NCBI GenBank assembly: GCA_018608405.1
Contig: JABAZP010000005.1
Location: 1-64,000, forward strand
Reading direction: 5' to 3'
Length of the DNA stretch: 64,000 nt
Source of the DNA: Flavobacteriales bacterium
Lineage (GTDB): Bacteria > Bacteroidota > Bacteroidia > Flavobacteriales_E > Vicingaceae
Shown: positions 1 to 64,000 of the stretch, piece by piece
Position numbering within the stretch: position 1 is the stretch's first letter
Layout: each line of letters begins with the position of its first letter
Notes under the pieces: generated by a model
Told to the model about the DNA's origin: nothing
The model's database searches: none
Seen by the model: only the letters and a program-made list of their open reading frames with translations
Made by a program: the position numbers and the translations under genes

Positions 1-83
1 GTACCCAGGGCCGGGCTCGAACCGGCACGTCCGAAGACATTGGTGTTTGAGACCAACGCGTCTACCAATTCCGCCACCTGGGC
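1..83 (-). tRNA. tRNA-Leu (anticodon CAA)
   Basis: The minus strand reads as a class II tRNA. The acceptor strand GCCCAGG (83 to 77) pairs with CCTGGGT at the 3' end, with one G-U at the first pair. A D-arm with AATTGGTAGA follows. The anticodon arm (40-56) has stem TTGGT/ACCAA and loop CTCAAAC, so the anticodon is CAA, which reads UUG leucine codons. A long variable arm follows, as expected for tRNA-Leu, then a T-arm GCCGG/CCGGC around TTCGAGC (10-26). The window begins inside the terminal CCA, so the last two bases lie outside it. The folding is unambiguous by eye. Confidence 0.97.
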
Positions 84-185
84 AATTGAATTGGGAGGCC
101 AAAAATATTGATTTTTTTTAAATCAGTAGTTTATTTATAAAAAAAGGAGAGAGAAGAGTATCGTTGGAATTCTGAAATCTAGACT

Positions 186-247
186 GAAGACATCCCGATT
201 GGATCGGGACGCGTGAGCCAATTCCGCCACCTGCAGAATTGAATTGG
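186..247 (-). pseudogene. degenerate tRNA-Leu copy with swapped anticodon arm
   Basis: These 62 bases align without gaps to 33-94 of the tRNA-Leu region at a constant offset of 153. Both flanks of the anticodon arm match: the seven bases 186-192 are identical, and 210-247 differ from 57-94 only in two three-base blocks. The match runs past the tRNA 5' end into the leader AATTGAATTGG. The 17 bases of the anticodon arm (193-209) are replaced by a perfect inverted repeat, TCCCGAT-TGG-ATCGGGA. No convincing T-arm or pairing acceptor strand follows, so I read it as a partial duplication that is not a working tRNA. As an arm it would fold as a 5-bp stem with a loop whose centre reads CCA on the minus strand. 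Confidence 0.75.
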
Positions 248-323
248 ATTAACGGAATTATCCATTTTTTTTACTTTTGGAAATAGTTTCTATTTTTATT
301 ATTTCATTGATTTAAGTAATCAC

Positions 324-354
324 TTGCAGACGCTAAGAATAATTGATATTTTTG
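324..354 (+). promoter_or_regulatory. prs promoter (TTG-N20-TATTTTTG)
   Basis: A TTG at 324-326 is followed, after 20 bases, by TATTTTTG at 347-354, a full match to the Bacteroidota sigma consensus TTG/TAnnTTTG. It lies 25 bases before the ATG of prs. It also argues against the TTG at 343 being a start, since that codon lies within the promoter region just upstream of the -7 box. Confidence 0.8.
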
Positions 355-378
355 CACCCTTTTTACGGTAGGAAAGTT

Positions 379-1311
379 ATGCCAAATCAAGTAAAAATAT
401 TTTCAGGTTCAAGTAACAATGAACTAGCACAAAGTATCGCTAAGAGCTTTGGCGTTGAATTAGGTAAAACATCTATCAACCGTTTTTCGGATGGAGAGTT
501 TCAGCCCGCATTTGAGGAATCAGTAAGGGGATGCGATGTATTCATCGTTCAATCTACTAATCCACCAACCGATAATATTTTCGAATTATTGTTGATGATT
601 GATGCTGCAAAAAGGGCTTCAGCAAGAAGAATTATTGCCGTTATACCTTATTTTGGCTTTGCTCGACAAGACAGAAAAGACGCTCCACGTGTTCCTATTG
701 GGTCGAAGTTGATGGCGAATATGCTCACGGGAGCAGGAGTTTCTCGTGTAATGACAATGGATTTGCATGCGGACCAAATTCAGGGCTTTTTTGAAGTTCC
801 TGTAGATCACCTATACGCATCTGCAGTTTTTTCTGAAGCATTAAGAGAGTTAAACTTGCCGAATTTAGTAATGGCCTCTCCTGATATGGGTGGATCTAAA
901 AGAGCATACGCTTACGCAAAACATTTGGAGACAGAAGTGGTAGTTTGCTACAAGCAACGTAAAAAAGCAAATAACATTGACAAGATGTTCTTGATCGGTG
1001 AAGTTGAAGGCAAAGATGTAATGCTGATTGACGATATGATTGATACAGCAGGAACCTTAACAAAGGCAGCAGACATTATGATGGAAAAGGGAGCAAATTC
1101 GGTGAGAGCCATTTGTACCCACCCAATTCTCTCAGGTAAAGCATATGAACGAATCGAGAACTCGAAATTAACTGAGTTACTTGTTACCGATTCAATTCAA
1201 CTGAAACAAAAAAGCGACAAAATTCGAGTTATTTCTGTTGCTGATTTGTTTGCAAAAGTTATTTACAAAGTACACAATTATGAGTCAATAAGCTCATACT
1301 TTATATTTTAA
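379..1311 (+). CDS. prs: ribose-phosphate pyrophosphokinase
   Basis: Cytosolic PRPP synthase. It transfers the pyrophosphate of ATP to ribose 5-phosphate to make PRPP for purine, pyrimidine, histidine, tryptophan and NAD synthesis. The protein of 310 residues has the usual length. Family signatures visible are FSDGEFQ near the N-terminus, the IPYFGFARQDRK ATP-binding stretch, the Mg-binding MTMDLHADQIQGFF signature, and the PRPP loop LIDDMIDTAGTLT. The ATG at 379 is chosen over the in-frame TTG at 343 because it begins at the family N-terminus (MPNQVKIFSG) and the TTG sits within the promoter. rplY follows after 26 bases, a common pairing in bacteria (prs-rplY-pth), and probably shares the transcript. 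Confidence 0.96.
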   Translation: MPNQVKIFSGSSNNELAQSIAKSFGVELGKTSINRFSDGEFQPAFEESVRGCDVFIVQSTNPPTDNIFELLLMIDAAKRASARRIIAVIPYFGFARQDRKDAPRVPIGSKLMANMLTGAGVSRVMTMDLHADQIQGFFEVPVDHLYASAVFSEALRELNLPNLVMASPDMGGSKRAYAYAKHLETEVVVCYKQRKKANNIDKMFLIGEVEGKDVMLIDDMIDTAGTLTKAADIMMEKGANSVRAICTHPILSGKAYERIENSKLTELLVTDSIQLKQKSDKIRVISVADLFAKVIYKVHNYESISSYFIF

Positions 1312-1337
1312 TTAATTAACCTTAAAAGATAGATATT

Positions 1338-1970
1338 ATGAAATCTGTTCAACTAGAAGCTACAAGCCGAAGTGAAGTGCGTAAAAAATCTGCACTTAAT
1401 GCACTAAGAAAGGAGGGTAGAATACCGGCCGTTTTATATGGTGGTAAAGAAAATGTTAACTTTCATGTTAACGAAATTGCTTTTTTAAAGCTAATTACAA
1501 CACATGAAGTATACTTTATTCATTTAAATTTTGGTGATAAAATCACCAAAGCAGTGATAAGCGATGTGCAGTTTCATCCGGTAACGGATCGACCAATCCA
1601 CATAGACTTCATGGAAGTTTTTGAAGATAAATTAGTGACTATTGGCGTTCCTGTAGCTTTTACAGGAGCTTCAAGAGGTGTCCTGAATGGTGGTAAGAAA
1701 AGAGAAAAGCTGAGAAAGTTGATTTGTAAAGCTTTCCCAAAAGATATACCTGAAACAGTAACAATTGATATCACGGAAGTTAGAATCGGACAGTCAATTA
1801 AAGTGAAAGACGTTTCAATTGATAATGTAGAGTTGTTGGACAATCCTAACTCTGTAATTATAGCCGTTAAAACTTCTAGAGTTGCTGTTGATGTTGACGA
1901 AGAAGAAGAAGAAGGTGAAGAAGCAGCTGAAGGAGCAGAAGGAGCTACTGAAGAGGCAGCATCTGAATAA
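1338..1970 (+). CDS. rplY: 50S ribosomal protein bL25 (Ctc/TL5 type)
   Basis: Binds 5S rRNA in the large ribosomal subunit. The 210-residue form is the long Ctc/TL5 type: an N-terminal 5S-binding beta-barrel (residues about 5-90, with RKEGRIPAVLYG) followed by a C-terminal TL5 domain. The last 25 residues are a low-complexity acidic tail rich in Glu and Ala, often seen in Bacteroidota homologues. It lies between prs and pth, the common bacterial arrangement. ATG 1338 gives a normal N-terminus (MKSVQLEA). A long antisense reading frame over the Glu-rich tail is a codon-bias shadow. Confidence 0.95.
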   Translation: MKSVQLEATSRSEVRKKSALNALRKEGRIPAVLYGGKENVNFHVNEIAFLKLITTHEVYFIHLNFGDKITKAVISDVQFHPVTDRPIHIDFMEVFEDKLVTIGVPVAFTGASRGVLNGGKKREKLRKLICKAFPKDIPETVTIDITEVRIGQSIKVKDVSIDNVELLDNPNSVIIAVKTSRVAVDVDEEEEEGEEAAEGAEGATEEAASE

Positions 1971-1978
1971 TTTAGCAA

Positions 1979-2542
1979 ATGAAATATTTGATTGTAGGAC
2001 TTGGTAACATTGGTGCTGAGTACGAAAATACAAGACACAATATTGGATTTAAAACATTGGATGCCCTAGTTAAGGCATCCAATGTTGTTTTTACCCCTAA
2101 CCGTTTAGGTGATATCGCTGAGGTGAAACACAAGGGACGTAAGCTTTTATTGCTAAAGCCATCTACGTACATGAATTTGAGTGGTAAGGCTGTTAATTAC
2201 TGGATGCAGGCCGAAAAAATTCCTTTAGAACGTGTTTTAATTATCACTGACGACTTGGCTTTGCCTTTTGGAGCGCTTAGATTGAAAGGTAAAGGAAGTG
2301 ATGGGGGCCATAACGGCCTTAAAAGTATTAACGAAATACTGGGCTCTCAAAATTATGCCCGCCTTCGTTTTGGTGTAGGGAATGAATTCGCCAAAGGCAA
2401 ACAAGTTGATTATGTTTTAGGCGAATGGTCTGACGATGAGAACGAGAAATTAGAGGATCGACTAGATAAGTGCTGTCAGATTATAAAGGCTTTTTCAGTG
2501 AATACCTTAGGAAGAGTGATGAGCGACTTCAACGGGAAGTAA
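1979..2542 (+). CDS. pth: peptidyl-tRNA hydrolase
   Basis: Cleaves the ester bond of peptidyl-tRNAs released prematurely from ribosomes so that the tRNA can be reused. At 187 residues it has the usual length. Visible signatures are the N-terminal [21 protein letters not shown] with the catalytic His (about residue 21), [10 protein letters not shown] with the substrate-binding Asn, and the [12 protein letters not shown] loop. It starts eight bases after the rplY stop, so it is probably co-transcribed with rplY and prs. It ends one base before the convergent nitrilase gene, leaving no room for a terminator. Confidence 0.96.
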
Positions 2543-2543
2543 G

Positions 2544-3320
2544 TTATCGTACCTCAAAATCATCAGCATCCATTCCAACAGGGAACTTTTTTCTAAAATC
2601 GTTTAGCTCATCCAAATAGATTTCTGTTGTACTAGACTCCTCTTTTGCATCAGCAGCTTTCCAAATTAATTCACCTTTAGGGTCAATGAACATTGAATTT
2701 CCAATACAATTTACCCCTTCACCGTCAACTCCAATTCTATTTACCGCAGCTACATAACATTGGTTTTCTATGGCACGGGCATACAGTAGTTTTTCCCAGG
2801 CTGCGGTTCTAACTTCGGGCCAATTGGCAACATACAATAGCAAATCATATTCTTGTTTTTTGTTTCTACTCCAAACAGGGAAGCGTAAATCATAACATAT
2901 TTGAGGGCAAATTTTCCAACCCTTTAATTCCACAATTAGTCGCTCTTTACCTGCTGTGAAGTGATTGTGTTCATTGCCCATTCGAAATAAATGACGCTTG
3001 TCGTATTTTTCGAAAGAACCATTGGGGCGCATCCAAATAAAGCGGTTGAATATTTGATTATTTTCTTTTAAAATGGCACTTCCCGCAACTACTGCATTTT
3101 TATTTTGTGCTATTTCCGCCATCCAACTCATGGTTTTCCCATTCATGGGTTCAGCCAGAGTCTCGGAATTCATGCTGAACGATGTGCTGAATGTTTCAGG
3201 TAAAACAATAAGGTCAGTTGATTCTATGGATTGAATCTTCTTTGTAAATGCCTTTAGGTTTGTATCTACATCTTCCCAAACTAAATTTGCTTGAATGATG
3301 CTTACGGTTAGTTTTTGCAT
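2544..3320 (-). CDS. nitrilase-family omega-amidase (YafV/Nit2-like)
   Basis: Carbon-nitrogen hydrolase of 258 residues. The Glu-Lys-Cys triad is visible: Glu in VLPETFS (near residue 42), Lys in YDKRHLFRMG (near 110) and Cys in QICYDLRFP (near 143). YafV/Nit2 enzymes hydrolyse 2-oxoglutaramate and 2-oxosuccinamate, the keto acids left after glutamine or asparagine transamination. The gene lies 15 bases downstream of a methionine/glutamine-type aminotransferase on the same strand, which fits a transaminase plus omega-amidase couple. The ATG at 3320 is preferred over the TTG at 3323. The substrate is inferred from family and neighbour. Confidence 0.85.
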   Translation of the reverse strand: MQKLTVSIIQANLVWEDVDTNLKAFTKKIQSIESTDLIVLPETFSTSFSMNSETLAEPMNGKTMSWMAEIAQNKNAVVAGSAILKENNQIFNRFIWMRPNGSFEKYDKRHLFRMGNEHNHFTAGKERLIVELKGWKICPQICYDLRFPVWSRNKKQEYDLLLYVANWPEVRTAAWEKLLYARAIENQCYVAAVNRIGVDGEGVNCIGNSMFIDPKGELIWKAADAKEESSTTEIYLDELNDFRKKFPVGMDADDFEVR

Positions 3321-3335
3321 CAAATAAATTTACGA

Positions 3336-4493
3336 TTAAATGGAATTAATGATTTCCGCAGCGTGCAATAAGGTTTCATCTTTTTTTGCAAAACAAAAGC
3401 GAAGCACCTGTTGCTCTACTTTTCTACCATAAAAAACAGAAGTAGGGATTGACGCTATTTTGTGTTCTTTCGTTAATCGCTCTGCGAAGGCAATATCATG
3501 CTCTTCAGAAATATTGGAATAGTCCAGGAGTTGAAAATAACTTCCAGCTGTTTCACCTAGTATAAAGCGTGAATTTTTAATTGCATTTTTAAATAAATCT
3601 CGCTTGTATTGGTAGAATTCTTTTAATTGGATATGGTCGTTTGAAAGGCTGAGGTATTCTGCATATGCTTGCTGTGAAGGGCTGTGAACCGAGAAAACAT
3701 TGTATTGATGTGCTTTTCTAAATTCTTTCATTAATTCGGCGGGAGCAAGGCAGTAGCCAATTTTCCAACCTGTGGTGTGATATGTTTTCCCAAAGGATGA
3801 GATAATAAAGCTCCTTTCCGCTAGTTTAGGGAAGCGAGCTACACTTTGGTGATCATAACCATCGAATATAATGTGTTCGTACACTTCGTCGCTTAAAACT
3901 AAGATATCTGACCCTTGCAGCAGTTTCTCAAGCTTCTGCATGTCTTGTGCAGTCATAATTGTTCCCGTTGGGTTGTGCGGCGTATTGATGATAATCATTC
4001 TGGTGCGCTGATTGATTACCTTCTTTACTTGCTCCCAATCTATTCTGTATTCAGGTCCTTGCAATTCTATGTGAACAGCTTTTGCACCAACCAAGTCAAT
4101 GGCAGGTTCGTAGCAGTCGTAGGCAGGGGTGAAAATTATAACTTCGTCCTCTTCTGAAACAGTGGCTAAAATGGCCGTAAAAATTGCCTGTGTTGCGCCT
4201 GCTGTAACGGTGATTTCACTTTCCGGATGATAAATTCCTGTATATAAATCTTCTGTTTTCTTCGCAATTGCTTCCCGTAAACTCATTAAACCAGGCATTG
4301 GGGCATATTGATTCATTCCGGAATACATTGCTTTGGTTACAAGTTCCTTTAATAGTGGGGCACAGTCAAAATCAGGAAAGCCCTGAGACAAGTTCAGGGC
4401 TTTTTCTTGAGCAGCCAAGGCTGACATTTTTGAAAATATGGTGGTTCCTACTTTAGGTAGTTTGCTTTTTATGCTTGCACTTAAATTGGGCAT
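3336..4493 (-). CDS. class I/II aminotransferase (methionine aminotransferase-like)
   Basis: PLP-dependent fold-type I aminotransferase of 385 residues. Motifs: NPTG-type substrate loop HNPTGT (residues 173-178), SDEVYEH with the PLP-ring Asp (202), SSFGKTYHTTGWKIGY with the Schiff-base Lys at 236, and the C-terminal RFCFAK Arg that binds the substrate carboxylate. It resembles E. coli YbdL and the methionine aminotransferase of methionine salvage, which often use glutamine as amino donor. The omega-amidase-like gene behind it would then remove the product. It starts six bases after sdhB, so it is probably translated from the sdh transcript. Confidence 0.85.
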   Translation of the reverse strand: MPNLSASIKSKLPKVGTTIFSKMSALAAQEKALNLSQGFPDFDCAPLLKELVTKAMYSGMNQYAPMPGLMSLREAIAKKTEDLYTGIYHPESEITVTAGATQAIFTAILATVSEEDEVIIFTPAYDCYEPAIDLVGAKAVHIELQGPEYRIDWEQVKKVINQRTRMIIINTPHNPTGTIMTAQDMQKLEKLLQGSDILVLSDEVYEHIIFDGYDHQSVARFPKLAERSFIISSFGKTYHTTGWKIGYCLAPAELMKEFRKAHQYNVFSVHSPSQQAYAEYLSLSNDHIQLKEFYQYKRDLFKNAIKNSRFILGETAGSYFQLLDYSNISEEHDIAFAERLTKEHKIASIPTSVFYGRKVEQQVLRFCFAKKDETLLHAAEIINSI

Positions 4494-4499
4494 ATTGCC

Positions 4500-5264
4500 T
4501 TATTTACTGATTGAAGCCGATAGGAACTCTCTATTCATTCGTGCTATGTTTTCAATTGAAATTCCTTTAGGGCATTCCACCTCGCAAGCACCTGTATTTG
4601 AACAAGGACCAAAACCTTCTTTCTCTGCTTGTTTTACCATGTTCAATACTCGATCCTTTGCTTCAATTTTTCCCTGTGGCAATAGCGCATATTGAGAAAC
4701 CTTTGCTGCAACAAACAATGATGCAGAAGCATTTTTACAAGCTGCAACACAAGCTCCACAACCTATGCAGGCTGCCGAATAAAATGCTTCGTCTGCATCT
4801 TCTTTTTCAATTGGAATGGCATTGGCATCTTGTGTATTTCCTGAAGTATTCACTGAAATATACCCACCTGCATGTTGAATACGATCAAATGCACTTCGAT
4901 CGACCATTAAATCCTTTATTACAGGAAAAGCTTTTGCTCTAAAAGGCTCGATGTAGATTGTTTCACCGTCTTCGAAAGAACGCATGTGCAATTGACAGGT
5001 AGTTACAAGTCTTGACGGACCATGAGGCTCTCCATTAATATATAATGAACATGAACCACAAATACCTTCTCTACAGTCATGATCGAATGACACAGGGCTA
5101 TCTCCCTTATTAATTAGTTCACTATTTAAAATGTCTAACATTTCAAGAAAAGAACTGTCAGGAGAAATATCTTTTAACGGATAAGTTTCCAAGCTACCTT
5201 TAGCATTGCCATTTTTTTGGCGCCAAACTTTTAATGTTAAGTTTAATTTTTTTGCTGCTGACAT
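4500..5264 (-). CDS. sdhB: succinate dehydrogenase/fumarate reductase iron-sulfur subunit
   Basis: Carries electrons from the flavoprotein to the membrane quinone site through three Fe-S clusters. The 254-residue protein has the plant-type ferredoxin N-terminus with [17 protein letters not shown] (2Fe-2S, residues about 63-80), then the C-terminal motifs [15 protein letters not shown] and [16 protein letters not shown] for the 4Fe-4S and 3Fe-4S clusters. The last motif keeps the non-Cys position expected near the 3Fe-4S cluster. It is five bases downstream of sdhA, with the gene order sdhC-sdhA-sdhB typical of the B-type complexes of this phylum. Confidence 0.96.
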
Positions 5265-5269
5265 ATCTG

Positions 5270-7276
5270 TTATTTATAAGAACGAGTTTTTAACTCTACG
5301 TTTTCAAAATCTAATTTATCTTTATGAAGAATGGCATCTGATGGCTTTCCTGTGTATTCCCAAGCAGAAACATAGGCAAACTCTGCATCTCTTCTCAATG
5401 CTTCACCATCTTCAGTCTTGTATTCTTCTCGAAAGTGTCCACCACAAGATTCTTCTCTTTCTAATGCATCTCTAGCAAACAATTCTCCTAGTTCTAAGAA
5501 GTCTGCAACTCTTCCTGCTTTCTCTAATTCTTGGTTTAACTCATTTGCCTCACCGGGAACTCTTACATCCTTGTAGAACTCTTCTCTCAAGGACGCAATT
5601 TCTGCAATCGCTTCATTCAATCCTTCAGTAGTTCTTGACATTCCAACTTTGTTCCACATGATCAGTCCCAATTTTTTGTGGAAGTAATCTACTGCTTTTG
5701 TTCCGTTGTTATTTATGAGCTTGTTTATTTCGTCTGTCGCTTTCTTCTCAGCTGCTTCGAACTCTGGAGTATCTGTTGAAATCTTTCCGGTTCGAATATC
5801 GTTTGCTAAGTAGTCACCAATGGTATATGGCAACACAAAATAACCATCTGCTAAACCTTGCATGAGTGCAGATGCTCCGAGTCTGTTTGCTCCGTGATCT
5901 GAGAAGTTTGCTTCTCCAATCGCATACATACCTTCGACGTTAGTCATTAAGTTGTAATCTACCCAAAGGCCACCCATGGTGTAATGCACTGCAGGGTAAA
6001 TGCGCATTGGAGTTTTGTAAGGGTTGTCATCGGTAATCTGCTTGTACATGTCAAATAGGTTACCATATTTGGTTTCAATAACCTTTTCTCCCAATGCAGT
6101 GATTTCTTCTTTCGAAGCATCTGAAATTCCTTTTACAAGCGCTTCTTCTTTTCCATAGCGTTGAATTGCCGCTGCGAAATCTAAGAATACTCCTTCGTTA
6201 GTATCATTATCAACAACTCCAAAACCTGCATCACACCTTTCTTTTGCTGCTCTTGATGCAACATCTCTTGGCACCAAGTTTCCAAAAGATGGATATCTTC
6301 TTTCCAAATAGTAATCTCGATCTTCTTCTTTAATAGCGGTAGGCTTTAATGTTCCTTTCCGGACAGCCTCAGCGTCTTCTAGTTTTGCTGGCACCCAAAT
6401 TCTACCATCATTTCTTAAAGACTCTGACATCAAGGTCAACTTAGATTGCTGCGTTCCATGAACCGGAATACAAGTTGGGTGAATTTGTGTGTAACATGGG
6501 TTTGCAAAGTAGGCACCTTTTTTATGTGCTTTCCATGCAGCTGTTACGTTAGAGCCCATTGCATTTGTTGAAAGAAAGAAGACGTTACCATATCCACCAG
6601 AGCCTAAAACTACTGCGTGAGCCGAATGTCTTTCAATTTCTCCTGTCACTAAGTTTCTTGCAATAATACCTCTGGCTTTACCATCAACAATTACTACGTC
6701 TAACATTTCGTGACGATTGAACATTTCAATCTTACCTTTCGCAATTTGACGGTTCATTGCTGAGTAGGCACCCAATAGCAGTTGCTGTCCAGTTTGTCCT
6801 TTCGCATAAAATGTTCGAGAAACTAAAACTCCCCCAAATGATCGGTTGTCAAGTAATCCACCATAGTCTCTTGCAAACGGAACTCCTTGCGCAACGCATT
6901 GGTCAATAATGTTTGTTGAAACTTCAGCTAGACGATAAACGTTCGCTTCTCTTGATCTGTAATCACCACCTTTAATGGTATCATAGAAAAGTCTGTAAGT
7001 TGAGTCACCATCACCTTGATAGTTTTTTGCTGCGTTAATTCCGCCTTGAGCCGCAATTGAGTGTGCTCGTCTTGGGGAATCTTGGTAGCAAAACGCTTTA
7101 ACGTTGTAGCCTAATTCTGCTAAAGTTGCAGCAGCAGAGCCACCGGCTAAGCCTGTTCCAATCACAATAACGTCAATGTTACGTTTGTTGGCAGGATTCA
7201 CCAAGTTAATGTTGTTTTTATAGTTAGTCCATTTATCTTTTAATGGACCTTTTGGTATTTTCGAATCTAAACTCAT
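5270..7276 (-). CDS. sdhA: succinate dehydrogenase/fumarate reductase flavoprotein subunit
   Basis: Oxidises succinate to fumarate at a covalently bound FAD and feeds the TCA cycle into the menaquinone pool. The protein has 668 residues. Visible are the dinucleotide-binding [19 protein letters not shown] near residue 38, the FAD-attachment region with [17 protein letters not shown], the substrate region with HPTC, and [12 protein letters not shown] plus [18 protein letters not shown] near the C-terminal part. This longer flavoprotein with a diheme single-subunit anchor is the B-type arrangement of Bacteroidota, Campylobacterota and Bacillota. The 23-base gap after sdhC supports co-transcription. 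Confidence 0.96.
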
Positions 7277-7299
7277 TTCTTCTTGAATTTGAACGGGAC

Positions 7300-8082
7300 T
7301 TAGGCCGCCATTATAAATAGATAAACAGGGATTATAGCGAACAATAGTGGAACTATAACCGCGAAAGCGTAACCTATTTTGATAATTGCAGGCGAATACT
7401 TTTTATTTCTTAAACCAATAGATTGGAATGCACTTTGAAATCCATGTATGAGGTGAAAACCCATAGCTATCATGGCTAGCACATAAAATACTACTAGAAT
7501 TGGATTAGCGAATCCTTCCATAACAATGGTGTAAAGGTCTTTCATAGCAACTCCGATGTTCTCTCCTGCTAGCATTACATTTCCGGTACTAGTAACTGTT
7601 GCTCCTTCTGCAATGGTTCCGTCTTGAAGCAACGGCGATAAACCATCTTCTGACATCATAAATTCAGTTTTACCGAATTTGTACTCATACCAGAAGTTCT
7701 GCATGTGCACAACGATGTAAACTAAGATGATGGTCCCAAGAATACCCATGTTTCTTGATGACCAAGGAGAGTTTTTGCCTGGCTTACTGTATGCATAACC
7801 ATCGGGTCTTGCTTTTCTATTCGCCATGCTAATTACAATTCCGTCAATAGCATGAAATAATATGCTAATGTAGGTCACGTAAGATAATAGCTTGACAGCA
7901 GGATTAGTTGTCATAAATACGGCGTATTCATTAAACTGTAATTGACCTTCGTAGCCTGTCAAGAATAATTGTAAGTTACCTGCCAGGTGACCGGTTAAAA
8001 AAAGCATGAGAAATAAGCCCGTGAAAGCCATCCAATACTTTTTAACGATGTGTGATTTTAATAAACCTTTCGATTCGCTCAT
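7300..8082 (-). CDS. sdhC: succinate dehydrogenase cytochrome b subunit
   Basis: Membrane anchor and quinone-reactive subunit of the B-type succinate dehydrogenase. The 260-residue protein has about five hydrophobic helices. Histidines placed for heme binding are seen in [13 protein letters not shown] (near residue 32), LFHAIDGIV (near 77), VVHMQNFW (near 125) and [14 protein letters not shown] (near 208-211), matching a single-polypeptide diheme cytochrome b. First gene of the sdhCAB operon, with its own well-formed promoter 35 bases upstream. A loop of about 45 residues between helices 3 and 4 is predicted on one side of the membrane. Confidence 0.93.
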
Positions 8083-8116
8083 CCGAATACATTTTTGGGG
8101 TTGATAAATATTAATG

Positions 8117-8146
8117 CAAAGGTAACCCTAGAAGTGCTCATAACAA
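8117..8146 (-). promoter_or_regulatory. sdhCAB promoter (TTG-N19-TACCTTTG)
   Basis: On the minus strand TTG (8146-8144) is followed after 19 bases by TACCTTTG (8124-8117), a perfect match to the Bacteroidota -33/-7 consensus. It lies 35 bases before the sdhC start and probably drives sdhC-sdhA-sdhB-aminotransferase-nitrilase. Confidence 0.8.
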
Positions 8147-8250
8147 AGGGTCAAATGGAGTCTAAGTTATTTAGACACATTCTTAATAAGAACGCATTTG
8201 GATTGGTTAAAATAAAACAAAATTGAGGTAGTTAAGTTTAGCGTGGGTAT

Positions 8251-8286
8251 AAAAAAGCCTACTCTAAAATTAAGAATAGGCTTTTA
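8251..8286 (-). terminator. terminator after first T9SS cargo gene
   Basis: Inverted repeat AAAAGCCTA..TCT / AGA..TAGGCTTTTTT, a nearly perfect stem with a run of T on the minus strand. It begins 37 bases after the stop of the T9SS gene at 8323. The symmetric A/T flanks mean it could also act on the plus strand, but no plus-strand gene enters here. Confidence 0.8.
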
Positions 8287-8322
8287 ATAATGATTAAATT
8301 TTTTTTAAAGGGTGTCTTTAAA

Positions 8323-10356
8323 TTATTTTACAACAACCTTCTTTAAAATTTTCTCAGCACCATCCTCAAGGCTTACAACATATACTCCTTTTTCGAAATG
8401 TGTTAAATCCATTTGCTTGGTAATCGTTCCATTTACGGTAATATTTTCAGTGTAAACTTGCTGCCCTAATAAATTTCTAACGTTCAAATTGTAAGTTGTT
8501 TTAACCCTGTTACTAATTTCCAAATTGAACAATCCGCTGTTGGGGTTCGGACTTACTGAAAAATCTAAGGATTTGTTAGAATTTTCTTCAATTCCAATAG
8601 TACCATATCCTCCATATGGCAGATTGCCCATATTTAGTCGAATGACGGGGTTCGCATCTACCCATCCCCAGCCTGGTGCGTGGGCTAGATCAACAAAACA
8701 AGTAACAAGTTTTTGAAATTGTCCAGATGATGCGTCAGATTGAATTTCAAAGCTATTTCCTCCATTGGTATTGAGTACCTCCCAGCCAACAACATATTGT
8801 CCTGAATCTAATCCGTTAAATACAGCTGTTCCATTATCCAACGGCAGAGTTAATAATGAATTTGTATCAGCAGAGAGGATGGTGTAAGGTATAAAGGCTG
8901 AAGCAACTTCGCCTCCCGCAAAAGCAGAATTAATTGTGCCTGCAGTAAAAAGTGAATCTTCGCTGTAGCTCCATATTTTGGGAACAATGGTTACACCAAT
9001 GTTTGATGCCGCATTAGAAACTGCAAAGGTAATCGAGGTAGGAACCTTCCATGTTCCTCCATTTCCTGTTCTAGATTCAATTATATACATAGTTCCAAAT
9101 TTGTCACGTGCAGCCGTTCCGCCGGTTTGTCCAGCACGGGCATAAGACCCGGGACCTATTCCTCCACCATATCCATTATCATCTCGAGCAAAAATGGTAT
9201 CCGAAGTAGTGAATGTTTGAGAATAATCTTCGTTACCTAAGTTTTCATCTACACTATCAGATGTGGCAATCATATCTACTCTAAATTCACCTAGGACCGG
9301 AGGTACGAATCTTGGATTATTGGTAACTGCATAATCTGCAGTATCTCTAATAATTCCAGATTGTAATGCAATCGGAGTAGAAGATGTAGCACAGACAAGA
9401 CCAAGACCAGGACCGAGAATGTTGCCAATTCCTGTAGCTGTATTAAAAATATCGCCTTCTAATCTAACTCCGGTCAAATCATTTGATCCATTATTGTAAA
9501 CAAATCCTGATAAAGCAAGTGGGCTGAACAAATCACAAGGGATTTGATTATAAAAAGGATTGTAGGTATAGCTGGAATTAAATTCTAAATAGGGGTCTCT
9601 TAATTCTAAGTCGTTCCTAGGACCCTCTATAATTGCTAAATCATCAATCATCCAATAATAGGCAACATTCCCCTCAGCTAAGAATCGAATTTTTACTGCA
9701 GAAGAACCAAGAGTAGCTGTGCTAATATTGATCGCATTCACCACCGTGCCAGAGGCAGCACTCAACGCTAACCCATTTGTTGCATCATATTCTTGAAACG
9801 TTACAAAATTATCTGTGCTAACTTGTAACACATGCTTAACTGATCCTAAGCAACATCTTCTTAGCGTTTGTTGGTAGGTTACAATAATATTTGTAGGAGG
9901 AGTAATTGTACCTCCTTTTGTTAAGTCTATTGAATCAGATTCAAAATAAGTATCCATTGAAACACCTCCGGTTCCTGGAGTAGGAGTGTTATAAAAGTCT
10001 GAGGGTAATGACATGAAGCCATTGGCAGCTGTGCTTGAAACAATGACGTTGCCAGGAGAAGAGAATTGTCCGTTTTGATAAACCGTATCCCATTTCCAAA
10101 CAAAGTTGTTTGAACTATTATTATTGACAATAGACCACCCTTGTGGTAACCCTCCCGTAAAATCTTGATAATACAAAGTATCTCCGACTGCTTTAGAAAA
10201 TTGTATAGATTGCTTTGAAAAATCTGGATCTACACTTTTTGCTTTACTTGAAAAGGCTGCTTGCTCTTGTGGGATGTTGAAATCAAGCTTGTTCTGTGCA
10301 TTTATTACAAATGAAAAGAGGAAGGCGCTAAAAATCAGTAGTTGCTTCTTTTTCAT
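8323..10356 (-). CDS. T9SS-secreted surface protein, paralogue 1
   Basis: Secreted or cell-surface protein of 677 residues with unknown activity. It has a Sec signal peptide (1-20, ending VINAQ). An N-terminal jelly-roll-like region follows (about 57-245), starting with DTLYYQDFTGGLPQGWS and closing with YYWMIDDLAIIEG, the pattern of 'choice-of-anchor' / MAM-like domains. Two more beta-rich regions come next, with the Gly-rich DDNGYGGGIGPGSYAR in the middle. The last 80 residues form a type A T9SS sorting domain: SPNPNSGLFNLEI, then LLGQQVY, then KGVYVVSL and the basic end KILKKVVVK. It is a tandem paralogue of the gene at 10469. No enzyme motif was recognised. Confidence 0.85.
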   Translation of the reverse strand: MKKKQLLIFSAFLFSFVINAQNKLDFNIPQEQAAFSSKAKSVDPDFSKQSIQFSKAVGDTLYYQDFTGGLPQGWSIVNNNSSNNFVWKWDTVYQNGQFSSPGNVIVSSTAANGFMSLPSDFYNTPTPGTGGVSMDTYFESDSIDLTKGGTITPPTNIIVTYQQTLRRCCLGSVKHVLQVSTDNFVTFQEYDATNGLALSAASGTVVNAINISTATLGSSAVKIRFLAEGNVAYYWMIDDLAIIEGPRNDLELRDPYLEFNSSYTYNPFYNQIPCDLFSPLALSGFVYNNGSNDLTGVRLEGDIFNTATGIGNILGPGLGLVCATSSTPIALQSGIIRDTADYAVTNNPRFVPPVLGEFRVDMIATSDSVDENLGNEDYSQTFTTSDTIFARDDNGYGGGIGPGSYARAGQTGGTAARDKFGTMYIIESRTGNGGTWKVPTSITFAVSNAASNIGVTIVPKIWSYSEDSLFTAGTINSAFAGGEVASAFIPYTILSADTNSLLTLPLDNGTAVFNGLDSGQYVVGWEVLNTNGGNSFEIQSDASSGQFQKLVTCFVDLAHAPGWGWVDANPVIRLNMGNLPYGGYGTIGIEENSNKSLDFSVSPNPNSGLFNLEISNRVKTTYNLNVRNLLGQQVYTENITVNGTITKQMDLTHFEKGVYVVSLEDGAEKILKKVVVK

Positions 10357-10417
10357 AGTTAGTCTGTCTTATTTTGTTCTTAAAGATATTGCATTTTTAG
10401 TTCAAAAGGGAATAAAC

Positions 10418-10446
10418 AAAAAAAGCCACGCAATTTGCGTGGCTTT
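10418..10446 (-). terminator. terminator between the T9SS paralogues
   Basis: Perfect 11-bp or longer stem AAAGCCACGC/GCGTGGCTTT around AATTT, followed on the minus strand by seven T. It lies 22 bases after the stop of the T9SS gene at 10469, so each paralogue appears to be transcribed alone. The same stem, with a different loop, recurs at 59631. Confidence 0.85.
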
Positions 10447-10468
10447 CCTTAATCTATTTTAAGAAAAA

Positions 10469-12493
10469 TTATTTTACAACAACCTTCTTTAAAATTTTCT
10501 CAGCACCATTCTCAAGGCTTACAAAGTAAACACCTTTTTCGAATTGTGTTAAATCCATTTGCTGTCTGTACGTTCCATTTACATTGATGATGTCAGTGTA
10601 AACTTCTTGTCCTAACATGTTTCTAACATTTACATTGTAAGTAACAACTTCTGTTGAACTCACAGTCATTGTAAATAAACCATTGTTAGGGTTAGGAGCA
10701 ATGTTAAACTCAGTAGATGAATTTGTAACATTTCTTACGCTTGTTGGAATAGGAAGATTTGCCATATTCAATCTAATTACTGGGTTAGCACGCACCCATC
10801 CCCATCCTGGGGAGTGAGCTAAATCGATGAATGCAGTAACATCATCTTGGAACGCACCTGAAGAAGCATCAGCTTGTACTTCAAAGCTATTTCCACCGTT
10901 AGTGTTTGTTACTTCCCAACCAACAACATATTGTCCTGAATCTAATCCATTAAATACAGCTGTACCGTTATCCAAAGGAAGAGTCAATAGTGAATTTGTG
11001 TCTGTAGATAAAACAGTGTAAGGAATAAACGACTCTGCTACTACACCACCAGAAAATGCTGCAGCAAGTGTTCCTGACGCAGGAGCAAAAAGAGAATCTT
11101 CTTCATATCTCCAAATTTTTGGGGTTATTTCTACTCCAATATTCAAAGGGTCGTCAGAAACTGCATATGTAATTGATGTAGGAACTTTGGTTGTTCCACC
11201 GTTACCTGTTCTAGATTCTACAACGTACATTGTTCCAAATTTATCTCCTACAACGGTGCCTCCTGTTTGTCCAGCTCTAACATATCCTCCAGGTCCGGTT
11301 CCACCACCATATCCGTTATCATCTCTAGCAAAAATAGTATCTGAGGTAGTGAATGTTTGAGTATGAGTCTCGTTTCCTAAATTTTCATCAACACTGTCAG
11401 AAGTAGCAATCATATCAACTCTAAAATCACCCAAAACAGGAGGGATAAATCTTGGTGAGTTTGTTACAACATAATCAGCAGTATCCCTAGTGCTGCCGGA
11501 CAGCAAAGGAGCCGGAGTAGAGGATGTAGAGTATACGAGACCAATACCTGGTCCACCTGGAGTTGCTGTATTAAAAAAGTCTCCTTCGATTTTTACACCA
11601 GTTGCATCATTAGAACCGTTATTGTAAACAAACCCAGATAATGGAAGCGGTGGGAATAAATCGAAAGGAATCTGACTGTAGAAAGGATTATATACATAGT
11701 CATAGTTAAACTCAAGGTACGGAGTCCTTAATTCAATATCGTTTTGAACACCTTCAATTACAGCGAAATCATCAATCATCCAATAGTAGTGAGAGTTTCC
11801 TGAAGATAAAAATCTAATTTTAACTGAAGTAGAATTGGCAGCAGCCGTGCTGATATTAATTACGTTAGTAACTGTACCAGAAGCAGCGTTTACAGCTATT
11901 GCATCTGTAGCATCATATTCTTGAAACGTTACGAAGTTATCTGTACTTGCTTGAAGAACTAATCTGTTTGCACCAGAACAACAGTATCTTAAAGCTTGTT
12001 GGTAGGAAACCAAAACACTACCGAAACCGTTTGGATTCAATCCATTATTGGTAAGGCTAATTGTATCTGATTCGAAATAAGTATCCATCGCAACAGCTCC
12101 TGTTGTAGGAATAGGTGTGTTGAAAAAATCACCAGTCAATACCATGAATCCATTTGCGGCAGTCGTTGAGGTAATAATATTTGTTGCTGCAGAAAACTGT
12201 CCATTTTGATAGACTGTATTCCAAACCCACTGGAAGTTATTTGGATTATTATTTACAACTGACCAGTTTGTTGGTAAACCATTCGCAAAATCTTGATAAT
12301 ACAAAGTATCTCCAAAAACTTTCGCATTTTGTTTTGCTTTTTTTAAGAAATCTGGGTCAGCTGATTTCGCTTCACTTGTTAATGCTGCAGGAACTTCGAA
12401 GCCTGCCATTGTCGCATCGCTCTTCTTATCTTGAGCAAAACCGAAACAAGACGCTAACACCAAACCTGACAGTAAAATGTAATTTTTTTTCAT
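10469..12493 (-). CDS. T9SS-secreted surface protein, paralogue 2
   Basis: A 674-residue paralogue of the gene at 8323, co-linear along its whole length. It has a signal peptide (1-20, ending CFGFAQ), a jelly-roll-like region beginning DTLYYQDFANGLPTNWS and ending YYWMIDDFAVIEG, the central DDNGYGGGTGPGGYVRAG stretch, and the same type A sorting domain ending KILKKVVVK. The two proteins look well over half identical by eye, with the centre and the C-terminal signal most alike and the segment around residues 110-200 less so. Both genes have TATCTTTA boxes upstream. Function unknown: adhesin or matrix component are possible, and no catalytic motif is seen. Confidence 0.85.
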   Translation of the reverse strand: MKKNYILLSGLVLASCFGFAQDKKSDATMAGFEVPAALTSEAKSADPDFLKKAKQNAKVFGDTLYYQDFANGLPTNWSVVNNNPNNFQWVWNTVYQNGQFSAATNIITSTTAANGFMVLTGDFFNTPIPTTGAVAMDTYFESDTISLTNNGLNPNGFGSVLVSYQQALRYCCSGANRLVLQASTDNFVTFQEYDATDAIAVNAASGTVTNVINISTAAANSTSVKIRFLSSGNSHYYWMIDDFAVIEGVQNDIELRTPYLEFNYDYVYNPFYSQIPFDLFPPLPLSGFVYNNGSNDATGVKIEGDFFNTATPGGPGIGLVYSTSSTPAPLLSGSTRDTADYVVTNSPRFIPPVLGDFRVDMIATSDSVDENLGNETHTQTFTTSDTIFARDDNGYGGGTGPGGYVRAGQTGGTVVGDKFGTMYVVESRTGNGGTTKVPTSITYAVSDDPLNIGVEITPKIWRYEEDSLFAPASGTLAAAFSGGVVAESFIPYTVLSTDTNSLLTLPLDNGTAVFNGLDSGQYVVGWEVTNTNGGNSFEVQADASSGAFQDDVTAFIDLAHSPGWGWVRANPVIRLNMANLPIPTSVRNVTNSSTEFNIAPNPNNGLFTMTVSSTEVVTYNVNVRNMLGQEVYTDIINVNGTYRQQMDLTQFEKGVYFVSLENGAEKILKKVVVK

Positions 12494-12612
12494 GTTAAAA
12501 ATTTTAGTTAAACAATTCTTTCAATTCATAAAGATAACCATTTTTTTAATATTGGCTTTATCTTTTCAGTGAATTATGTCGTGAATTATACAATTATATC
12601 TTAAAAGATGAT

Positions 12613-15477
12613 TTAAGCATATTCCTCAATAGAAGGACAGCTGCATATTAAGTTTCGATCGCCATAAGCATCATCTACTCTTCTTACACTTGCCCAAAAC
12701 TTATTACCTCTCTGACCTTCCATAGGATAGGCTGCTTGAGATCTGCTGTAAGGTAATTTCCACTCGTCAGCTGTACACATGTATTCTGGGTGTGGAGCAT
12801 TTTTCAAAACATTGTTTTCCTTCGTCGCCACTTCCTCCTCAATTGACTTAATCTCTGAACGGATAGACTTCATGGCCCCTATAAATCGATTTAATTCTAC
12901 CAGACCTTCACTTTCTGTAGGCTCTACCATAAGTGTTCCTCCAACAGGGAAAGAAACTGTTGGCGCGTGAAATCCGTAATCAATTAGCCGTTTTGCGATG
13001 TCTACTACTTCGATTCCTGCAGTCTGTTTAAACTGTCTGCAATCTAAAATCATTTCGTGTGCAACGGTTCTGTTTGCTCCTTGATATAAGATTGGATAAT
13101 CTTCTTCTAATTGCTGTTTGATATAATTAGCGCTTAGTATTGCTGCTTCTGTTGATTTACGTAAGCCCTCTTCTCCAAGCATTTTAATGTACGCGTAAGA
13201 AATTAGTAAGACCAACGCGCTTCCGTAAGGTGTAGCTGAAATAGCTGAAATAGCTTCCTTATCTCCAATTTTTACAATTGGATTTGAAGGCAAAAATGGT
13301 GCAAGGTGTTCAACAACACCAATTGGTCCCATGCCCGGGCCACCGCCACCATGAGGAATCGCAAACGTTTTGTGCAAGTTTAAGTGACAAACATCGGCAC
13401 CAATATTTCCCGGGCTTGTTAAACCAACCTGAGCATTCATGTTGGCACCATCCATATATACTTGTCCTCCGTGTTCGTGAATTAAATCGGTTATTTCAAT
13501 TACAGATTCTTCAAAAACCCCGTGAGTAGAAGGGTAGGTGATCATTAGCGCAGATAAATTGTCTTTGTGCAATTCAACTTTTTCCTTCAAGTCTTCTAAA
13601 TCAATGTTTCCTGCTTCATCACACTTCGTTACAACTACTGTCATTCCGGCCATTACAGCGCTTGCAGGATTCGTCCCATGTGCTGAAGAAGGAATGATTG
13701 CAATATTCCTGTGATGATCGCCACGACTCATATGATACGCTCGAATTACCATTAAGCCTGCATACTCTCCCTGCGCTCCTGAATTTGGTTGTAATGAAGT
13801 GCGATAAAACCCGGTAATTTCAGACAAATCCCTTTCTAAGTTGTGCAACATCTCCAAGTAACCTTCTGTTTGGTTCTGCGGCGCAAAAGGATGAATATTT
13901 GAAAACTCATTCCAGGTTAGTGGAAGTAATTCTGTTGCAGCATTTAATTTCATGGTACATGAACCAAGTGGAATCATACCGTGTACTAACGAAAAGTCTT
14001 TATTCTCTAATCGCTTAATGTAGCGCATTATTTCTGTTTCTGAATGATAGCTATTAAAGATCGGGTGCGACAAGTAACTACTTGTTCTGATTAATTCTTT
14101 AGTTGCTGTTGAGTTTCCTTTGGCGTTTTCAACAGCGGTGAAAGACTTTCCTTTAAATTCAGCGAACAACCTGATGAGGTTATTTAGTTCATGTAATTCC
14201 ACAGTTTCATTTAAACTAATGGACAACTGTGAAGAACTAACTTTTCTTAAATTAATATGATGTTTGGCGGCAAATGAGATTAACTCATCCACTTTGCTAT
14301 CAGCATCTTCAATTAAAAGTGTATCAAAGTAATTAGAATGAACAACATTGTAGCCGAAGTTTTTAATTTCTTTTGCCAGGGTTGAAGTATAATTATGAAT
14401 TCCTTCTGCAATCTTTTTAATTCCGTCTTTTCCGTGATAAACTGCATACATACTTGCCATTACCGCCAATAATACTTGAGCAGTGCAAATGTTTGAAGTA
14501 GCTCGATCACGTTTAATGTGTTGCTCTCTGGTTTGAAGCGCCATTCTTAGAGCAGCTTTGCCATCCATGTCAACAGAAAGTCCAATAATTCTTCCAGGGA
14601 TACTTCTTTTATAAGCATCTCTAGTTGCAAAATAGGCTGCGTGCGGACCTCCAAAACCCATTGGTATTCCAAATCGTTGAGTGGTACCACAAACAATATC
14701 TGCACCCCATTCACCCGGAGGGGTAAATAAAGCCAAGCTCAATAAATCAGCAGCAACAGTCAATAAGGCACCTTTTTCATGAACCTTAGTAGCAAATTTT
14801 CTGTAATCTTTTATCTCTCCATTAATAGATGGATATTGAAGCACCGCTCCAAAGATTTCATCAGAGAAAACATATGTTGAGGCGTCTCCAATAATTAACT
14901 CAATTCCAAGAGGCTCACTTCTCGTTTTTAAAACATCTAACGTTTGAGGAAAGCAGTCATCCGCAACGAAAATCTTTTTAACGTTGGCTTTCTTTAGTTC
15001 CTTTCCTCTTACATTATACATCAATGTCATTGCTTCTGCTACAGCAGTTCCCTCATCTAACAAAGATGCGTTTGCTAAATCCATTCCAGTTAGGTCAGTT
15101 ACCATGGTCTGGTAATTTAGGAGTGCCTCTAACCGTCCTTGTGCAATCTCTGCTTGATACGGAGTGTATGCTGTGTACCACGCAGGATTTTCTAAGATGT
15201 TTCGCTGAATAACTGCAGGAACTTTAGTGTTGTAATACCCTAAACCAATATAACTTTTAAAAACTTTATTTTTAGAAGCGATTTCCTTTAAGTGGTTAAT
15301 GTATTGGTATTCACTCATAGGTTCGCTCAAACTAAGCGGTTGAGCTAAGCGAATTGAATTTGGAATCGTTTTCGCGATTAAACTTTCAACACTATCTTCC
15401 TTAATGGCTTTTAGCATTTGAGCAATATCTTCGTCACTTATTCCGATATGTCGAGAACTGAATGGAGCTGAAGTCAT
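12613..15477 (-). CDS. gcvP: glycine dehydrogenase (decarboxylating), P-protein
   Basis: P-protein of the glycine cleavage system. It decarboxylates glycine with PLP and passes the aminomethyl group to the lipoyl arm of the H-protein. At 954 residues it is the long form that fuses the alpha and beta halves. Motifs include [19 protein letters not shown] in the N-terminal half, [15 protein letters not shown], and the PLP site [18 protein letters not shown] with the Schiff-base Lys at residue 703. The C-terminal half carries the active site. It stands alone here, with no gcvT or gcvH nearby, and no glycine riboswitch was seen upstream. A TATATTTG box lies 22 bases before the ATG. Confidence 0.97.
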
Positions 15478-15498
15478 TTTTTAAAAATTTTAAGAGTG

Positions 15499-15506
15499 CA
15501 AATATA
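15499..15506 (-). promoter_or_regulatory. possible -7 box of gcvP
   Basis: TATATTTG on the minus strand fits TAnnTTTG and lies 22 bases before the gcvP ATG. No TTG is found at the proper spacing upstream, so only half the consensus is present. Confidence 0.45.
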
Positions 15507-15958
15507 ATTTAAAGTTTATTTTATTGACTCACTTTTGACGATGAAACGCATTAGTGTGGATAAAGTTTTGCAGCTCTTTTGTGTTTTAGTAAGCAACTTA
15601 AAACCAACATTTTAAAACCATAAGGTTGCTAACTTTCTGTTGTTGACAGGTTGAATGTATTTGATGGCCATGGACACTGCATTTTCTATTCCATGAAAAG
15701 TGGATATTTTGAGTTTTTAGATGATGTTTTATGGTATAGCTTTTTCTCTTCTTACGAGAACTTAAAAACACCTAATCGCGCCTATGGGAAAGTATGTCAT
15801 TTAAAATTTAAATAATTCATCAGCTGAAAATTTTATTTTTGCGAAAACACATTGCAGATAATTAGGCATGTTAAAGTAACAGGTTCCATCAAGGTTTTTG
15901 GCTTATTAGTAGTTGTCGCAATTGGTTACCATCTGAGGCGAACAGAGTAGAATTGCTC
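15507..15958. other. intergenic region between gcvP and kynU
   Basis: About 450 bases without a recognisable gene between two divergent transcription units. It holds a second possible -7 box on the plus strand (TATTTTTG, 15834-15841) with no matching TTG. It also holds a 40-codon open frame at 15693-15815 (ATG to TAA, beginning MKSGYFEF) that has no signal peptide, no recognised motif and no clear ribosome start, so I do not call it a gene. A weak AGCAAC/GTTGCT inverted repeat lies near 15594-15633. No riboswitch core or repeat array was seen. Confidence 0.6.
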
Positions 15959-15988
15959 TTGGTTAGTCCAATTGTAATCGTAACTTTA
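15959..15988 (+). promoter_or_regulatory. kynU-kmo promoter (TTG-N19-TAACTTTA)
   Basis: TTG at 15959-15961 and TAACTTTA at 15981-15988 are 19 bases apart, one mismatch from the Bacteroidota consensus. They sit 20 bases before the kynU ATG and imply a very short leader. Confidence 0.65.
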
Positions 15989-16008
15989 GAAATTGAAAAA
16001 TTGATTAA

Positions 16009-17286
16009 ATGATCTATAGTAATACCATTGAATTTGCAAAAAATCTTGACCATCAAGATGAGCTAAAGGAATTCAGAAAACAGTTTCATTTTCCTCAACA
16101 TAATGGTGAAAATAAAATTTACTTTACCGGAAATTCATTAGGACTAATGCCAAAAAAAGCAAAAGATGCTTTGCAGCAGGAGTTGGATGATTGGGCAGAA
16201 TTTGGAGTTGACGGGCATTTTGAGGCAAAGAACCCTTGGTTTTCATATCACGAAATGTTTAAAAAAGGCTTAGCTGAGGTAGTAGGTGCGAAACCTTTAG
16301 AGGTAACACCAATGGGCGGGCTAACTTCGAATTTACATTTTTTAATGGTGTCTTTTTATCGTCCAAAAGGGAAACGGGTAAAATTATTGTGTGAGGGCAA
16401 AGCTTTTCCTTCAGACCAATATGCTTTAGAAACACAAGTAAAGTTTCACGGGTTAAACCCAGAAGATACGATTGTAGAGCTGTATCCTAGAGAAGGAGAA
16501 GTTGGAATTCGAAAAGAAGATATTTTAAATAAAATAGAAGAGTTAGGCGATGAGTTGGCGTTAATTATGATTGGCGGAGTAAATTATTATACCGGTCAAG
16601 TTTTTCCGATGGAGGAAATAACGAAGGCTGGACATGCTGTTGGCTCCGTTGTTGGTTTCGACCTTGCACATGCGGCAGGAAATGTCAAGATGGAGCTTCA
16701 TAAATGGGGCGTGGACTTTGCTGCTTGGTGCTCTTACAAGTATCTAAATTCAGGGCCGGGAAGTGTTGCAGGTATTTTTGTGCACGAAAGGCATTCTGAA
16801 TGCAAAGAATTAGATCGTTTTGCAGGTTGGTGGGGAACACCTTCTGAGGGAAGATTTCAAATGCCCAAAGGCTTTATTCCTGCTGCCGGAGCAGACGCGT
16901 GGCAGCTCAGTAATGCTCCTGTTTTAGCTATGGCAGTTCACAAAGTGGCGTTAGATTTACATTTAGAAGCAGGGGTAGATCGCTTGGTTGCTAAACAAAA
17001 AAAATTGACAGCATATTTAGAGTTTGTACTGAAGGATATATCTGACCGATTATCATCCGTTAACTTCACTGTTATTACGCCAAAGGAACGAGGTTCGCAG
17101 CTTTCCATTTTAACAGAAGGAAGTGGCGGGAAGGATTTGTTCAACAAAATGACCGAACTAGGTGTTGTTGCAGATTGGAGAGAGCCAAATGTCATCAGAG
17201 TTGCACCAGTTCCCATGTACAACTCATTTACCGATGTGTTTAATTTTGGTCAAATTATTGAAAAATCGCTTGAAGAAATAAAATAG
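16009..17286 (+). CDS. kynU: kynureninase
   Basis: PLP enzyme of tryptophan breakdown. It cleaves kynurenine or 3-hydroxykynurenine to anthranilate or 3-hydroxyanthranilate plus alanine. At 425 residues it has the usual length. Signatures: YFTGNSLGLMPK near residue 38, the PLP-phosphate region, GFDLAHAAGNV with the ring-binding Asp near 219, and WCSYKYLNSGPGS with the Schiff-base Lys at 244, followed by GWWGTPSEGRFQM. One base separates its stop from the kmo start, so the two act as one unit. With KMO the likely product is 3-hydroxyanthranilate, for NAD synthesis or catabolism. Confidence 0.96.
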   Translation: MIYSNTIEFAKNLDHQDELKEFRKQFHFPQHNGENKIYFTGNSLGLMPKKAKDALQQELDDWAEFGVDGHFEAKNPWFSYHEMFKKGLAEVVGAKPLEVTPMGGLTSNLHFLMVSFYRPKGKRVKLLCEGKAFPSDQYALETQVKFHGLNPEDTIVELYPREGEVGIRKEDILNKIEELGDELALIMIGGVNYYTGQVFPMEEITKAGHAVGSVVGFDLAHAAGNVKMELHKWGVDFAAWCSYKYLNSGPGSVAGIFVHERHSECKELDRFAGWWGTPSEGRFQMPKGFIPAAGADAWQLSNAPVLAMAVHKVALDLHLEAGVDRLVAKQKKLTAYLEFVLKDISDRLSSVNFTVITPKERGSQLSILTEGSGGKDLFNKMTELGVVADWREPNVIRVAPVPMYNSFTDVFNFGQIIEKSLEEIK

Positions 17287-17287
17287 T

Positions 17288-18622
17288 ATGGAAAAGGTAA
17301 TTATTGTTGGAGCAGGGTTAGTTGGTTCTTTGCAAGCCATATACATGGCCAAAAAAGGGTATAAGGTAGAGGTTTATGAGCGCAGACCTGATATGAGAAA
17401 GGTGAATTTAGTGGCCGGAAGGTCAATTAACTTAGCACTATCAAATAGAGGTTGGAAAGCAATTTCGGAAGCAGGAATTCAATCGGAAATTGAGAAGATT
17501 GCAATTCCTATGCGCGGCAGAATGATGCACGATGAGGAAGGGAATACTACATTTCAGCAATACGGTAAAGATGATGAAGCAATTTATTCTGTTAGCAGAG
17601 GTCTGCTCAACCAAAAGTTAATGACTTGTGCAGGAGACTTTGAAAACGTAAGCTTCTTTTTTAACCATCAATGTTTGGATGTGAACCTAGAAAACAATGA
17701 ATTAACCTTTCTTAATACGGAAACCAATGAAAAGAAAAAGGTAACGGAAGGTAAAATTTTTGCTACCGATGGAGCGTTTTCTGCTATACGGAAACGACTG
17801 ATGAAAACGGACCGGTTTAACTATCAGCAAATGTATTTGGAGCACGGTTACAAGGAACTTACAATTCCTGCTGCAGATGGCGGAGGATTCAAGATTGATA
17901 AAAATGCATTACACATTTGGCCTAGAGGCGAATACATGATGATTGCTCTTGCCAACGAGGATGGAAGTTTTACATGTACCCTATTTTTCCCTTTTGAGGG
18001 AGAGAATTCTTTTGGGTCCATAAAAACTAAAGCTGACGTCGAAAAATTCTTTAACAGGGTATTTCCCGATGCAGTTGAATTGATGCCTAATTTAGTGGAA
18101 GAGTACTTTGAAAATCCAACAGCCTCTTTAGTCACTGTTCGTTGCTCTCCTTGGAACTATAAAGATCAAATTATTATGATGGGCGATTCGTCACACGCAA
18201 TTGTGCCTTTTTATGGTCAGGGGATGAATTCGGGATTTGAAGATTGTACGGTTTTCAACGAGATTTTTGAGTCAAACAAGAGAGACTGGGAAAAAAGTTT
18301 CAAGGAGTTTTTTGACACACGAAAAAAAGATGCAGATGCTATTTCAAATTTAGCCTTGCAAAACTTTATTGAGATGCGAGATTTGGTTGCAGATGAAAGC
18401 TTCTTGTTGAGAAAAAAGATTGAAAAGAAAATTTACAGCAAGTATCCAGAAAAGTGGGTTCCTTTATATTCTCAAGTTACCTTTAGTCATACACCTTATT
18501 CAGAAGCGCTAGCTAATGGTAAGCGCCAAGAAAAAATAATGGATTGTATTATGGCAAAGGAAAATATCGAACAATTATGGGACAGCCAAGAAGTGGAAGA
18601 TGAGATTTTGGAAATGATATAA
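17288..18622 (+). CDS. kmo: kynurenine 3-monooxygenase
   Basis: NADPH-dependent flavin monooxygenase that hydroxylates L-kynurenine to 3-hydroxykynurenine, the substrate offered to KynU. The 444-residue protein has the FAD dinucleotide motif IIVGAGLVGS (GxGxxG from residue 8), the VNLVAGRSINLALSNRG stretch characteristic of KMO, and the second FAD motif IMMGDSSHAIVPFYGQGMN near residue 300. The C-terminal region keeps hydrophobic stretches seen in KMO. Downstream order kynU-kmo with no tryptophan dioxygenase, formamidase or HaaO in the window means the rest of the pathway must lie elsewhere. Confidence 0.95.
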   Translation: MEKVIIVGAGLVGSLQAIYMAKKGYKVEVYERRPDMRKVNLVAGRSINLALSNRGWKAISEAGIQSEIEKIAIPMRGRMMHDEEGNTTFQQYGKDDEAIYSVSRGLLNQKLMTCAGDFENVSFFFNHQCLDVNLENNELTFLNTETNEKKKVTEGKIFATDGAFSAIRKRLMKTDRFNYQQMYLEHGYKELTIPAADGGGFKIDKNALHIWPRGEYMMIALANEDGSFTCTLFFPFEGENSFGSIKTKADVEKFFNRVFPDAVELMPNLVEEYFENPTASLVTVRCSPWNYKDQIIMMGDSSHAIVPFYGQGMNSGFEDCTVFNEIFESNKRDWEKSFKEFFDTRKKDADAISNLALQNFIEMRDLVADESFLLRKKIEKKIYSKYPEKWVPLYSQVTFSHTPYSEALANGKRQEKIMDCIMAKENIEQLWDSQEVEDEILEMI

Positions 18623-18625
18623 TTC

Positions 18626-19438
18626 ATGAAACAGCTAATAATACTTGGGTTTTTTCTATGTCATATTGCAATCACTCATGCACAAGTCAACCGTAAAACA
18701 TTTCCACTTTCAAGAGAGTTTAAAAAGTCAGGCTTTAGCATTTCTCCGTTAGCAACAGTTTCTTTTGGGAACAAAAGTGATCAAAGTACATTTAGCAATG
18801 AAGCGGCTTTTGAATGGGAGCATGTTCAGGTAGGCCGAGGAACTTGGAATGCCGGAGTTGAGTTAGGATGGTTTAAAACCTTTGAAGGTTATCAGGTAGG
18901 TGACTATTTTGAAGCAGCCATTTCTTACAGGCGGTTTAGTGGAGTTCATTATTTAGAAGAAACCAACACTAAAGTTCCTACAGTACAGACTTTATTGCCA
19001 TTTAGAGAGTATGAAAATAGTTGGAGATATGAAACTGTCACTGCAGCGGTTAGGATCATTGATATAGCTTTTCAAAAGCCAAATAATTTTTTAACTTGGG
19101 GTATCGGGGTAAATTATGATTATTTAATTGCCAGCCGTTTCGACGCTGATTATCCGCAGGGTTTCCTAGCTAACAATCAAACCCCATTTGACAATAAACA
19201 CGCTGTAAGAGCTCACTTTCAAGTAGGTTATGGGTTTAAAATGTCGAAGCATTTGTTTTTGATTCCAACATTAGAAACCCCGTTGCTCACCATCCTTCCG
19301 ACCTCAACGTTTAACCCATCCATACAATTTTTGGATGTGAATTACCAACCCTTAATTATTGGGTTAAAATTTATGATTCTAAGAAAGGACCCTGTGAATT
19401 GCAATGCTCCTCAGTTGACAAATCCACCCTCTATGTAA
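18626..19438 (+). CDS. putative outer-membrane beta-barrel protein, unknown role
   Basis: A 270-residue protein with a clear Sec signal peptide (1-19, ending THAQ). The rest is rich in alternating aromatic and polar strands (for example WNAGVELGWF, YFEAAISYRRF and HAVRAHFQVGYGFKM), as in small outer-membrane barrels. It starts three bases after kmo, so it is likely co-transcribed with the kynurenine genes, but nothing in the sequence ties it to kynurenine. Its tail overlaps the convergent MBL gene by eight bases. No family was recognised. The C-terminus is not a T9SS signal. Confidence 0.6.
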   Translation: MKQLIILGFFLCHIAITHAQVNRKTFPLSREFKKSGFSISPLATVSFGNKSDQSTFSNEAAFEWEHVQVGRGTWNAGVELGWFKTFEGYQVGDYFEAAISYRRFSGVHYLEETNTKVPTVQTLLPFREYENSWRYETVTAAVRIIDIAFQKPNNFLTWGIGVNYDYLIASRFDADYPQGFLANNQTPFDNKHAVRAHFQVGYGFKMSKHLFLIPTLETPLLTILPTSTFNPSIQFLDVNYQPLIIGLKFMILRKDPVNCNAPQLTNPPSM

Positions 19439-20069
19439 AGAATGGGTTGGTATTTTTTTCAACTCCAATTGTTGTTTCGGGTCCATGTCCTGAAAATACC
19501 TTTATAGATTCTTTTAGCGTAAAAATTTTGCTTTCAATATTGTCTATTAAGTCATGGTGGTTTCCACCGGGCAAATCTGTTCTACCTATACTACCTTTAA
19601 AAAGCACATCGCCCCCAATCATAAAGTCTTCCGCTTCACAAACTAAAACAATGTGATCCGGAGAATGACCGCGAACGAATAGAACCTTTAATTGAGATGA
19701 GCCAAAGTCAATTGTGTCGCCTTCAGCTAAAAAATGAGTTGGTTTAGGAGATGATTTGTAGGGTATGCCATATAGTTCCGCCGATCTCTCTGCCATAGCT
19801 GGCATGTCAATTTCACTGTTAAATGCCGTTACTGGGATGTTGTATTTTTCTGCAACAAAGCTATTGCCCAATACATGGTCAATATGAAAGTGAGTGTTTA
19901 TTAAATAAATTGGAGTCAGACCTTCAACTTCAATGTAATTGCTCAACTCATTTTCTTCGTTTGCATTAAAACAGCCCGGATCTACAACAATGCACTCATT
20001 TTTGTCGTTTATCAATACGTAACTGTTTTCTTGAAAAGGATTGAAAGTAAACTTCTTAATTCGGATCAT
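19431..20069 (-). CDS. MBL-fold metallo-hydrolase (glyoxalase II-like)
   Basis: Cytosolic metallo-beta-lactamase fold hydrolase of 212 residues. The metal-binding motif INTHFHIDHVLGN (HxHxDH, residues about 59-64) is complete. Further metal ligands are His in VRGHSPDH, Asp in IGGDVLF, and His in SGHGPET near the C-terminus. It resembles the short YcbL/GloB-like hydrolases that act on glutathione- or bacillithiol-type thioesters; a thiol-ester substrate is family inference only. It lacks the C-terminal helical domain of classical GloB. Confidence 0.85.
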   Translation of the reverse strand: MIRIKKFTFNPFQENSYVLINDKNECIVVDPGCFNANEENELSNYIEVEGLTPIYLINTHFHIDHVLGNSFVAEKYNIPVTAFNSEIDMPAMAERSAELYGIPYKSSPKPTHFLAEGDTIDFGSSQLKVLFVRGHSPDHIVLVCEAEDFMIGGDVLFKGSIGRTDLPGGNHHDLIDNIESKIFTLKESIKVFSGHGPETTIGVEKNTNPFFT

Positions 20070-20142
20070 AGCTATTAAATCTTGTTGCGAAAATACGGCA
20101 ATTGCTCAAATTGCTTACTTTTATTGTCCTTATAATTTTTCA

Positions 20143-23100
20143 TTGAAAAAGGTATTTTACACTCTTCTTTCAGCTGTTTTATTGACCCTTAGTCTGGTAG
20201 GGTCTAAGTCAATTTCTGCCCAATTTTACAATGGGACAAAAATTGACTTTGGAAAAAATAGAGTGCAATACGATGACTTTAAGTGGCAATTTTATCGGTT
20301 TAATAACTATGAAACCTATTTCTACACAGGGGGAAAAGAACTGGCAGTTCACGCTTCTAAGTATTTAAAGGTTAGAATACCGGAGCTAGAGCGGTTTTTT
20401 GAATTTAAGATTTCTGACCGCATTCAGTTTGTAATCTATAACAAACAATCACATTACAGGCAAAGCAACGTAGGCTTAAACACGGAAAGGAATCAGAACT
20501 TAGGAGGTATTACAAAAATTGTAGGAAGCAAGGTTTTCGTTTTTTTCGAAGGAGACTATGATTCTTTCGAAAAGCAATTGGATGCCGGGCTAATTGAGGT
20601 TTTAATTAACCAGTTGGTATATGGTGGCAATTGGCGACAAGTTATTCGAAATTCTACGCTCGTGAACTTACCAGAATGGTACACTAAAGGGTTGATTTCT
20701 TACTTAACGAACAACTCAGATCCGGTTATTCAAGCTAAAATCAAAGACGGTGTTTTAAATAATCGATTTAAGCGGTTTAACACCTTAACAAATGAGCAAG
20801 CCGAGATAGTCGGACACGGACTGTGGGAATACGTTTCTAAATCATATGGAGACGAAGTGATACCAAACATCCTGTACATGACTCGAATAGCAAGAGAGGT
20901 GGATGATGGGTTTCTCTACGTTATTGGCTTGACTTTAGACCAATTATATGCGGAGTGGCGGGCGCAGTCCAAAATCAAGTACAGTCAATCTAATCCCGTT
21001 GAAAATGGTAATATGGGAGAAGCGTTAAAGATTAAAACGAAAAAGAACCGTCGTTATCAAAATTTTAAAGTAAGTCCCGATGAGCGATATGTATCTTACT
21101 CTACTAACCAAGAAGGGCAGTATAAAGTCTACATTCATGACCTTCAGACGAACAAAAAGAAAAGAATATTTAAAAAAGAACACAAATTAGAACGGCTTCA
21201 GGATTATTCTTATCCGATAGTCGAATGGCATCCTTCGGGAGAGTTTTTGACCTTTATAACCGAAAAGAAAGAAGAACTCCTTTTTTACAATTACAACATA
21301 GAGACAGAAGAAACTGCCGTTAAGCCAATCTTTAAAATGGAGAAAGTACTTTCTTATCAATTCTTAAAAAGTGGAGGGCAGTTTGTTTTTTCAGGAGTAA
21401 ACGAAGGACAATCTGACTTGTATATATACAATATTTTGGGCAACACGCAAAAGAAACTCACAGATGATATCTATGATGACCTTATGCCCGTTGTAAGTGA
21501 AGATGAGTCGACGGTGTTTTTTGTTTCAAACCGAATGAATGACAGTCTAAATACAGAACACAAAGAGGCGGAGTTTTATCATGAAAAAGACATATTTGTT
21601 CTTAATTTAAATGAAGACAACTATGTTCAGTCAGTTTCGAATACTCCCGAAATTGAAGAGTCTGCACCACTTATTGTGGACGGGAAATTAAACTACTTAA
21701 TTCAAGAAAAAGGGGAAACAAATCAGTACGCAGCCACTTATGATAATGTCATAAGTAAGGTTGATACCATTATTCACTATCGTTATTTCTATCGTGTTGA
21801 AAAGGTAGCAACATATTCTTTACCGGTTTTATCTCAATCAGCAACTCCAGATGGTATTATTTATCAAATGGGGTTTGATGATGGATCGTTTAAATTTTTC
21901 AAAAAGGAGCAAGGCGAGAGTCAGTTAAATCTTGTCACAGATGGTGAACAGGTTGAAGTTGAGCTTCAACAAGAATTGCCTCAGGAGTCATTCAAGGTTT
22001 TTGATATCGAAGAACCGACGGTGGAGTTTGACTACATGAGCTATGAATTTAATAATACTGCTTCCAAGCCAGTTAAAAGTATTGCAACAACCGGTGCTGA
22101 AGAGGAAGTAGATTTTGACGACATAAAATTTCCTACTCAACGCTTATATCGATTGAACTTTAGGACAGACAACACAATGTTGCAGCTGAACCACACCTTT
22201 ATTAATGGTCAATACCAAGCATACAATGGAGGTCCTTACACTAATTCGGGATTGGGAGTTAATACCAAAATTGGGATAGTAGACTTGATGGAAGACCATA
22301 AGGTATATGGTGGATTCCGATATGCAGGGAACTTGATAGAGTATTCTTTGAGTTATCAAAATTTGAAGGACAGGTTGGACAAGGAATACACCATTATGCG
22401 GACGAGAGATCGTGTTACTTCAGGTCAGCCATTCATTAGAGGAAATGTTCGGATTGCTTCTCCATATGATTTAAAAACACTTCGTGGTGTTGCTAGTTAT
22501 TCGTACCCATTTTCAGAAATCACCAGTGTGCGCGGAGTAATATCGGTTAGAAACGATAAAATTATTCCGCTGTCGACAGATCAGGGAGCTTTGGAAACGA
22601 ATATTTTTGACGAATACTATGGCTCATTAAAAGCAGCATATGTTTATGATAATACGCGTGAACTAGCTGTAAACATTCTCAGTGGAACGCGATTTTGCAT
22701 ATTTGGAGAGCATTATGAAAGGCTATATTCCGATGCTCGATCGGGGTCCTCTAACTTTCAGGTGTTAGGTGTCGATTTTAGACACTATCAAAAAATTCAT
22801 CGAGAGATCATTTTTGTTACCCGTATTGCAGGGAGTAAATCGTTTGGTAAAACTCCTTTGATATACTACTTAGGTGGAACAGATGAATGGATTAGTAATG
22901 ATTTGTTTGATCGAAGTACGCCAATTGACCAGAGTCAGAATTACGGATTTCAAGCACTAGCTGCTAACATGAGAGGGTTCAAACAGAATGTTAGGAATGG
23001 TAGTGCTTTTGCATTGTTAAATACCGAGATACGTTGGCCTATTATTAAATACTTTATGAGAAAACCCGTCGAAAAGCCATTTCTTAGAGATTTTCAAGTG

Positions 23101-23364
23101 GTTGGATTTGCAGATATAGGAACAGCTTGGGAGGGAAACTCACCTTTTGATGAAGGCAATTTATTAAACAGCGAAACACTTTCAACAGGTCCAATTACAA
23201 TTACCTATGAAAACATTAACGATCCAATTGTTGGTGGTGTAGGTTTTGGCCTACGATCAACAATTCTTGGCTACTTTGTGAGAGCAGACATGGCATGGGG
23301 AATTGAAAACGGAATTATAAGTGATGAAAGAATTATAATGTTTTCGCTTACTTTAGATATTTAG
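20143..23364 (+). CDS. three-part outer-membrane protein: peptidase-MA-like, TolB-like propeller, barrel
   Basis: Large envelope protein of about 1073 residues. From the TTG at 20143 it starts MKKVFYTLLSAVLL, a good Sec signal peptide ending SISAQ. The frame extends further upstream to a TTG at 20041, but that adds a non-leader segment. Residues about 40-290 resemble a gluzincin (peptidase MA) domain with LPEWYTKGLISYL near 177, but the helix that should carry HExxH reads LIEVLINQLVYG, so the zinc site is missing. Residues about 300-560 form a TolB/PD40-like propeller (KVSPDERYVSYSTN and VVSEDESTVFFVSNR blades). The last 370 resemble a BamA/surface-antigen barrel ending in GVGFGLRSTILGYFVRADMA. 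Role unknown. Confidence 0.75.
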   Translation: MKKVFYTLLSAVLLTLSLVGSKSISAQFYNGTKIDFGKNRVQYDDFKWQFYRFNNYETYFYTGGKELAVHASKYLKVRIPELERFFEFKISDRIQFVIYNKQSHYRQSNVGLNTERNQNLGGITKIVGSKVFVFFEGDYDSFEKQLDAGLIEVLINQLVYGGNWRQVIRNSTLVNLPEWYTKGLISYLTNNSDPVIQAKIKDGVLNNRFKRFNTLTNEQAEIVGHGLWEYVSKSYGDEVIPNILYMTRIAREVDDGFLYVIGLTLDQLYAEWRAQSKIKYSQSNPVENGNMGEALKIKTKKNRRYQNFKVSPDERYVSYSTNQEGQYKVYIHDLQTNKKKRIFKKEHKLERLQDYSYPIVEWHPSGEFLTFITEKKEELLFYNYNIETEETAVKPIFKMEKVLSYQFLKSGGQFVFSGVNEGQSDLYIYNILGNTQKKLTDDIYDDLMPVVSEDESTVFFVSNRMNDSLNTEHKEAEFYHEKDIFVLNLNEDNYVQSVSNTPEIEESAPLIVDGKLNYLIQEKGETNQYAATYDNVISKVDTIIHYRYFYRVEKVATYSLPVLSQSATPDGIIYQMGFDDGSFKFFKKEQGESQLNLVTDGEQVEVELQQELPQESFKVFDIEEPTVEFDYMSYEFNNTASKPVKSIATTGAEEEVDFDDIKFPTQRLYRLNFRTDNTMLQLNHTFINGQYQAYNGGPYTNSGLGVNTKIGIVDLMEDHKVYGGFRYAGNLIEYSLSYQNLKDRLDKEYTIMRTRDRVTSGQPFIRGNVRIASPYDLKTLRGVASYSYPFSEITSVRGVISVRNDKIIPLSTDQGALETNIFDEYYGSLKAAYVYDNTRELAVNILSGTRFCIFGEHYERLYSDARSGSSNFQVLGVDFRHYQKIHREIIFVTRIAGSKSFGKTPLIYYLGGTDEWISNDLFDRSTPIDQSQNYGFQALAANMRGFKQNVRNGSAFALLNTEIRWPIIKYFMRKPVEKPFLRDFQVVGFADIGTAWEGNSPFDEGNLLNSETLSTGPITITYENINDPIVGGVGFGLRSTILGYFVRADMAWGIENGIISDERIIMFSLTLDI

Positions 23365-23748
23365 ATGAAAAATATGACTGTTTCCACCCTTATTATTTTG
23401 ATTTGTATTGGACTGGTAGCGGGCTTCTTAAGCGGAATGATTGGTATCGGAGGAGGAATTATAATTGTTCCTGCCTTAGTTTATTTACTTGGAATTTCAC
23501 AACAATCTGCACAAGGAACAAGTATTGCATTAATGCTTCCCCCGATAGGTGTTTTAGCAGCAATGAACTATTACAAAGCAGGTTCGCTGAACGTAAAGTA
23601 TGCGCTGATAATAGCTGTAACTTTTATCGGCGGCGGCTATTTAGGATCTAAAATGTCTTTAGCATACTTTAGTGAAGCTGCCATGAAGAAGGTCTTCGGT
23701 ATAATTCTCATGGTTGTATCAATTAAGATGATCTTTTTTTCTAAATAG
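23365..23748 (+). CDS. half-size TSUP (TauE/SafE-type) membrane protein
   Basis: A 127-residue membrane protein with four hydrophobic helices. It has the TSUP signature GFLSGMIGIGGGIIIVPALV (residues about 21-40) and QGTSIALMLPP. Full TSUP transporters have about 250 residues and two such repeats; this one has only one, so it would need to work as a dimer. Family members move sulfite, sulfonates or other anions; the substrate here is unknown. Its ATG follows directly on the stop of the preceding gene, and the amidohydrolase starts five bases after it, so the three are probably one transcript. Confidence 0.8.
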   Translation: MKNMTVSTLIILICIGLVAGFLSGMIGIGGGIIIVPALVYLLGISQQSAQGTSIALMLPPIGVLAAMNYYKAGSLNVKYALIIAVTFIGGGYLGSKMSLAYFSEAAMKKVFGIILMVVSIKMIFFSK

Positions 23749-23753
23749 GAATT

Positions 23754-24935
23754 ATGGAATCTAAAATTAAAACACTTGCAACTGAATATTTTGTTGAAAT
23801 TCAAGAAATAAGAAGGCATCTTCATGAAAATCCTGAATTATCATTCGTAGAATTCGAAACCTCTAGTTTTTTAAAAAAGAAGCTAACCGAGTGGGGGCTA
23901 GAAATAGATGCAACATGGGTTAAAACTGGTTTTACGGTTGTTATAGATTCCGGCAAGCCGGGCAAAACAATTGCGGTAAGAGCAGATTTAGATGCTTTGC
24001 CAATACAGGAAAAAGCGGATGTTAAGTATGCTTCAAAAGTGGATGGTAGAATGCATGCTTGCGGACATGATGTGCATTCTGCATGCCTAATGGGCGTTGC
24101 GAAAATTTTAAAAGCGACCAAAAACGAATGGACTGGAAGGGCAGTGCTAATTTTTCAACCAGGAGAAGAAAAGCTACCCGGAGGTGCGTCTTTGATGATT
24201 GAAGAGGGGATCTTAGATCGATACAAACCAGATTTAATACTTGCGCAGCATGTTTACCCGGAATTTGAAGTTGGCCATGTAGGTTTTAAAAGTGGCATGT
24301 ATATGGCATCAGCAGATGAGATATACCTTACAGTAAAAGGCGTAGGAGGGCATGCAGCATTGCCCCACAGAAACATTGACCCAATAGTAATCTCTGCTTC
24401 AATCATTTTAAATTTACAAACGTTGGTCAGTCGAATTTCTCCACCAACCTTGCCAACCGTCTTGTCATTCGGAAAAATTATTGGTGAAGGAGCTACTAAT
24501 GTTATTCCTTCTGAAGTAAAACTTGAGGGTACACTAAGAACTTTTAATGAAGAATGGCGTGCTGTTTTTCATGAAAAGATTAAGGAGGTATGTGAATCAA
24601 TTGCTGCGGCGCACGGAGGTGAATGTGTAGTTGACATCAGAAAAGGCTATCCGTTTTTAGTGAATGACAAGGATATTGCCGAAAATTCAATCCAATATGC
24701 CAATCAATACCTAGGTGAGCAGAATGTTGAACAATTAGAGTTGAGAATGACAGCAGAAGATTTCGCATACTTTTCACAACAAGTACCTAGTTGCTTTTAC
24801 AGGTTAGGTGTTGGTAACAAAAGTCTTGGAATAGATAAAAGTGTTCATCATCCAGAGTTCCAAATTGACGAGCAGGCATTAGAGACTGGAGTAGGATTAA
24901 TGGCCTACTTAGTAACTCAGCACCTTAGCGACTAG
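23754..24935 (+). CDS. M20-family amidohydrolase
   Basis: Metal-dependent amidohydrolase of 393 residues, of the group that includes N-acyl-amino-acid amidohydrolase, hippurate hydrolase and IAA-amino-acid hydrolase. The fold's motifs are visible: RRHLHENPELSFVEFET near the N-terminus, VRADLDALPIQE with the catalytic Asp, MHACGHDVHSA with metal ligands Cys and His, FQPGEEKLPGGA with the catalytic Glu, the dimerisation-domain GVGGHAALPH, and MTAEDFAYFSQ and HHPEFQID near the end. It probably removes an acyl group from an amino acid or peptide in the cytosol; the exact substrate cannot be read from sequence. Confidence 0.9.
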   Translation: MESKIKTLATEYFVEIQEIRRHLHENPELSFVEFETSSFLKKKLTEWGLEIDATWVKTGFTVVIDSGKPGKTIAVRADLDALPIQEKADVKYASKVDGRMHACGHDVHSACLMGVAKILKATKNEWTGRAVLIFQPGEEKLPGGASLMIEEGILDRYKPDLILAQHVYPEFEVGHVGFKSGMYMASADEIYLTVKGVGGHAALPHRNIDPIVISASIILNLQTLVSRISPPTLPTVLSFGKIIGEGATNVIPSEVKLEGTLRTFNEEWRAVFHEKIKEVCESIAAAHGGECVVDIRKGYPFLVNDKDIAENSIQYANQYLGEQNVEQLELRMTAEDFAYFSQQVPSCFYRLGVGNKSLGIDKSVHHPEFQIDEQALETGVGLMAYLVTQHLSD

Positions 24936-24950
24936 GAATTAGTCCAAGCT

Positions 24951-25805
24951 TTAATCTACTACTATTACTAAATACTTACTTGCATTCCAGAATGCATCTA
25001 CGTCTTTAATCACCAGACTATCGGCTGCACCTTCAGCGCCCATAATTTCGTAAGATTCAGGCGGATGAGTTGTGATTAATTTTGCCTTCTTAGCATAAAG
25101 TAAAAATGATTTTTGGAGCCGCTTGTCTACTTTTGAGAAATAGTCTTGGTTGAAATTGTCCTTAAGTTCTTTATTTTGACCAATTCCTAAAAATCCCCCT
25201 TCTTTTGTGAGTACATTTTTTTCCTTTAGCTCTTTAAAAGTTCCGTAAGCGTAAAAAACTTCATTCATAGCATCGATGGTATTTTCTAATTTCTTCTCCG
25301 TGACTTCGTTCTCATATGCCAACGAATCATTTTTAAAATAGAGCTGCCCGATTAATATCTTTTTATCAGTGAGTTGCTTATTGAGAGACTCTATTTCCAG
25401 GTTTTTATTTTCAACTTGTCCATTTAAATTTTTGATAAGTCTTTCGAACTGAGTCATTTTTATGTTAGATTTTCTTAGCTTTCCGTTAAGGTTTGCAATC
25501 ATCTCTTCATTTTGTTTCATTAACTGGCTAATTGTTTCTATGTCAGAGCTTATATTGTCTGCAATATTTCCAGTGTTTTCTCCACTCGCTTCTACTCGGA
25601 TAATACCTTGACGTTTTTTAATTTCAATCAAATTCTCCTGAATTTGATTGAATGAACCTAGCATATCCTCAATCGATTCTTCCTGAGTTTGCGTTAGTTT
25701 AGAAAGTTCTGAATTTTCTTTGTTCAGGTTGTCAATTTTGTCCTGGTTACAAGCGCTTAAAAGTACTAATGCCGTGGAAATAAAGTATAAAAGTGGCTTT
25801 TTCAT
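24951..25805 (-). CDS. coiled-coil lipoprotein, unknown role
   Basis: A 284-residue lipoprotein. The lipobox is LLSAC (Cys at residue 19), followed by residues predicted to be almost continuous alpha-helical coiled coil from about 22 to 190, with heptads rich in Leu, Asn, Glu and Lys. A globular C-terminal part (about 200-284) ends in YLVIVVD. The order of a long periplasmic coiled coil and a small C-terminal domain resembles lipoproteins common in Bacteroidota and annotated as Cbp1-like, but I cannot confirm that relation. Alone between convergent and divergent neighbours; a TAACTTTA box lies upstream. Confidence 0.7.
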   Translation of the reverse strand: MKKPLLYFISTALVLLSACNQDKIDNLNKENSELSKLTQTQEESIEDMLGSFNQIQENLIEIKKRQGIIRVEASGENTGNIADNISSDIETISQLMKQNEEMIANLNGKLRKSNIKMTQFERLIKNLNGQVENKNLEIESLNKQLTDKKILIGQLYFKNDSLAYENEVTEKKLENTIDAMNEVFYAYGTFKELKEKNVLTKEGGFLGIGQNKELKDNFNQDYFSKVDKRLQKSFLLYAKKAKLITTHPPESYEIMGAEGAADSLVIKDVDAFWNASKYLVIVVD

Positions 25806-25918
25806 TGGTTACAATTTTGCCCTAAAGTTAATGGATTTATAACTGACTTTTTACCACAAGCCCATTAAAGTAACTTAGATGAGAATTAAAGAGTTACTTT
25901 TGCAAAAAAATTAAAACG

Positions 25919-26770
25919 ATGAATTATAACAAACTAAAATTTACACTCAGTATTGTTTTATTACTTTATGGTACAGTGCTTTCTGCTCAGCGCTTTGAGC
26001 AAGCAGTAGTGGATAAAAAATCTGAAATGAATGTTTATTATTTCGATAATGAACCATATGCGTATAAAAATGATAAAGGGGTTTTGGAAGGAATCGAAGT
26101 TGATATCATGAAATCTTTTGTAAACTGGTTGAAAGTAGAAAAGGGAATTGAGTTAACTTTAAATTTTATGGCGTTTAACGAATTCAATACCTTTTACAAC
26201 GAAATGAGAGCTGCTCCGGTTAATACAATCGGGCTAGGTTCCGTCACGATAACTGATACTCGTGCGAAGGAAGTGAAATTTTCGGCTCCTTATTTGAAAA
26301 ATGTGTCTGTTCTTATAACTGATGGATCGGTACCTACTGCAAGGAATGAGGAAAATTTAAGAAATGATGTTATGAGTTTAGCGCCAGTGACAATTAAAGG
26401 AAGTATTCATCAAACTCATTTAGACGAAATGTATCAAAATGACAGTACTTACCGCGAGTATGTTTATGTAAATGACGCTATTGAAATTCCTATGAAAATA
26501 AAGGAGAGTGCTAAATACTACGGCTATGTAGATGTAATATCATTTTGGAAGTATTTAAAATCAAACACAGAGCATTACGTTAAAATGCATGCTATTGCAA
26601 ATAAAACGGATGAAGTTTTCGGATTTGTGCTACCAAATTCTACTGACTGGGATACTGCGATCAATGAATTCTTTGAGAGCGGCTTTGGATTCACTGCAAC
26701 TAAGGAATACCACAATATTTTAGAAAAGCATTTGAGCTTTGAAATAATAAATAAGGTTGAGTTGGATTAA
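25919..26770 (+). CDS. periplasmic solute-binding protein, family 3-like
   Basis: An exported protein of 283 residues with a signal peptide (1-23, ending LSAQ) and the pattern of family 3 amino-acid-type binding proteins. MNVYYFDNEPYAYKNDKGVL and EGIEVDIMKSFVNWL match the first ligand-binding strand and helix, and GSVTITDTRAKEVKFSAPYL is the classic hinge signature. No ABC permease or ATPase lies beside it and no lipobox is present, so it is either served by a remote transporter or works as a sensor. A TACTTTTG box (25895-25902) fits a -7 element. A strong terminator follows. Confidence 0.8.
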   Translation: MNYNKLKFTLSIVLLLYGTVLSAQRFEQAVVDKKSEMNVYYFDNEPYAYKNDKGVLEGIEVDIMKSFVNWLKVEKGIELTLNFMAFNEFNTFYNEMRAAPVNTIGLGSVTITDTRAKEVKFSAPYLKNVSVLITDGSVPTARNEENLRNDVMSLAPVTIKGSIHQTHLDEMYQNDSTYREYVYVNDAIEIPMKIKESAKYYGYVDVISFWKYLKSNTEHYVKMHAIANKTDEVFGFVLPNSTDWDTAINEFFESGFGFTATKEYHNILEKHLSFEIINKVELD

Positions 26771-26785
26771 TTAAGTGAATAATAT

Positions 26786-26818
26786 AAAAAAAAGGCCGTG
26801 CATCGCATGGCCTTTTTT
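26786..26818. terminator. bidirectional terminator between SBP gene and ispG
   Basis: Inverted repeat AAAAAAGGCC.TGC / GCA.GGCCTTTTTT around a short loop, with an A run on one side and a T run on the other. It serves the convergent solute-binding-protein gene and ispG; its right T run contains the ispG stop codon. Confidence 0.85.
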
Positions 26819-28742
26819 ATGCCTTCGCCACAACCCAGTCTCCGTGTTCTTTTATTAAATCAATTAACGCTTCCACCGCTTGTGCCTCCGGCACATTTTT
26901 TTGAACTACCTCTTTTTCTTTGTATAAAGTTATCTTTCCCGGTCCTGTTCCCACATACCCGTAATCAGCATCGGCCATTTCTCCTGGACCATTTACAATG
27001 CAACCCATTATCCCTATTTTGACACCTTTTAAGTGAGAGGTTACCGCTCGAATTTTAGCCGTAGTTTCTTGCAAATCAAATAACGTTCTGCCGCAAGAAG
27101 GGCAGGAGATGTATTCAGTTTTAGATATTCTTGTTCTAGTAGCTTGTAAAATGCCAAAAGCAGTGGAAGTAATTAATTTATTACCACCGCAATTAGCTGC
27201 CTTAATCCATATGCCGTCTCCAATGCCATCAATAAATAAGGCTCCAATTTCTGCAGCGCTTTTTAGCTGAAAGCTTTCGGCATCCATATCTGCATATTCT
27301 CTTTGGAATAGAATTGGAGTTTCAATATTAGCTTGCATCAGTTCCATTACAGCCCTCCTTAATTCTACCATCGCATTAATATTGTTGCTGGTTAACACCA
27401 ATGCAATGTTTTTTGCTTCAGATAGTTGAATTAGCAAGTTTTTATTATCAATAATCTCAGCGGCATCAACTTTTACGAAGATGAGCTTGAAATTAATTTT
27501 ATCTATAGAATCTATTTGGTTTGAGCCAATTAAAGGATAGTGTCTTTCTTTTGCGTTCCAACTTTCTATATTTTGAATTAGTCCAAGTGTGCCGGGTATT
27601 TCAAAATTTGTGGTATTGTTTCCTATGAACAAGTAGTCAACAGCTTGGTCAGCAATATTCCACTTGTCTAATGGTACCGAATAATTGTAACCGAAAGCGA
27701 AAAAGTGACTTGGTTTTAATTCTTCTAATTGGCTTAAATCTCCTACAACTACAGGAACATGACTTGCCCCAACATTAACAACCTCTGTTGTTTTCCGTTT
27801 ATTATAATTATAGAAGTCGATAGGGGAGTTATCCATTTCAGGAATTACACTGTGCCCCTTCAACTCTGCGAATGCGTCAACTAATTTTTCTGCTACTGGA
27901 ATTTCGAACTCAGGCTCCTCCGTTAAAGACACTCGAATGGTATCGCCTAATCCGTCCTGTAATAGAGTTCCAATTCCAACAGCGGACTTTATTCTACCGT
28001 CTTCTCCATCGCCGGCCTCCGTTACACCAAGATGTAGTGGGTAGTACATGTTATTTTCTTTCATGGTCTTGACTAACAACCGATACGCTTGAACCATTAC
28101 CAAGGTATTACTTGCTTTCATAGAAAGCACGATGTTGTGAAAGTCGTTCTTAATACAAATTCTCAAAAACTCCATTGCAGATTCTACCATTCCTAGGGGA
28201 GTATCTCCATATCTACTGAGAATACGATCTGACAGAGATCCATGATTGGTTCCGATGCGCATGGCAACATCATTTTCTTTGCAAAGTATTACTAATGGGG
28301 TAAATTTTTTCTCAATGCGTTCAAGCTCTTCTTGGTAGCTATCGTCTGTATAGTCAATTTCTTCAAACTTCTTTTTGTCCGCGTAATTTCCCGGATTCAC
28401 CCTTACTTTTTCAACAATTTTTGCAGCAATCTCAGCTGCATTAGGGGTAAAGTGAATGTCTGCGACTAACGGAGTAGTGTATCCTTTGGCTCGAAGTGAA
28501 TCTTTTATTGCTTGAAGGTTGTCTGCTTCTTTTTTACTTGGTGCCGTGATCCGAACCAGTTCACATCCTGCTTCAATCATTCTTATTGATTGATTGACTG
28601 TACCCTCTGTATCCATCGTGTCGGTGGTTGTCATCGACTGTATCAAAATCGGATGATTGCCGCCAATTGCCTTATTACCAATGGTTACTTCTCTTGTCGG
28701 GTTTCGTTTAAATGAATGAATGGATTCGCAGAAATCAGCCAT
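26817..28742 (-). CDS. ispG: (E)-4-hydroxy-3-methylbut-2-enyl-diphosphate synthase, long form
   Basis: Iron-sulfur enzyme of the MEP isoprenoid pathway. It reduces methylerythritol cyclodiphosphate to HMBPP. At 641 residues it is the long form known from plants and Bacteroidota, where an extra domain (about residues 290-510) is inserted between the TIM barrel and the cluster domain. Barrel signatures: PILIQSMTTTDTMDTEGT and RVNPGNYADKK. Cluster domain: EYISCPSCGRTLFDLQ and GIMGCIVNGPGE, which carry the three Cys ligands of the 4Fe-4S cluster. A TAAATTTG box (28752-28759) lies just before the ATG. It supplies isoprenoid units that the UppS and GGGP synthase of this window would use. Confidence 0.96.
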   Translation of the reverse strand: MADFCESIHSFKRNPTREVTIGNKAIGGNHPILIQSMTTTDTMDTEGTVNQSIRMIEAGCELVRITAPSKKEADNLQAIKDSLRAKGYTTPLVADIHFTPNAAEIAAKIVEKVRVNPGNYADKKKFEEIDYTDDSYQEELERIEKKFTPLVILCKENDVAMRIGTNHGSLSDRILSRYGDTPLGMVESAMEFLRICIKNDFHNIVLSMKASNTLVMVQAYRLLVKTMKENNMYYPLHLGVTEAGDGEDGRIKSAVGIGTLLQDGLGDTIRVSLTEEPEFEIPVAEKLVDAFAELKGHSVIPEMDNSPIDFYNYNKRKTTEVVNVGASHVPVVVGDLSQLEELKPSHFFAFGYNYSVPLDKWNIADQAVDYLFIGNNTTNFEIPGTLGLIQNIESWNAKERHYPLIGSNQIDSIDKINFKLIFVKVDAAEIIDNKNLLIQLSEAKNIALVLTSNNINAMVELRRAVMELMQANIETPILFQREYADMDAESFQLKSAAEIGALFIDGIGDGIWIKAANCGGNKLITSTAFGILQATRTRISKTEYISCPSCGRTLFDLQETTAKIRAVTSHLKGVKIGIMGCIVNGPGEMADADYGYVGTGPGKITLYKEKEVVQKNVPEAQAVEALIDLIKEHGDWVVAKA

Positions 28743-28815
28743 GTTTTTTTACAAATTTAACGTTTATCCTCTTTTTTTAGTTTAAAAAATAAAATTTCAA
28801 AATTAATAGCAAGAC

Positions 28816-29601
28816 TCAACGTTTCGAAAACGATTTTATAGCTTTAAAAACTTCTTCTTTCCTTTCTACAAGACTCATGTGGCTAGCATCTTCTAACAGC
28901 GAATAAGAGCCGTTGCTGCCTATTTTTGTTTCCTTAATTAATTGAGTAGAGTCTAAGACCGAATCATGGGCACCAATGATGTAGTGATAAGGGTACGGTG
29001 CAAATTTTAAAACAATCTCTCTTTCTCTTCTATTTTTCATTCCTTCTGCTGCAGCAATTATGGATTGTTCGCTGCAATTTTGTGCCATTTTCAAGTAGCG
29101 CTTAATTTGCCATGTAGTTTTTCGATTTTTTATATTGAAAAAGCTAGGTACTAAAGAGCCTAATAATTTTAATCGGTCTTTTTTGACCATCCGTATCAAT
29201 TGGTTTCGAGACTTTTTTCTATTGTCAGAATCACCTTTTGCAGTAGAGTTTACTAACATTAAACCTAATACTGAGTCAGGAAACTTTTCGCCAAAGGCCA
29301 AAGAAACATATCCGCCTAATGAATGACCAACAACAATTGCTTTTCTTATTGACAAATATTTCAGTAAGCTATTACAACATTCGGCTAATAACTCCATATC
29401 GTGAACATATCCAATACAGTCAGATTGTCCATGTCCTGGTAAATCAATGCTAATTACTTTAAAGTTTTTAGCCAGTCGAATCTCCAATTCTTGCCAAATT
29501 TCTTTAGCACCTAAAAATCCATGGATTAATAAAATAGCACGGCCTTTGCCTTTAACTGAATACGCAATTTTTGCACTGCGGAAATCAAAAGTGCCAAGCA
29601 T
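28816..29601 (-). CDS. alpha/beta-hydrolase
   Basis: Cytosolic hydrolase of 261 residues. The catalytic triad is readable: Ser in VVGHSLGGYV (about residue 94), Asp in GAHDSVLD (about 213) and His in DASHMSLVERKE (about 241). The oxyanion motif IHGFLGAKEIW stands near residue 26. It belongs to the broad group of esterases and BioH- or MenH-like enzymes, so the substrate cannot be named. Its ATG lies one base after the stop of aminopeptidase P, which suggests translational coupling. Confidence 0.82.
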   Translation of the reverse strand: MLGTFDFRSAKIAYSVKGKGRAILLIHGFLGAKEIWQELEIRLAKNFKVISIDLPGHGQSDCIGYVHDMELLAECCNSLLKYLSIRKAIVVGHSLGGYVSLAFGEKFPDSVLGLMLVNSTAKGDSDNRKKSRNQLIRMVKKDRLKLLGSLVPSFFNIKNRKTTWQIKRYLKMAQNCSEQSIIAAAEGMKNRREREIVLKFAPYPYHYIIGAHDSVLDSTQLIKETKIGSNGSYSLLEDASHMSLVERKEEVFKAIKSFSKR

Positions 29602-29602
29602 T

Positions 29603-30892
29603 TTATGATTTCATTGCAGCCTCTATGTCATCGGCCTCCAAAGGAATGTGAGCCATCAAGTCTATGGTTTCATCTTCACCAATATAGAAATCATTCTCTA
29701 AGCGAATTCCTAGGTTTTCTTCCCGAATGTAAATTCCGGGTTCAATAGTAAATACACTGCCTGCTTCAACCGGTGAGTAATAGTTCCCCACATCGTGAAC
29801 ATCTAATCCAATGTAATGAGAAGTTCCGTGCATGAAAAACTTTTTATAAGCAGGCCAATCCGGGTTTTGGTTTTCAACATCTTTTTCAGTTAGTAAACCT
29901 AACTTAATCAACTCCTCCGTCATGTACTCTCCAACTCTTGCATGATAATCTGCTATTATAATCCCTGGTCTTAAAATAGCTTTTGCTTTCTTAAATACGT
30001 TCAATACAGACTCGTACACTTCTCGCTGGCGCGCTGTAAATTTTCCACTGACTGGGATAGATCTGGTTAAGTCGGATGCGTAGTTTCCGTATTCCGCACC
30101 AATGTCCATTAATATAACATCTCCTTCTTTACACTCTTGGTTATTTTCAATGTAGTGCAAAACACAGGCACTAAACCCTGAAGCAATAATCGGGGTGTAT
30201 GCAAAACCTCTAGACCGATTGCGCAGAAATTCATGCATCAATTCTGCTTCAATTTCATACTCCATCACTCCGGGCTTAATGAATTGTAAAACTCTGTTTA
30301 CTGCTTTTCCCGTTATGTTGCATGCCGTTTGCATCATTTCAATTTCTTCAGGTTCTTTTACGGCTCTGAGGCTGTTCAAAATTGGAGCTACGCGCTCATA
30401 GTTGTGCAACGGATACTTTTCTCTGCACCATTTTCTAAAACGGTCATCCCTTGTTTGGACAGCTGTGTCAGCTCGAAGGTGTTCGTTATCGTTTAGGTAA
30501 ATTGTTTCGGCTTCATACATTAAAGTCCTTAGAGTTTTATGAAAATCCTTTAGCCAAAAAACAGTTTTAATTCCTGATGTTTTGAAGGCAGTTTCTTTTG
30601 TCAGTTTTTCTCCTTCCCAAATTGCGATTTCTTCATTTGTCTCTTTTAGGAATAATACTTCCCGGTGCTTTTCATTCGGTGCATCTGGAAATAGCATCAA
30701 TATGGATTCCTCTTGGTCAACCCCGCTCAAATAGAACAAATCATTGTTTTGTCTAAATGCCATTGTACCGTCGGCATTTGTAGGAAAAATATCATTTGCG
30801 TTAAAAATTGCCAAAGAGCCGGGCATCATCAGCTCCATCAACTTTTTTCTGTTTTTGACAAATAATTGAGAATCAATAGGGAGGTACTTCAT
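29603..30892 (-). CDS. pepP: aminopeptidase P family (Xaa-Pro aminopeptidase)
   Basis: Dimetal peptidase of the pita-bread fold, family M24B, which removes N-terminal residues before proline. It has 429 residues: an N-terminal creatinase-like domain (about 1-165, MMPGSLAIFNANDI) and the catalytic domain. Metal ligands: Asp in LMDIGAEYGNY and DLTRSIPV, His in MHGTSHYIGLDVHD, Glu in TIEPGIYI, and Glu in RLENDFYI. The GTSHYIGLDVHDVG stretch is the PepP signature. A TATATTTG box (30915-30922) is seen just upstream, in the spacer after the TonB receptor gene. Confidence 0.93.
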   Translation of the reverse strand: MKYLPIDSQLFVKNRKKLMELMMPGSLAIFNANDIFPTNADGTMAFRQNNDLFYLSGVDQEESILMLFPDAPNEKHREVLFLKETNEEIAIWEGEKLTKETAFKTSGIKTVFWLKDFHKTLRTLMYEAETIYLNDNEHLRADTAVQTRDDRFRKWCREKYPLHNYERVAPILNSLRAVKEPEEIEMMQTACNITGKAVNRVLQFIKPGVMEYEIEAELMHEFLRNRSRGFAYTPIIASGFSACVLHYIENNQECKEGDVILMDIGAEYGNYASDLTRSIPVSGKFTARQREVYESVLNVFKKAKAILRPGIIIADYHARVGEYMTEELIKLGLLTEKDVENQNPDWPAYKKFFMHGTSHYIGLDVHDVGNYYSPVEAGSVFTIEPGIYIREENLGIRLENDFYIGEDETIDLMAHIPLEADDIEAAMKS

Positions 30893-30940
30893 GCTTAAAA
30901 TTTTTATTGAATTTCAAATATAAGCAGCACTTCTGGTCTT

Positions 30941-33442
30941 CTAAAACTTTAGGTTCAATCCTATCATGTAATTTCTCAAAGCTTGCGGGTAAACAAAATT
31001 TTCGGTCACCTTTGTTCCATAAACATAAGAGTAAGTGTAGCCATTTGACGAATACTGTTCTCCTAGAATGTTGTTTACCAAAACCTGTAACTTCAATTCT
31101 TTGAACAACTTTTGAGGTACCACAGCTTGAAACCTTAAATCATTTATAAAATAGGCGTCTAACTGTCGACCTTCAAATTGAGTATTGTCTAAATATTGAC
31201 TGCCAATATATCTAGAAAGCAAAGCAATTTCTATACCTTCTGTAGGCTGATAAGATAATTCACTTGTAACAATAACGTTTGGAGAAAAAGCTATGTCAGT
31301 ATCCTCTAATTCAAACGAGTAGATTGAGTCTAAACCAAAGTTCTCATCATATGCGTAAAGTAACTCATTGTACTTTTCGATTTTATTTTCACTGATAGTA
31401 GCAGTAACATTCCAAGTTAGATTTTCGATAACCTTAACTCCTGCTTGTAATTCTATCCCTCTCCTATAGCTTCGGTCTACATTTTGACGAAGAGGTGAGC
31501 CTACATCGTTTAATTGGCCTGTTGCAACTAGTTGGTCAATGTAGTACATGTAGTATAGGTTAGCTGATAAACTATATCTATTGGTTTTGTACTCGGATCC
31601 TAATTCAATATTGTACATTTTTTCAGCCTTATTAGCATCTTTTTTAGGTGTGTTTGGTGCTTGGTCTATAAAATCTGATCGATTTGGTTCTCGATTTCCG
31701 ATTCCGGCGAAAATGTAGGTATTCCAATTTGCGTCAATTTTATAGTTCGCCCCAACTTTTGGATTAAAAAAGGTGTAGTTTTCGTTGATTTTAATCTCTC
31801 TTAAATCGTTGTCGTTGCCCTTCGCTGTATAATTAATTCTCCTTAGCTGAAGATCCGCCATTAAACTAACCTTTTTGTTAACTAGATAGTTGGTTTTAAG
31901 ATAAAAGTTGCCATCTAACTTTTGTGATTCACTGCTGTAATAATTTTCGGTAGGGGAACCATCAGATGCGAATTCAGCCCAAATAACTTCACCAAAATGG
32001 TCTCCTTCATAATTGTTAATGGCTCCACCAAAATCAAAATTCAGCTTTTTAGTTGCGTCATAATTTAAAGAGTAGGTCATGCCATAAAAATCATTATCCA
32101 ACCACCTCCTTCGAATTAAATCTGTGGACTCTACTGTTCCATTTCCAACAGTCACCTCTTGCAACCCATAGTCGGATAAGTCTTCCCCTTCTTTAAATTC
32201 TTCAAAATAGCCATATCCTTTGGTGTAATGCAATGCAGCTTTTGCTGTTAGCTTGCTATTAAACTCATGGGCCATGTGCAACTGGTAGTGGTCTTGATTG
32301 TAATTGTCTACTTGATTCTCGTATTCATAAAGGTTGTAGGTTCTTCCAGAATTCAACAAATTCTCAGTTTGGGATGGGCTAAGACCGTTGTTAGCCGCAC
32401 TTGCCAACATCCCTTCTCTGTCATTATTTATTCTAGCTTCTGGCGTCCCATTCCAAGATTGGTAAGTGACTTCTTTTCCACCAAACGTAATGGCTTTTAG
32501 AACTGTTTTTTTGCCGTAATACGTGCCAGATAAGAAGTATGATTTTAAGTCGGCAGTAGCGCGATCTATGTAGCCTTCAGACTGAATGTTTGACAACCGA
32601 CCCTCAAAGGCAAACTTGTTATTAATCAACCCACTTCCAAATTGAACAGTGTGTTTTCTATTGTTGTATTCCAACTTTCCGAATTCCTCATTGGTCTCTA
32701 AAAACCCAACTGAATTAGATATTTCTCCATAGGCTTCAGTACTGAGTAGTTTTGTTTCCAAGTTAATAGTTGCGCCAAAAGCTCCGGCACCATTGGTTGA
32801 GGAACCAACTCCTCTTTGTATTTGAACGGAGTTTAAAGAAGAAGCGAAGTCCGGCATATTTACCCAAAAAACACCATGAGATTCTGGGTCATTCAGTGGT
32901 ACGCCGTTTATGGTAACATTGGTTCTACTAGCATCACTACCTCTTATTCTTATACCAGTATATCCTATTCCCGTTCCACCGTCAGAAGAGGTAACAACTG
33001 ATGGGGTTTGCTGCAGTAGATAGGGTAGATCTTGCCCTAAATTGTTTTTTGCAATAGCCTCTTTTGATGCATTGGTTTTGGTTGCCGGTGCATTGCCTGC
33101 AACTCTGGTACTACTCACTAAAACCTCGTCTGACTGATAACTAAATGGTGTTAGGTAAAAAGTGAGTGGTTCTTTACTAGAAATATCAACCAATATAGTG
33201 TCTGTTTTGTAGCCGATATATGAAACAATCAAAGACACTCTTTTTGCATTTACCCTTTTCAGGCTAAATTCACCTTCCTCATTGGTATACGCTGCATCAA
33301 ATCCACCTTCCACGTAAACATTTGCTCCAATTAAAACATTGTTGGTCTTTTTATCAACTACTTTCCCTTGCACTTCATCTTGTGCTTGAGTAAAAAAAGG
33401 AATGGTTAAAAAGAGAATGGTAAACAGCTTTTTCATTTTCAT
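30941..33442 (-). CDS. TonB-dependent receptor, probable thiamin receptor
   Basis: Outer-membrane active-transport barrel of about 833 residues. The start at 33442 (MKMKKLFTILFL) gives a signal peptide ending TQAQ; the longer frame to the GTG at 33499 would run into the riboswitch. A CarboxypepD-regulatory-like domain follows (QGKVVDKKTNNVLIGANVYV), then a plug domain with GIGYTGIRIRGSDASRTNVTINGVPLND, then the barrel ending NYMIGLNLKF. A TPP riboswitch directly upstream implies repression when thiamin pyrophosphate is plentiful, so the likely substrate is thiamin or a precursor. There is no SusD partner. The substrate call rests on the riboswitch, not on the receptor sequence. Confidence 0.9.
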   Translation of the reverse strand: MKMKKLFTILFLTIPFFTQAQDEVQGKVVDKKTNNVLIGANVYVEGGFDAAYTNEEGEFSLKRVNAKRVSLIVSYIGYKTDTILVDISSKEPLTFYLTPFSYQSDEVLVSSTRVAGNAPATKTNASKEAIAKNNLGQDLPYLLQQTPSVVTSSDGGTGIGYTGIRIRGSDASRTNVTINGVPLNDPESHGVFWVNMPDFASSLNSVQIQRGVGSSTNGAGAFGATINLETKLLSTEAYGEISNSVGFLETNEEFGKLEYNNRKHTVQFGSGLINNKFAFEGRLSNIQSEGYIDRATADLKSYFLSGTYYGKKTVLKAITFGGKEVTYQSWNGTPEARINNDREGMLASAANNGLSPSQTENLLNSGRTYNLYEYENQVDNYNQDHYQLHMAHEFNSKLTAKAALHYTKGYGYFEEFKEGEDLSDYGLQEVTVGNGTVESTDLIRRRWLDNDFYGMTYSLNYDATKKLNFDFGGAINNYEGDHFGEVIWAEFASDGSPTENYYSSESQKLDGNFYLKTNYLVNKKVSLMADLQLRRINYTAKGNDNDLREIKINENYTFFNPKVGANYKIDANWNTYIFAGIGNREPNRSDFIDQAPNTPKKDANKAEKMYNIELGSEYKTNRYSLSANLYYMYYIDQLVATGQLNDVGSPLRQNVDRSYRRGIELQAGVKVIENLTWNVTATISENKIEKYNELLYAYDENFGLDSIYSFELEDTDIAFSPNVIVTSELSYQPTEGIEIALLSRYIGSQYLDNTQFEGRQLDAYFINDLRFQAVVPQKLFKELKLQVLVNNILGEQYSSNGYTYSYVYGTKVTENFVYPQALRNYMIGLNLKF

Positions 33443-33499
33443 ATTTTTATTATGAAATGCACAAAAACTGAAAATCCGTTGTGGAAATGATAAATTCAC

Positions 33500-33571
33500 T
33501 TACTCCCTTCGCTCGCATTATCGAAATCAGGTTCAACGGGTATAATCTCAGCCTTTCGGCACCCCTGTGTG
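33500..33571 (-). ncRNA. TPP riboswitch (THI element)
   Basis: The minus strand reads the conserved thiamin pyrophosphate aptamer: GGGGTGCC, then GGCTGAGATTATACCCGTT with the CTGAGA/ACCC core, then GAACCTGAT, then the AATGCGAGCGAAGGGA closing helix. All core elements are in order and spacing. It ends about 57 bases before the receptor ATG, leaving room for an expression platform that blocks translation or transcription. A TAACTTTG box (33589-33582) lies about ten bases upstream, within the end of the kinase gene, and may be a dedicated promoter. Confidence 0.95.
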
Positions 33572-33586
33572 TAATTTTTTACAAAG

Positions 33587-34114
33587 TTATATTATTTTTT
33601 GCTGTCGCAGTGAATTTAGTGCAACATTTAATCTAATTTCATTTGAACCGCTTATAATTGAGTGCTTTAGATTGAATTTATTGAGCTCCTTTTTGAAAAG
33701 TGCAAATAGCTCTAGCCTATTTTTTAAAGAACTATTCTCCCTCAACGGGTCATCTTCATATGGTAAATCAGGTCGTAGGAGCAGGTAATGATTGTAGTCT
33801 GAATCTAAAATCATTTGTTCAATGTACTCGCTAGTTGAACCAAACTTATATTGTGACCAAACTTTGAATGAAATAGGATCTCCATCACAAATCAAAATAG
33901 GATGGTTATACGTGTTTTCAGACAGTAACTGCTGTTTCAGCATAAAGTCTAAATCATGCCGATTGTAACTGGTATTTTCGTTGAGGTGTGTCCTAGCAAA
34001 TTCAGGAACCCATTCGCAATTTAGCGTTTCACACAATTGCTTGCACAGGGTTGTCTTTCCCGAAGACTCAGGGCCAACAACAGCTATTTTTATTTGGGTA
34101 ATAGTTTTTTCCAT
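33587..34114 (-). CDS. NadR-like P-loop kinase (AAA_28)
   Basis: A 175-residue ATPase related to the C-terminal ribosylnicotinamide kinase domain of NadR. Walker A is VVGPESSGKTTL (Lys 20), followed by CEWVPEFAR with the characteristic EFAR, and ILICDGDPISF as a Walker B-like stretch. A C-terminal RPDLPYEDDPLRE lid follows. In bacteria such kinases pair with PnuC-type vitamin transporters: the transported vitamin is trapped by phosphorylation. It overlaps the pnuC gene by 25 bases, so the two are coupled. Substrate: nicotinamide riboside by family, or thiamin by context with the downstream riboswitch; I cannot decide. Confidence 0.8.
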   Translation of the reverse strand: MEKTITQIKIAVVGPESSGKTTLCKQLCETLNCEWVPEFARTHLNENTSYNRHDLDFMLKQQLLSENTYNHPILICDGDPISFKVWSQYKFGSTSEYIEQMILDSDYNHYLLLRPDLPYEDDPLRENSSLKNRLELFALFKKELNKFNLKHSIISGSNEIRLNVALNSLRQQKII

Positions 34115-34686
34115 TTTAAATATCCAAAAATCGCAACGACAGTGTAAATTACAAATAGCAATGCTGTAAAATAAAGCTCCTTGTATAGATACATTCCTGC
34201 AGCTACAGCATCAACTACAATCCATATTAACCAGTTTTCAATTTGACATTTAACCACCATATATGTAGCAATAATTGCAAATACTGTGGTGAAGGCATCG
34301 AAGTACGCTAATTCTGCTGAAGTATAAAAATCTGCCATGGTTGCAGCAGTTAAAAATGTAATTGCGCCTCCGGCAATAGTGAAAACTAACCTTTTTGGAG
34401 ACGTTTGCTTTACTACAATAGTCGAAGTACTGGTTTGACTAGACCACGCGAACCAGCCGTAGAATGACATAATTACGTAGTAAGCATTAATGGCAACATC
34501 AAAATAATAGTTGAGCTTGAAGGTAATGTACACGTAAATAGCAGAGCTAATTAATCCGTACAAAAAGCACCAACGGTTTCCTTTCGAGGCTAAGTATATA
34601 TAGATCAATGCGGTAGCAACTGCAATAACTTCCAACGTATTAAATACCTCAAGTTCTGCTAGCAATTTTTGCCAAACACCGAGCAT
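34090..34686 (-). CDS. pnuC: PnuC-family vitamin transporter
   Basis: Inner-membrane facilitator of 198 residues with about seven hydrophobic helices. Family signatures visible: YGLISSAIYVYITFKLNYY, AYYVIMSFYGWFAWS and the C-terminal NWLIWIVVDAVAAGMYLYK. PnuC members carry nicotinamide riboside; PnuT members carry thiamin. The adjacent NadR-like kinase favours the first, the TPP-regulated receptor immediately downstream the second. Its stop lies inside the kinase gene and its start lies four bases from the GGGP synthase stop. Confidence 0.88.
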   Translation of the reverse strand: MLGVWQKLLAELEVFNTLEVIAVATALIYIYLASKGNRWCFLYGLISSAIYVYITFKLNYYFDVAINAYYVIMSFYGWFAWSSQTSTSTIVVKQTSPKRLVFTIAGGAITFLTAATMADFYTSAELAYFDAFTTVFAIIATYMVVKCQIENWLIWIVVDAVAAGMYLYKELYFTALLFVIYTVVAIFGYLKWKKLLPK

Positions 34687-34690
34687 ATAA

Positions 34691-35440
34691 TTAGTTGTTA
34701 ATCGAGTTCTTCAGGTTTCCTAGCTCAATCAAAAAGTTAGGGTCCTCTTCGATTCTATTGCCCACCACAACGATATCCGCTCCGGCTGTAAAAGCATCTT
34801 TGGCTTTCTTAATGGTATTAACACCACCACCAACGAACAATAGTTGCTCCGTGTAATCTTTAACTTTAGAAATCATTTCAGCTGGTACCGGTTTCTCTGC
34901 TCCACTTCCTCCGTCTAAGTAAATTATGTCCATTCCAAAATAAGTACCTGCCAAAGCTGTACTCGCAGCAATTTCAGGTTTATTCGCAGGTATGGGATTA
35001 GAATTACTCATGTACGATGCAGTCGTCTGCTTCCCCGAATCAACTAAAAGATAGGCCGTTGATATAACCTCTAAGTTTGTTTTTCTCAAATACGGAGCAG
35101 CTGTGATTTGTTGCCCTATAATCATCTCTGCATTTCTACTGGATAATAGAGAGAGGTATAAGATTCCGTCGGCTTGGGTAGATATTTGGGAGACGCTTCC
35201 AGGAAATAAAATGATTGGTAATGTGCTCTGAGATTTTATTGATTGAATGGTTTTTCCCAAATCACCATCGGTCAATAAACTCCCTCCAACTAAAATAAGA
35301 TCAACCACGGCCTCTTTTGCCTTTGCTAGTATGCTTTCTAAACTTGCTTCATCTACTTTGTCAGGATCAATTAGTAAAGCAATCATTTTATTGCCTTCTT
35401 TTTGCTGAGTCTTTAAAGATTGGTAGATTGGTTTCTCCAC
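34691..35440 (-). CDS. geranylgeranylglyceryl phosphate synthase family (PcrB/GGGPS)
   Basis: A TIM-barrel prenyltransferase of 249 residues that joins a prenyl diphosphate to sn-glycerol 1-phosphate. Signatures: MIALLIDPDK (residues about 19-28), VDLILVGGSLLTDG, PIILFPGSVSQIS, IYLDGGSGAEKPVP (phosphate and substrate site) and the end LLFVGGGVNTIKKAKDAFTAGADIVVVGNRIE. The family is archaeal in origin and is known in Bacteroidota (group II, hexameric), where the full lipid product is not settled. The GTG start at 35440 is chosen because residues 1-18 match the family N-terminus; an ATG lies 18 codons in. Confidence 0.9.
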   Translation of the reverse strand: MEKPIYQSLKTQQKEGNKMIALLIDPDKVDEASLESILAKAKEAVVDLILVGGSLLTDGDLGKTIQSIKSQSTLPIILFPGSVSQISTQADGILYLSLLSSRNAEMIIGQQITAAPYLRKTNLEVISTAYLLVDSGKQTTASYMSNSNPIPANKPEIAASTALAGTYFGMDIIYLDGGSGAEKPVPAEMISKVKDYTEQLLFVGGGVNTIKKAKDAFTAGADIVVVGNRIEEDPNFLIELGNLKNSINN

Positions 35441-35462
35441 GGTTTATTTTTCTGCTACAATA

Positions 35463-36092
35463 TTAATAATTCACACTGTAAGCCATCACATAATTCCCCA
35501 GCTTTCTAAATTCCATTTGTTGAACCTTTTCCTTTTTTTGTGTTCTTGTAATTCCAATTGCAGAGCCCATGCTTCCATCAAATTTGAACGCTTGCACTTC
35601 AAAGTTCTCTTTTAAAAAAGCATCCTTTTTCCCATAAATTTTAAATAAGGCCTCCTTAATGCTCCAGTAGCAAGTTAGCTCAGTTGGATTTTGTCCGGTA
35701 AGTCTTTGTTCTGTTTTATTCAAAAATTTAGACTTTATCCGCACAATCTTATCAGTTATAAATTGCAAATCTACTCCGGTTTCATATTTGTCGTCAATAG
35801 AAATCGCTACCCTCTCATTCGAATGAGAGATGCTTAAAAATGAATCGGAAAGTTTAAAAGTTGGCTTTCGATGTTCATCGTAAATGATATCTTCCTTTGC
35901 CGGCATGGTCTTACAAATGATTTCGCGAATGAACAGCCACTCTGCTTTTCTTTTGTCATTGCTGATGTTTTGTAAATGACTCATATCTACTCCCTTTTTA
36001 ACAAGAAAATGAAACATTTCTTCCATTCTATCGTATTCAACTGCTGCTGTATGAATAGAATTTGAAGGAGATATTTGAAAGCTTTCAAACAT
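35463..36092 (-). CDS. 4'-phosphopantetheinyl transferase
   Basis: Transfers the phosphopantetheine arm of CoA to carrier proteins. The ATG at 36092 gives about 209 residues; an in-frame GTG at 36116 adds eight residues but lies beside a TATTTTCG box and is less likely. Motifs: ISHSNERVAISIDDKYETGVDLQ (Mg-binding Asp in GVDLQ) and CYWSIKEALFKIYGKK, the W(S/T)xKEAxxK motif of Sfp-type enzymes. It is the first gene of the minus-strand run that continues with GGGP synthase, 22 bases away. Confidence 0.88.
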   Translation of the reverse strand: MFESFQISPSNSIHTAAVEYDRMEEMFHFLVKKGVDMSHLQNISNDKRKAEWLFIREIICKTMPAKEDIIYDEHRKPTFKLSDSFLSISHSNERVAISIDDKYETGVDLQFITDKIVRIKSKFLNKTEQRLTGQNPTELTCYWSIKEALFKIYGKKDAFLKENFEVQAFKFDGSMGSAIGITRTQKKEKVQQMEFRKLGNYVMAYSVNY

Positions 36093-36137
36093 ATCTTTTA
36101 TATAACTGTTTAACACGAAAATAGCATTATTTAATTT

Positions 36138-36149
36138 GGTAAATTTACC
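36138..36149. promoter_or_regulatory. 12-bp palindrome GGTAAATTTACC between divergent genes
   Basis: A perfect self-complementary 12-mer in the 57-81-base spacer between the phosphopantetheinyl transferase and ahcY starts. It could be an operator for either gene. A single copy carries little weight, and no second copy was noticed. Confidence 0.3.
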
Positions 36150-36173
36150 ATCCGAAAAGTAAAAAAATAAAAC

Positions 36174-37484
36174 ATGAGTACAAGTGTAGAATACTTACCG
36201 TATAAAGTTAAAGACATATCTTTAGCAGAATGGGGTAGAAAAGAAATTGAATTGGCAGAAGCAGAAATGCCTGGTTTAATGTCGTTAAGAGAAGAGTATA
36301 AAAACGAGCAGCCTCTAAAAGGAGCTAGAATTGCTGGTTGTCTTCACATGACTATTCAAACTGCAGTTTTAATTGAAACATTAACAGCTCTTGGGGCAGA
36401 GGTTACATGGTCTTCATGTAATATTTTCTCTACTCAAGATCAAGCTGCTGCTGCCATTGCTGCTGCAGGTGTTCCTGTATATGCGTGGAAAGGCATGACT
36501 GACGAAGAATTTGATTGGTGTATTGAGCAAACTATTTTCTTTGGTGAAGATAGAAAGCCTCTTAACATGATTTTAGACGATGGTGGTGATTTGACAAACA
36601 TGGTGTTTGATAATTACCCTGAATTAGTGGATGGCATCAGAGGATTGTCAGAGGAAACCACTACAGGTGTTCATAGATTATATGAGAGAGAGAAAAATGG
36701 CACATTAGTAATGCCTGCAATCAATGTAAATGATTCAGTGACAAAGTCAAAGTTTGATAACAAATATGGTTGTAAAGAATCATTAGTTGATTCGATAAGA
36801 AGAGCAACTGATATCATGATGGCAGGAAAAGTTGCCGTAGTAGCAGGTTACGGAGACGTTGGTAAAGGTTCTGCAGCATCTTTGAAAGGAGCAGGAGCAA
36901 GAGTTATCGTTACTGAGGTAGATCCAATTTGTGCACTACAAGCTGCAATGGACGGTTTTGAAGTGAAGAAAATGATCAATGCTGTTGAAGAAGTTGACAT
37001 TGTTGTTACTGCTACAGGAAATAAGGATATTATTTCTGAGGCGCATTTCAGAAAAATGAAAGACAAAGTTATCGTATGTAACATTGGACACTTCGATAAT
37101 GAAATTGATGTTTCTTTCTTAGATAACTCAGGAGCTGAAAAAGTTGAAATTAAGCCACAAGTTGACAAGTACAGATTAGACGGGAAAGACATCATATTAT
37201 TAGCGCAAGGTAGATTGGTGAATTTAGGTTGTGCTACGGGTCACCCTTCTTTTGTAATGTCAAATTCTTTTACGAACCAGACATTAGCTCAAATTGAACT
37301 TTGGAAGAATAGTGATAACTATGAGAATAAGGTTTACACTTTGCCAAAACATTTAGATGAAAAAGTTGCTAAACTTCACTTATCTAAAATTGGGGTTGAG
37401 TTAGAAGAGTTAAGACAAGACCAAGCAGAATATATTGGAGTAACTGTTGAAGGGCCATATAAGCCAGAGTATTACAGGTATTAA
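36174..37484 (+). CDS. ahcY: adenosylhomocysteinase
   Basis: NAD-dependent hydrolase that splits S-adenosylhomocysteine into adenosine and homocysteine, closing the methyl cycle in the cytosol. The 436-residue length is normal. Seen are [17 protein letters not shown], the [18 protein letters not shown] substrate region, [12 protein letters not shown] with the catalytic Lys and Asp, the NAD loop [13 protein letters not shown] starting at residue 225, [11 protein letters not shown], and the C-terminal ending YKPEYYRY with the conserved Lys and Tyr that close the neighbouring subunit's NAD site. A terminator hairpin follows. Confidence 0.98.
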
Positions 37485-37504
37485 TCCAAGCTCATTAATA
37501 AAGT

Positions 37505-37538
37505 AAAAGGCTATTGCAGAAATGCAGTAGCCTTTTTT
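37505..37538. terminator. terminator of ahcY (and of the convergent lipoprotein gene)
   Basis: AAAAGGCTA.TGCA / TGCA.TAGCCTTTT hairpin with loop GAAA and a T run at 37533-37538. It is about 20 bases after ahcY. The lipoprotein gene ends at 37537, so its stop codon overlaps the T run. Confidence 0.82.
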
Positions 37539-37983
37539 AGTTAGTTACGGTTAAGATAGGGTCGTTAAAGTTTGCAGTATATTCTTTTAATGGAAGGATT
37601 GCAGGAGGCTTGGAAACGGCGCCTGTGCTCAATAGGAAACTTGACCCACAACAGTTGTCAGTAGCTGTAAAACGATTTTGATCAACTGACACTAACCCGC
37701 ACGTGTTAGAAGGTTCAAACGTGCAATGTCTATCGTACGCTTTTATTTCGTCAGATGACACTCGATAAAGAATAATTCCCCTTGAGCCTCCAAAAACTTC
37801 CACTGACCCTCCGATAGTTTGAAGTTCTATGTATTCTGGTAAATTGATGTTGTATTGAAAATTCACTTGAACCAAGGGAATATTAGTGGCCTCATCGGAA
37901 TTGCAGGCAGGAAAGAAGAGAAGAGTTATGAATACGACAAAAAGTAGTTGGTTCTTTACAGGAAGTATTGTTATTTTCATCAT
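37537..37983 (-). CDS. lipoprotein with degenerate Rieske-like domain
   Basis: Small lipoprotein of about 148 residues. The start at 37983 (or 37980) gives a leader ending LLFFPAC with the lipidated Cys near residue 27; a TTG at 37998 adds five residues. After it the pattern resembles a Rieske fold: YDRHCTFEPSNTC, then DNCCGSSFLLSTGAVSKPPAIL and a final PLKEYTA. In a Rieske cluster site these segments should read CxH and CxxH; here the second His is Cys (NCCGS) and the first is displaced (RHC). Cluster binding is therefore doubtful. Outer-membrane or inner-membrane attached; function unknown. Confidence 0.65.
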   Translation of the reverse strand: MMKITILPVKNQLLFVVFITLLFFPACNSDEATNIPLVQVNFQYNINLPEYIELQTIGGSVEVFGGSRGIILYRVSSDEIKAYDRHCTFEPSNTCGLVSVDQNRFTATDNCCGSSFLLSTGAVSKPPAILPLKEYTANFNDPILTVTN

Positions 37984-38035
37984 CTTTAATTTTTTCAAAA
38001 CTTAACTACAATATTAGGGTGAAAATAAACGAAAA

Positions 38036-38338
38036 ATGAAAAAAAATATTATCCGAGGCGTCGTTTTCTTTTTTTTGTGTGTCATGGTTATGAATGCACA
38101 AGCTCAATCTCAGAAAAGAGTTGAAAAAACGGTCGAAAAGAGAAGCGAGCAACTAGAAAAAGATAAAGAAGCAAAAAAGAAGGAAGCGCGCAAACAAGAA
38201 GAGGCAAAAAGAAAAGCGCATATTGAAATGCAAACAAAAGCAGTTCAAAAAAGAATGAAAAAAACGAGGAGAAAATCCAAACGAAACAACGATAATAAAA
38301 AAGAATTTTTTGTAAAAAGATGGTTCAAGAGGCGATAA
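38036..38338 (+). CDS. short basic exported protein, unknown
   Basis: A 100-residue protein with a signal peptide (1-24, ending NAQAQ) and a mature part made almost wholly of Lys, Arg, Glu and Gln. It is a charged single helix (KEARKQEEAKRKAHIEMQ) that ends KEFFVKRWFKRR. Base use is AT-rich like the neighbours. No family was recognised, and the composition could fit a periplasmic RNA, LPS or peptidoglycan binder, but nothing shows this. The signal peptide and start (ATG 38036) argue for a real gene rather than a chance frame. Confidence 0.6.
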   Translation: MKKNIIRGVVFFFLCVMVMNAQAQSQKRVEKTVEKRSEQLEKDKEAKKKEARKQEEAKRKAHIEMQTKAVQKRMKKTRRKSKRNNDNKKEFFVKRWFKRR

Positions 38339-38389
38339 ATAAATGGAAAATAAAGAATTAAGAATTTAGTGTAAAGCCGCTGTTAAAAT

Positions 38390-38421
38390 TTGTTATTCTT
38401 TTTATTAAATGTATACCTTTA
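38390..38421 (+). promoter_or_regulatory. promoter of the receptor/surface module (TTG-N21-TACCTTTA)
   Basis: TTG at 38390-38392 and TACCTTTA at 38414-38421, 21 bases apart, one mismatch from the phylum consensus. It lies 47 bases before the ATG of the TonB-dependent receptor and probably drives all three genes up to the terminator at 47615. Confidence 0.6.
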
Positions 38422-38468
38422 CGGCCCTGTAGTTTTTTACAACGAAACGATAACATAAAATTTCTATT

Positions 38469-41400
38469 ATGCTAAGAAAATTACTTTTCACGCTAGCGAT
38501 AGCGTTGGGATTTGCGACCACTGTAAATGCCCAAGTAGGATCAGGAACCATTAAAGGTACTGTGATTGAAAAAGCCAACGGTGAGCCGGTGCCATTTGCG
38601 AATGTGGTACTGTTAAGAGGAACAGAGCAAATATTGGTAACTACTACTGATTTTGATGGGGTGTTTACCTTAAAGCCAATTCCACCTGGGACATATGATG
38701 TTCAGTTTTCTTACGTAGGGTTTACTCCTAGTAGAAAATCAGGTATTACTGTAACTTCAGGAAAGTTAAAAAAACTAGATGCTGAATTATCTAAGGGTGT
38801 GAATATTGAGGAGGTTCAAGTTTATGCTGAACCTATAATTGAGGTAGATCAGACAGAAATTGCTCGAAGTGTAGGTAGAAAAGAAATTACTCAAATGGCT
38901 GTTCGTAGTGTTGCAGATATTACAAAAGCTGCGGGTAATGGTATTACAGCAAGAGATAATGGTTCAGGAGCTAATAATGTTAGAGGACAACGTTCAGGTA
39001 GCTCTATTACCTTTGTTGATGGTATAAAAATTATCGGATCAACAAGTTTACCGAAGTCGGCTATTGAAGAGGTTTCTGTAAAGACCGGTGGAATATCGGC
39101 GCAATATGGTGATGTAACAGGTGCTGTAACAACTGTAACAACTAGAGGTGCTTTTACGGAATACTTCGGAAGTGCTGAGGTATTGTCATCAGGATTTAAG
39201 ACAGGGGAAACAACTTCTTTTGGTTTAGATAAATGGGGCTATAACTTATTTGGATTTGCATTAGGAGGGCCAATTATTAAGAAAAAAAATAAAGATGGAG
39301 AAGTAACCTCGCCATTTGGCTTCTTAGTAACTGGTGAAATTAGACATGCTTTGAGTGGGCAAAGTGTTACACCAATCTACAAACCAAAGGATAATGTTGA
39401 GCAAGAAATAAGAAACAACCCGCTTATTTTTCAAGAAGGGAATAATGGAGTAGTTCAAAGGGCACAATTTCTAACAAGAGATGATTTTGAAGAAATAGAC
39501 TTCAGGCTGAACGATGATAATTTAAGTCTTGCGGTTAATGGGAAGTTTGATGTTAAGTTAACCGACTTAAGTTCTCTTTCTTTTGGAGGTACCTACAATT
39601 ATGCTAAAGGCAACAATTGGAATAGAGCCTTTTCATTATTCAACTATGAGAATAATACTCAATCATTAGCTACGGATTTTAGGTTCTACGGAAGGTATGT
39701 TCAAAGATTTGAGAATGCGAAGGAAGATGCAAACACTAAACAGGAAGATAAGTCTTTAATTAAGAATGCATTTTTTTCTATACAAGCTGATTTCTCTAGA
39801 GCAAACAGATTAACTGAGGATAGAAACCACGGGAGTGACTTCTTTAAATATGGATATTTAGGCAGGTTTACTGCAAATACTGCGCTGTCATATTCTGATA
39901 ACAACTTCAACCCTGTAACATTGGATAATGGGACAGAATACAGAGGTAGATTTTTAACAGCCTTTGATAACCCTATTTCTTACGACTATACAGCGTCAAA
40001 CATCAATCCAATTCTAGCGAACTATACTAGTAATTATTACGACTTTTTTAAGCCAGGAGATCCTAGGTATGCAACAGCAGTTGCAGTAGAGGGAAATGGT
40101 GGAATTATTAATGGAGGAACAGTTATTGGTAATGTCTATAATCTTTGGACTTCCGCAGGTGCTGTGAGCAATGGTTATAGTAAGTTAGAAAATGATCAAA
40201 TAAGACTAAGTGGTAGAGGTTCAGCTGATATAGGTGACCATGCAATTGTTTTAGGGTTTGAATACGAGCAGAGAATAGAGCGTTTTTATCAGATGAATCC
40301 AAGAGATTTATGGGATTTAGGACGGCTTTCAGTGAACAGTCACATTTTACAGATTGATTCAAATAACTACTCAATCGATTATGCGTCCCCAAATCCAATT
40401 GATCCTACCGTTACTTTTGAGAGAAGATACGATGAAGCAAATAGGAGTTACTTTGCATATAACATGAGAAACGCCTTAGGCTTAGATCCAAGTGGTATTG
40501 ATTTTATTGATTTTGATTCATACGATATTGATCTTTATAACATGACTTATTTTGCAGCGGACCAATTAATAAATCCTGCAAATAACATTAACTTACTTTA
40601 CAGAGGATACGATTACAAGGGAAAGAAGTTAAATTCTTCTCCTTCTCTAAACGATTTCTTCAATGAAGAGAATGAGTTAGGGTTTAAAACAAGACCAGTT
40701 CCAGCTTATCAGCCGGTTTATATTGCGGGTTACATTGAGGATAAATTTGCCTTTGATGACTTGATATTTAGAATAGGTGTTCGTTTAGATCGATTTGATG
40801 CAAATCAACCTGTATTGAAGGATCCGTTCTCACTATTTCCAACCAGAGATGTAGCTTACGCTAAAAGCCAAGGTTTAGGAGAAACCCCAAGTAATATACA
40901 GGATAACTTTATTGTGTATGTTAATGATATCGAGAATCCTAATTCAAACGGAATTGTTGGTTATCGAAACCCTGAAACAAATGAATTCTTTAATGCGCAA
41001 GGTGTGCTTTTAAATGACCCATCTGTTTTGCAAGCTGGTTCTAGCATCGCACCATGGTTAGTTGATCCTTCTAGAACTTCAACATCCGCAGATATGAATA
41101 CAGAGTCTTTTGAAGATTACGAACCACAGTATACATTAATGCCAAGAATCTCATTTTCATTCCCAATTTCTGATGAAGCTACATTTTTCGCTAACTATGA
41201 TATCTTGACTAGACGTCCTTCCGGGGAGAACGGTTTAGAGCCACTAGATTTGATTTACATTACGAATCACAACAGAATTATAAATAATCCAAACTTGAAG
41301 CCATCTAAAACTATTTCTTATGAAATTGGTTTCAAGCAAAAAGTAGGTAGTAGTTCTGCATTAACATTGTCTTCTTTCTACAGAGAACAAAGAGATGAGA

Positions 41401-42221
41401 TTCAAGTTAGAAGATTAATTGGTGCGTTTCCAGAAGATTATTTGACTTATGATAATTTGGACTTTGGAACGGTTAAAGGTTTTACCGTCAATTACGAAAT
41501 GAGAAGAACAAAGAACCTATCATTAAGGTTGAATTATACTATTCAATTTGCTGAAGGGACAGGTTCAGGTTCAACAACTGCCTTGAATTTAGTTAATTCA
41601 AATCAACCAAACCTAAGAACAATTTTCCCATACAGTTATGATCAACGTCATCAGATAGTATCTACCTTAGATTACAGATATGGTAGTGGAACGGGATACA
41701 ATGGTCCTAGAGTTGGTGGAAAAAATATTCTTCAAAATACAGGACTTAACGTTGTGTTTATAGCTGGTTCAGGTCAACCGTTTACTCAAAGGTCTTTAGC
41801 TGGAGCAAATGAATTGCTCACGGGTTCTCGAACGCCACAACCTGTTGAGGGAGATATAAATGGTTCACGTTTGCCATGGACCGTTCGAGTTGATGCTAGA
41901 TTAGATAAATCTTTTGACATTAATTGGGGAGCAGATACCGAAGCGAATAAAGAAGCTTGGAAACAGGGTAAAAAGCAATCGAACTTAAATGTATATCTGC
42001 AAGTATTGAACGTGTTAAATGCTCAAAACATACAGCGTGTTTACGGTTTTACGGGAAATGCTGACGATGATGGGTACTTAAATGCTGCTCAGTTTCAGAA
42101 TGAAATTAGACAAGAAGTAAATGAGCAAGCATTTAGAGATCAATATAGCTTACGATTGCAGAACCCAGGTAATTTCGAATTGCCAAGAAGAATTAGATTA
42201 GGAGCTCAATTAAGTTTCTAA
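38469..42221 (+). CDS. TonB-dependent-receptor-like protein with carboxypeptidase-regulatory domain
   Basis: Large outer-membrane protein of 1250 residues. A signal peptide (1-22, ending TVNAQ) is followed by a CarboxypepD-regulatory-like beta-sandwich (about 25-110: GTIKGTVIEKANGEPVPFANV, YDVQFSYVGFTPS). Then a plug-like domain (about 120-235) has NGSGANNVRGQRSGSSITFVDGI and PKSAIEEVSVKTGGISAQYGDVTGAV, then a barrel of roughly 1000 residues ending LGAQLSF. The protein is longer than the usual 750-1000. It starts a tight cluster with the 1421-residue protein (21 bases apart) and a PorV-like protein. A substrate cannot be named; no SusD is present. Confidence 0.85.
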   Translation: MLRKLLFTLAIALGFATTVNAQVGSGTIKGTVIEKANGEPVPFANVVLLRGTEQILVTTTDFDGVFTLKPIPPGTYDVQFSYVGFTPSRKSGITVTSGKLKKLDAELSKGVNIEEVQVYAEPIIEVDQTEIARSVGRKEITQMAVRSVADITKAAGNGITARDNGSGANNVRGQRSGSSITFVDGIKIIGSTSLPKSAIEEVSVKTGGISAQYGDVTGAVTTVTTRGAFTEYFGSAEVLSSGFKTGETTSFGLDKWGYNLFGFALGGPIIKKKNKDGEVTSPFGFLVTGEIRHALSGQSVTPIYKPKDNVEQEIRNNPLIFQEGNNGVVQRAQFLTRDDFEEIDFRLNDDNLSLAVNGKFDVKLTDLSSLSFGGTYNYAKGNNWNRAFSLFNYENNTQSLATDFRFYGRYVQRFENAKEDANTKQEDKSLIKNAFFSIQADFSRANRLTEDRNHGSDFFKYGYLGRFTANTALSYSDNNFNPVTLDNGTEYRGRFLTAFDNPISYDYTASNINPILANYTSNYYDFFKPGDPRYATAVAVEGNGGIINGGTVIGNVYNLWTSAGAVSNGYSKLENDQIRLSGRGSADIGDHAIVLGFEYEQRIERFYQMNPRDLWDLGRLSVNSHILQIDSNNYSIDYASPNPIDPTVTFERRYDEANRSYFAYNMRNALGLDPSGIDFIDFDSYDIDLYNMTYFAADQLINPANNINLLYRGYDYKGKKLNSSPSLNDFFNEENELGFKTRPVPAYQPVYIAGYIEDKFAFDDLIFRIGVRLDRFDANQPVLKDPFSLFPTRDVAYAKSQGLGETPSNIQDNFIVYVNDIENPNSNGIVGYRNPETNEFFNAQGVLLNDPSVLQAGSSIAPWLVDPSRTSTSADMNTESFEDYEPQYTLMPRISFSFPISDEATFFANYDILTRRPSGENGLEPLDLIYITNHNRIINNPNLKPSKTISYEIGFKQKVGSSSALTLSSFYREQRDEIQVRRLIGAFPEDYLTYDNLDFGTVKGFTVNYEMRRTKNLSLRLNYTIQFAEGTGSGSTTALNLVNSNQPNLRTIFPYSYDQRHQIVSTLDYRYGSGTGYNGPRVGGKNILQNTGLNVVFIAGSGQPFTQRSLAGANELLTGSRTPQPVEGDINGSRLPWTVRVDARLDKSFDINWGADTEANKEAWKQGKKQSNLNVYLQVLNVLNAQNIQRVYGFTGNADDDGYLNAAQFQNEIRQEVNEQAFRDQYSLRLQNPGNFELPRRIRLGAQLSF

Positions 42222-42242
42222 GGTTTTTAAAAGAGATAGATT

Positions 42243-45200
42243 ATGAGAAAGTTAAAAATTTCAATTTTGATGGGTCTTTTGGCGCCAATGATCGCTTTTG
42301 GAGCGAGTGCTGAAAAAGACAAGAAGAAGCCAAGACAGCAAGTTAATACAGCGGCTGGTTGCGCTCCTGCGAGTAGAATAATATTTCTTGAATTCAACAA
42401 TGTCCGTACTCGAGTAGAGGCAGGTGGTATTTGGTGGCAAGATAGAGCAAACGGTGTTGCTGATTACGAGGTTCCTAAGGGTTCTAATAGTTTTTCTATA
42501 TACGCAGGTGGTCTATGGTTAGCAGGTACAGATGTTAATGGGCAGTTAAAAGCTGCAGTTAGTAAATTTGGTCAAGGAGTAGATTATTATACAGGACCAC
42601 TTGACGTTGTAGGTACTGCTGAAATCAACGATGTTACCTGTGATGAATATGATCGCTTTTTCGAATTGACTAGAGCAGAGGTAGCGCTATTTAATGCTTA
42701 CAATCAGGCAGTAATTAAAGGAACTGCTTTAGAAGATTTTCCTGACTATCAAATTCCTACAGCTATTTTAGAATGGCCTGGTAACGGTGATGTAACTCCG
42801 GGCGTAGATCAAGATTTTAGACTTGCTCCATATATGAATGTAGCTGGTGATGAATCATACGAGCCTGAATTAGGAGATTATCCTTTTTATGATTTAGTAG
42901 GTGATGTAGATTGTAGAGAAAATAGGGAAGATCGATCAATTAGTGGAAGACGTCCATTGTTTGGAGACCAGACGTATTGGTGGATTTTTAATGACAAAGG
43001 TAATCTTCATACTGAATCTAATGCACCTTCTATTGGAATGGAGATTCACGGTCAAGCATTTGCTTTTGCAACAAACGATGAAATCAACAACATGACGTTT
43101 TATAACTTTGAGTTGATTAACCGGTCAACTTTTACTTTAACTAATACTTTCTTTGCAAGTTTTGTAGATCCTGATGTAGGACTTTCTTCTGATGACTATG
43201 TTGGTTGTGACGTAGCTAGAGGTTTAGGGTATGCTTTTAATGGTGTTGAGGATGACATTGGACAAGGTGGCCAAACTGGCTATGGAGCCAATCCTCCATC
43301 AATCGGAATTGATTTTTTCGAAGGACCTTATCAAGATGCGGACGGTATTAACAATCCTGTAGGCGTTGGTCCAGGAGAAGCACTCAATGGGTTGGGTTAT
43401 TTCGATCCAAATGCAAGAGAGCCGGACTTAGTTCCAGATAACGAAAGGTTTGGAATGAGACGTTTTGTATATTATAACATTGGAACGGCTCCAAACGGAG
43501 ATCCTGAATTAGCTGTTCATTATTACAACTATATGAGAGGGATTTGGAAAAATGGTAGAAGAATGCGTCATGGTGGGAATGGTTTTAACACAGCTGGTGT
43601 TGAAGATATCCCAACTGACTTCATGTTCCCCGGAACAAGTGACCCATTACATTGGGGAACAACAGATGAAAATGGATTTACAACAATTCCAACGAACACA
43701 AATTGGTCAGAAGATAATCCTGGTGGAGGCGAGCCTCAAAATGCCGTGGGAGATAGAAGATTTTTACAGTCAGCAGGACCATTTACTTTGAGACCAGGAA
43801 ACGTAAATGATATTACGGTAGGAGTAGTATTTGCTCAAGCTCAAAACGGTGGACGTTTAGCGTCTGTTGAGGATATGTTTACTGCTGATGATAAGGCTCA
43901 AGCCTTGTTTGATAATTGTTTCCAAGTATTAAACGGACCCGACGCTCCTGACGTCACTGTTCAAGAATTGGATAAAGAACTCATTTTCTATCTTTCAAAC
44001 CCTGATGTTTCTAATAATGCTGGAGAGAATTATGAAGAAAGAGATCCTAATATTGTGACTCCAGAATATTTAGCCAACCTAACAAACCCTGTATTTTTAG
44101 ATGATAGGTATAGATTCCAAGGGTATCAAGTTTATCAAGCGGCTGGACCGGGAATATCTATTAATGATATAGGAGACTTGAGTAAAGTAAGATTGGTATT
44201 CCAATGTGATGTAAAGGATAACGTGGCTAGTTTAACGAACTTTACATTCGATCGAGGATTGAATGCAAACATTCCTGAAAGAATGGTGATAGCAGAGAAT
44301 GAAGGAATTCAAAGAAGCTTTTCTATTAATCAAGATGCCTTTGCTGTTGGCGATGCAGCCTTAATCAATTATAAGACATATTATTACATAGCGATAGCTT
44401 ATGGGTATAATGAGTTTAAACCATATATACAGGGTGTTGCGCCAGACTTAAACGACACAACTCTTCCGTTGTCGGGCGCGTTTGATGGGCAAACAACTCC
44501 ATACATAAAAAGTAGAAGGTCTGCAACCGGCGGTGAAGTTGCTACGTTTACAGCAATACCTGCACCACCGAAATTCGAAAATGGAGGGACAATTGTGAAC
44601 TCAAGTTTCGGAGAAGGTATAGAAATTACAAGACTGCAAGGAGCCGGAAACGGCGGGAATGCCTTAAGAATTTCGCGTGAGTCTGTTGAAAATATATTAC
44701 AAGATAAAGCATGGGACTCAGAAGATAGTACAGTGAATGAAATTGACTATGTACTCGGAGAAGGTCCATTTAGTGTTAGTGTTGTTGACCCACTTAATAT
44801 TGTAGATGGGAACTACTACGTTCAATTTATCGATAGTTTAGATAACCAGCGAGTAACAGATAATACCTATTGGAGAATTTGGAGAGAAGGTGGAATAGAT
44901 ACTGTATACTCTGATAAGTCAATAGGGTTTTTAAATCAACAACTTTTATTAAGCCCAAATTGGGGACTGGCCATTACAATAACCAATGGCATAGAACCAG
45001 GCTCAAGAATTGAAGGGACTGATAACGGATTTATTTCAGCATCCATTGAATATGGAGATCCTGAGCGCCAGTGGTTATCGGGTATTCCTGATAATGATTT
45101 GGAAGGCCCATTTAACTGGATTTTATCCGGAACAGGAGAGCAGTCTCCTTCAGGATTTTTCTTTGATTATGCTGTTTCTGGAAACTTTATTGATCCAGAT

Positions 45201-46508
45201 CAAAACTATGAAAGCATTTTAGATGGTACCATCGCTCCTTATCGATTGGTAAGGTATGAGTTAGGTTTGGGTGACCCTGCTGCTTTAAATGCACCTGCAA
45301 GGGGAAAAGCTGATGTTGAGGGTTCGCCTTTGAATAAACTGATGTCCATCCAATTAGTAATAACAAATGACAAGTCAAAATGGACGAGGTGTCCTGTAAT
45401 TGAGACGAAGGACGATGGTTTAGCTGACCCAAATAATCCAACGGTAAATCTTCATAATAAGAACCAAGTTAAAGTTACAAAACTATCTGTAGATAAGGAT
45501 GGTAACCCAGTTGATACAGCAGGACTTGGTAATTTGACAATAGCTGAAATTACAGATACATTAAGAGCGATGGGGGACACTTTAGAGGATGATGCAGCAT
45601 TTATCAACGCTTTCGGTATGGGTTGGTTCCCAGGTTATGTGATAAATAAGGAAACAGGAGATCGTTTGAATATGGCTTTTGGAGAAGATACCAGGTATAG
45701 CTTCAATAATGGAGATGATATGTTGTGGAATCCTACTTCTACAGTTATTGAGGGAATTGATCCACAGTTTATTAATCAGATATGGGGAGGAAAGCACTTT
45801 ATTTATATCTTCAGAGAAACTGAGGGTAATGAACGTGATTCTGTTCTATACTCTCGATTCAATGCAAACATGCCAGTTTATGACTATGGAGAACAGGCTC
45901 GAGATCTTTTAAGCCTTCAAGGTAGCGGGCTGAATGGTTTAAGGACTAGGCTAGGATGGCAGAGTTGTTCGTGGGTGTCTGTGCCGTTGTTGCAAATTGG
46001 AGAGACCTTGTTATCAAGTGATGTTCGTATAGATGTGAACGTTAGTAAGCCTTTTGTTGCTAATCAGTCAAGTATCAGAACAGGAAACACTTCTTCTAAT
46101 TTGGCACTTGAAAATGAAGGTGTTCCCGTTTATAAATTTAGCACAGCTGGTAAAGGAACATTAAAAAGTCAAACTTCATTGCTTAAGAGTGCACTAGAAG
46201 AAGTGAATGTTGTTCCTAATCCATATTACTCTCAAAGTGGTTATGAGTTCGACCAACTCGATAATACGGTTAAGTTTACAAACCTACCTGAGAATTGTAC
46301 CATAACTATCTACAATACAAACGGAACTTTAATAAGGAGATATTTTAAGGCAAGTCCTGATAAATATTTAGATTGGGATTTAACAAACCAGGTGGGAGTT
46401 CCAATCGCCAGTGGTGTATACATCATCCATATTGAGGTCCCTAATGTAGGAGAGCGAATATTGAAATGGTTCGGTACAATTAGACCAGCTGATTTTAACA
46501 ATTTCTAA
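42243..46508 (+). CDS. giant exported surface protein with unusual C-terminus
   Basis: An exported protein of 1421 residues with a signal peptide (about 1-23). The N-terminal part has an ordered pattern: GGIWW (61-65), YEVPKGS (75-81) and AGGLWLAGTD (88-97). The middle is beta-rich and contains YWWIFNDKG. The C-terminal 110 residues look like a FlgD/T9SS-type beta-sandwich (VVPNPYYSQSGYEFDQL, ITIYNTNGTLIRRY, YLDWDLTNQVGVPIASGVY) but end GERILKWFGTIRPADFNNF instead of the short basic end of a canonical type A signal. It lies between a TonB-dependent-like barrel and a PorV-like protein, three bases from the latter. Probably a surface protein or barrel partner; no enzyme motif was seen. Confidence 0.75.
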   Translation: MRKLKISILMGLLAPMIAFGASAEKDKKKPRQQVNTAAGCAPASRIIFLEFNNVRTRVEAGGIWWQDRANGVADYEVPKGSNSFSIYAGGLWLAGTDVNGQLKAAVSKFGQGVDYYTGPLDVVGTAEINDVTCDEYDRFFELTRAEVALFNAYNQAVIKGTALEDFPDYQIPTAILEWPGNGDVTPGVDQDFRLAPYMNVAGDESYEPELGDYPFYDLVGDVDCRENREDRSISGRRPLFGDQTYWWIFNDKGNLHTESNAPSIGMEIHGQAFAFATNDEINNMTFYNFELINRSTFTLTNTFFASFVDPDVGLSSDDYVGCDVARGLGYAFNGVEDDIGQGGQTGYGANPPSIGIDFFEGPYQDADGINNPVGVGPGEALNGLGYFDPNAREPDLVPDNERFGMRRFVYYNIGTAPNGDPELAVHYYNYMRGIWKNGRRMRHGGNGFNTAGVEDIPTDFMFPGTSDPLHWGTTDENGFTTIPTNTNWSEDNPGGGEPQNAVGDRRFLQSAGPFTLRPGNVNDITVGVVFAQAQNGGRLASVEDMFTADDKAQALFDNCFQVLNGPDAPDVTVQELDKELIFYLSNPDVSNNAGENYEERDPNIVTPEYLANLTNPVFLDDRYRFQGYQVYQAAGPGISINDIGDLSKVRLVFQCDVKDNVASLTNFTFDRGLNANIPERMVIAENEGIQRSFSINQDAFAVGDAALINYKTYYYIAIAYGYNEFKPYIQGVAPDLNDTTLPLSGAFDGQTTPYIKSRRSATGGEVATFTAIPAPPKFENGGTIVNSSFGEGIEITRLQGAGNGGNALRISRESVENILQDKAWDSEDSTVNEIDYVLGEGPFSVSVVDPLNIVDGNYYVQFIDSLDNQRVTDNTYWRIWREGGIDTVYSDKSIGFLNQQLLLSPNWGLAITITNGIEPGSRIEGTDNGFISASIEYGDPERQWLSGIPDNDLEGPFNWILSGTGEQSPSGFFFDYAVSGNFIDPDQNYESILDGTIAPYRLVRYELGLGDPAALNAPARGKADVEGSPLNKLMSIQLVITNDKSKWTRCPVIETKDDGLADPNNPTVNLHNKNQVKVTKLSVDKDGNPVDTAGLGNLTIAEITDTLRAMGDTLEDDAAFINAFGMGWFPGYVINKETGDRLNMAFGEDTRYSFNNGDDMLWNPTSTVIEGIDPQFINQIWGGKHFIYIFRETEGNERDSVLYSRFNANMPVYDYGEQARDLLSLQGSGLNGLRTRLGWQSCSWVSVPLLQIGETLLSSDVRIDVNVSKPFVANQSSIRTGNTSSNLALENEGVPVYKFSTAGKGTLKSQTSLLKSALEEVNVVPNPYYSQSGYEFDQLDNTVKFTNLPENCTITIYNTNGTLIRRYFKASPDKYLDWDLTNQVGVPIASGVYIIHIEVPNVGERILKWFGTIRPADFNNF

Positions 46509-46511
46509 AAA

Positions 46512-47591
46512 ATGAATATGAAAAATTTAACTTACACATTAGCCTTGGCATTGGCCTTTATTTCATTCGATGCTTTTTCTGGAAATGAGGATAGAGCGGG
46601 TGAAGCCGGAGCTTCAGAGTTGTTAATAAATCCATGGGCAAGAAGTTCAGGTTGGGGAGGTGCAAACACGGCTAGTGCAAGAGGTTTGGAAGCTATGAAC
46701 TTGAATATCTCAGGTTTAGCTTTCACGAAAAATACTGAGGTGTTGTTTTCTAACACTAGCTGGTTAAGTGGTACAGACATTAATTTGTTGAGTTTCGGGT
46801 TTGCCAAAAAATTGGGAGATGCTGGTGTAATGGGGTTAACCGTGACTCGAATGAGTTTTGGTGAAATTCAAATTACCACTGCAGACTTACCGGATGGCGG
46901 CATAGGAAATTATGAACCAAATTATTTGAACATTGGATTCGCTTATTCGAAGCAATTCTCCAATAGTATTAGTGGGGGTTTAGTTGTTCGTATTATTACG
47001 GAGTCCACTGCAGATGTAAACGCTAGCGGCGTTTCAATTGATGCGGGAGTTAGTTATAAGACAGCAAAGTACGATGCATTTAAATTTGGCATAACGCTTA
47101 GAAATGTAGGACCAACCACAAGTTATCGTGGTAACGGTTTGTCAATTCAAGCAGATAAGCTTAATACAGATCAGACACTTACGTTCCAGAGAAGAACAAG
47201 TGATTTTGAATTACCTTCTCTAGTGAACATAGGAGCTTCTTATGATTTCTTTTTAACGGAAGTTGAGGAAAATGAAGACGGTTCATTCATGGCTGAACAT
47301 AGAGTAACTGCAAGTGGTACATTCACTTCTAACTCGTTTACTAAAGATCAGATACGTGTAGGTGGCGAATATGCATTCCAAAACAAATTTATGGTTAGAG
47401 CCGGTTACGTATTCGAAACTGATGCTACTGATGAAGTAGAGTCTAGAACAACGTCTGTAGGTCCAACCATGGGTGCAACTCTTGAAATTCCAACAAATAA
47501 AACAGGTTCTACTATTGGTTTAGATTATTCATACCGATTTACAAGAACTTTTGATGGAACTCACGCCATTGGATTAAGGCTGACATTCTAA
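46512..47591 (+). CDS. PorV/PorQ-family outer-membrane protein
   Basis: A 359-residue outer-membrane barrel with a signal peptide (about 1-23, ending AFSG). Features of the PorV family: ASELLINPWARSSGWGGANTASARGLEAMNLN near the N-terminus and repeated amphipathic strands such as YLNIGFAYSKQFSNSISGGL and RAGYVFETDA, ending HAIGLRLTF. PorV of the T9SS carries cargo from the SprA translocon to the attachment machinery; stand-alone PorV-like proteins beside large secreted proteins probably act as dedicated partners. This one starts three bases after its large neighbour, which supports a dedicated role. It is not near porU or sprA. Confidence 0.82.
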   Translation: MNMKNLTYTLALALAFISFDAFSGNEDRAGEAGASELLINPWARSSGWGGANTASARGLEAMNLNISGLAFTKNTEVLFSNTSWLSGTDINLLSFGFAKKLGDAGVMGLTVTRMSFGEIQITTADLPDGGIGNYEPNYLNIGFAYSKQFSNSISGGLVVRIITESTADVNASGVSIDAGVSYKTAKYDAFKFGITLRNVGPTTSYRGNGLSIQADKLNTDQTLTFQRRTSDFELPSLVNIGASYDFFLTEVEENEDGSFMAEHRVTASGTFTSNSFTKDQIRVGGEYAFQNKFMVRAGYVFETDATDEVESRTTSVGPTMGATLEIPTNKTGSTIGLDYSYRFTRTFDGTHAIGLRLTF

Positions 47592-47614
47592 ATTTTAAAA
47601 AAATCTTACATTTG

Positions 47615-47645
47615 AAAAGAGAACTTCGAAAGGGGTTCTCTTTTT
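47615..47645 (+). terminator. terminator of the three-gene surface module
   Basis: AAAAGAGAAC / GTTCTCTTTTT stem around TTCGAAAGGG, followed by T residues. It lies 24 bases after the PorV-like gene. A TACATTTG box (47607-47614) immediately before it might instead begin the greA transcript, in which case the hairpin would be in the greA leader. Confidence 0.75.
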
Positions 47646-47672
47646 GAATTGTATATACTTAGTACATAGGAA

Positions 47673-48146
47673 ATGAGTCAAATAAGTTATTTCACGGAAG
47701 AAGGGTTACAAAAGGTGATTGATGAATTGAATCACTTAAGAAAAGTTGAACGACCGTCTATTTCTGCACAAATTGCAGAAGCTAGAGACAAGGGTGACTT
47801 ATCTGAAAATGCAGAATATGACGCCGCTAAAGAGGCTCAGGGTCTGTTGGAATTGAAGATTAGCAAATTGGAGACCCTTGTTGCAAATTCGAGAGTTGTA
47901 GACGAGTCAGAGTTGGACACAACGAAGGTTCTGATATTGTCTAAAGTAAAAATCAAGAATTTAGCTAACGGATCAGAAATGCAATACACCATCGTTTCAG
48001 AAAAAGAAGCAAATATGGCTGAAAAAAGAATTTCTGTAGAATCTCCAATTGCGAAAGGTTTACTTGGGAAGAAGGTGGGGGATGTTGCAGAAGTTATAGT
48101 TCCGTCAGGCTCAATGAAGTTTGAAGTGATTGATATTAGTAGATAA
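47673..48146 (+). CDS. greA: transcription elongation factor GreA
   Basis: Rescues backtracked RNA polymerase by stimulating transcript cleavage. The 157-residue protein has the N-terminal coiled-coil with RDKGDLSENAEYDAAKEAQ, whose acidic tip carries the two catalytic acids, and the C-terminal FKBP-like globular domain with SPIAKGLLGKKVGDVAEV. Its stop overlaps the start of the HIT gene by one base (TAATG), so the two are translationally coupled. Confidence 0.97.
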   Translation: MSQISYFTEEGLQKVIDELNHLRKVERPSISAQIAEARDKGDLSENAEYDAAKEAQGLLELKISKLETLVANSRVVDESELDTTKVLILSKVKIKNLANGSEMQYTIVSEKEANMAEKRISVESPIAKGLLGKKVGDVAEVIVPSGSMKFEVIDISR

Positions 48147-48532
48147 TGGCAACAATATTCTCAAAAATAATTGACGGAGACATTCCTAGTTTCAAGATTG
48201 CAGAGAATGATAGTTTCTTGGCATTTTTGGACATTCAGCCACTAGTATTAGGTCACACGCTGGTCATTCCAAAAAAAGAAACAAATTATATATTCGATAT
48301 GGAAAGCGACGAATACGCAGAAATGTGGAAGTTCGCTCAAGTTGTTGCTAAAAAAATAAAAGAGAAAGTAGACTGTAAACGAATTGGCATTGCAGTGATT
48401 GGTTTGGAAGTAGCTCATGCTCATATTCACCTAGTTCCAATAAATAACGTTAACGATATTAATTTTGCTGCACCAAAAATGGATGTATCCATGGAAGTGC
48501 TACAAGAAATAGCAGACAAGATTAATTCTTAA
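48146..48532 (+). CDS. HIT-family protein (HinT-like)
   Basis: A 128-residue nucleotide phosphoramidase or hydrolase of the histidine triad family. The N-terminal IFSKIIDGDIPSFKIAEND and FLDIQPLVLGHTLVIPKK are family signatures, and the triad is in EVAHAHIHLVPIN (HxHxH, residues about 91-95). It follows greA with a one-base overlap. The tail overlaps the convergent ruvC by four bases (TTAA). Confidence 0.93.
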   Translation: MATIFSKIIDGDIPSFKIAENDSFLAFLDIQPLVLGHTLVIPKKETNYIFDMESDEYAEMWKFAQVVAKKIKEKVDCKRIGIAVIGLEVAHAHIHLVPINNVNDINFAAPKMDVSMEVLQEIADKINS

Positions 48533-49098
48533 GCCTTTCTTCCAGGATTGTCTTTTAAGAAAGAACCCCAACCCGAGTAAGATTTTTTATTTCCCACCTG
48601 TGCATTTCCTTGAAAATGGTGACAAATTGCGACTGCTAATGCATCAGTAGCATCTAAATAATTGGGGTCTTCTTTGTATTGTGTGATAGATTTTACCATA
48701 GCAGCAACCTGTTGTTTAGAGGCAGCTCCTTTGCCTGTAATTGCTTTCTTAACTTTGGTAGGCATGTATTCAGTTGCAGGCACTTCTCTGGTCATAGAAG
48801 CTGCCATTGCAACCCCTTGGGCTCTTCCCAACTTTAGCATCGACTGAGCATTCTTTCCATAGAAAGGCGCCTCAATGGCCATTTCGTCAACCTTGAATTC
48901 GTCAATTAGTGTAACAGTTCGTTCAAAAATCCTTTGTAGCCTAAGTGCATGATCTCCTAATTTCGCCAACTGAATTACGCCCATCGCTAGTAATTTTATT
49001 TCGCCCTTGAAGACAGAAATAATTCCATAACCCATGATTGAAGTACCTGGATCGATACCCAAAATAATCTTTTCTACTTCTTTAACTTTAGCGCTCAT
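48529..49098 (-). CDS. ruvC: Holliday junction resolvase RuvC
   Basis: Endodeoxyribonuclease that cuts Holliday junctions with RuvAB. From ATG 49098 the protein has 189 residues; an in-frame ATG at 49110 adds four. The catalytic acids are seen in IILGIDPGTSIMGYG (Asp 16), MAIEAPFYGKNAQ (Glu near 75), and DATDALAVAICHH (two Asp near 145-148). The start codon shares bases with the presumed TTG start of the divergent membrane-protein gene. Confidence 0.96.
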   Translation of the reverse strand: MSAKVKEVEKIILGIDPGTSIMGYGIISVFKGEIKLLAMGVIQLAKLGDHALRLQRIFERTVTLIDEFKVDEMAIEAPFYGKNAQSMLKLGRAQGVAMAASMTREVPATEYMPTKVKKAITGKGAASKQQVAAMVKSITQYKEDPNYLDATDALAVAICHHFQGNAQVGNKKSYSGWGSFLKDNPGRKA

Positions 49099-50060
49099 TG
49101 GAAAAGACAAAGCTATATAAAATAGGTAATATTCTGGTTACCGTAATTATTGTATTCTTGAGCATCTACTACCTGAAGCTAGCATTGGATTCTAAGGTAG
49201 ACATTTTAGATTGGGAAAGTCTTTCTGAGGTCATCATATCGAATTTTCTAATTTTTATGACAGTTGTAGCGCTTGTTCCCGTGAATTGGGGGATAGAAGC
49301 CCTAAAGTGGAAATGGGCGCTAATCAATACGCAAACTTTGTCTTGGTCCTCGTCCATAAAGTCTGTGTTAACAGGGGTAACCCTATCAATCGCAACTCCA
49401 AACGGAGTAGGAGATTATGGAGGTAGAATGATAAATATCGATAAGGATAAGCGGAGTCAAGCGCTTTATTATAACGGTTTTTTGTCAATGAGTCAATATC
49501 TTACAACTGTTGTTTTTGGTTTGCTGGGTTTATCAAAAATAAGTGAACAGTTAAGCTTTCCTATGCACCGCTTACCGTTGTTATTTTTGATTTTTGCATT
49601 GATAGGAATTTGTACTTGGTTTTATTTTAGAACTAAATTCCGATTTGATCTTCTTAAAACATTCTTATTAAAATACAATCAAAAGATATCATTTGAGATT
49701 TCTCATGGCCTTAGGGTTAAGGTTTTAATGTTAAGTATGTTGCGGTACTTCGTTTTTTCTTTTCAGTATGTGTTGTTAGTTCGCTGCTTTATCCCTGGTA
49801 TAGATTTAATTACAACATTTAGCTCTATTGCATTCATTTTTCTGTTAACCGCTGTTATTCCAACCGGTTGGTTGTCGGGTGCACTAGTAAGAGGGTCGGT
49901 GAGTTTTTTTGTCTTTCAAAGTGTCGTAAATGGAGGAGAGTTTGGTTTGATTGCTTCTTCCTTACTTTGGGTTATTAATTTGCTTTTTCCGGCAATGGTT
50001 GGTTTATATTTTTTAAAGTCATTCAAGCTGTTCCCAATCATTAATCCTGAGAACGTATGA
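49098..50060 (+). CDS. LPG-synthase-TM/AglD-type integral membrane protein
   Basis: A 320-residue protein with about eight hydrophobic helices and the family pattern of the UPF0104/lysylphosphatidylglycerol synthetase transmembrane domain (VNWGIEALKWKWAL, SIATPNGVGDYGGRM, AVIPTGWLSGALVRGS), which includes flippases and undecaprenyl-linked glycan export proteins. There is no ATG near the N-terminus, so a TTG start at 49098 is assumed; the first helix then begins at residue 10. It overlaps the GT2 gene by four bases (ATGA), so it may export the glycolipid that GT2 makes. Confidence 0.78.
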   Translation: MEKTKLYKIGNILVTVIIVFLSIYYLKLALDSKVDILDWESLSEVIISNFLIFMTVVALVPVNWGIEALKWKWALINTQTLSWSSSIKSVLTGVTLSIATPNGVGDYGGRMINIDKDKRSQALYYNGFLSMSQYLTTVVFGLLGLSKISEQLSFPMHRLPLLFLIFALIGICTWFYFRTKFRFDLLKTFLLKYNQKISFEISHGLRVKVLMLSMLRYFVFSFQYVLLVRCFIPGIDLITTFSSIAFIFLLTAVIPTGWLSGALVRGSVSFFVFQSVVNGGEFGLIASSLLWVINLLFPAMVGLYFLKSFKLFPIINPENV

Positions 50061-51157
50061 TCGGATTTATCTTCTTGTTGTATGCAATTATGATGGGGTG
50101 GTTAATTTTAGCGAAGAAACCCGAGCGCGAGGTTGCAATTAACGCCGCACAAGAGCCAGTATCATTAATTGTCGTTTATCGTAATGAGAAAAATAATTTA
50201 GAACGATTAATCAAAGGGGTGGAAAGTCAGTCAATTGACAAGGCTAAATTGGAATTAATTCTAGTAAATGATCACTCAACTGATGGAAGCTTTGAATTGA
50301 TTCAGGAGCTTGTTAAACTTTCTAGTCTAACGTTACGGCATCTTTACTTAGAAGGGGAATTCGGTAAAAAAGCCGGAGTTTGCTTAGGGGTTCAACAGGC
50401 AAGCCATGAGTTAATTCTTTGTACTGATGCAGACTGTGATTTACCTCCTAATTGGGCAATAACTATGATTCGGCCATTTGTCAATAAAGAAATTCAGATG
50501 GTTTTGGGCGCAGTGCGATTAAGTGGTTCTTCAGGATGGTTTAAGAAGCTGCAAAAGATAGAGTTCAGCACTCTAATGGCTATTACTCTGCTAACCTGTC
50601 GAAGAGAACGCGCTATTCTTTCAAATGGTGCGAACTACGCTTTTAGAAAAGGGGCCTTTGAAGAAAGCAAGGCATATACAAACAACTTAAAAATTAACAC
50701 AGGGGATGATGTTTTTTTACTTCATGCTTTAAAAAGAAAGTTTGACAAGAGTTGTATCGTGTTTTCGGAGAAAGAGTCTTCAGTAGTTGATACTCCTGCT
50801 AAAACGAGTTATACTTCATTTTTTGAGCAACGAATTAGGTGGGCTTCAAAGTCTAAAAATTACAAAGACCGAGATACTGTGAAGCTTGGAACAATAATAT
50901 TTGCAGCAAACTTGTCTATTTTATGGGTGTTTACAGGAACTTTATTGCAATTGTATTCACTGAAGTTTTTAATTGGTTGTTTTATGTTTAAGTGGGTGCT
51001 TGATTTGCTGCTTGTGCAGCAGCTACCATTTTTTCTTCGACCATTATCGATGGTAAAGTGGACATTTATTTTATCAATTTTATATCCGCTCTACTCTGTA
51101 GGAATTGCTTTGCTATCTTTGTTTTATCGGCCACAATGGAAAGGGCGTAAAATCTAA
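50057..51157 (+). CDS. family 2 glycosyltransferase, membrane-bound
   Basis: A 366-residue GT-A transferase. An N-terminal helix (about 2-18) anchors it, and the catalytic domain has VSLIVVYRNEKNNLERLI, LILVNDHSTDGS with the nucleotide-sugar Asp, ILCTDADCDLPPNW with a DxD motif, and GDDVFLLHALK then EQRIRWASK (a QxxRW-like motif with ERRIRW pattern). Two or three C-terminal helices follow. QxxRW-like motifs are typical of processive or dolichol-type transferases. It overlaps the AglD-type gene upstream and precedes the ABC permease by five bases. Confidence 0.85.
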   Translation: MIGFIFLLYAIMMGWLILAKKPEREVAINAAQEPVSLIVVYRNEKNNLERLIKGVESQSIDKAKLELILVNDHSTDGSFELIQELVKLSSLTLRHLYLEGEFGKKAGVCLGVQQASHELILCTDADCDLPPNWAITMIRPFVNKEIQMVLGAVRLSGSSGWFKKLQKIEFSTLMAITLLTCRRERAILSNGANYAFRKGAFEESKAYTNNLKINTGDDVFLLHALKRKFDKSCIVFSEKESSVVDTPAKTSYTSFFEQRIRWASKSKNYKDRDTVKLGTIIFAANLSILWVFTGTLLQLYSLKFLIGCFMFKWVLDLLLVQQLPFFLRPLSMVKWTFILSILYPLYSVGIALLSLFYRPQWKGRKI

Positions 51158-51162
51158 GCAGT

Positions 51163-52278
51163 TTGAGAAAGCAAAACCAGTCCCCAATTCGATTAGCCTG
51201 GAACAAATTATTGCAAAATAAGATTGCAGTAATTGGTCTTTTTGTAATTGGAGCGTTTTTGTTTGTTGCAATTGCAGGCCCAATACTTCGTCCAGATTCT
51301 TCTCCTAAGGCGAACATTCAGCACTTAGAATTGGCTCGAAAGTCACCTGGGTTCACAGTTCAGATGCTTTTATTACCGAACCCTCAACAGTCGTCCCCGT
51401 CCTTCTTTCAAGAGTTTATTTATGGGTTTCAGCCTGATTATATAGAGATTCCGGTTGCTAACTATTCTATTAATAGGAATGAAATTGAGGTTGAAAAGTA
51501 CACTGGAGATGATTCTAATCAAGGGGAATTACTTCGTTTTAACTCAGTAGAATTTGAGTCATTTATAGAATCAGAGATTATCACAAGAAAAACGTATTGG
51601 CTGGGAACAGACCGATATGGACGAGATATGTTGAGCCGATTGATGGGAGGCACTTGGATATCGTTTACAGTGGGGTTTATTTCAATTCTTATTTCTTTAT
51701 TTATCGGGATTAGTTTTGGAGCAGTAGCAGCCTATTATGGCGGGGTTGTAGATGATATAATTGTGTGGTTCATTAATGTAATATGGTCAATACCAACCTT
51801 ATTGTTAGTTATTGCCATGACCCTGGCCTTAGGGAAAGGTTTTTGGCAAGTTTTTGTTGCCGTTGGACTCACCATGTGGGTTGAAGTAGCTAGAGTGGTT
51901 CGAGGTCAGGTAATGAGCACCAAGCAAATGGAGTTCGTAGAAGCAGGAAAGTCATTTGGGTTTACAGATGCTAGAATTATTGTTAGACATATTTTACCCA
52001 ACGTAACAGGGCCGATTATTGTTATTTCAGCATCAAACTTTGCAGCGGCTATATTAATTGAAGCCGGCTTAAGTTTTTTGGGCTTGGGCGCTCAACCACC
52101 ACAGGCAACTTGGGGTAAAATGATTGCAGAGCACAAAGGATATATTATTACAGGAGATACTTATTTGGCGATTTATCCTGGTGTAGCAATCTGTTTGTTG
52201 GTGCTCTCATTTGTTATTTTAGGAAATGGCTTGCGAGATGCTTTCGATACTAAAAATGTAAAGCAAGTAGGCGTTTAA
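51163..52278 (+). CDS. ABC transporter permease, DppC/OppC-like
   Basis: Inner-membrane permease of 371 residues. The start is a TTG at 51163. Helix 1 is at about residues 22-43, then a large extracytoplasmic insert (about 45-145) as in OppC/DppC, then five helices. The EAA loop EAGKSFGFTDARIIVRHILPN, which contacts the ATPase, is complete, as is SNFAAAILIEAGLSFLGLGAQPP. This is a peptide- or nickel-type permease, but no partner permease, binding protein or ATPase is nearby, so it must be assembled with distant subunits. Tail overlaps the convergent transporter gene by four bases. Confidence 0.88.
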   Translation: MRKQNQSPIRLAWNKLLQNKIAVIGLFVIGAFLFVAIAGPILRPDSSPKANIQHLELARKSPGFTVQMLLLPNPQQSSPSFFQEFIYGFQPDYIEIPVANYSINRNEIEVEKYTGDDSNQGELLRFNSVEFESFIESEIITRKTYWLGTDRYGRDMLSRLMGGTWISFTVGFISILISLFIGISFGAVAAYYGGVVDDIIVWFINVIWSIPTLLLVIAMTLALGKGFWQVFVAVGLTMWVEVARVVRGQVMSTKQMEFVEAGKSFGFTDARIIVRHILPNVTGPIIVISASNFAAAILIEAGLSFLGLGAQPPQATWGKMIAEHKGYIITGDTYLAIYPGVAICLLVLSFVILGNGLRDAFDTKNVKQVGV

Positions 52279-53669
52279 AAGAGGAGAAGGACTCCGACGT
52301 AAATGGTCCCTGCTACCACCATCATTAAAAGTGTATAGGGTAAAATTTCTTTCGCACTCAACTTGGTAATTCCTAACAGCGGCAATGCCCAAAACGGCTG
52401 TAACATATTGGTCAATTGGTCTCCGTAAGCTAATGCCATAATACTTTTCGGTAGCGAAGTTTGTAAACTTTCAGTTGCTTGTATAATGATTGGCCCTTGA
52501 ATTGCCCACTGACCTCCGCCGCTAGGCACGAATACGTTGACTAGCCCTGCACTGAATAAGGTAAATATTGGAAAACTTGTTGCTGTTGAGTTCGATACAA
52601 AAAAGTCAGAAACGAGGTGAATCAATCCCGACTCCTTCATGATTCCCATGATGCCAAAATATAATGGAAATTGAATAAGTATTCCCGAAGCTCCGCCTAT
52701 CGCATGATCTGTTGCTTTTAAAAACCCTACAATGTTTTTATGGAAGAAAAACCCTAGACCGAGTAGGCTTAAGTTGATGAAATTGGGAGTAATGAAGGTA
52801 AAGCTTAACATTTCAGTTGATTGTGCAATTCTAAAGCCTAGGTAAATTAAAATGATTGATCCAACTATTTTTGTTGTGAAAGTGGAATAGTCAATTTTTT
52901 CAGCACCTATTGTTGTTTTTTCTTGATTCACTTCAACCTGACTTGTGTCCAATCGATCCAAGTTAGTTCCTGAACTGCGTTTTCCAATAAGGTACATCAA
53001 TAGGGGAATAACAATTAATACTGCTGCACTTGCAAAAAGATTCATTGGTGAAAAAACCGTCTCTGAGAATGGAATAGTTGCCGGTAAACTCATCAGTTGC
53101 TCTTTTGGTAAAATGCCATCCATCAAAGAAGCTAAATGACCTTGCTCAGCCACCTTAGTTGTAGAAGACCCAGAAATACCACCATGCCAGACCATGAGAC
53201 AAGAATAACCCGCAGCCCCAATTAACGGGTAGTTTAGTTCAAAACCTTCCCGTTGGGCTTTTTCTCCAATTTTGCGGGCGATAATAGCACCAAAAATTAA
53301 ACCTAAACCCCAATTGAAGAATGCTATCGACATTGTGGAGAAGCAAACCAAGGCAGCTGCCTTAGCATTAGATGTTGCAAAGACGCTTATTTTATCGATG
53401 AACTTGTCAACGAAAGGAGACATTGCAAGTATATGACCGAGCACTAGCATTAACATCATTTGTAGAGCGAAAACCATTAAGCTTTCGTTCCATAATCCTC
53501 GTTCCCAATATTCTAAAAGAGTTATTAAATAGTTCTGCTCAAGTGATACTGGTTTAGCTGTAAAAATATAGGCAACTACAATTGCTATTAAGCTCAATAG
53601 TAAAGCAATACTTAACGGGGAAGGCAATAATAATTGAAAAAGTCGGCTGTATTTCTCAGTGAATTTCAT
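52275..53669 (-). CDS. AtoE-family short-chain fatty acid transporter
   Basis: A 464-residue inner-membrane transporter with about twelve helices. Signatures of the AtoE family include NWGLGLIFGAIIARKIG, AGYSCLMVWHGGISGSSTTKVAEQGH, and VNVFVPSGGGQWAIQGPIII. AtoE of E. coli takes up short-chain fatty acids such as acetoacetate; the substrate here is inferred. It stands alone, with no coa-transferase genes beside it, and shares four terminal bases with the permease gene. Confidence 0.88.
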   Translation of the reverse strand: MKFTEKYSRLFQLLLPSPLSIALLLSLIAIVVAYIFTAKPVSLEQNYLITLLEYWERGLWNESLMVFALQMMLMLVLGHILAMSPFVDKFIDKISVFATSNAKAAALVCFSTMSIAFFNWGLGLIFGAIIARKIGEKAQREGFELNYPLIGAAGYSCLMVWHGGISGSSTTKVAEQGHLASLMDGILPKEQLMSLPATIPFSETVFSPMNLFASAAVLIVIPLLMYLIGKRSSGTNLDRLDTSQVEVNQEKTTIGAEKIDYSTFTTKIVGSIILIYLGFRIAQSTEMLSFTFITPNFINLSLLGLGFFFHKNIVGFLKATDHAIGGASGILIQFPLYFGIMGIMKESGLIHLVSDFFVSNSTATSFPIFTLFSAGLVNVFVPSGGGQWAIQGPIIIQATESLQTSLPKSIMALAYGDQLTNMLQPFWALPLLGITKLSAKEILPYTLLMMVVAGTIYVGVLLLF

Positions 53670-53724
53670 GTTGGTATATTATCATTTAAAAATAACATAA
53701 ATGCAATTGAATTAATAATTTTAG

Positions 53725-57650
<3,926 letters not shown>

Positions 57651-57736
57651 GGTTTGATAAAATTAGGGGTTAATTGTGAACTATTCCTTTAAATCCAAGG
57701 CTGAAAGTTTAACTTTGAATTTCTTTCTTAAATACT

Positions 57737-58828
57737 ATGATAACACAAGATCAATTAAAATCCATTCAACAAAGAACTGAAGCTCTCAAAGGCTATTTAA
57801 ATATTGATGATTTATTAATTGAAATTGGTGAGGAAGAGCAGCGAACTCAACTACCGGAGTTTTGGAATGATCCAAAATCTGCTGAAAAGTTGTTAAAGCA
57901 AATCCGCAACAAGAAAATTTGGACGGATGGTTACAAGGCGGTAAAAACTGCTGTTGAAGATACTGAAGTCTTGTTTGATTTTTATAAAGAAGAAGCAGCA
58001 ACTGCTAAAGAAGTTGAAGCCTCGTACAACAAGGCCGTGATTGCTCTGGATGACCTAGAGTTTAAAAATATGCTAAGTGCTGAAGAAGATTCGCTGAGTG
58101 CTGTGCTTCAAATCACATCTGGAGCAGGTGGCACTGAAAGCTGCGATTGGGCCTCCATGTTAATGCGCATGTACTTAATGTGGGCGGAAAAGAATGACAT
58201 GAAGGTAAAAGAGCTTGATTTACAATATGGGGATGTTGCAGGAATTAAAACGGTAAGTCTGGAAATCGAAGGGGACTTTGCCTTTGGGTATTTGAAGGGG
58301 GAGAATGGCGTACATCGCTTGGTTCGTATTTCGCCATTCGATTCGAATGCAAAACGACATACATCTTTTGCATCAGTTTATGTTTATCCATTAGTAGATG
58401 ACACCATTGAAATTGATGTAAATCCGTCCGATATAACTTGGGATACGTTTCGTTCCGGAGGAGCAGGGGGGCAGAATGTGAACAAGGTAGAAACCGGTGT
58501 TCGATTGACGCATAAACCAACGGGAATTATTATTAATAATACTGAAACCCGCTCGCAATTAGGCAACAAAGACAAGGCAATGCAACTGTTGAAGTCGCAA
58601 CTTTTTGAAATGGAGATGCGGAAAAAACTAGAAAAGAGAGCGGAAATAGAGGCGGATAAGAAGAAGATTGAATGGGGATCTCAAATTCGAAATTATGTAA
58701 TGCATCCCTACAAGATGGTGAAAGATGTGCGAACAGGTCATGAGACATCAAATGTTGATGGCGTTATGAATGGTGGACTTGATGAATTTATTAAGACCTA
58801 TTTGATGGAGTTTGGTACAAGCTATTAA
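57737..58828 (+). CDS. prfB: peptide chain release factor 2, no programmed frameshift
   Basis: Ends translation at UGA and UAA codons. The 363-residue protein has the SPF tripeptide anticodon-like motif in [17 protein letters not shown] and the universal GGQ at 244-246 ([16 protein letters not shown]). The N-terminal region has GYLNIDDL where many bacteria have GYL, an in-frame UGA and a +1 frameshift; here the frame is continuous through it. RF2 levels are thus not autoregulated by this mechanism. A TAACTTTG box at 57710-57717 lies just before the ATG. Its last four bases overlap murI. Confidence 0.97.
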
Positions 58829-59628
58829 AAATCCTTTGCTAATACAGTAAATCTATTTTCGAGAATTAATTTCAATACTTCTACGGTGCCGTTAGCATAA
58901 AATTGGTGTTTCCCTGCGGCAGAATTTTTATTAAGTAAATCAAATTGAGTTAACACCGCCTTGGTTTGTTTGGCCACAGCATAACCCGAATCGATAATGG
59001 TAATATTTTCTGGTAAAATTTTTCTCAAGTTAGGAATTAAATAAGGGTAATGTGAACAGCCTAACACAAGGTGATCGATACCTTTCTCAACCATGGGTAA
59101 AACGTAGCTTTTCAATAAAAGCACCATTTCCGTTGAGTCTAACTTTCCATTTTCAATAAGCTCTACAATACCGGTGCCTTCTTGCTCAATTATTTCAATT
59201 CCCTGGTTGTATAAGTTAGTGGTTTCTTGAAATAACGAGCTGCTTAACGTACCTTTCGTAGCCAAAATTCCGATTACTTTACTTGCAGTCTTTAATGAAG
59301 CAGGCTTTATCGCAGGTTCAATTCCAATAAATGGGACATCAAATTTTTTTCTCAAATAGTCAATAGCGTTTGTTGTAGCGGTATTGCATGCTACGACAAT
59401 AATTTTACAGCCTTTCTTTAGTAATAAGGCCGTGTTTTTATCACTTAACTTTATAATTTCGTCTTTTGACCGAATTCCATAGGGAGCGTGCTTGCTATCT
59501 GCCAAGTAGATGCTATTCTCTGAAGGAAGTAACTGATTGATTTCATTCCATATGGAGGTCCCTCCAATGCCAGAATCAAATACTCCTATTGGCTTAGAAC
59601 TGTCGATATTTTGATTTTTTTTTTGCAT
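58825..59628 (-). CDS. murI: glutamate racemase
   Basis: Makes D-glutamate for peptidoglycan. The 267-residue protein has both catalytic Cys: [11 protein letters not shown] (Cys 81) and LGCSHYPYL (Cys 191), and the N-terminal [14 protein letters not shown] signature with the catalytic Asp. It follows the uppS-bamA-skp-skp genes on the minus strand, as in many Bacteroidota. Its ATG lies at the edge of the T run of the terminator behind the second skp gene, so its expression may depend on readthrough or on a short leader. Confidence 0.96.
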
Positions 59629-59630
59629 AA

Positions 59631-59656
59631 AAAAGCCACGCTATAGCGTGGCTTCT
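59631..59656 (-). terminator. terminator-like hairpin before murI
   Basis: Perfect AAGCCACGC/GCGTGGCTT stem with loop TATA, followed on the minus strand by six T that run into the murI ATG (59628). It resembles the hairpin at 10418, which has the same stem. It ends the bamA-skp-skp transcript and may attenuate murI. Confidence 0.8.
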
Positions 59657-59677
59657 AAAGTAGATATTTTACAGGTA

Positions 59678-60181
59678 TTAAATTAAACCAAGTTTCTTTT
59701 TTACCAAAGGCATAATGTCGTCAGAGTCTTTTTGGTATAACAACACTCCAACACCAGAATCAAAGATGTAAGTGAAGCCATTTTCCTTCGCCACATCTTC
59801 AATCGCTTTCTTCGCTTTATCAATAATTGGTCTTAAAAGCTTTTCTTCTTGAGCTTGCAAGTCTTTTTGAGCAGATTGTTGAAACTCTCCAATTCGTTCT
59901 TCTAAGTTGGTTATTTCTTTTATTTTGTCTTGCTTAATAGCGTCTGTCATGGCAGCTTCTTGCGCTTGGTACGTTTGTACTTGAGATTGGTACTCTTTTG
60001 TTAGAGCGGCTAATTTAGATTCTAAATCTTGAGCTGTTTTTTTAATATTTGCTTCAACAGCAGCTCGCTCAGGCATTGCCAATAATAATTCGTTTGAGTT
60101 AATATGTCCTAATTTTTGACCGAAAACTGCACTACTCAAAAGTGTAGCGGCTACTAAAATTATGTTTTTCATCTTTTTCAT
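59678..60181 (-). CDS. OmpH/Skp-family periplasmic chaperone, second copy
   Basis: A 167-residue chaperone that holds unfolded outer-membrane proteins on the way to BamA. A Sec leader (1-21, ending AVFGQ) is followed by IGHINSNELLLAMPERAAVE (the family N-terminal strand), a long coiled coil (about 45-125) and a C-terminal strand region with YIFDSGVGVLLYQ. It lies downstream of a second Skp-like gene with a 36-base spacer and is followed by a terminator. Confidence 0.92.
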   Translation of the reverse strand: MKKMKNIILVAATLLSSAVFGQKLGHINSNELLLAMPERAAVEANIKKTAQDLESKLAALTKEYQSQVQTYQAQEAAMTDAIKQDKIKEITNLEERIGEFQQSAQKDLQAQEEKLLRPIIDKAKKAIEDVAKENGFTYIFDSGVGVLLYQKDSDDIMPLVKKKLGLI

Positions 60182-60217
60182 AGTTGATTGTTTTTGTTTG
60201 TTGTTTTAATTGTTGAT

Positions 60218-60745
60218 TTATTTTGAATCGCCTTCGGGCTTTATTCCCATTCTTCTTAGTATATCGTCACTTTTATCATATTTTGGGTTAGAATATACCA
60301 TAGTTGCATCACTAGCTTTGTCAAATATTACAGAGTACTTACCAACATTTGCTGTTTCTTGTACTGCTTTATAAATTTTTTCCTGTATTGGTTTAATTAA
60401 TTCTTTACGTTTCTTAAATAATTCTCCATCAATTCCAAATTTCTTTTTCTGAAAATCTCTCGCTTCTTGTTCTTTTGTTATTATTTCTTCCTGCCGTTTA
60501 TTTTTCATGCTTTCTGTTAGCAGAATTTCTTCTGCTTGCAAGTCTTTGTGCATTTTCTCAATTGCTTCGTATCTTTTTTCTACTTGTTTCTGCCATTGTT
60601 CCGAGAGTGCATCTAATTGTTTTTGGGCTTCTTGATATTCTGGTACTTTACTAAGAATATACTCCGTGTCAATGTATGCGAATTTCTGCGCTTTACTAGC
60701 TATAGACAAAAAGAGTACCAAACTTAAAAAAAATATCTTTTTCAT
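60218..60745 (-). CDS. OmpH/Skp-family periplasmic chaperone, first copy
   Basis: A 175-residue Skp-like chaperone next to bamA, the classical arrangement. It has a signal peptide (1-19, ending ASKAQ), the start FAYIDTEYILSKVPEYQEAQ, a long coiled coil rich in Lys and Glu (about 40-120), and YSVIFDKASDATMVYSNP near the end. It starts 20 bases after the bamA stop. Tandem skp genes are usual in this phylum. Compared with the second copy it is more basic and has a longer C-terminal end. Confidence 0.92.
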   Translation of the reverse strand: MKKIFFLSLVLFLSIASKAQKFAYIDTEYILSKVPEYQEAQKQLDALSEQWQKQVEKRYEAIEKMHKDLQAEEILLTESMKNKRQEEIITKEQEARDFQKKKFGIDGELFKKRKELIKPIQEKIYKAVQETANVGKYSVIFDKASDATMVYSNPKYDKSDDILRRMGIKPEGDSK

Positions 60746-60765
60746 TGTAATTCAGTTTTATATAA

Positions 60766-63300
60766 TTACCAACCTCCAATGTTTCCACCAATGGAAAAGT
60801 GAAATTCTGTTCTACTGTTTGGATCAACTCTTCCTGGAACATCATCAAATCGATATCCCCAATCTAGGCCAAGTAAACCAAAGAATGGCATAAATATTCT
60901 TACACCTACACCTGCAGCCCTTTTAACTTCAAAAGGATTAAATTCTTCTATATTTAACCATGAATTACCTGCTTCCGCGAATACTAATCCATATATAGTT
61001 GCACTCGGGTTTAAAGTAAACGGATAACGAACTTCCATGGTGTATTTGGATACAACAGTTGCTCCTGTTTCAGGAGAAAGTGTTCTATCATCATACCCTC
61101 GTTGAGCAATTATTTCACTACCGTCTAGGTTGAAACCACTTAATCCATCCCCACCTAAATAAAATCTTTCAAATGGAGACTGACCTAGCCTATCATTGTA
61201 TTCTCCTAAGTACCCAAATCCAACTTTTGTGTTCAAGACTAATTTTCGTTCATTACCTGCTAAAGGAGTGAACCAAGAGGAGTTAAATTTCCACTTGTGG
61301 AATTCAATAAATTTATAACGTTCTTGGTTATCCAATTCATCATAGTTATCCTTGCTATCAAAGAGAGAATAAGGGGGTGTTAATTGAATTGATAAAGTAG
61401 TTTGAGCTCCTCTAGTGGTGTAAATTGGAGCGTCAATAGAATTTCTTGAAAGGTTTGTTTTAAAACTTAAATTGTGTGCAAAACCAGAGCGGAAGATGAA
61501 GTTACCCCAGTTTTGTAGATCATAATACTGATAACTTACTTCGTTGTATAAGGTAAAGAAATCATCTGGCCATTGTAATCGTTGTCCCAATCCAACGGAA
61601 ACTCCCCAAATACCTAAAGCTTGTCGGTTAGGGTTGTCTACTTGTTCTCCACTTACAGGGTTTGTAATTGTTCTAATTGCTCCATTAGTCTGTCTTGAGA
61701 AGTAACCTGTAACATTGAGGCTATTTGGCTTTTTGCCCCCTAACCAAGGTTCAGTGAATGAAATATTGTATGATTGGAAGAATTCACCATTGGTCTGAGC
61801 CCTAACACTCAGTCTTTGGCCATCTCCTGCAGGTAAAGGTCTCCAAGCATCTTTCTTGAACATATTCTTAGCACTGAAATTGTTAAATGTAACACCTAGG
61901 CTACCAACAATTCGGCCGCCACCCCATCCACCGGAAAGTTCAATTTGATCAGAGGGTTGCTCTTCAACAGTATATTCAATGTCTACAGTACCGCTCTCTT
62001 GGTCGGGAATTGGGTTAATCCCCATTCGCTCTTGGTTAAAATAACCTAACTGCATTAACTCTCGTTGTGATCTTATGATGTCAGCTCGGCTAAACAGATC
62101 TCCGGGATTTGTTCTAAGCTCTCTGCGGATTACGTGGTCATTGGTTTTTGTATTTCCAATAATCCGAACTTCATTAATTCTAGCCTGTTGTCCTTCTCGC
62201 AAACGAATTTCAAAGTCAATGGTGTCACCTCTAACTTCAGTTTCCACAACACTTGGCTGAAAGAACAGGTATCCATCATCAAGGTACAATGAGCTAATAT
62301 CTCGTCCATTAGGGTCTTGGTAAATTCGTTGGTCAAATAGGTCTTGATTAAATAAATCTCCCCTTTCAATACCTAAAATTCTATCTAGTTCTGAATTTGA
62401 ATATTTAGTATTACCAATCCACTTTAGATTCCCAAAATAATACTTTTTCCCTTCAGAGATTGTCATCTCTATCATAATCCGGTTGTCTGATATTTTATAA
62501 AGGGTGTCAAAGTAGATTTTAGCATCCCGATAGCCTTGAGCATTATATTTTGCTATAATTCCTCGTTTGTCCTTTTCAAAGTTACTTTTGATGTATTTTG
62601 AGGGCTTAAACAAACCGTATATTCTCGCTTTTTTCGTGTTTTTTAAGTATCTCCGTATTTGTTTATCCGTGAAGAGTTCATTCCCTTCAATTCGGATATT
62701 TTCAATCTTCACCCGTTGGTTTTGGTCGATGTTAATAGTTAATACTTTGGTGTTTCGAAGTGTAGAGTCATCTTCCTCTGTTATCTCTACTTCAGTATTA
62801 AAATAGCCCTTATCAACAAAGTACTCTTTAATTTCTTGCTTCGTATTATTAATAAGGTTGGCAGTTATCACTTTGCCACGAGTCAGATTAATCTCGTCTC
62901 GCAAACTTTCTTGTTTTCCTTTTTTTACACCTTTAAACCTATACTTTGATAATCTAGGTCTTTCTTCTACATGTAAATTCAGAAAGATCAACTCGCCTTG
63001 GACTTTTGTTGCAGAGATTTTTACATCGGTAAAAAGTTGCTGCTTCCAAAGATTGGTGACGGCACTCGAAATTATATCACCGGGTACTTCAATTTCTTGG
63101 CCGACCTCTAGGCCTGCTATAGCAATTAAAGCGCTATGGTCTAAGTTTTGAGTACCGGAAACAGTTATCTCGCCAATTTCATATGTTCTTGGCGAGTTGT
63201 AATCAAGGATTTCTAAAGAAGGGTCCACTGTTATTTGCCCTGAGACATTACTAACAAATAAGATACACAAGAAAGGAAAGATTGATTTTAAATATCTCAT
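60766..63300 (-). CDS. bamA: outer-membrane assembly factor BamA
   Basis: Omp85 protein that inserts barrels into the outer membrane. The 844 residues comprise a signal peptide (1-21), five POTRA domains (about 35-430, for example ARINEVRIIGNTKTNDHVIRRELRTNPGDLF) and the barrel, with the VRGF-type loop region and the C-terminal signature VRIFMPFFGLLGLDWGYRF and HFSIGGNIGGW. The start overlaps the uppS stop (ATGA), so uppS and bamA are coupled. It is followed by two skp genes. Confidence 0.96.
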   Translation of the reverse strand: MRYLKSIFPFLCILFVSNVSGQITVDPSLEILDYNSPRTYEIGEITVSGTQNLDHSALIAIAGLEVGQEIEVPGDIISSAVTNLWKQQLFTDVKISATKVQGELIFLNLHVEERPRLSKYRFKGVKKGKQESLRDEINLTRGKVITANLINNTKQEIKEYFVDKGYFNTEVEITEEDDSTLRNTKVLTINIDQNQRVKIENIRIEGNELFTDKQIRRYLKNTKKARIYGLFKPSKYIKSNFEKDKRGIIAKYNAQGYRDAKIYFDTLYKISDNRIMIEMTISEGKKYYFGNLKWIGNTKYSNSELDRILGIERGDLFNQDLFDQRIYQDPNGRDISSLYLDDGYLFFQPSVVETEVRGDTIDFEIRLREGQQARINEVRIIGNTKTNDHVIRRELRTNPGDLFSRADIIRSQRELMQLGYFNQERMGINPIPDQESGTVDIEYTVEEQPSDQIELSGGWGGGRIVGSLGVTFNNFSAKNMFKKDAWRPLPAGDGQRLSVRAQTNGEFFQSYNISFTEPWLGGKKPNSLNVTGYFSRQTNGAIRTITNPVSGEQVDNPNRQALGIWGVSVGLGQRLQWPDDFFTLYNEVSYQYYDLQNWGNFIFRSGFAHNLSFKTNLSRNSIDAPIYTTRGAQTTLSIQLTPPYSLFDSKDNYDELDNQERYKFIEFHKWKFNSSWFTPLAGNERKLVLNTKVGFGYLGEYNDRLGQSPFERFYLGGDGLSGFNLDGSEIIAQRGYDDRTLSPETGATVVSKYTMEVRYPFTLNPSATIYGLVFAEAGNSWLNIEEFNPFEVKRAAGVGVRIFMPFFGLLGLDWGYRFDDVPGRVDPNSRTEFHFSIGGNIGGW

Positions 63301-64000
63301 TTTAGTTGTTCACTAGTTTTGCCAAATCTTCTTTCTCTATTTTGGAAATCAGTGACAGCATCCCAAAGGTTCTCTTTTCTAAAGTCGGGCCACAAAATAT
63401 CAGTAAAGTAAAATTCGGAATATGCAGCCTGCCACAGCAAGAAATTACTTATTCTGTGTTCCCCACTTGTTCTAATAATTAACTCTGGGTCTGGTATATT
63501 TTTGGTGCAAAGGTAATTATTGAAAACTGTCTCGTTTAATGTGGCTGCGTCTAATGTCCCTGATTTAACATCATTTAACAGCGATTTAATAGCAGCTAGA
63601 ATTTCCCATCGTGAGCTGTAACTAAGTGCTAAAACTAAGGTCATCCCGGTATTTGAAGAGGTGTTTTCAATGGCTTTTTCAAGTTCTGACTGACAATTTC
63701 TCGGCAGGGAGCCCAAGTCGCCTATTGCAGCTAATCTTATATTGTTTTTATTGAGTGTTTTTGTTTCTCGAGAAATCGTTGAAACTAATAGTTGCATTAA
63801 TGCTGTAACTTCAGCTTTTGGCCGGTTCCAATTCTCTGTAGAGAAGGCGTAGAGAGTTAGATACTTTACCCCCGCTTCTGCAGCACCTTCTGAAACGCTT
63901 CGTACAGATTTGACCCCACTTTTATGACCAAATACTCTTGCTTTCCCATTTTGTTTGGCCCAACGTCCATTCCCATCCATAATTATGGCAATGTGCTGAG
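63297..64000 (-). CDS. uppS: isoprenyl transferase (undecaprenyl-diphosphate synthase), 5' end beyond window
   Basis: Adds isopentenyl units in cis to make the C55 carrier lipid of the cell wall. About 233 residues are visible; the frame stays open through the window edge (upstream of MDGNGRW it reads HIAII, as in the family), so the true start lies beyond 64000. Signatures: MDGNGRWAK with the catalytic Asp, GHKSGVKSVR, LTLYAFSTENWNRP, SYSSRWEI, DPELIIRTSGEHRISNFLLWQ and YFTDILWPDF. Immediately upstream of bamA with a stop-start overlap. Confidence 0.95.
   Translation of the reverse strand, partial: QHIAIIMDGNGRWAKQNGKARVFGHKSGVKSVRSVSEGAAEAGVKYLTLYAFSTENWNRPKAEVTALMQLLVSTISRETKTLNKNNIRLAAIGDLGSLPRNCQSELEKAIENTSSNTGMTLVLALSYSSRWEILAAIKSLLNDVKSGTLDAATLNETVFNNYLCTKNIPDPELIIRTSGEHRISNFLLWQAAYSEFYFTDILWPDFRKENLWDAVTDFQNRERRFGKTSEQLK

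Follow-up and report, generated by a model that had tools for sequence, protein, structure and literature searches.

A widespread three-gene locus of Bacteroidota pairs a giant protein bearing a type IX sorting domain with a PorV-family protein and a TonB-dependent-receptor-like barrel

A three-gene locus (hereafter the trio) encoding a TonB-dependent-receptor-like outer-membrane barrel, a giant exported protein and a PorV-family protein recurs in a large part of the Bacteroidota. The reading that best explains it, and that we hold with slightly better than even confidence, is a TonB-transporter surface complex in which the type IX secretion system (T9SS) exports the giant to act as extracellular partner, with a dedicated PorV paralogue as its holder. 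Export of the giant by the T9SS and its pairing with the PorV-like protein are well supported, whereas its assembly into a complex with the barrel and the uptake of a ligand are what we infer.

Organization and transcription of the locus

The window, i.e. the whole stretch of 64,000 nucleotides that was analysed, carries the trio as three open reading frames (ORFs) on the forward strand: gene 1 (38469..42221, 1250 aa), gene 2 (42243..46508, 1421 aa) and gene 3 (46512..47591, 359 aa). The ORF coordinates confirm the gene order, the strand and the intergenic gaps of 21 and 3 bases given in the initial annotation. A putative promoter is located at about 38380..38440 on the same strand. The upstream block GTTAARRTTTGTTATT..ATTAAATGTATAYCTTTAC (about 38380-38435), which includes TTTG and TATAYCTTTAC, is kept in 6 genomes, with the TTTG ... 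TATACCTTTA-type block nearly invariant. We take this block to resemble the Bacteroidota −33/−7 promoter pattern; a sigma-70 promoter scan, of a type that does not cover this pattern, gave no excess. Gene 3 is followed by an intrinsic terminator on the forward strand (47610..47649; −19.5 kcal/mol, z −6.3), consisting of a hairpin and a T run, and the hairpin is kept in the same 6 genomes. Transcription of the three genes as a single unit, from one promoter to one terminator as originally proposed, is thus plausible.

The flanking genes, presumably adenosylhomocysteinase-like upstream and GreA-like and HIT-like downstream to judge from the look of their sequences, are unrelated to the trio and are swapped in other lineages while the trio persists. 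Two small exported proteins are encoded on the upstream side: a very basic one of 100 aa immediately ahead of the trio (38036-38338), which is a conserved neighbour in neighbouring genera, and one of 150 aa on the opposite strand (37537-37998), which adjoins the trio in neighbouring genera too.

The giant protein

Sequence comparison and two AlphaFold models divide the gene 2 product into a head (residues about 43-565), an fn3-like segment (about 566-730), a variable middle and a C-terminal T9SS-type domain. A Sec-type signal-like N-terminus is recognizable by eye. A lipobox-like pattern occurs in only 7 of 90 homologues and is not seen in the window giant. Across lineages, the giants measure about 1,000-1,540 aa; one gene copy (genome G042, contig C1:518693-522768) is broken by stop codons. 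The initial annotation had noted an ordered N-terminal pattern (GGIWW, YEVPKGS, AGGLWLAGTD) and no enzyme motif. No Pfam domain of the window giant exceeds the cut-off, but the C-terminus holds a T9SS-type domain that had been overlooked.

This domain spans residues about 1310-1421 (46170..46505, forward strand). The last ~110 residues match the PorZ model with an E value of 1e-8 and also match the PorU model, while the score against TIGR04183, 18.8 bits, lies under the curated cut-off of 23. When 19 diverse members of the family were compared with the profiles, 18 hit the PorZ C-terminal domain and 13 hit TIGR04183 (E below 0.01). The AlphaFold model of the C-terminal half (m2590ac874312, mean pLDDT 81.6) ends in a seven-strand sandwich with a short C-terminal helix, i.e. 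the seven-strand Ig-like fold of sorting domains. In a Foldseek search of the PDB, the top match of this domain is PorZ (5m11, E 9e-6), with RemZ in the SprA-PorV translocon (8gl8), PorU (6za2) and the RgpB C-terminal domain (7pq4) among the lower-ranked T9SS matches. Lys1408 is invariant (30/30 giants) and may be equivalent to the highly conserved lysine through which RemZ touches PorV (PMC10994853). All giants run roughly 8-13 residues past the end of the PorZ domain into a conserved tail, e.g. RPxDLNxF in close relatives. The giant therefore ends in a divergent, type A-like T9SS sorting domain; no resemblance to PorZ was found in the rest of the protein.

The head was modelled separately (m3efcd3635c24, mean pLDDT 81.5). 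Its Foldseek matches are GH15, GH94, GH116 and similar enzymes, extending over ~350-560 columns at TM values of about 0.15-0.26. They most likely reflect the beta-sandwich of glycosidases and phosphorylases, and a catalytic role for the head was rejected on these grounds; sugar binding is weakly hinted at by the model. A search of a viral structure library yielded no useful match. The same genome encodes a 555-aa paralogue of the head at a separate locus (contig C4, about 36678-38345; L002, L033), whose C-terminal domain is a canonical type A sorting domain and which is classed as type A T9SS cargo.

The PorV-family protein

The gene 3 product was assigned to the PorV family from its profile match, its position in a tree and an N-terminal motif. 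It passes the PorV_fam model NF033709 (149.3 bits, cut-off 90) and scores 80, 72 and 41 bits against the equivalog models for PorV, PorQ and PorV2 (NF033710, NF033711 and NF052325), whose cut-offs are 250, 220 and 325. A tree of 56 PorV-family members unites the trio proteins in a single clade (SH-aLRT 100) and sets them off from core PorV (99) and from PorQ (99). The conserved N-terminal motif of the gene 3 product is GNxDRxGxAGAxxLL; the trio proteins have it in common roughly as DRxGxAGAxxLL, and it becomes looser in the most distant lineages.

The genome from which the window derives encodes core PorV with PorU, PorQ, PorV2 with PorU2, and SprA, all at other sites, which bears out the earlier placement of the PorV-like gene outside a T9SS core locus. 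The trio carriers tested likewise possess a core-like PorV elsewhere in the genome. PorV-family matches number 4 to 16 per genome tested; four genomes (G075, G284, G217 and G404) have 10 to 16 matches each, which suggests many dedicated shuttles beyond model organisms.

Conservation of the trio in Bacteroidota

The initial annotation had placed the same trio in other environmental Bacteroidota, and a genome survey bears out its recurrence in the phylum. In a sample of 392 Bacteroidota genomes, 111 contain both the giant and the trio-type PorV, 3 the giant only, 1 the PorV only and 277 neither; both proteins thus occur together in 111 of the 115 genomes that have either. The corresponding Fisher p value (2e-93) is descriptive, as shared ancestry is ignored. 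The giant is found in about 29% of the sampled genomes (114), in 31 families. This count comes from a stricter search; a looser search of the phylum gave 184 genomes, many of which matched in no more than the C-terminal domain.

The pairing is also seen in synteny. Among 95 listed full-length giants, 87 are directly followed by the trio-type PorV gene, and the order barrel-giant-PorV is kept in 20/20 loci of other families and in 20/20 loci of further families, i.e. 40/40. In the second set, the barrel is cut by the contig end in one locus. The PorV-like gene of L091 and the trio of L087, missed by ORF calling, are present by six-frame scan, and the PorV-like gene of L096 is also present, a start overlap having mimicked its absence. 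Within the window's own family, the full order is found in 16 of 19 loci, the exceptions being two extra giant copies and one locus at a contig end. For named public genomes, 69 loci have both flanks readable, and 63 of these hold the trio (one counted with its barrel 1 kb upstream); in the remainder, five giants stand without both partners and one further giant is without PorV. Extra giants without the partners include L048 and L049. Nine of ten family genomes searched contain one trio-type PorV each, and in two of them the trio itself was found intact. The nine include four genomes with extra or split giant copies (G041, G015, G013 and G016), in which this PorV is located elsewhere in the genome. 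Taken together, the association of the trio is far beyond local coincidence, and the separate monophyletic PorV clade, the genome counts and the adjacency of the two genes all support a dedicated shuttle.

Several variants of the locus were observed. Tandem or repeated trio modules occur in G375 (L254, with two adjacent barrel-giant pairs) and on contig C46 of G059. In one distant-family group (L092, L093, L094, L098, L099 and L100), the PorV-like gene is followed by a gene encoding 680-735 aa, and the products examined, those of L094, L098 and L100, contain cytochrome-c-like haem domains and TPR repeats. The genome of the window itself has a second locus (L198; contig C37, 3000-22000), in which a 982-aa TonB-dependent barrel precedes a PorV-like protein that clusters in the tree with its counterparts from two related genomes. 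Ahead of this barrel are encoded two proteins (709 and 734 aa) with T9SS-type C-terminal domains, one of them above the Pfam cut-off, and the locus is flanked by lipoprotein-like genes.

Conservation of gene order could in principle reflect no more than shared regulation, if the giant were a common type of adhesin or surface-coat protein, exported with a shuttle of its own, and the receptor were co-transcribed without any physical complex. The existence of giants without neighbours and a conserved middle region without enzyme domain, as would suit a structural protein, fit this explanation. However, the barrel comes first, in the same order and with short spacing, in all 40 loci of other families even though the flanks change. 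Such constancy is not easily accounted for unless the genes are functionally linked, and we consider mere co-transcription unlikely.

SprA is present in 114/114 giant-bearing genomes and in 319 of the 392 sampled genomes overall. Because the giant has a T9SS sorting domain and all of its carriers have SprA, the general T9SS is the simplest export route, and the matches to PorZ, type A and PorU profiles, the PorZ-like fold and the type A domain of the 555-aa head paralogue likewise support the giant as T9SS cargo. The same observations raise the prospect that the trio is an accessory module of the T9SS itself, in which a PorZ-like giant on a PorQ-like barrel would help to process or anchor other cargo, while the TonB-like barrel would supply a substrate such as a part of lipopolysaccharide. 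The C-terminal domain is indeed closest to PorZ in both sequence and fold, the giant is strictly confined to SprA-bearing genomes, and its conservation is deep. Yet 278 of the 392 genomes lack the giant, far more than lack SprA, hence it is not a general part of the T9SS. Moreover, the window genome is already equipped with PorU, PorV, PorQ, PorV2 and PorU2, and the match to PorZ is limited to the C-terminal domain. A role in attachment or maturation of other cargo is therefore quite unlikely.

The TonB-dependent-receptor-like barrel

The gene 1 product has a signal peptide recognized by eye and matches PF13620, PF13715 (CarboxypepD_reg), PF07715 (Plug) and PF00593 (TonB_dep_Rec_b-barrel) above the Pfam cut-offs, in agreement with the carboxypeptidase-regulatory domain and plug assigned initially. 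Its plug and barrel motifs are conserved phylum-wide, from the window's family out to distant families; a conserved stretch, EVQVYAEPII, which may include a TonB box, precedes the plug, and the barrel ends in phenylalanine, as do 85 of 90 homologues. Relatives in the most distant families measure 935 to about 1,070 aa; the barrel of the window, once called oversized, is thus long but not extraordinary. It matches no SusC model in a profile search. The absence of a SusD partner, also noted at first, stands: no SusD-like lipoprotein is seen in the ORF list for 34000-52000, and a domain search found no SusD domain in the giant.

Since the conserved plug is retained, the barrel is more likely a transporter than an export channel. 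This bears on the mechanism first suggested for the locus, an apparatus dedicated to secretion or to a surface layer, with the PorV-like protein delivering the giant to the receptor-like barrel. On that reading, the TonB-like barrel would be a channel that exports or assembles the giant. Three exported proteins encoded in one operon and the known role of PorV-like proteins as shuttles (PMC10202324) would suit it, but with a T9SS sorting domain on the giant and SprA in all carriers there is no need for a separate exporter, and plug and carboxypeptidase-regulatory domains are typical of importers. We regard such an apparatus as very unlikely, and an independent secretion system was rejected on the T9SS domain and SprA. 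As to a surface-layer role as such, the analysis turned up nothing in its favour and nothing against it. A complex like the Bacteroidota BAM, in which FadL-like BamG, compared there with PorV, is joined by surface lipoproteins (PMC12578637, PMC12611786), is set apart by its published descriptions, as its partners differ from those of the trio.

Comparison with known systems

The trio shares features with three types of surface system. Like SusCD-type systems (SusC-SusD, RagAB, BtuB-BtuG), it combines a barrel of more than 900 aa, carrying a carboxypeptidase-regulatory-like domain and a plug, with one large, conserved partner that, in the trio, is probably co-transcribed and surface-exposed. 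Unlike in those systems, the place of a SusD-family lipoprotein is taken by a protein of ~1,000-1,540 aa that ends in a T9SS sorting domain, there is a third gene, for a PorV-family barrel, and the TonB barrel falls outside the SusC models.

In PorU-PorV and PorZ-PorQ, a cognate PorV-family barrel holds the sorting domain (PMC10202324). The trio resembles these pairs in that a PorV-family partner goes with a large exported protein whose C-terminal domain is type A-like, PorZ being the closest fold, and the earlier proposal of delivery of the giant by the PorV-like protein fits this known pairing. It differs in its separate PorV clade, in the TonB-dependent barrel within the locus and in the extra conserved tail on the domain; neither a sortase nor a PorZ propeller was found.

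Type B domains, in turn, are held by cognate PorP/SprF barrels (PMC9143113, PMC12618676). In SprB-SprF and Fjoh_3952-Fjoh_3951, as in the trio, the cargo gene is immediately followed by that of its own shuttle, and the cargo there is retained at the surface (PMC9143113, PMC12618676). In the trio, however, a type A-like domain is combined with a putative shuttle from the PorV family instead of PorP/SprF. All type A domains have been stated to be recognized by PorV (PMC12618676); with a shuttle of its own, the trio would be an exception.

Proposed mechanism and significance

In the TonB-transporter surface complex that we favour, the giant would enter the periplasm via its Sec signal. Its type A-like C-terminal domain would then take it across the outer membrane by way of SprA, the translocon of the general T9SS. 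The PorV-like protein would receive the sorting domain from the translocon and keep it bound and uncleaved, in the manner of PorQ with PorZ. Pairing of the two proteins rests on their co-occurrence and synteny, from which their binding is predicted. The giant would thereby be fixed beside the TonB-like barrel as a ligand-capturing or gating partner, in the place that SusD takes in SusCD, and a ligand would be taken up through the barrel in a TonB-driven manner. The gene order kept in all 40 loci read from other families, together with the conserved plug, supports the barrel as a partner, and the second locus of the same genome (L198), with its TonB barrel, PorV-like gene and sorting-domain proteins, adds to this support. 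Counting against this reading are the sub-threshold TIGR04183 score of the window giant, the extra C-terminal tail beyond the end of PorZ, the giants without partners, the weakness of the head's resemblance to glycosidases and phosphorylases, and the published statement on PorV and type A domains (PMC12618676), which the reading would qualify.

A search of the open-access literature found no description of the trio, which seems previously undescribed. Tentatively, and with a little less than even confidence, we propose that it represents a class of TonB-dependent surface machines spread over the whole phylum, with a T9SS-delivered extracellular subunit, and a dedicated PorV paralogue as its holder, in place of SusD-type lipoproteins. 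If so, T9SS targeting would follow a second general rule, that of type A-like domains with cognate PorV-family shuttles, and nutrient uptake and the T9SS would be linked in one complex.

The trio also offers a testable answer to the question of how sorting-domain proteins remain uncleaved at the surface, and it would give a set of large uncharacterized proteins a role in a defined complex, with their location and partners predicted. Should the proposed mechanism be right, type A-like sorting domains can have PorV-family shuttles of their own, contrary to the current statement that all of them use PorV, and TonB-dependent uptake and type IX secretion, both hallmarks of the Bacteroidota, would be joined in one machine.
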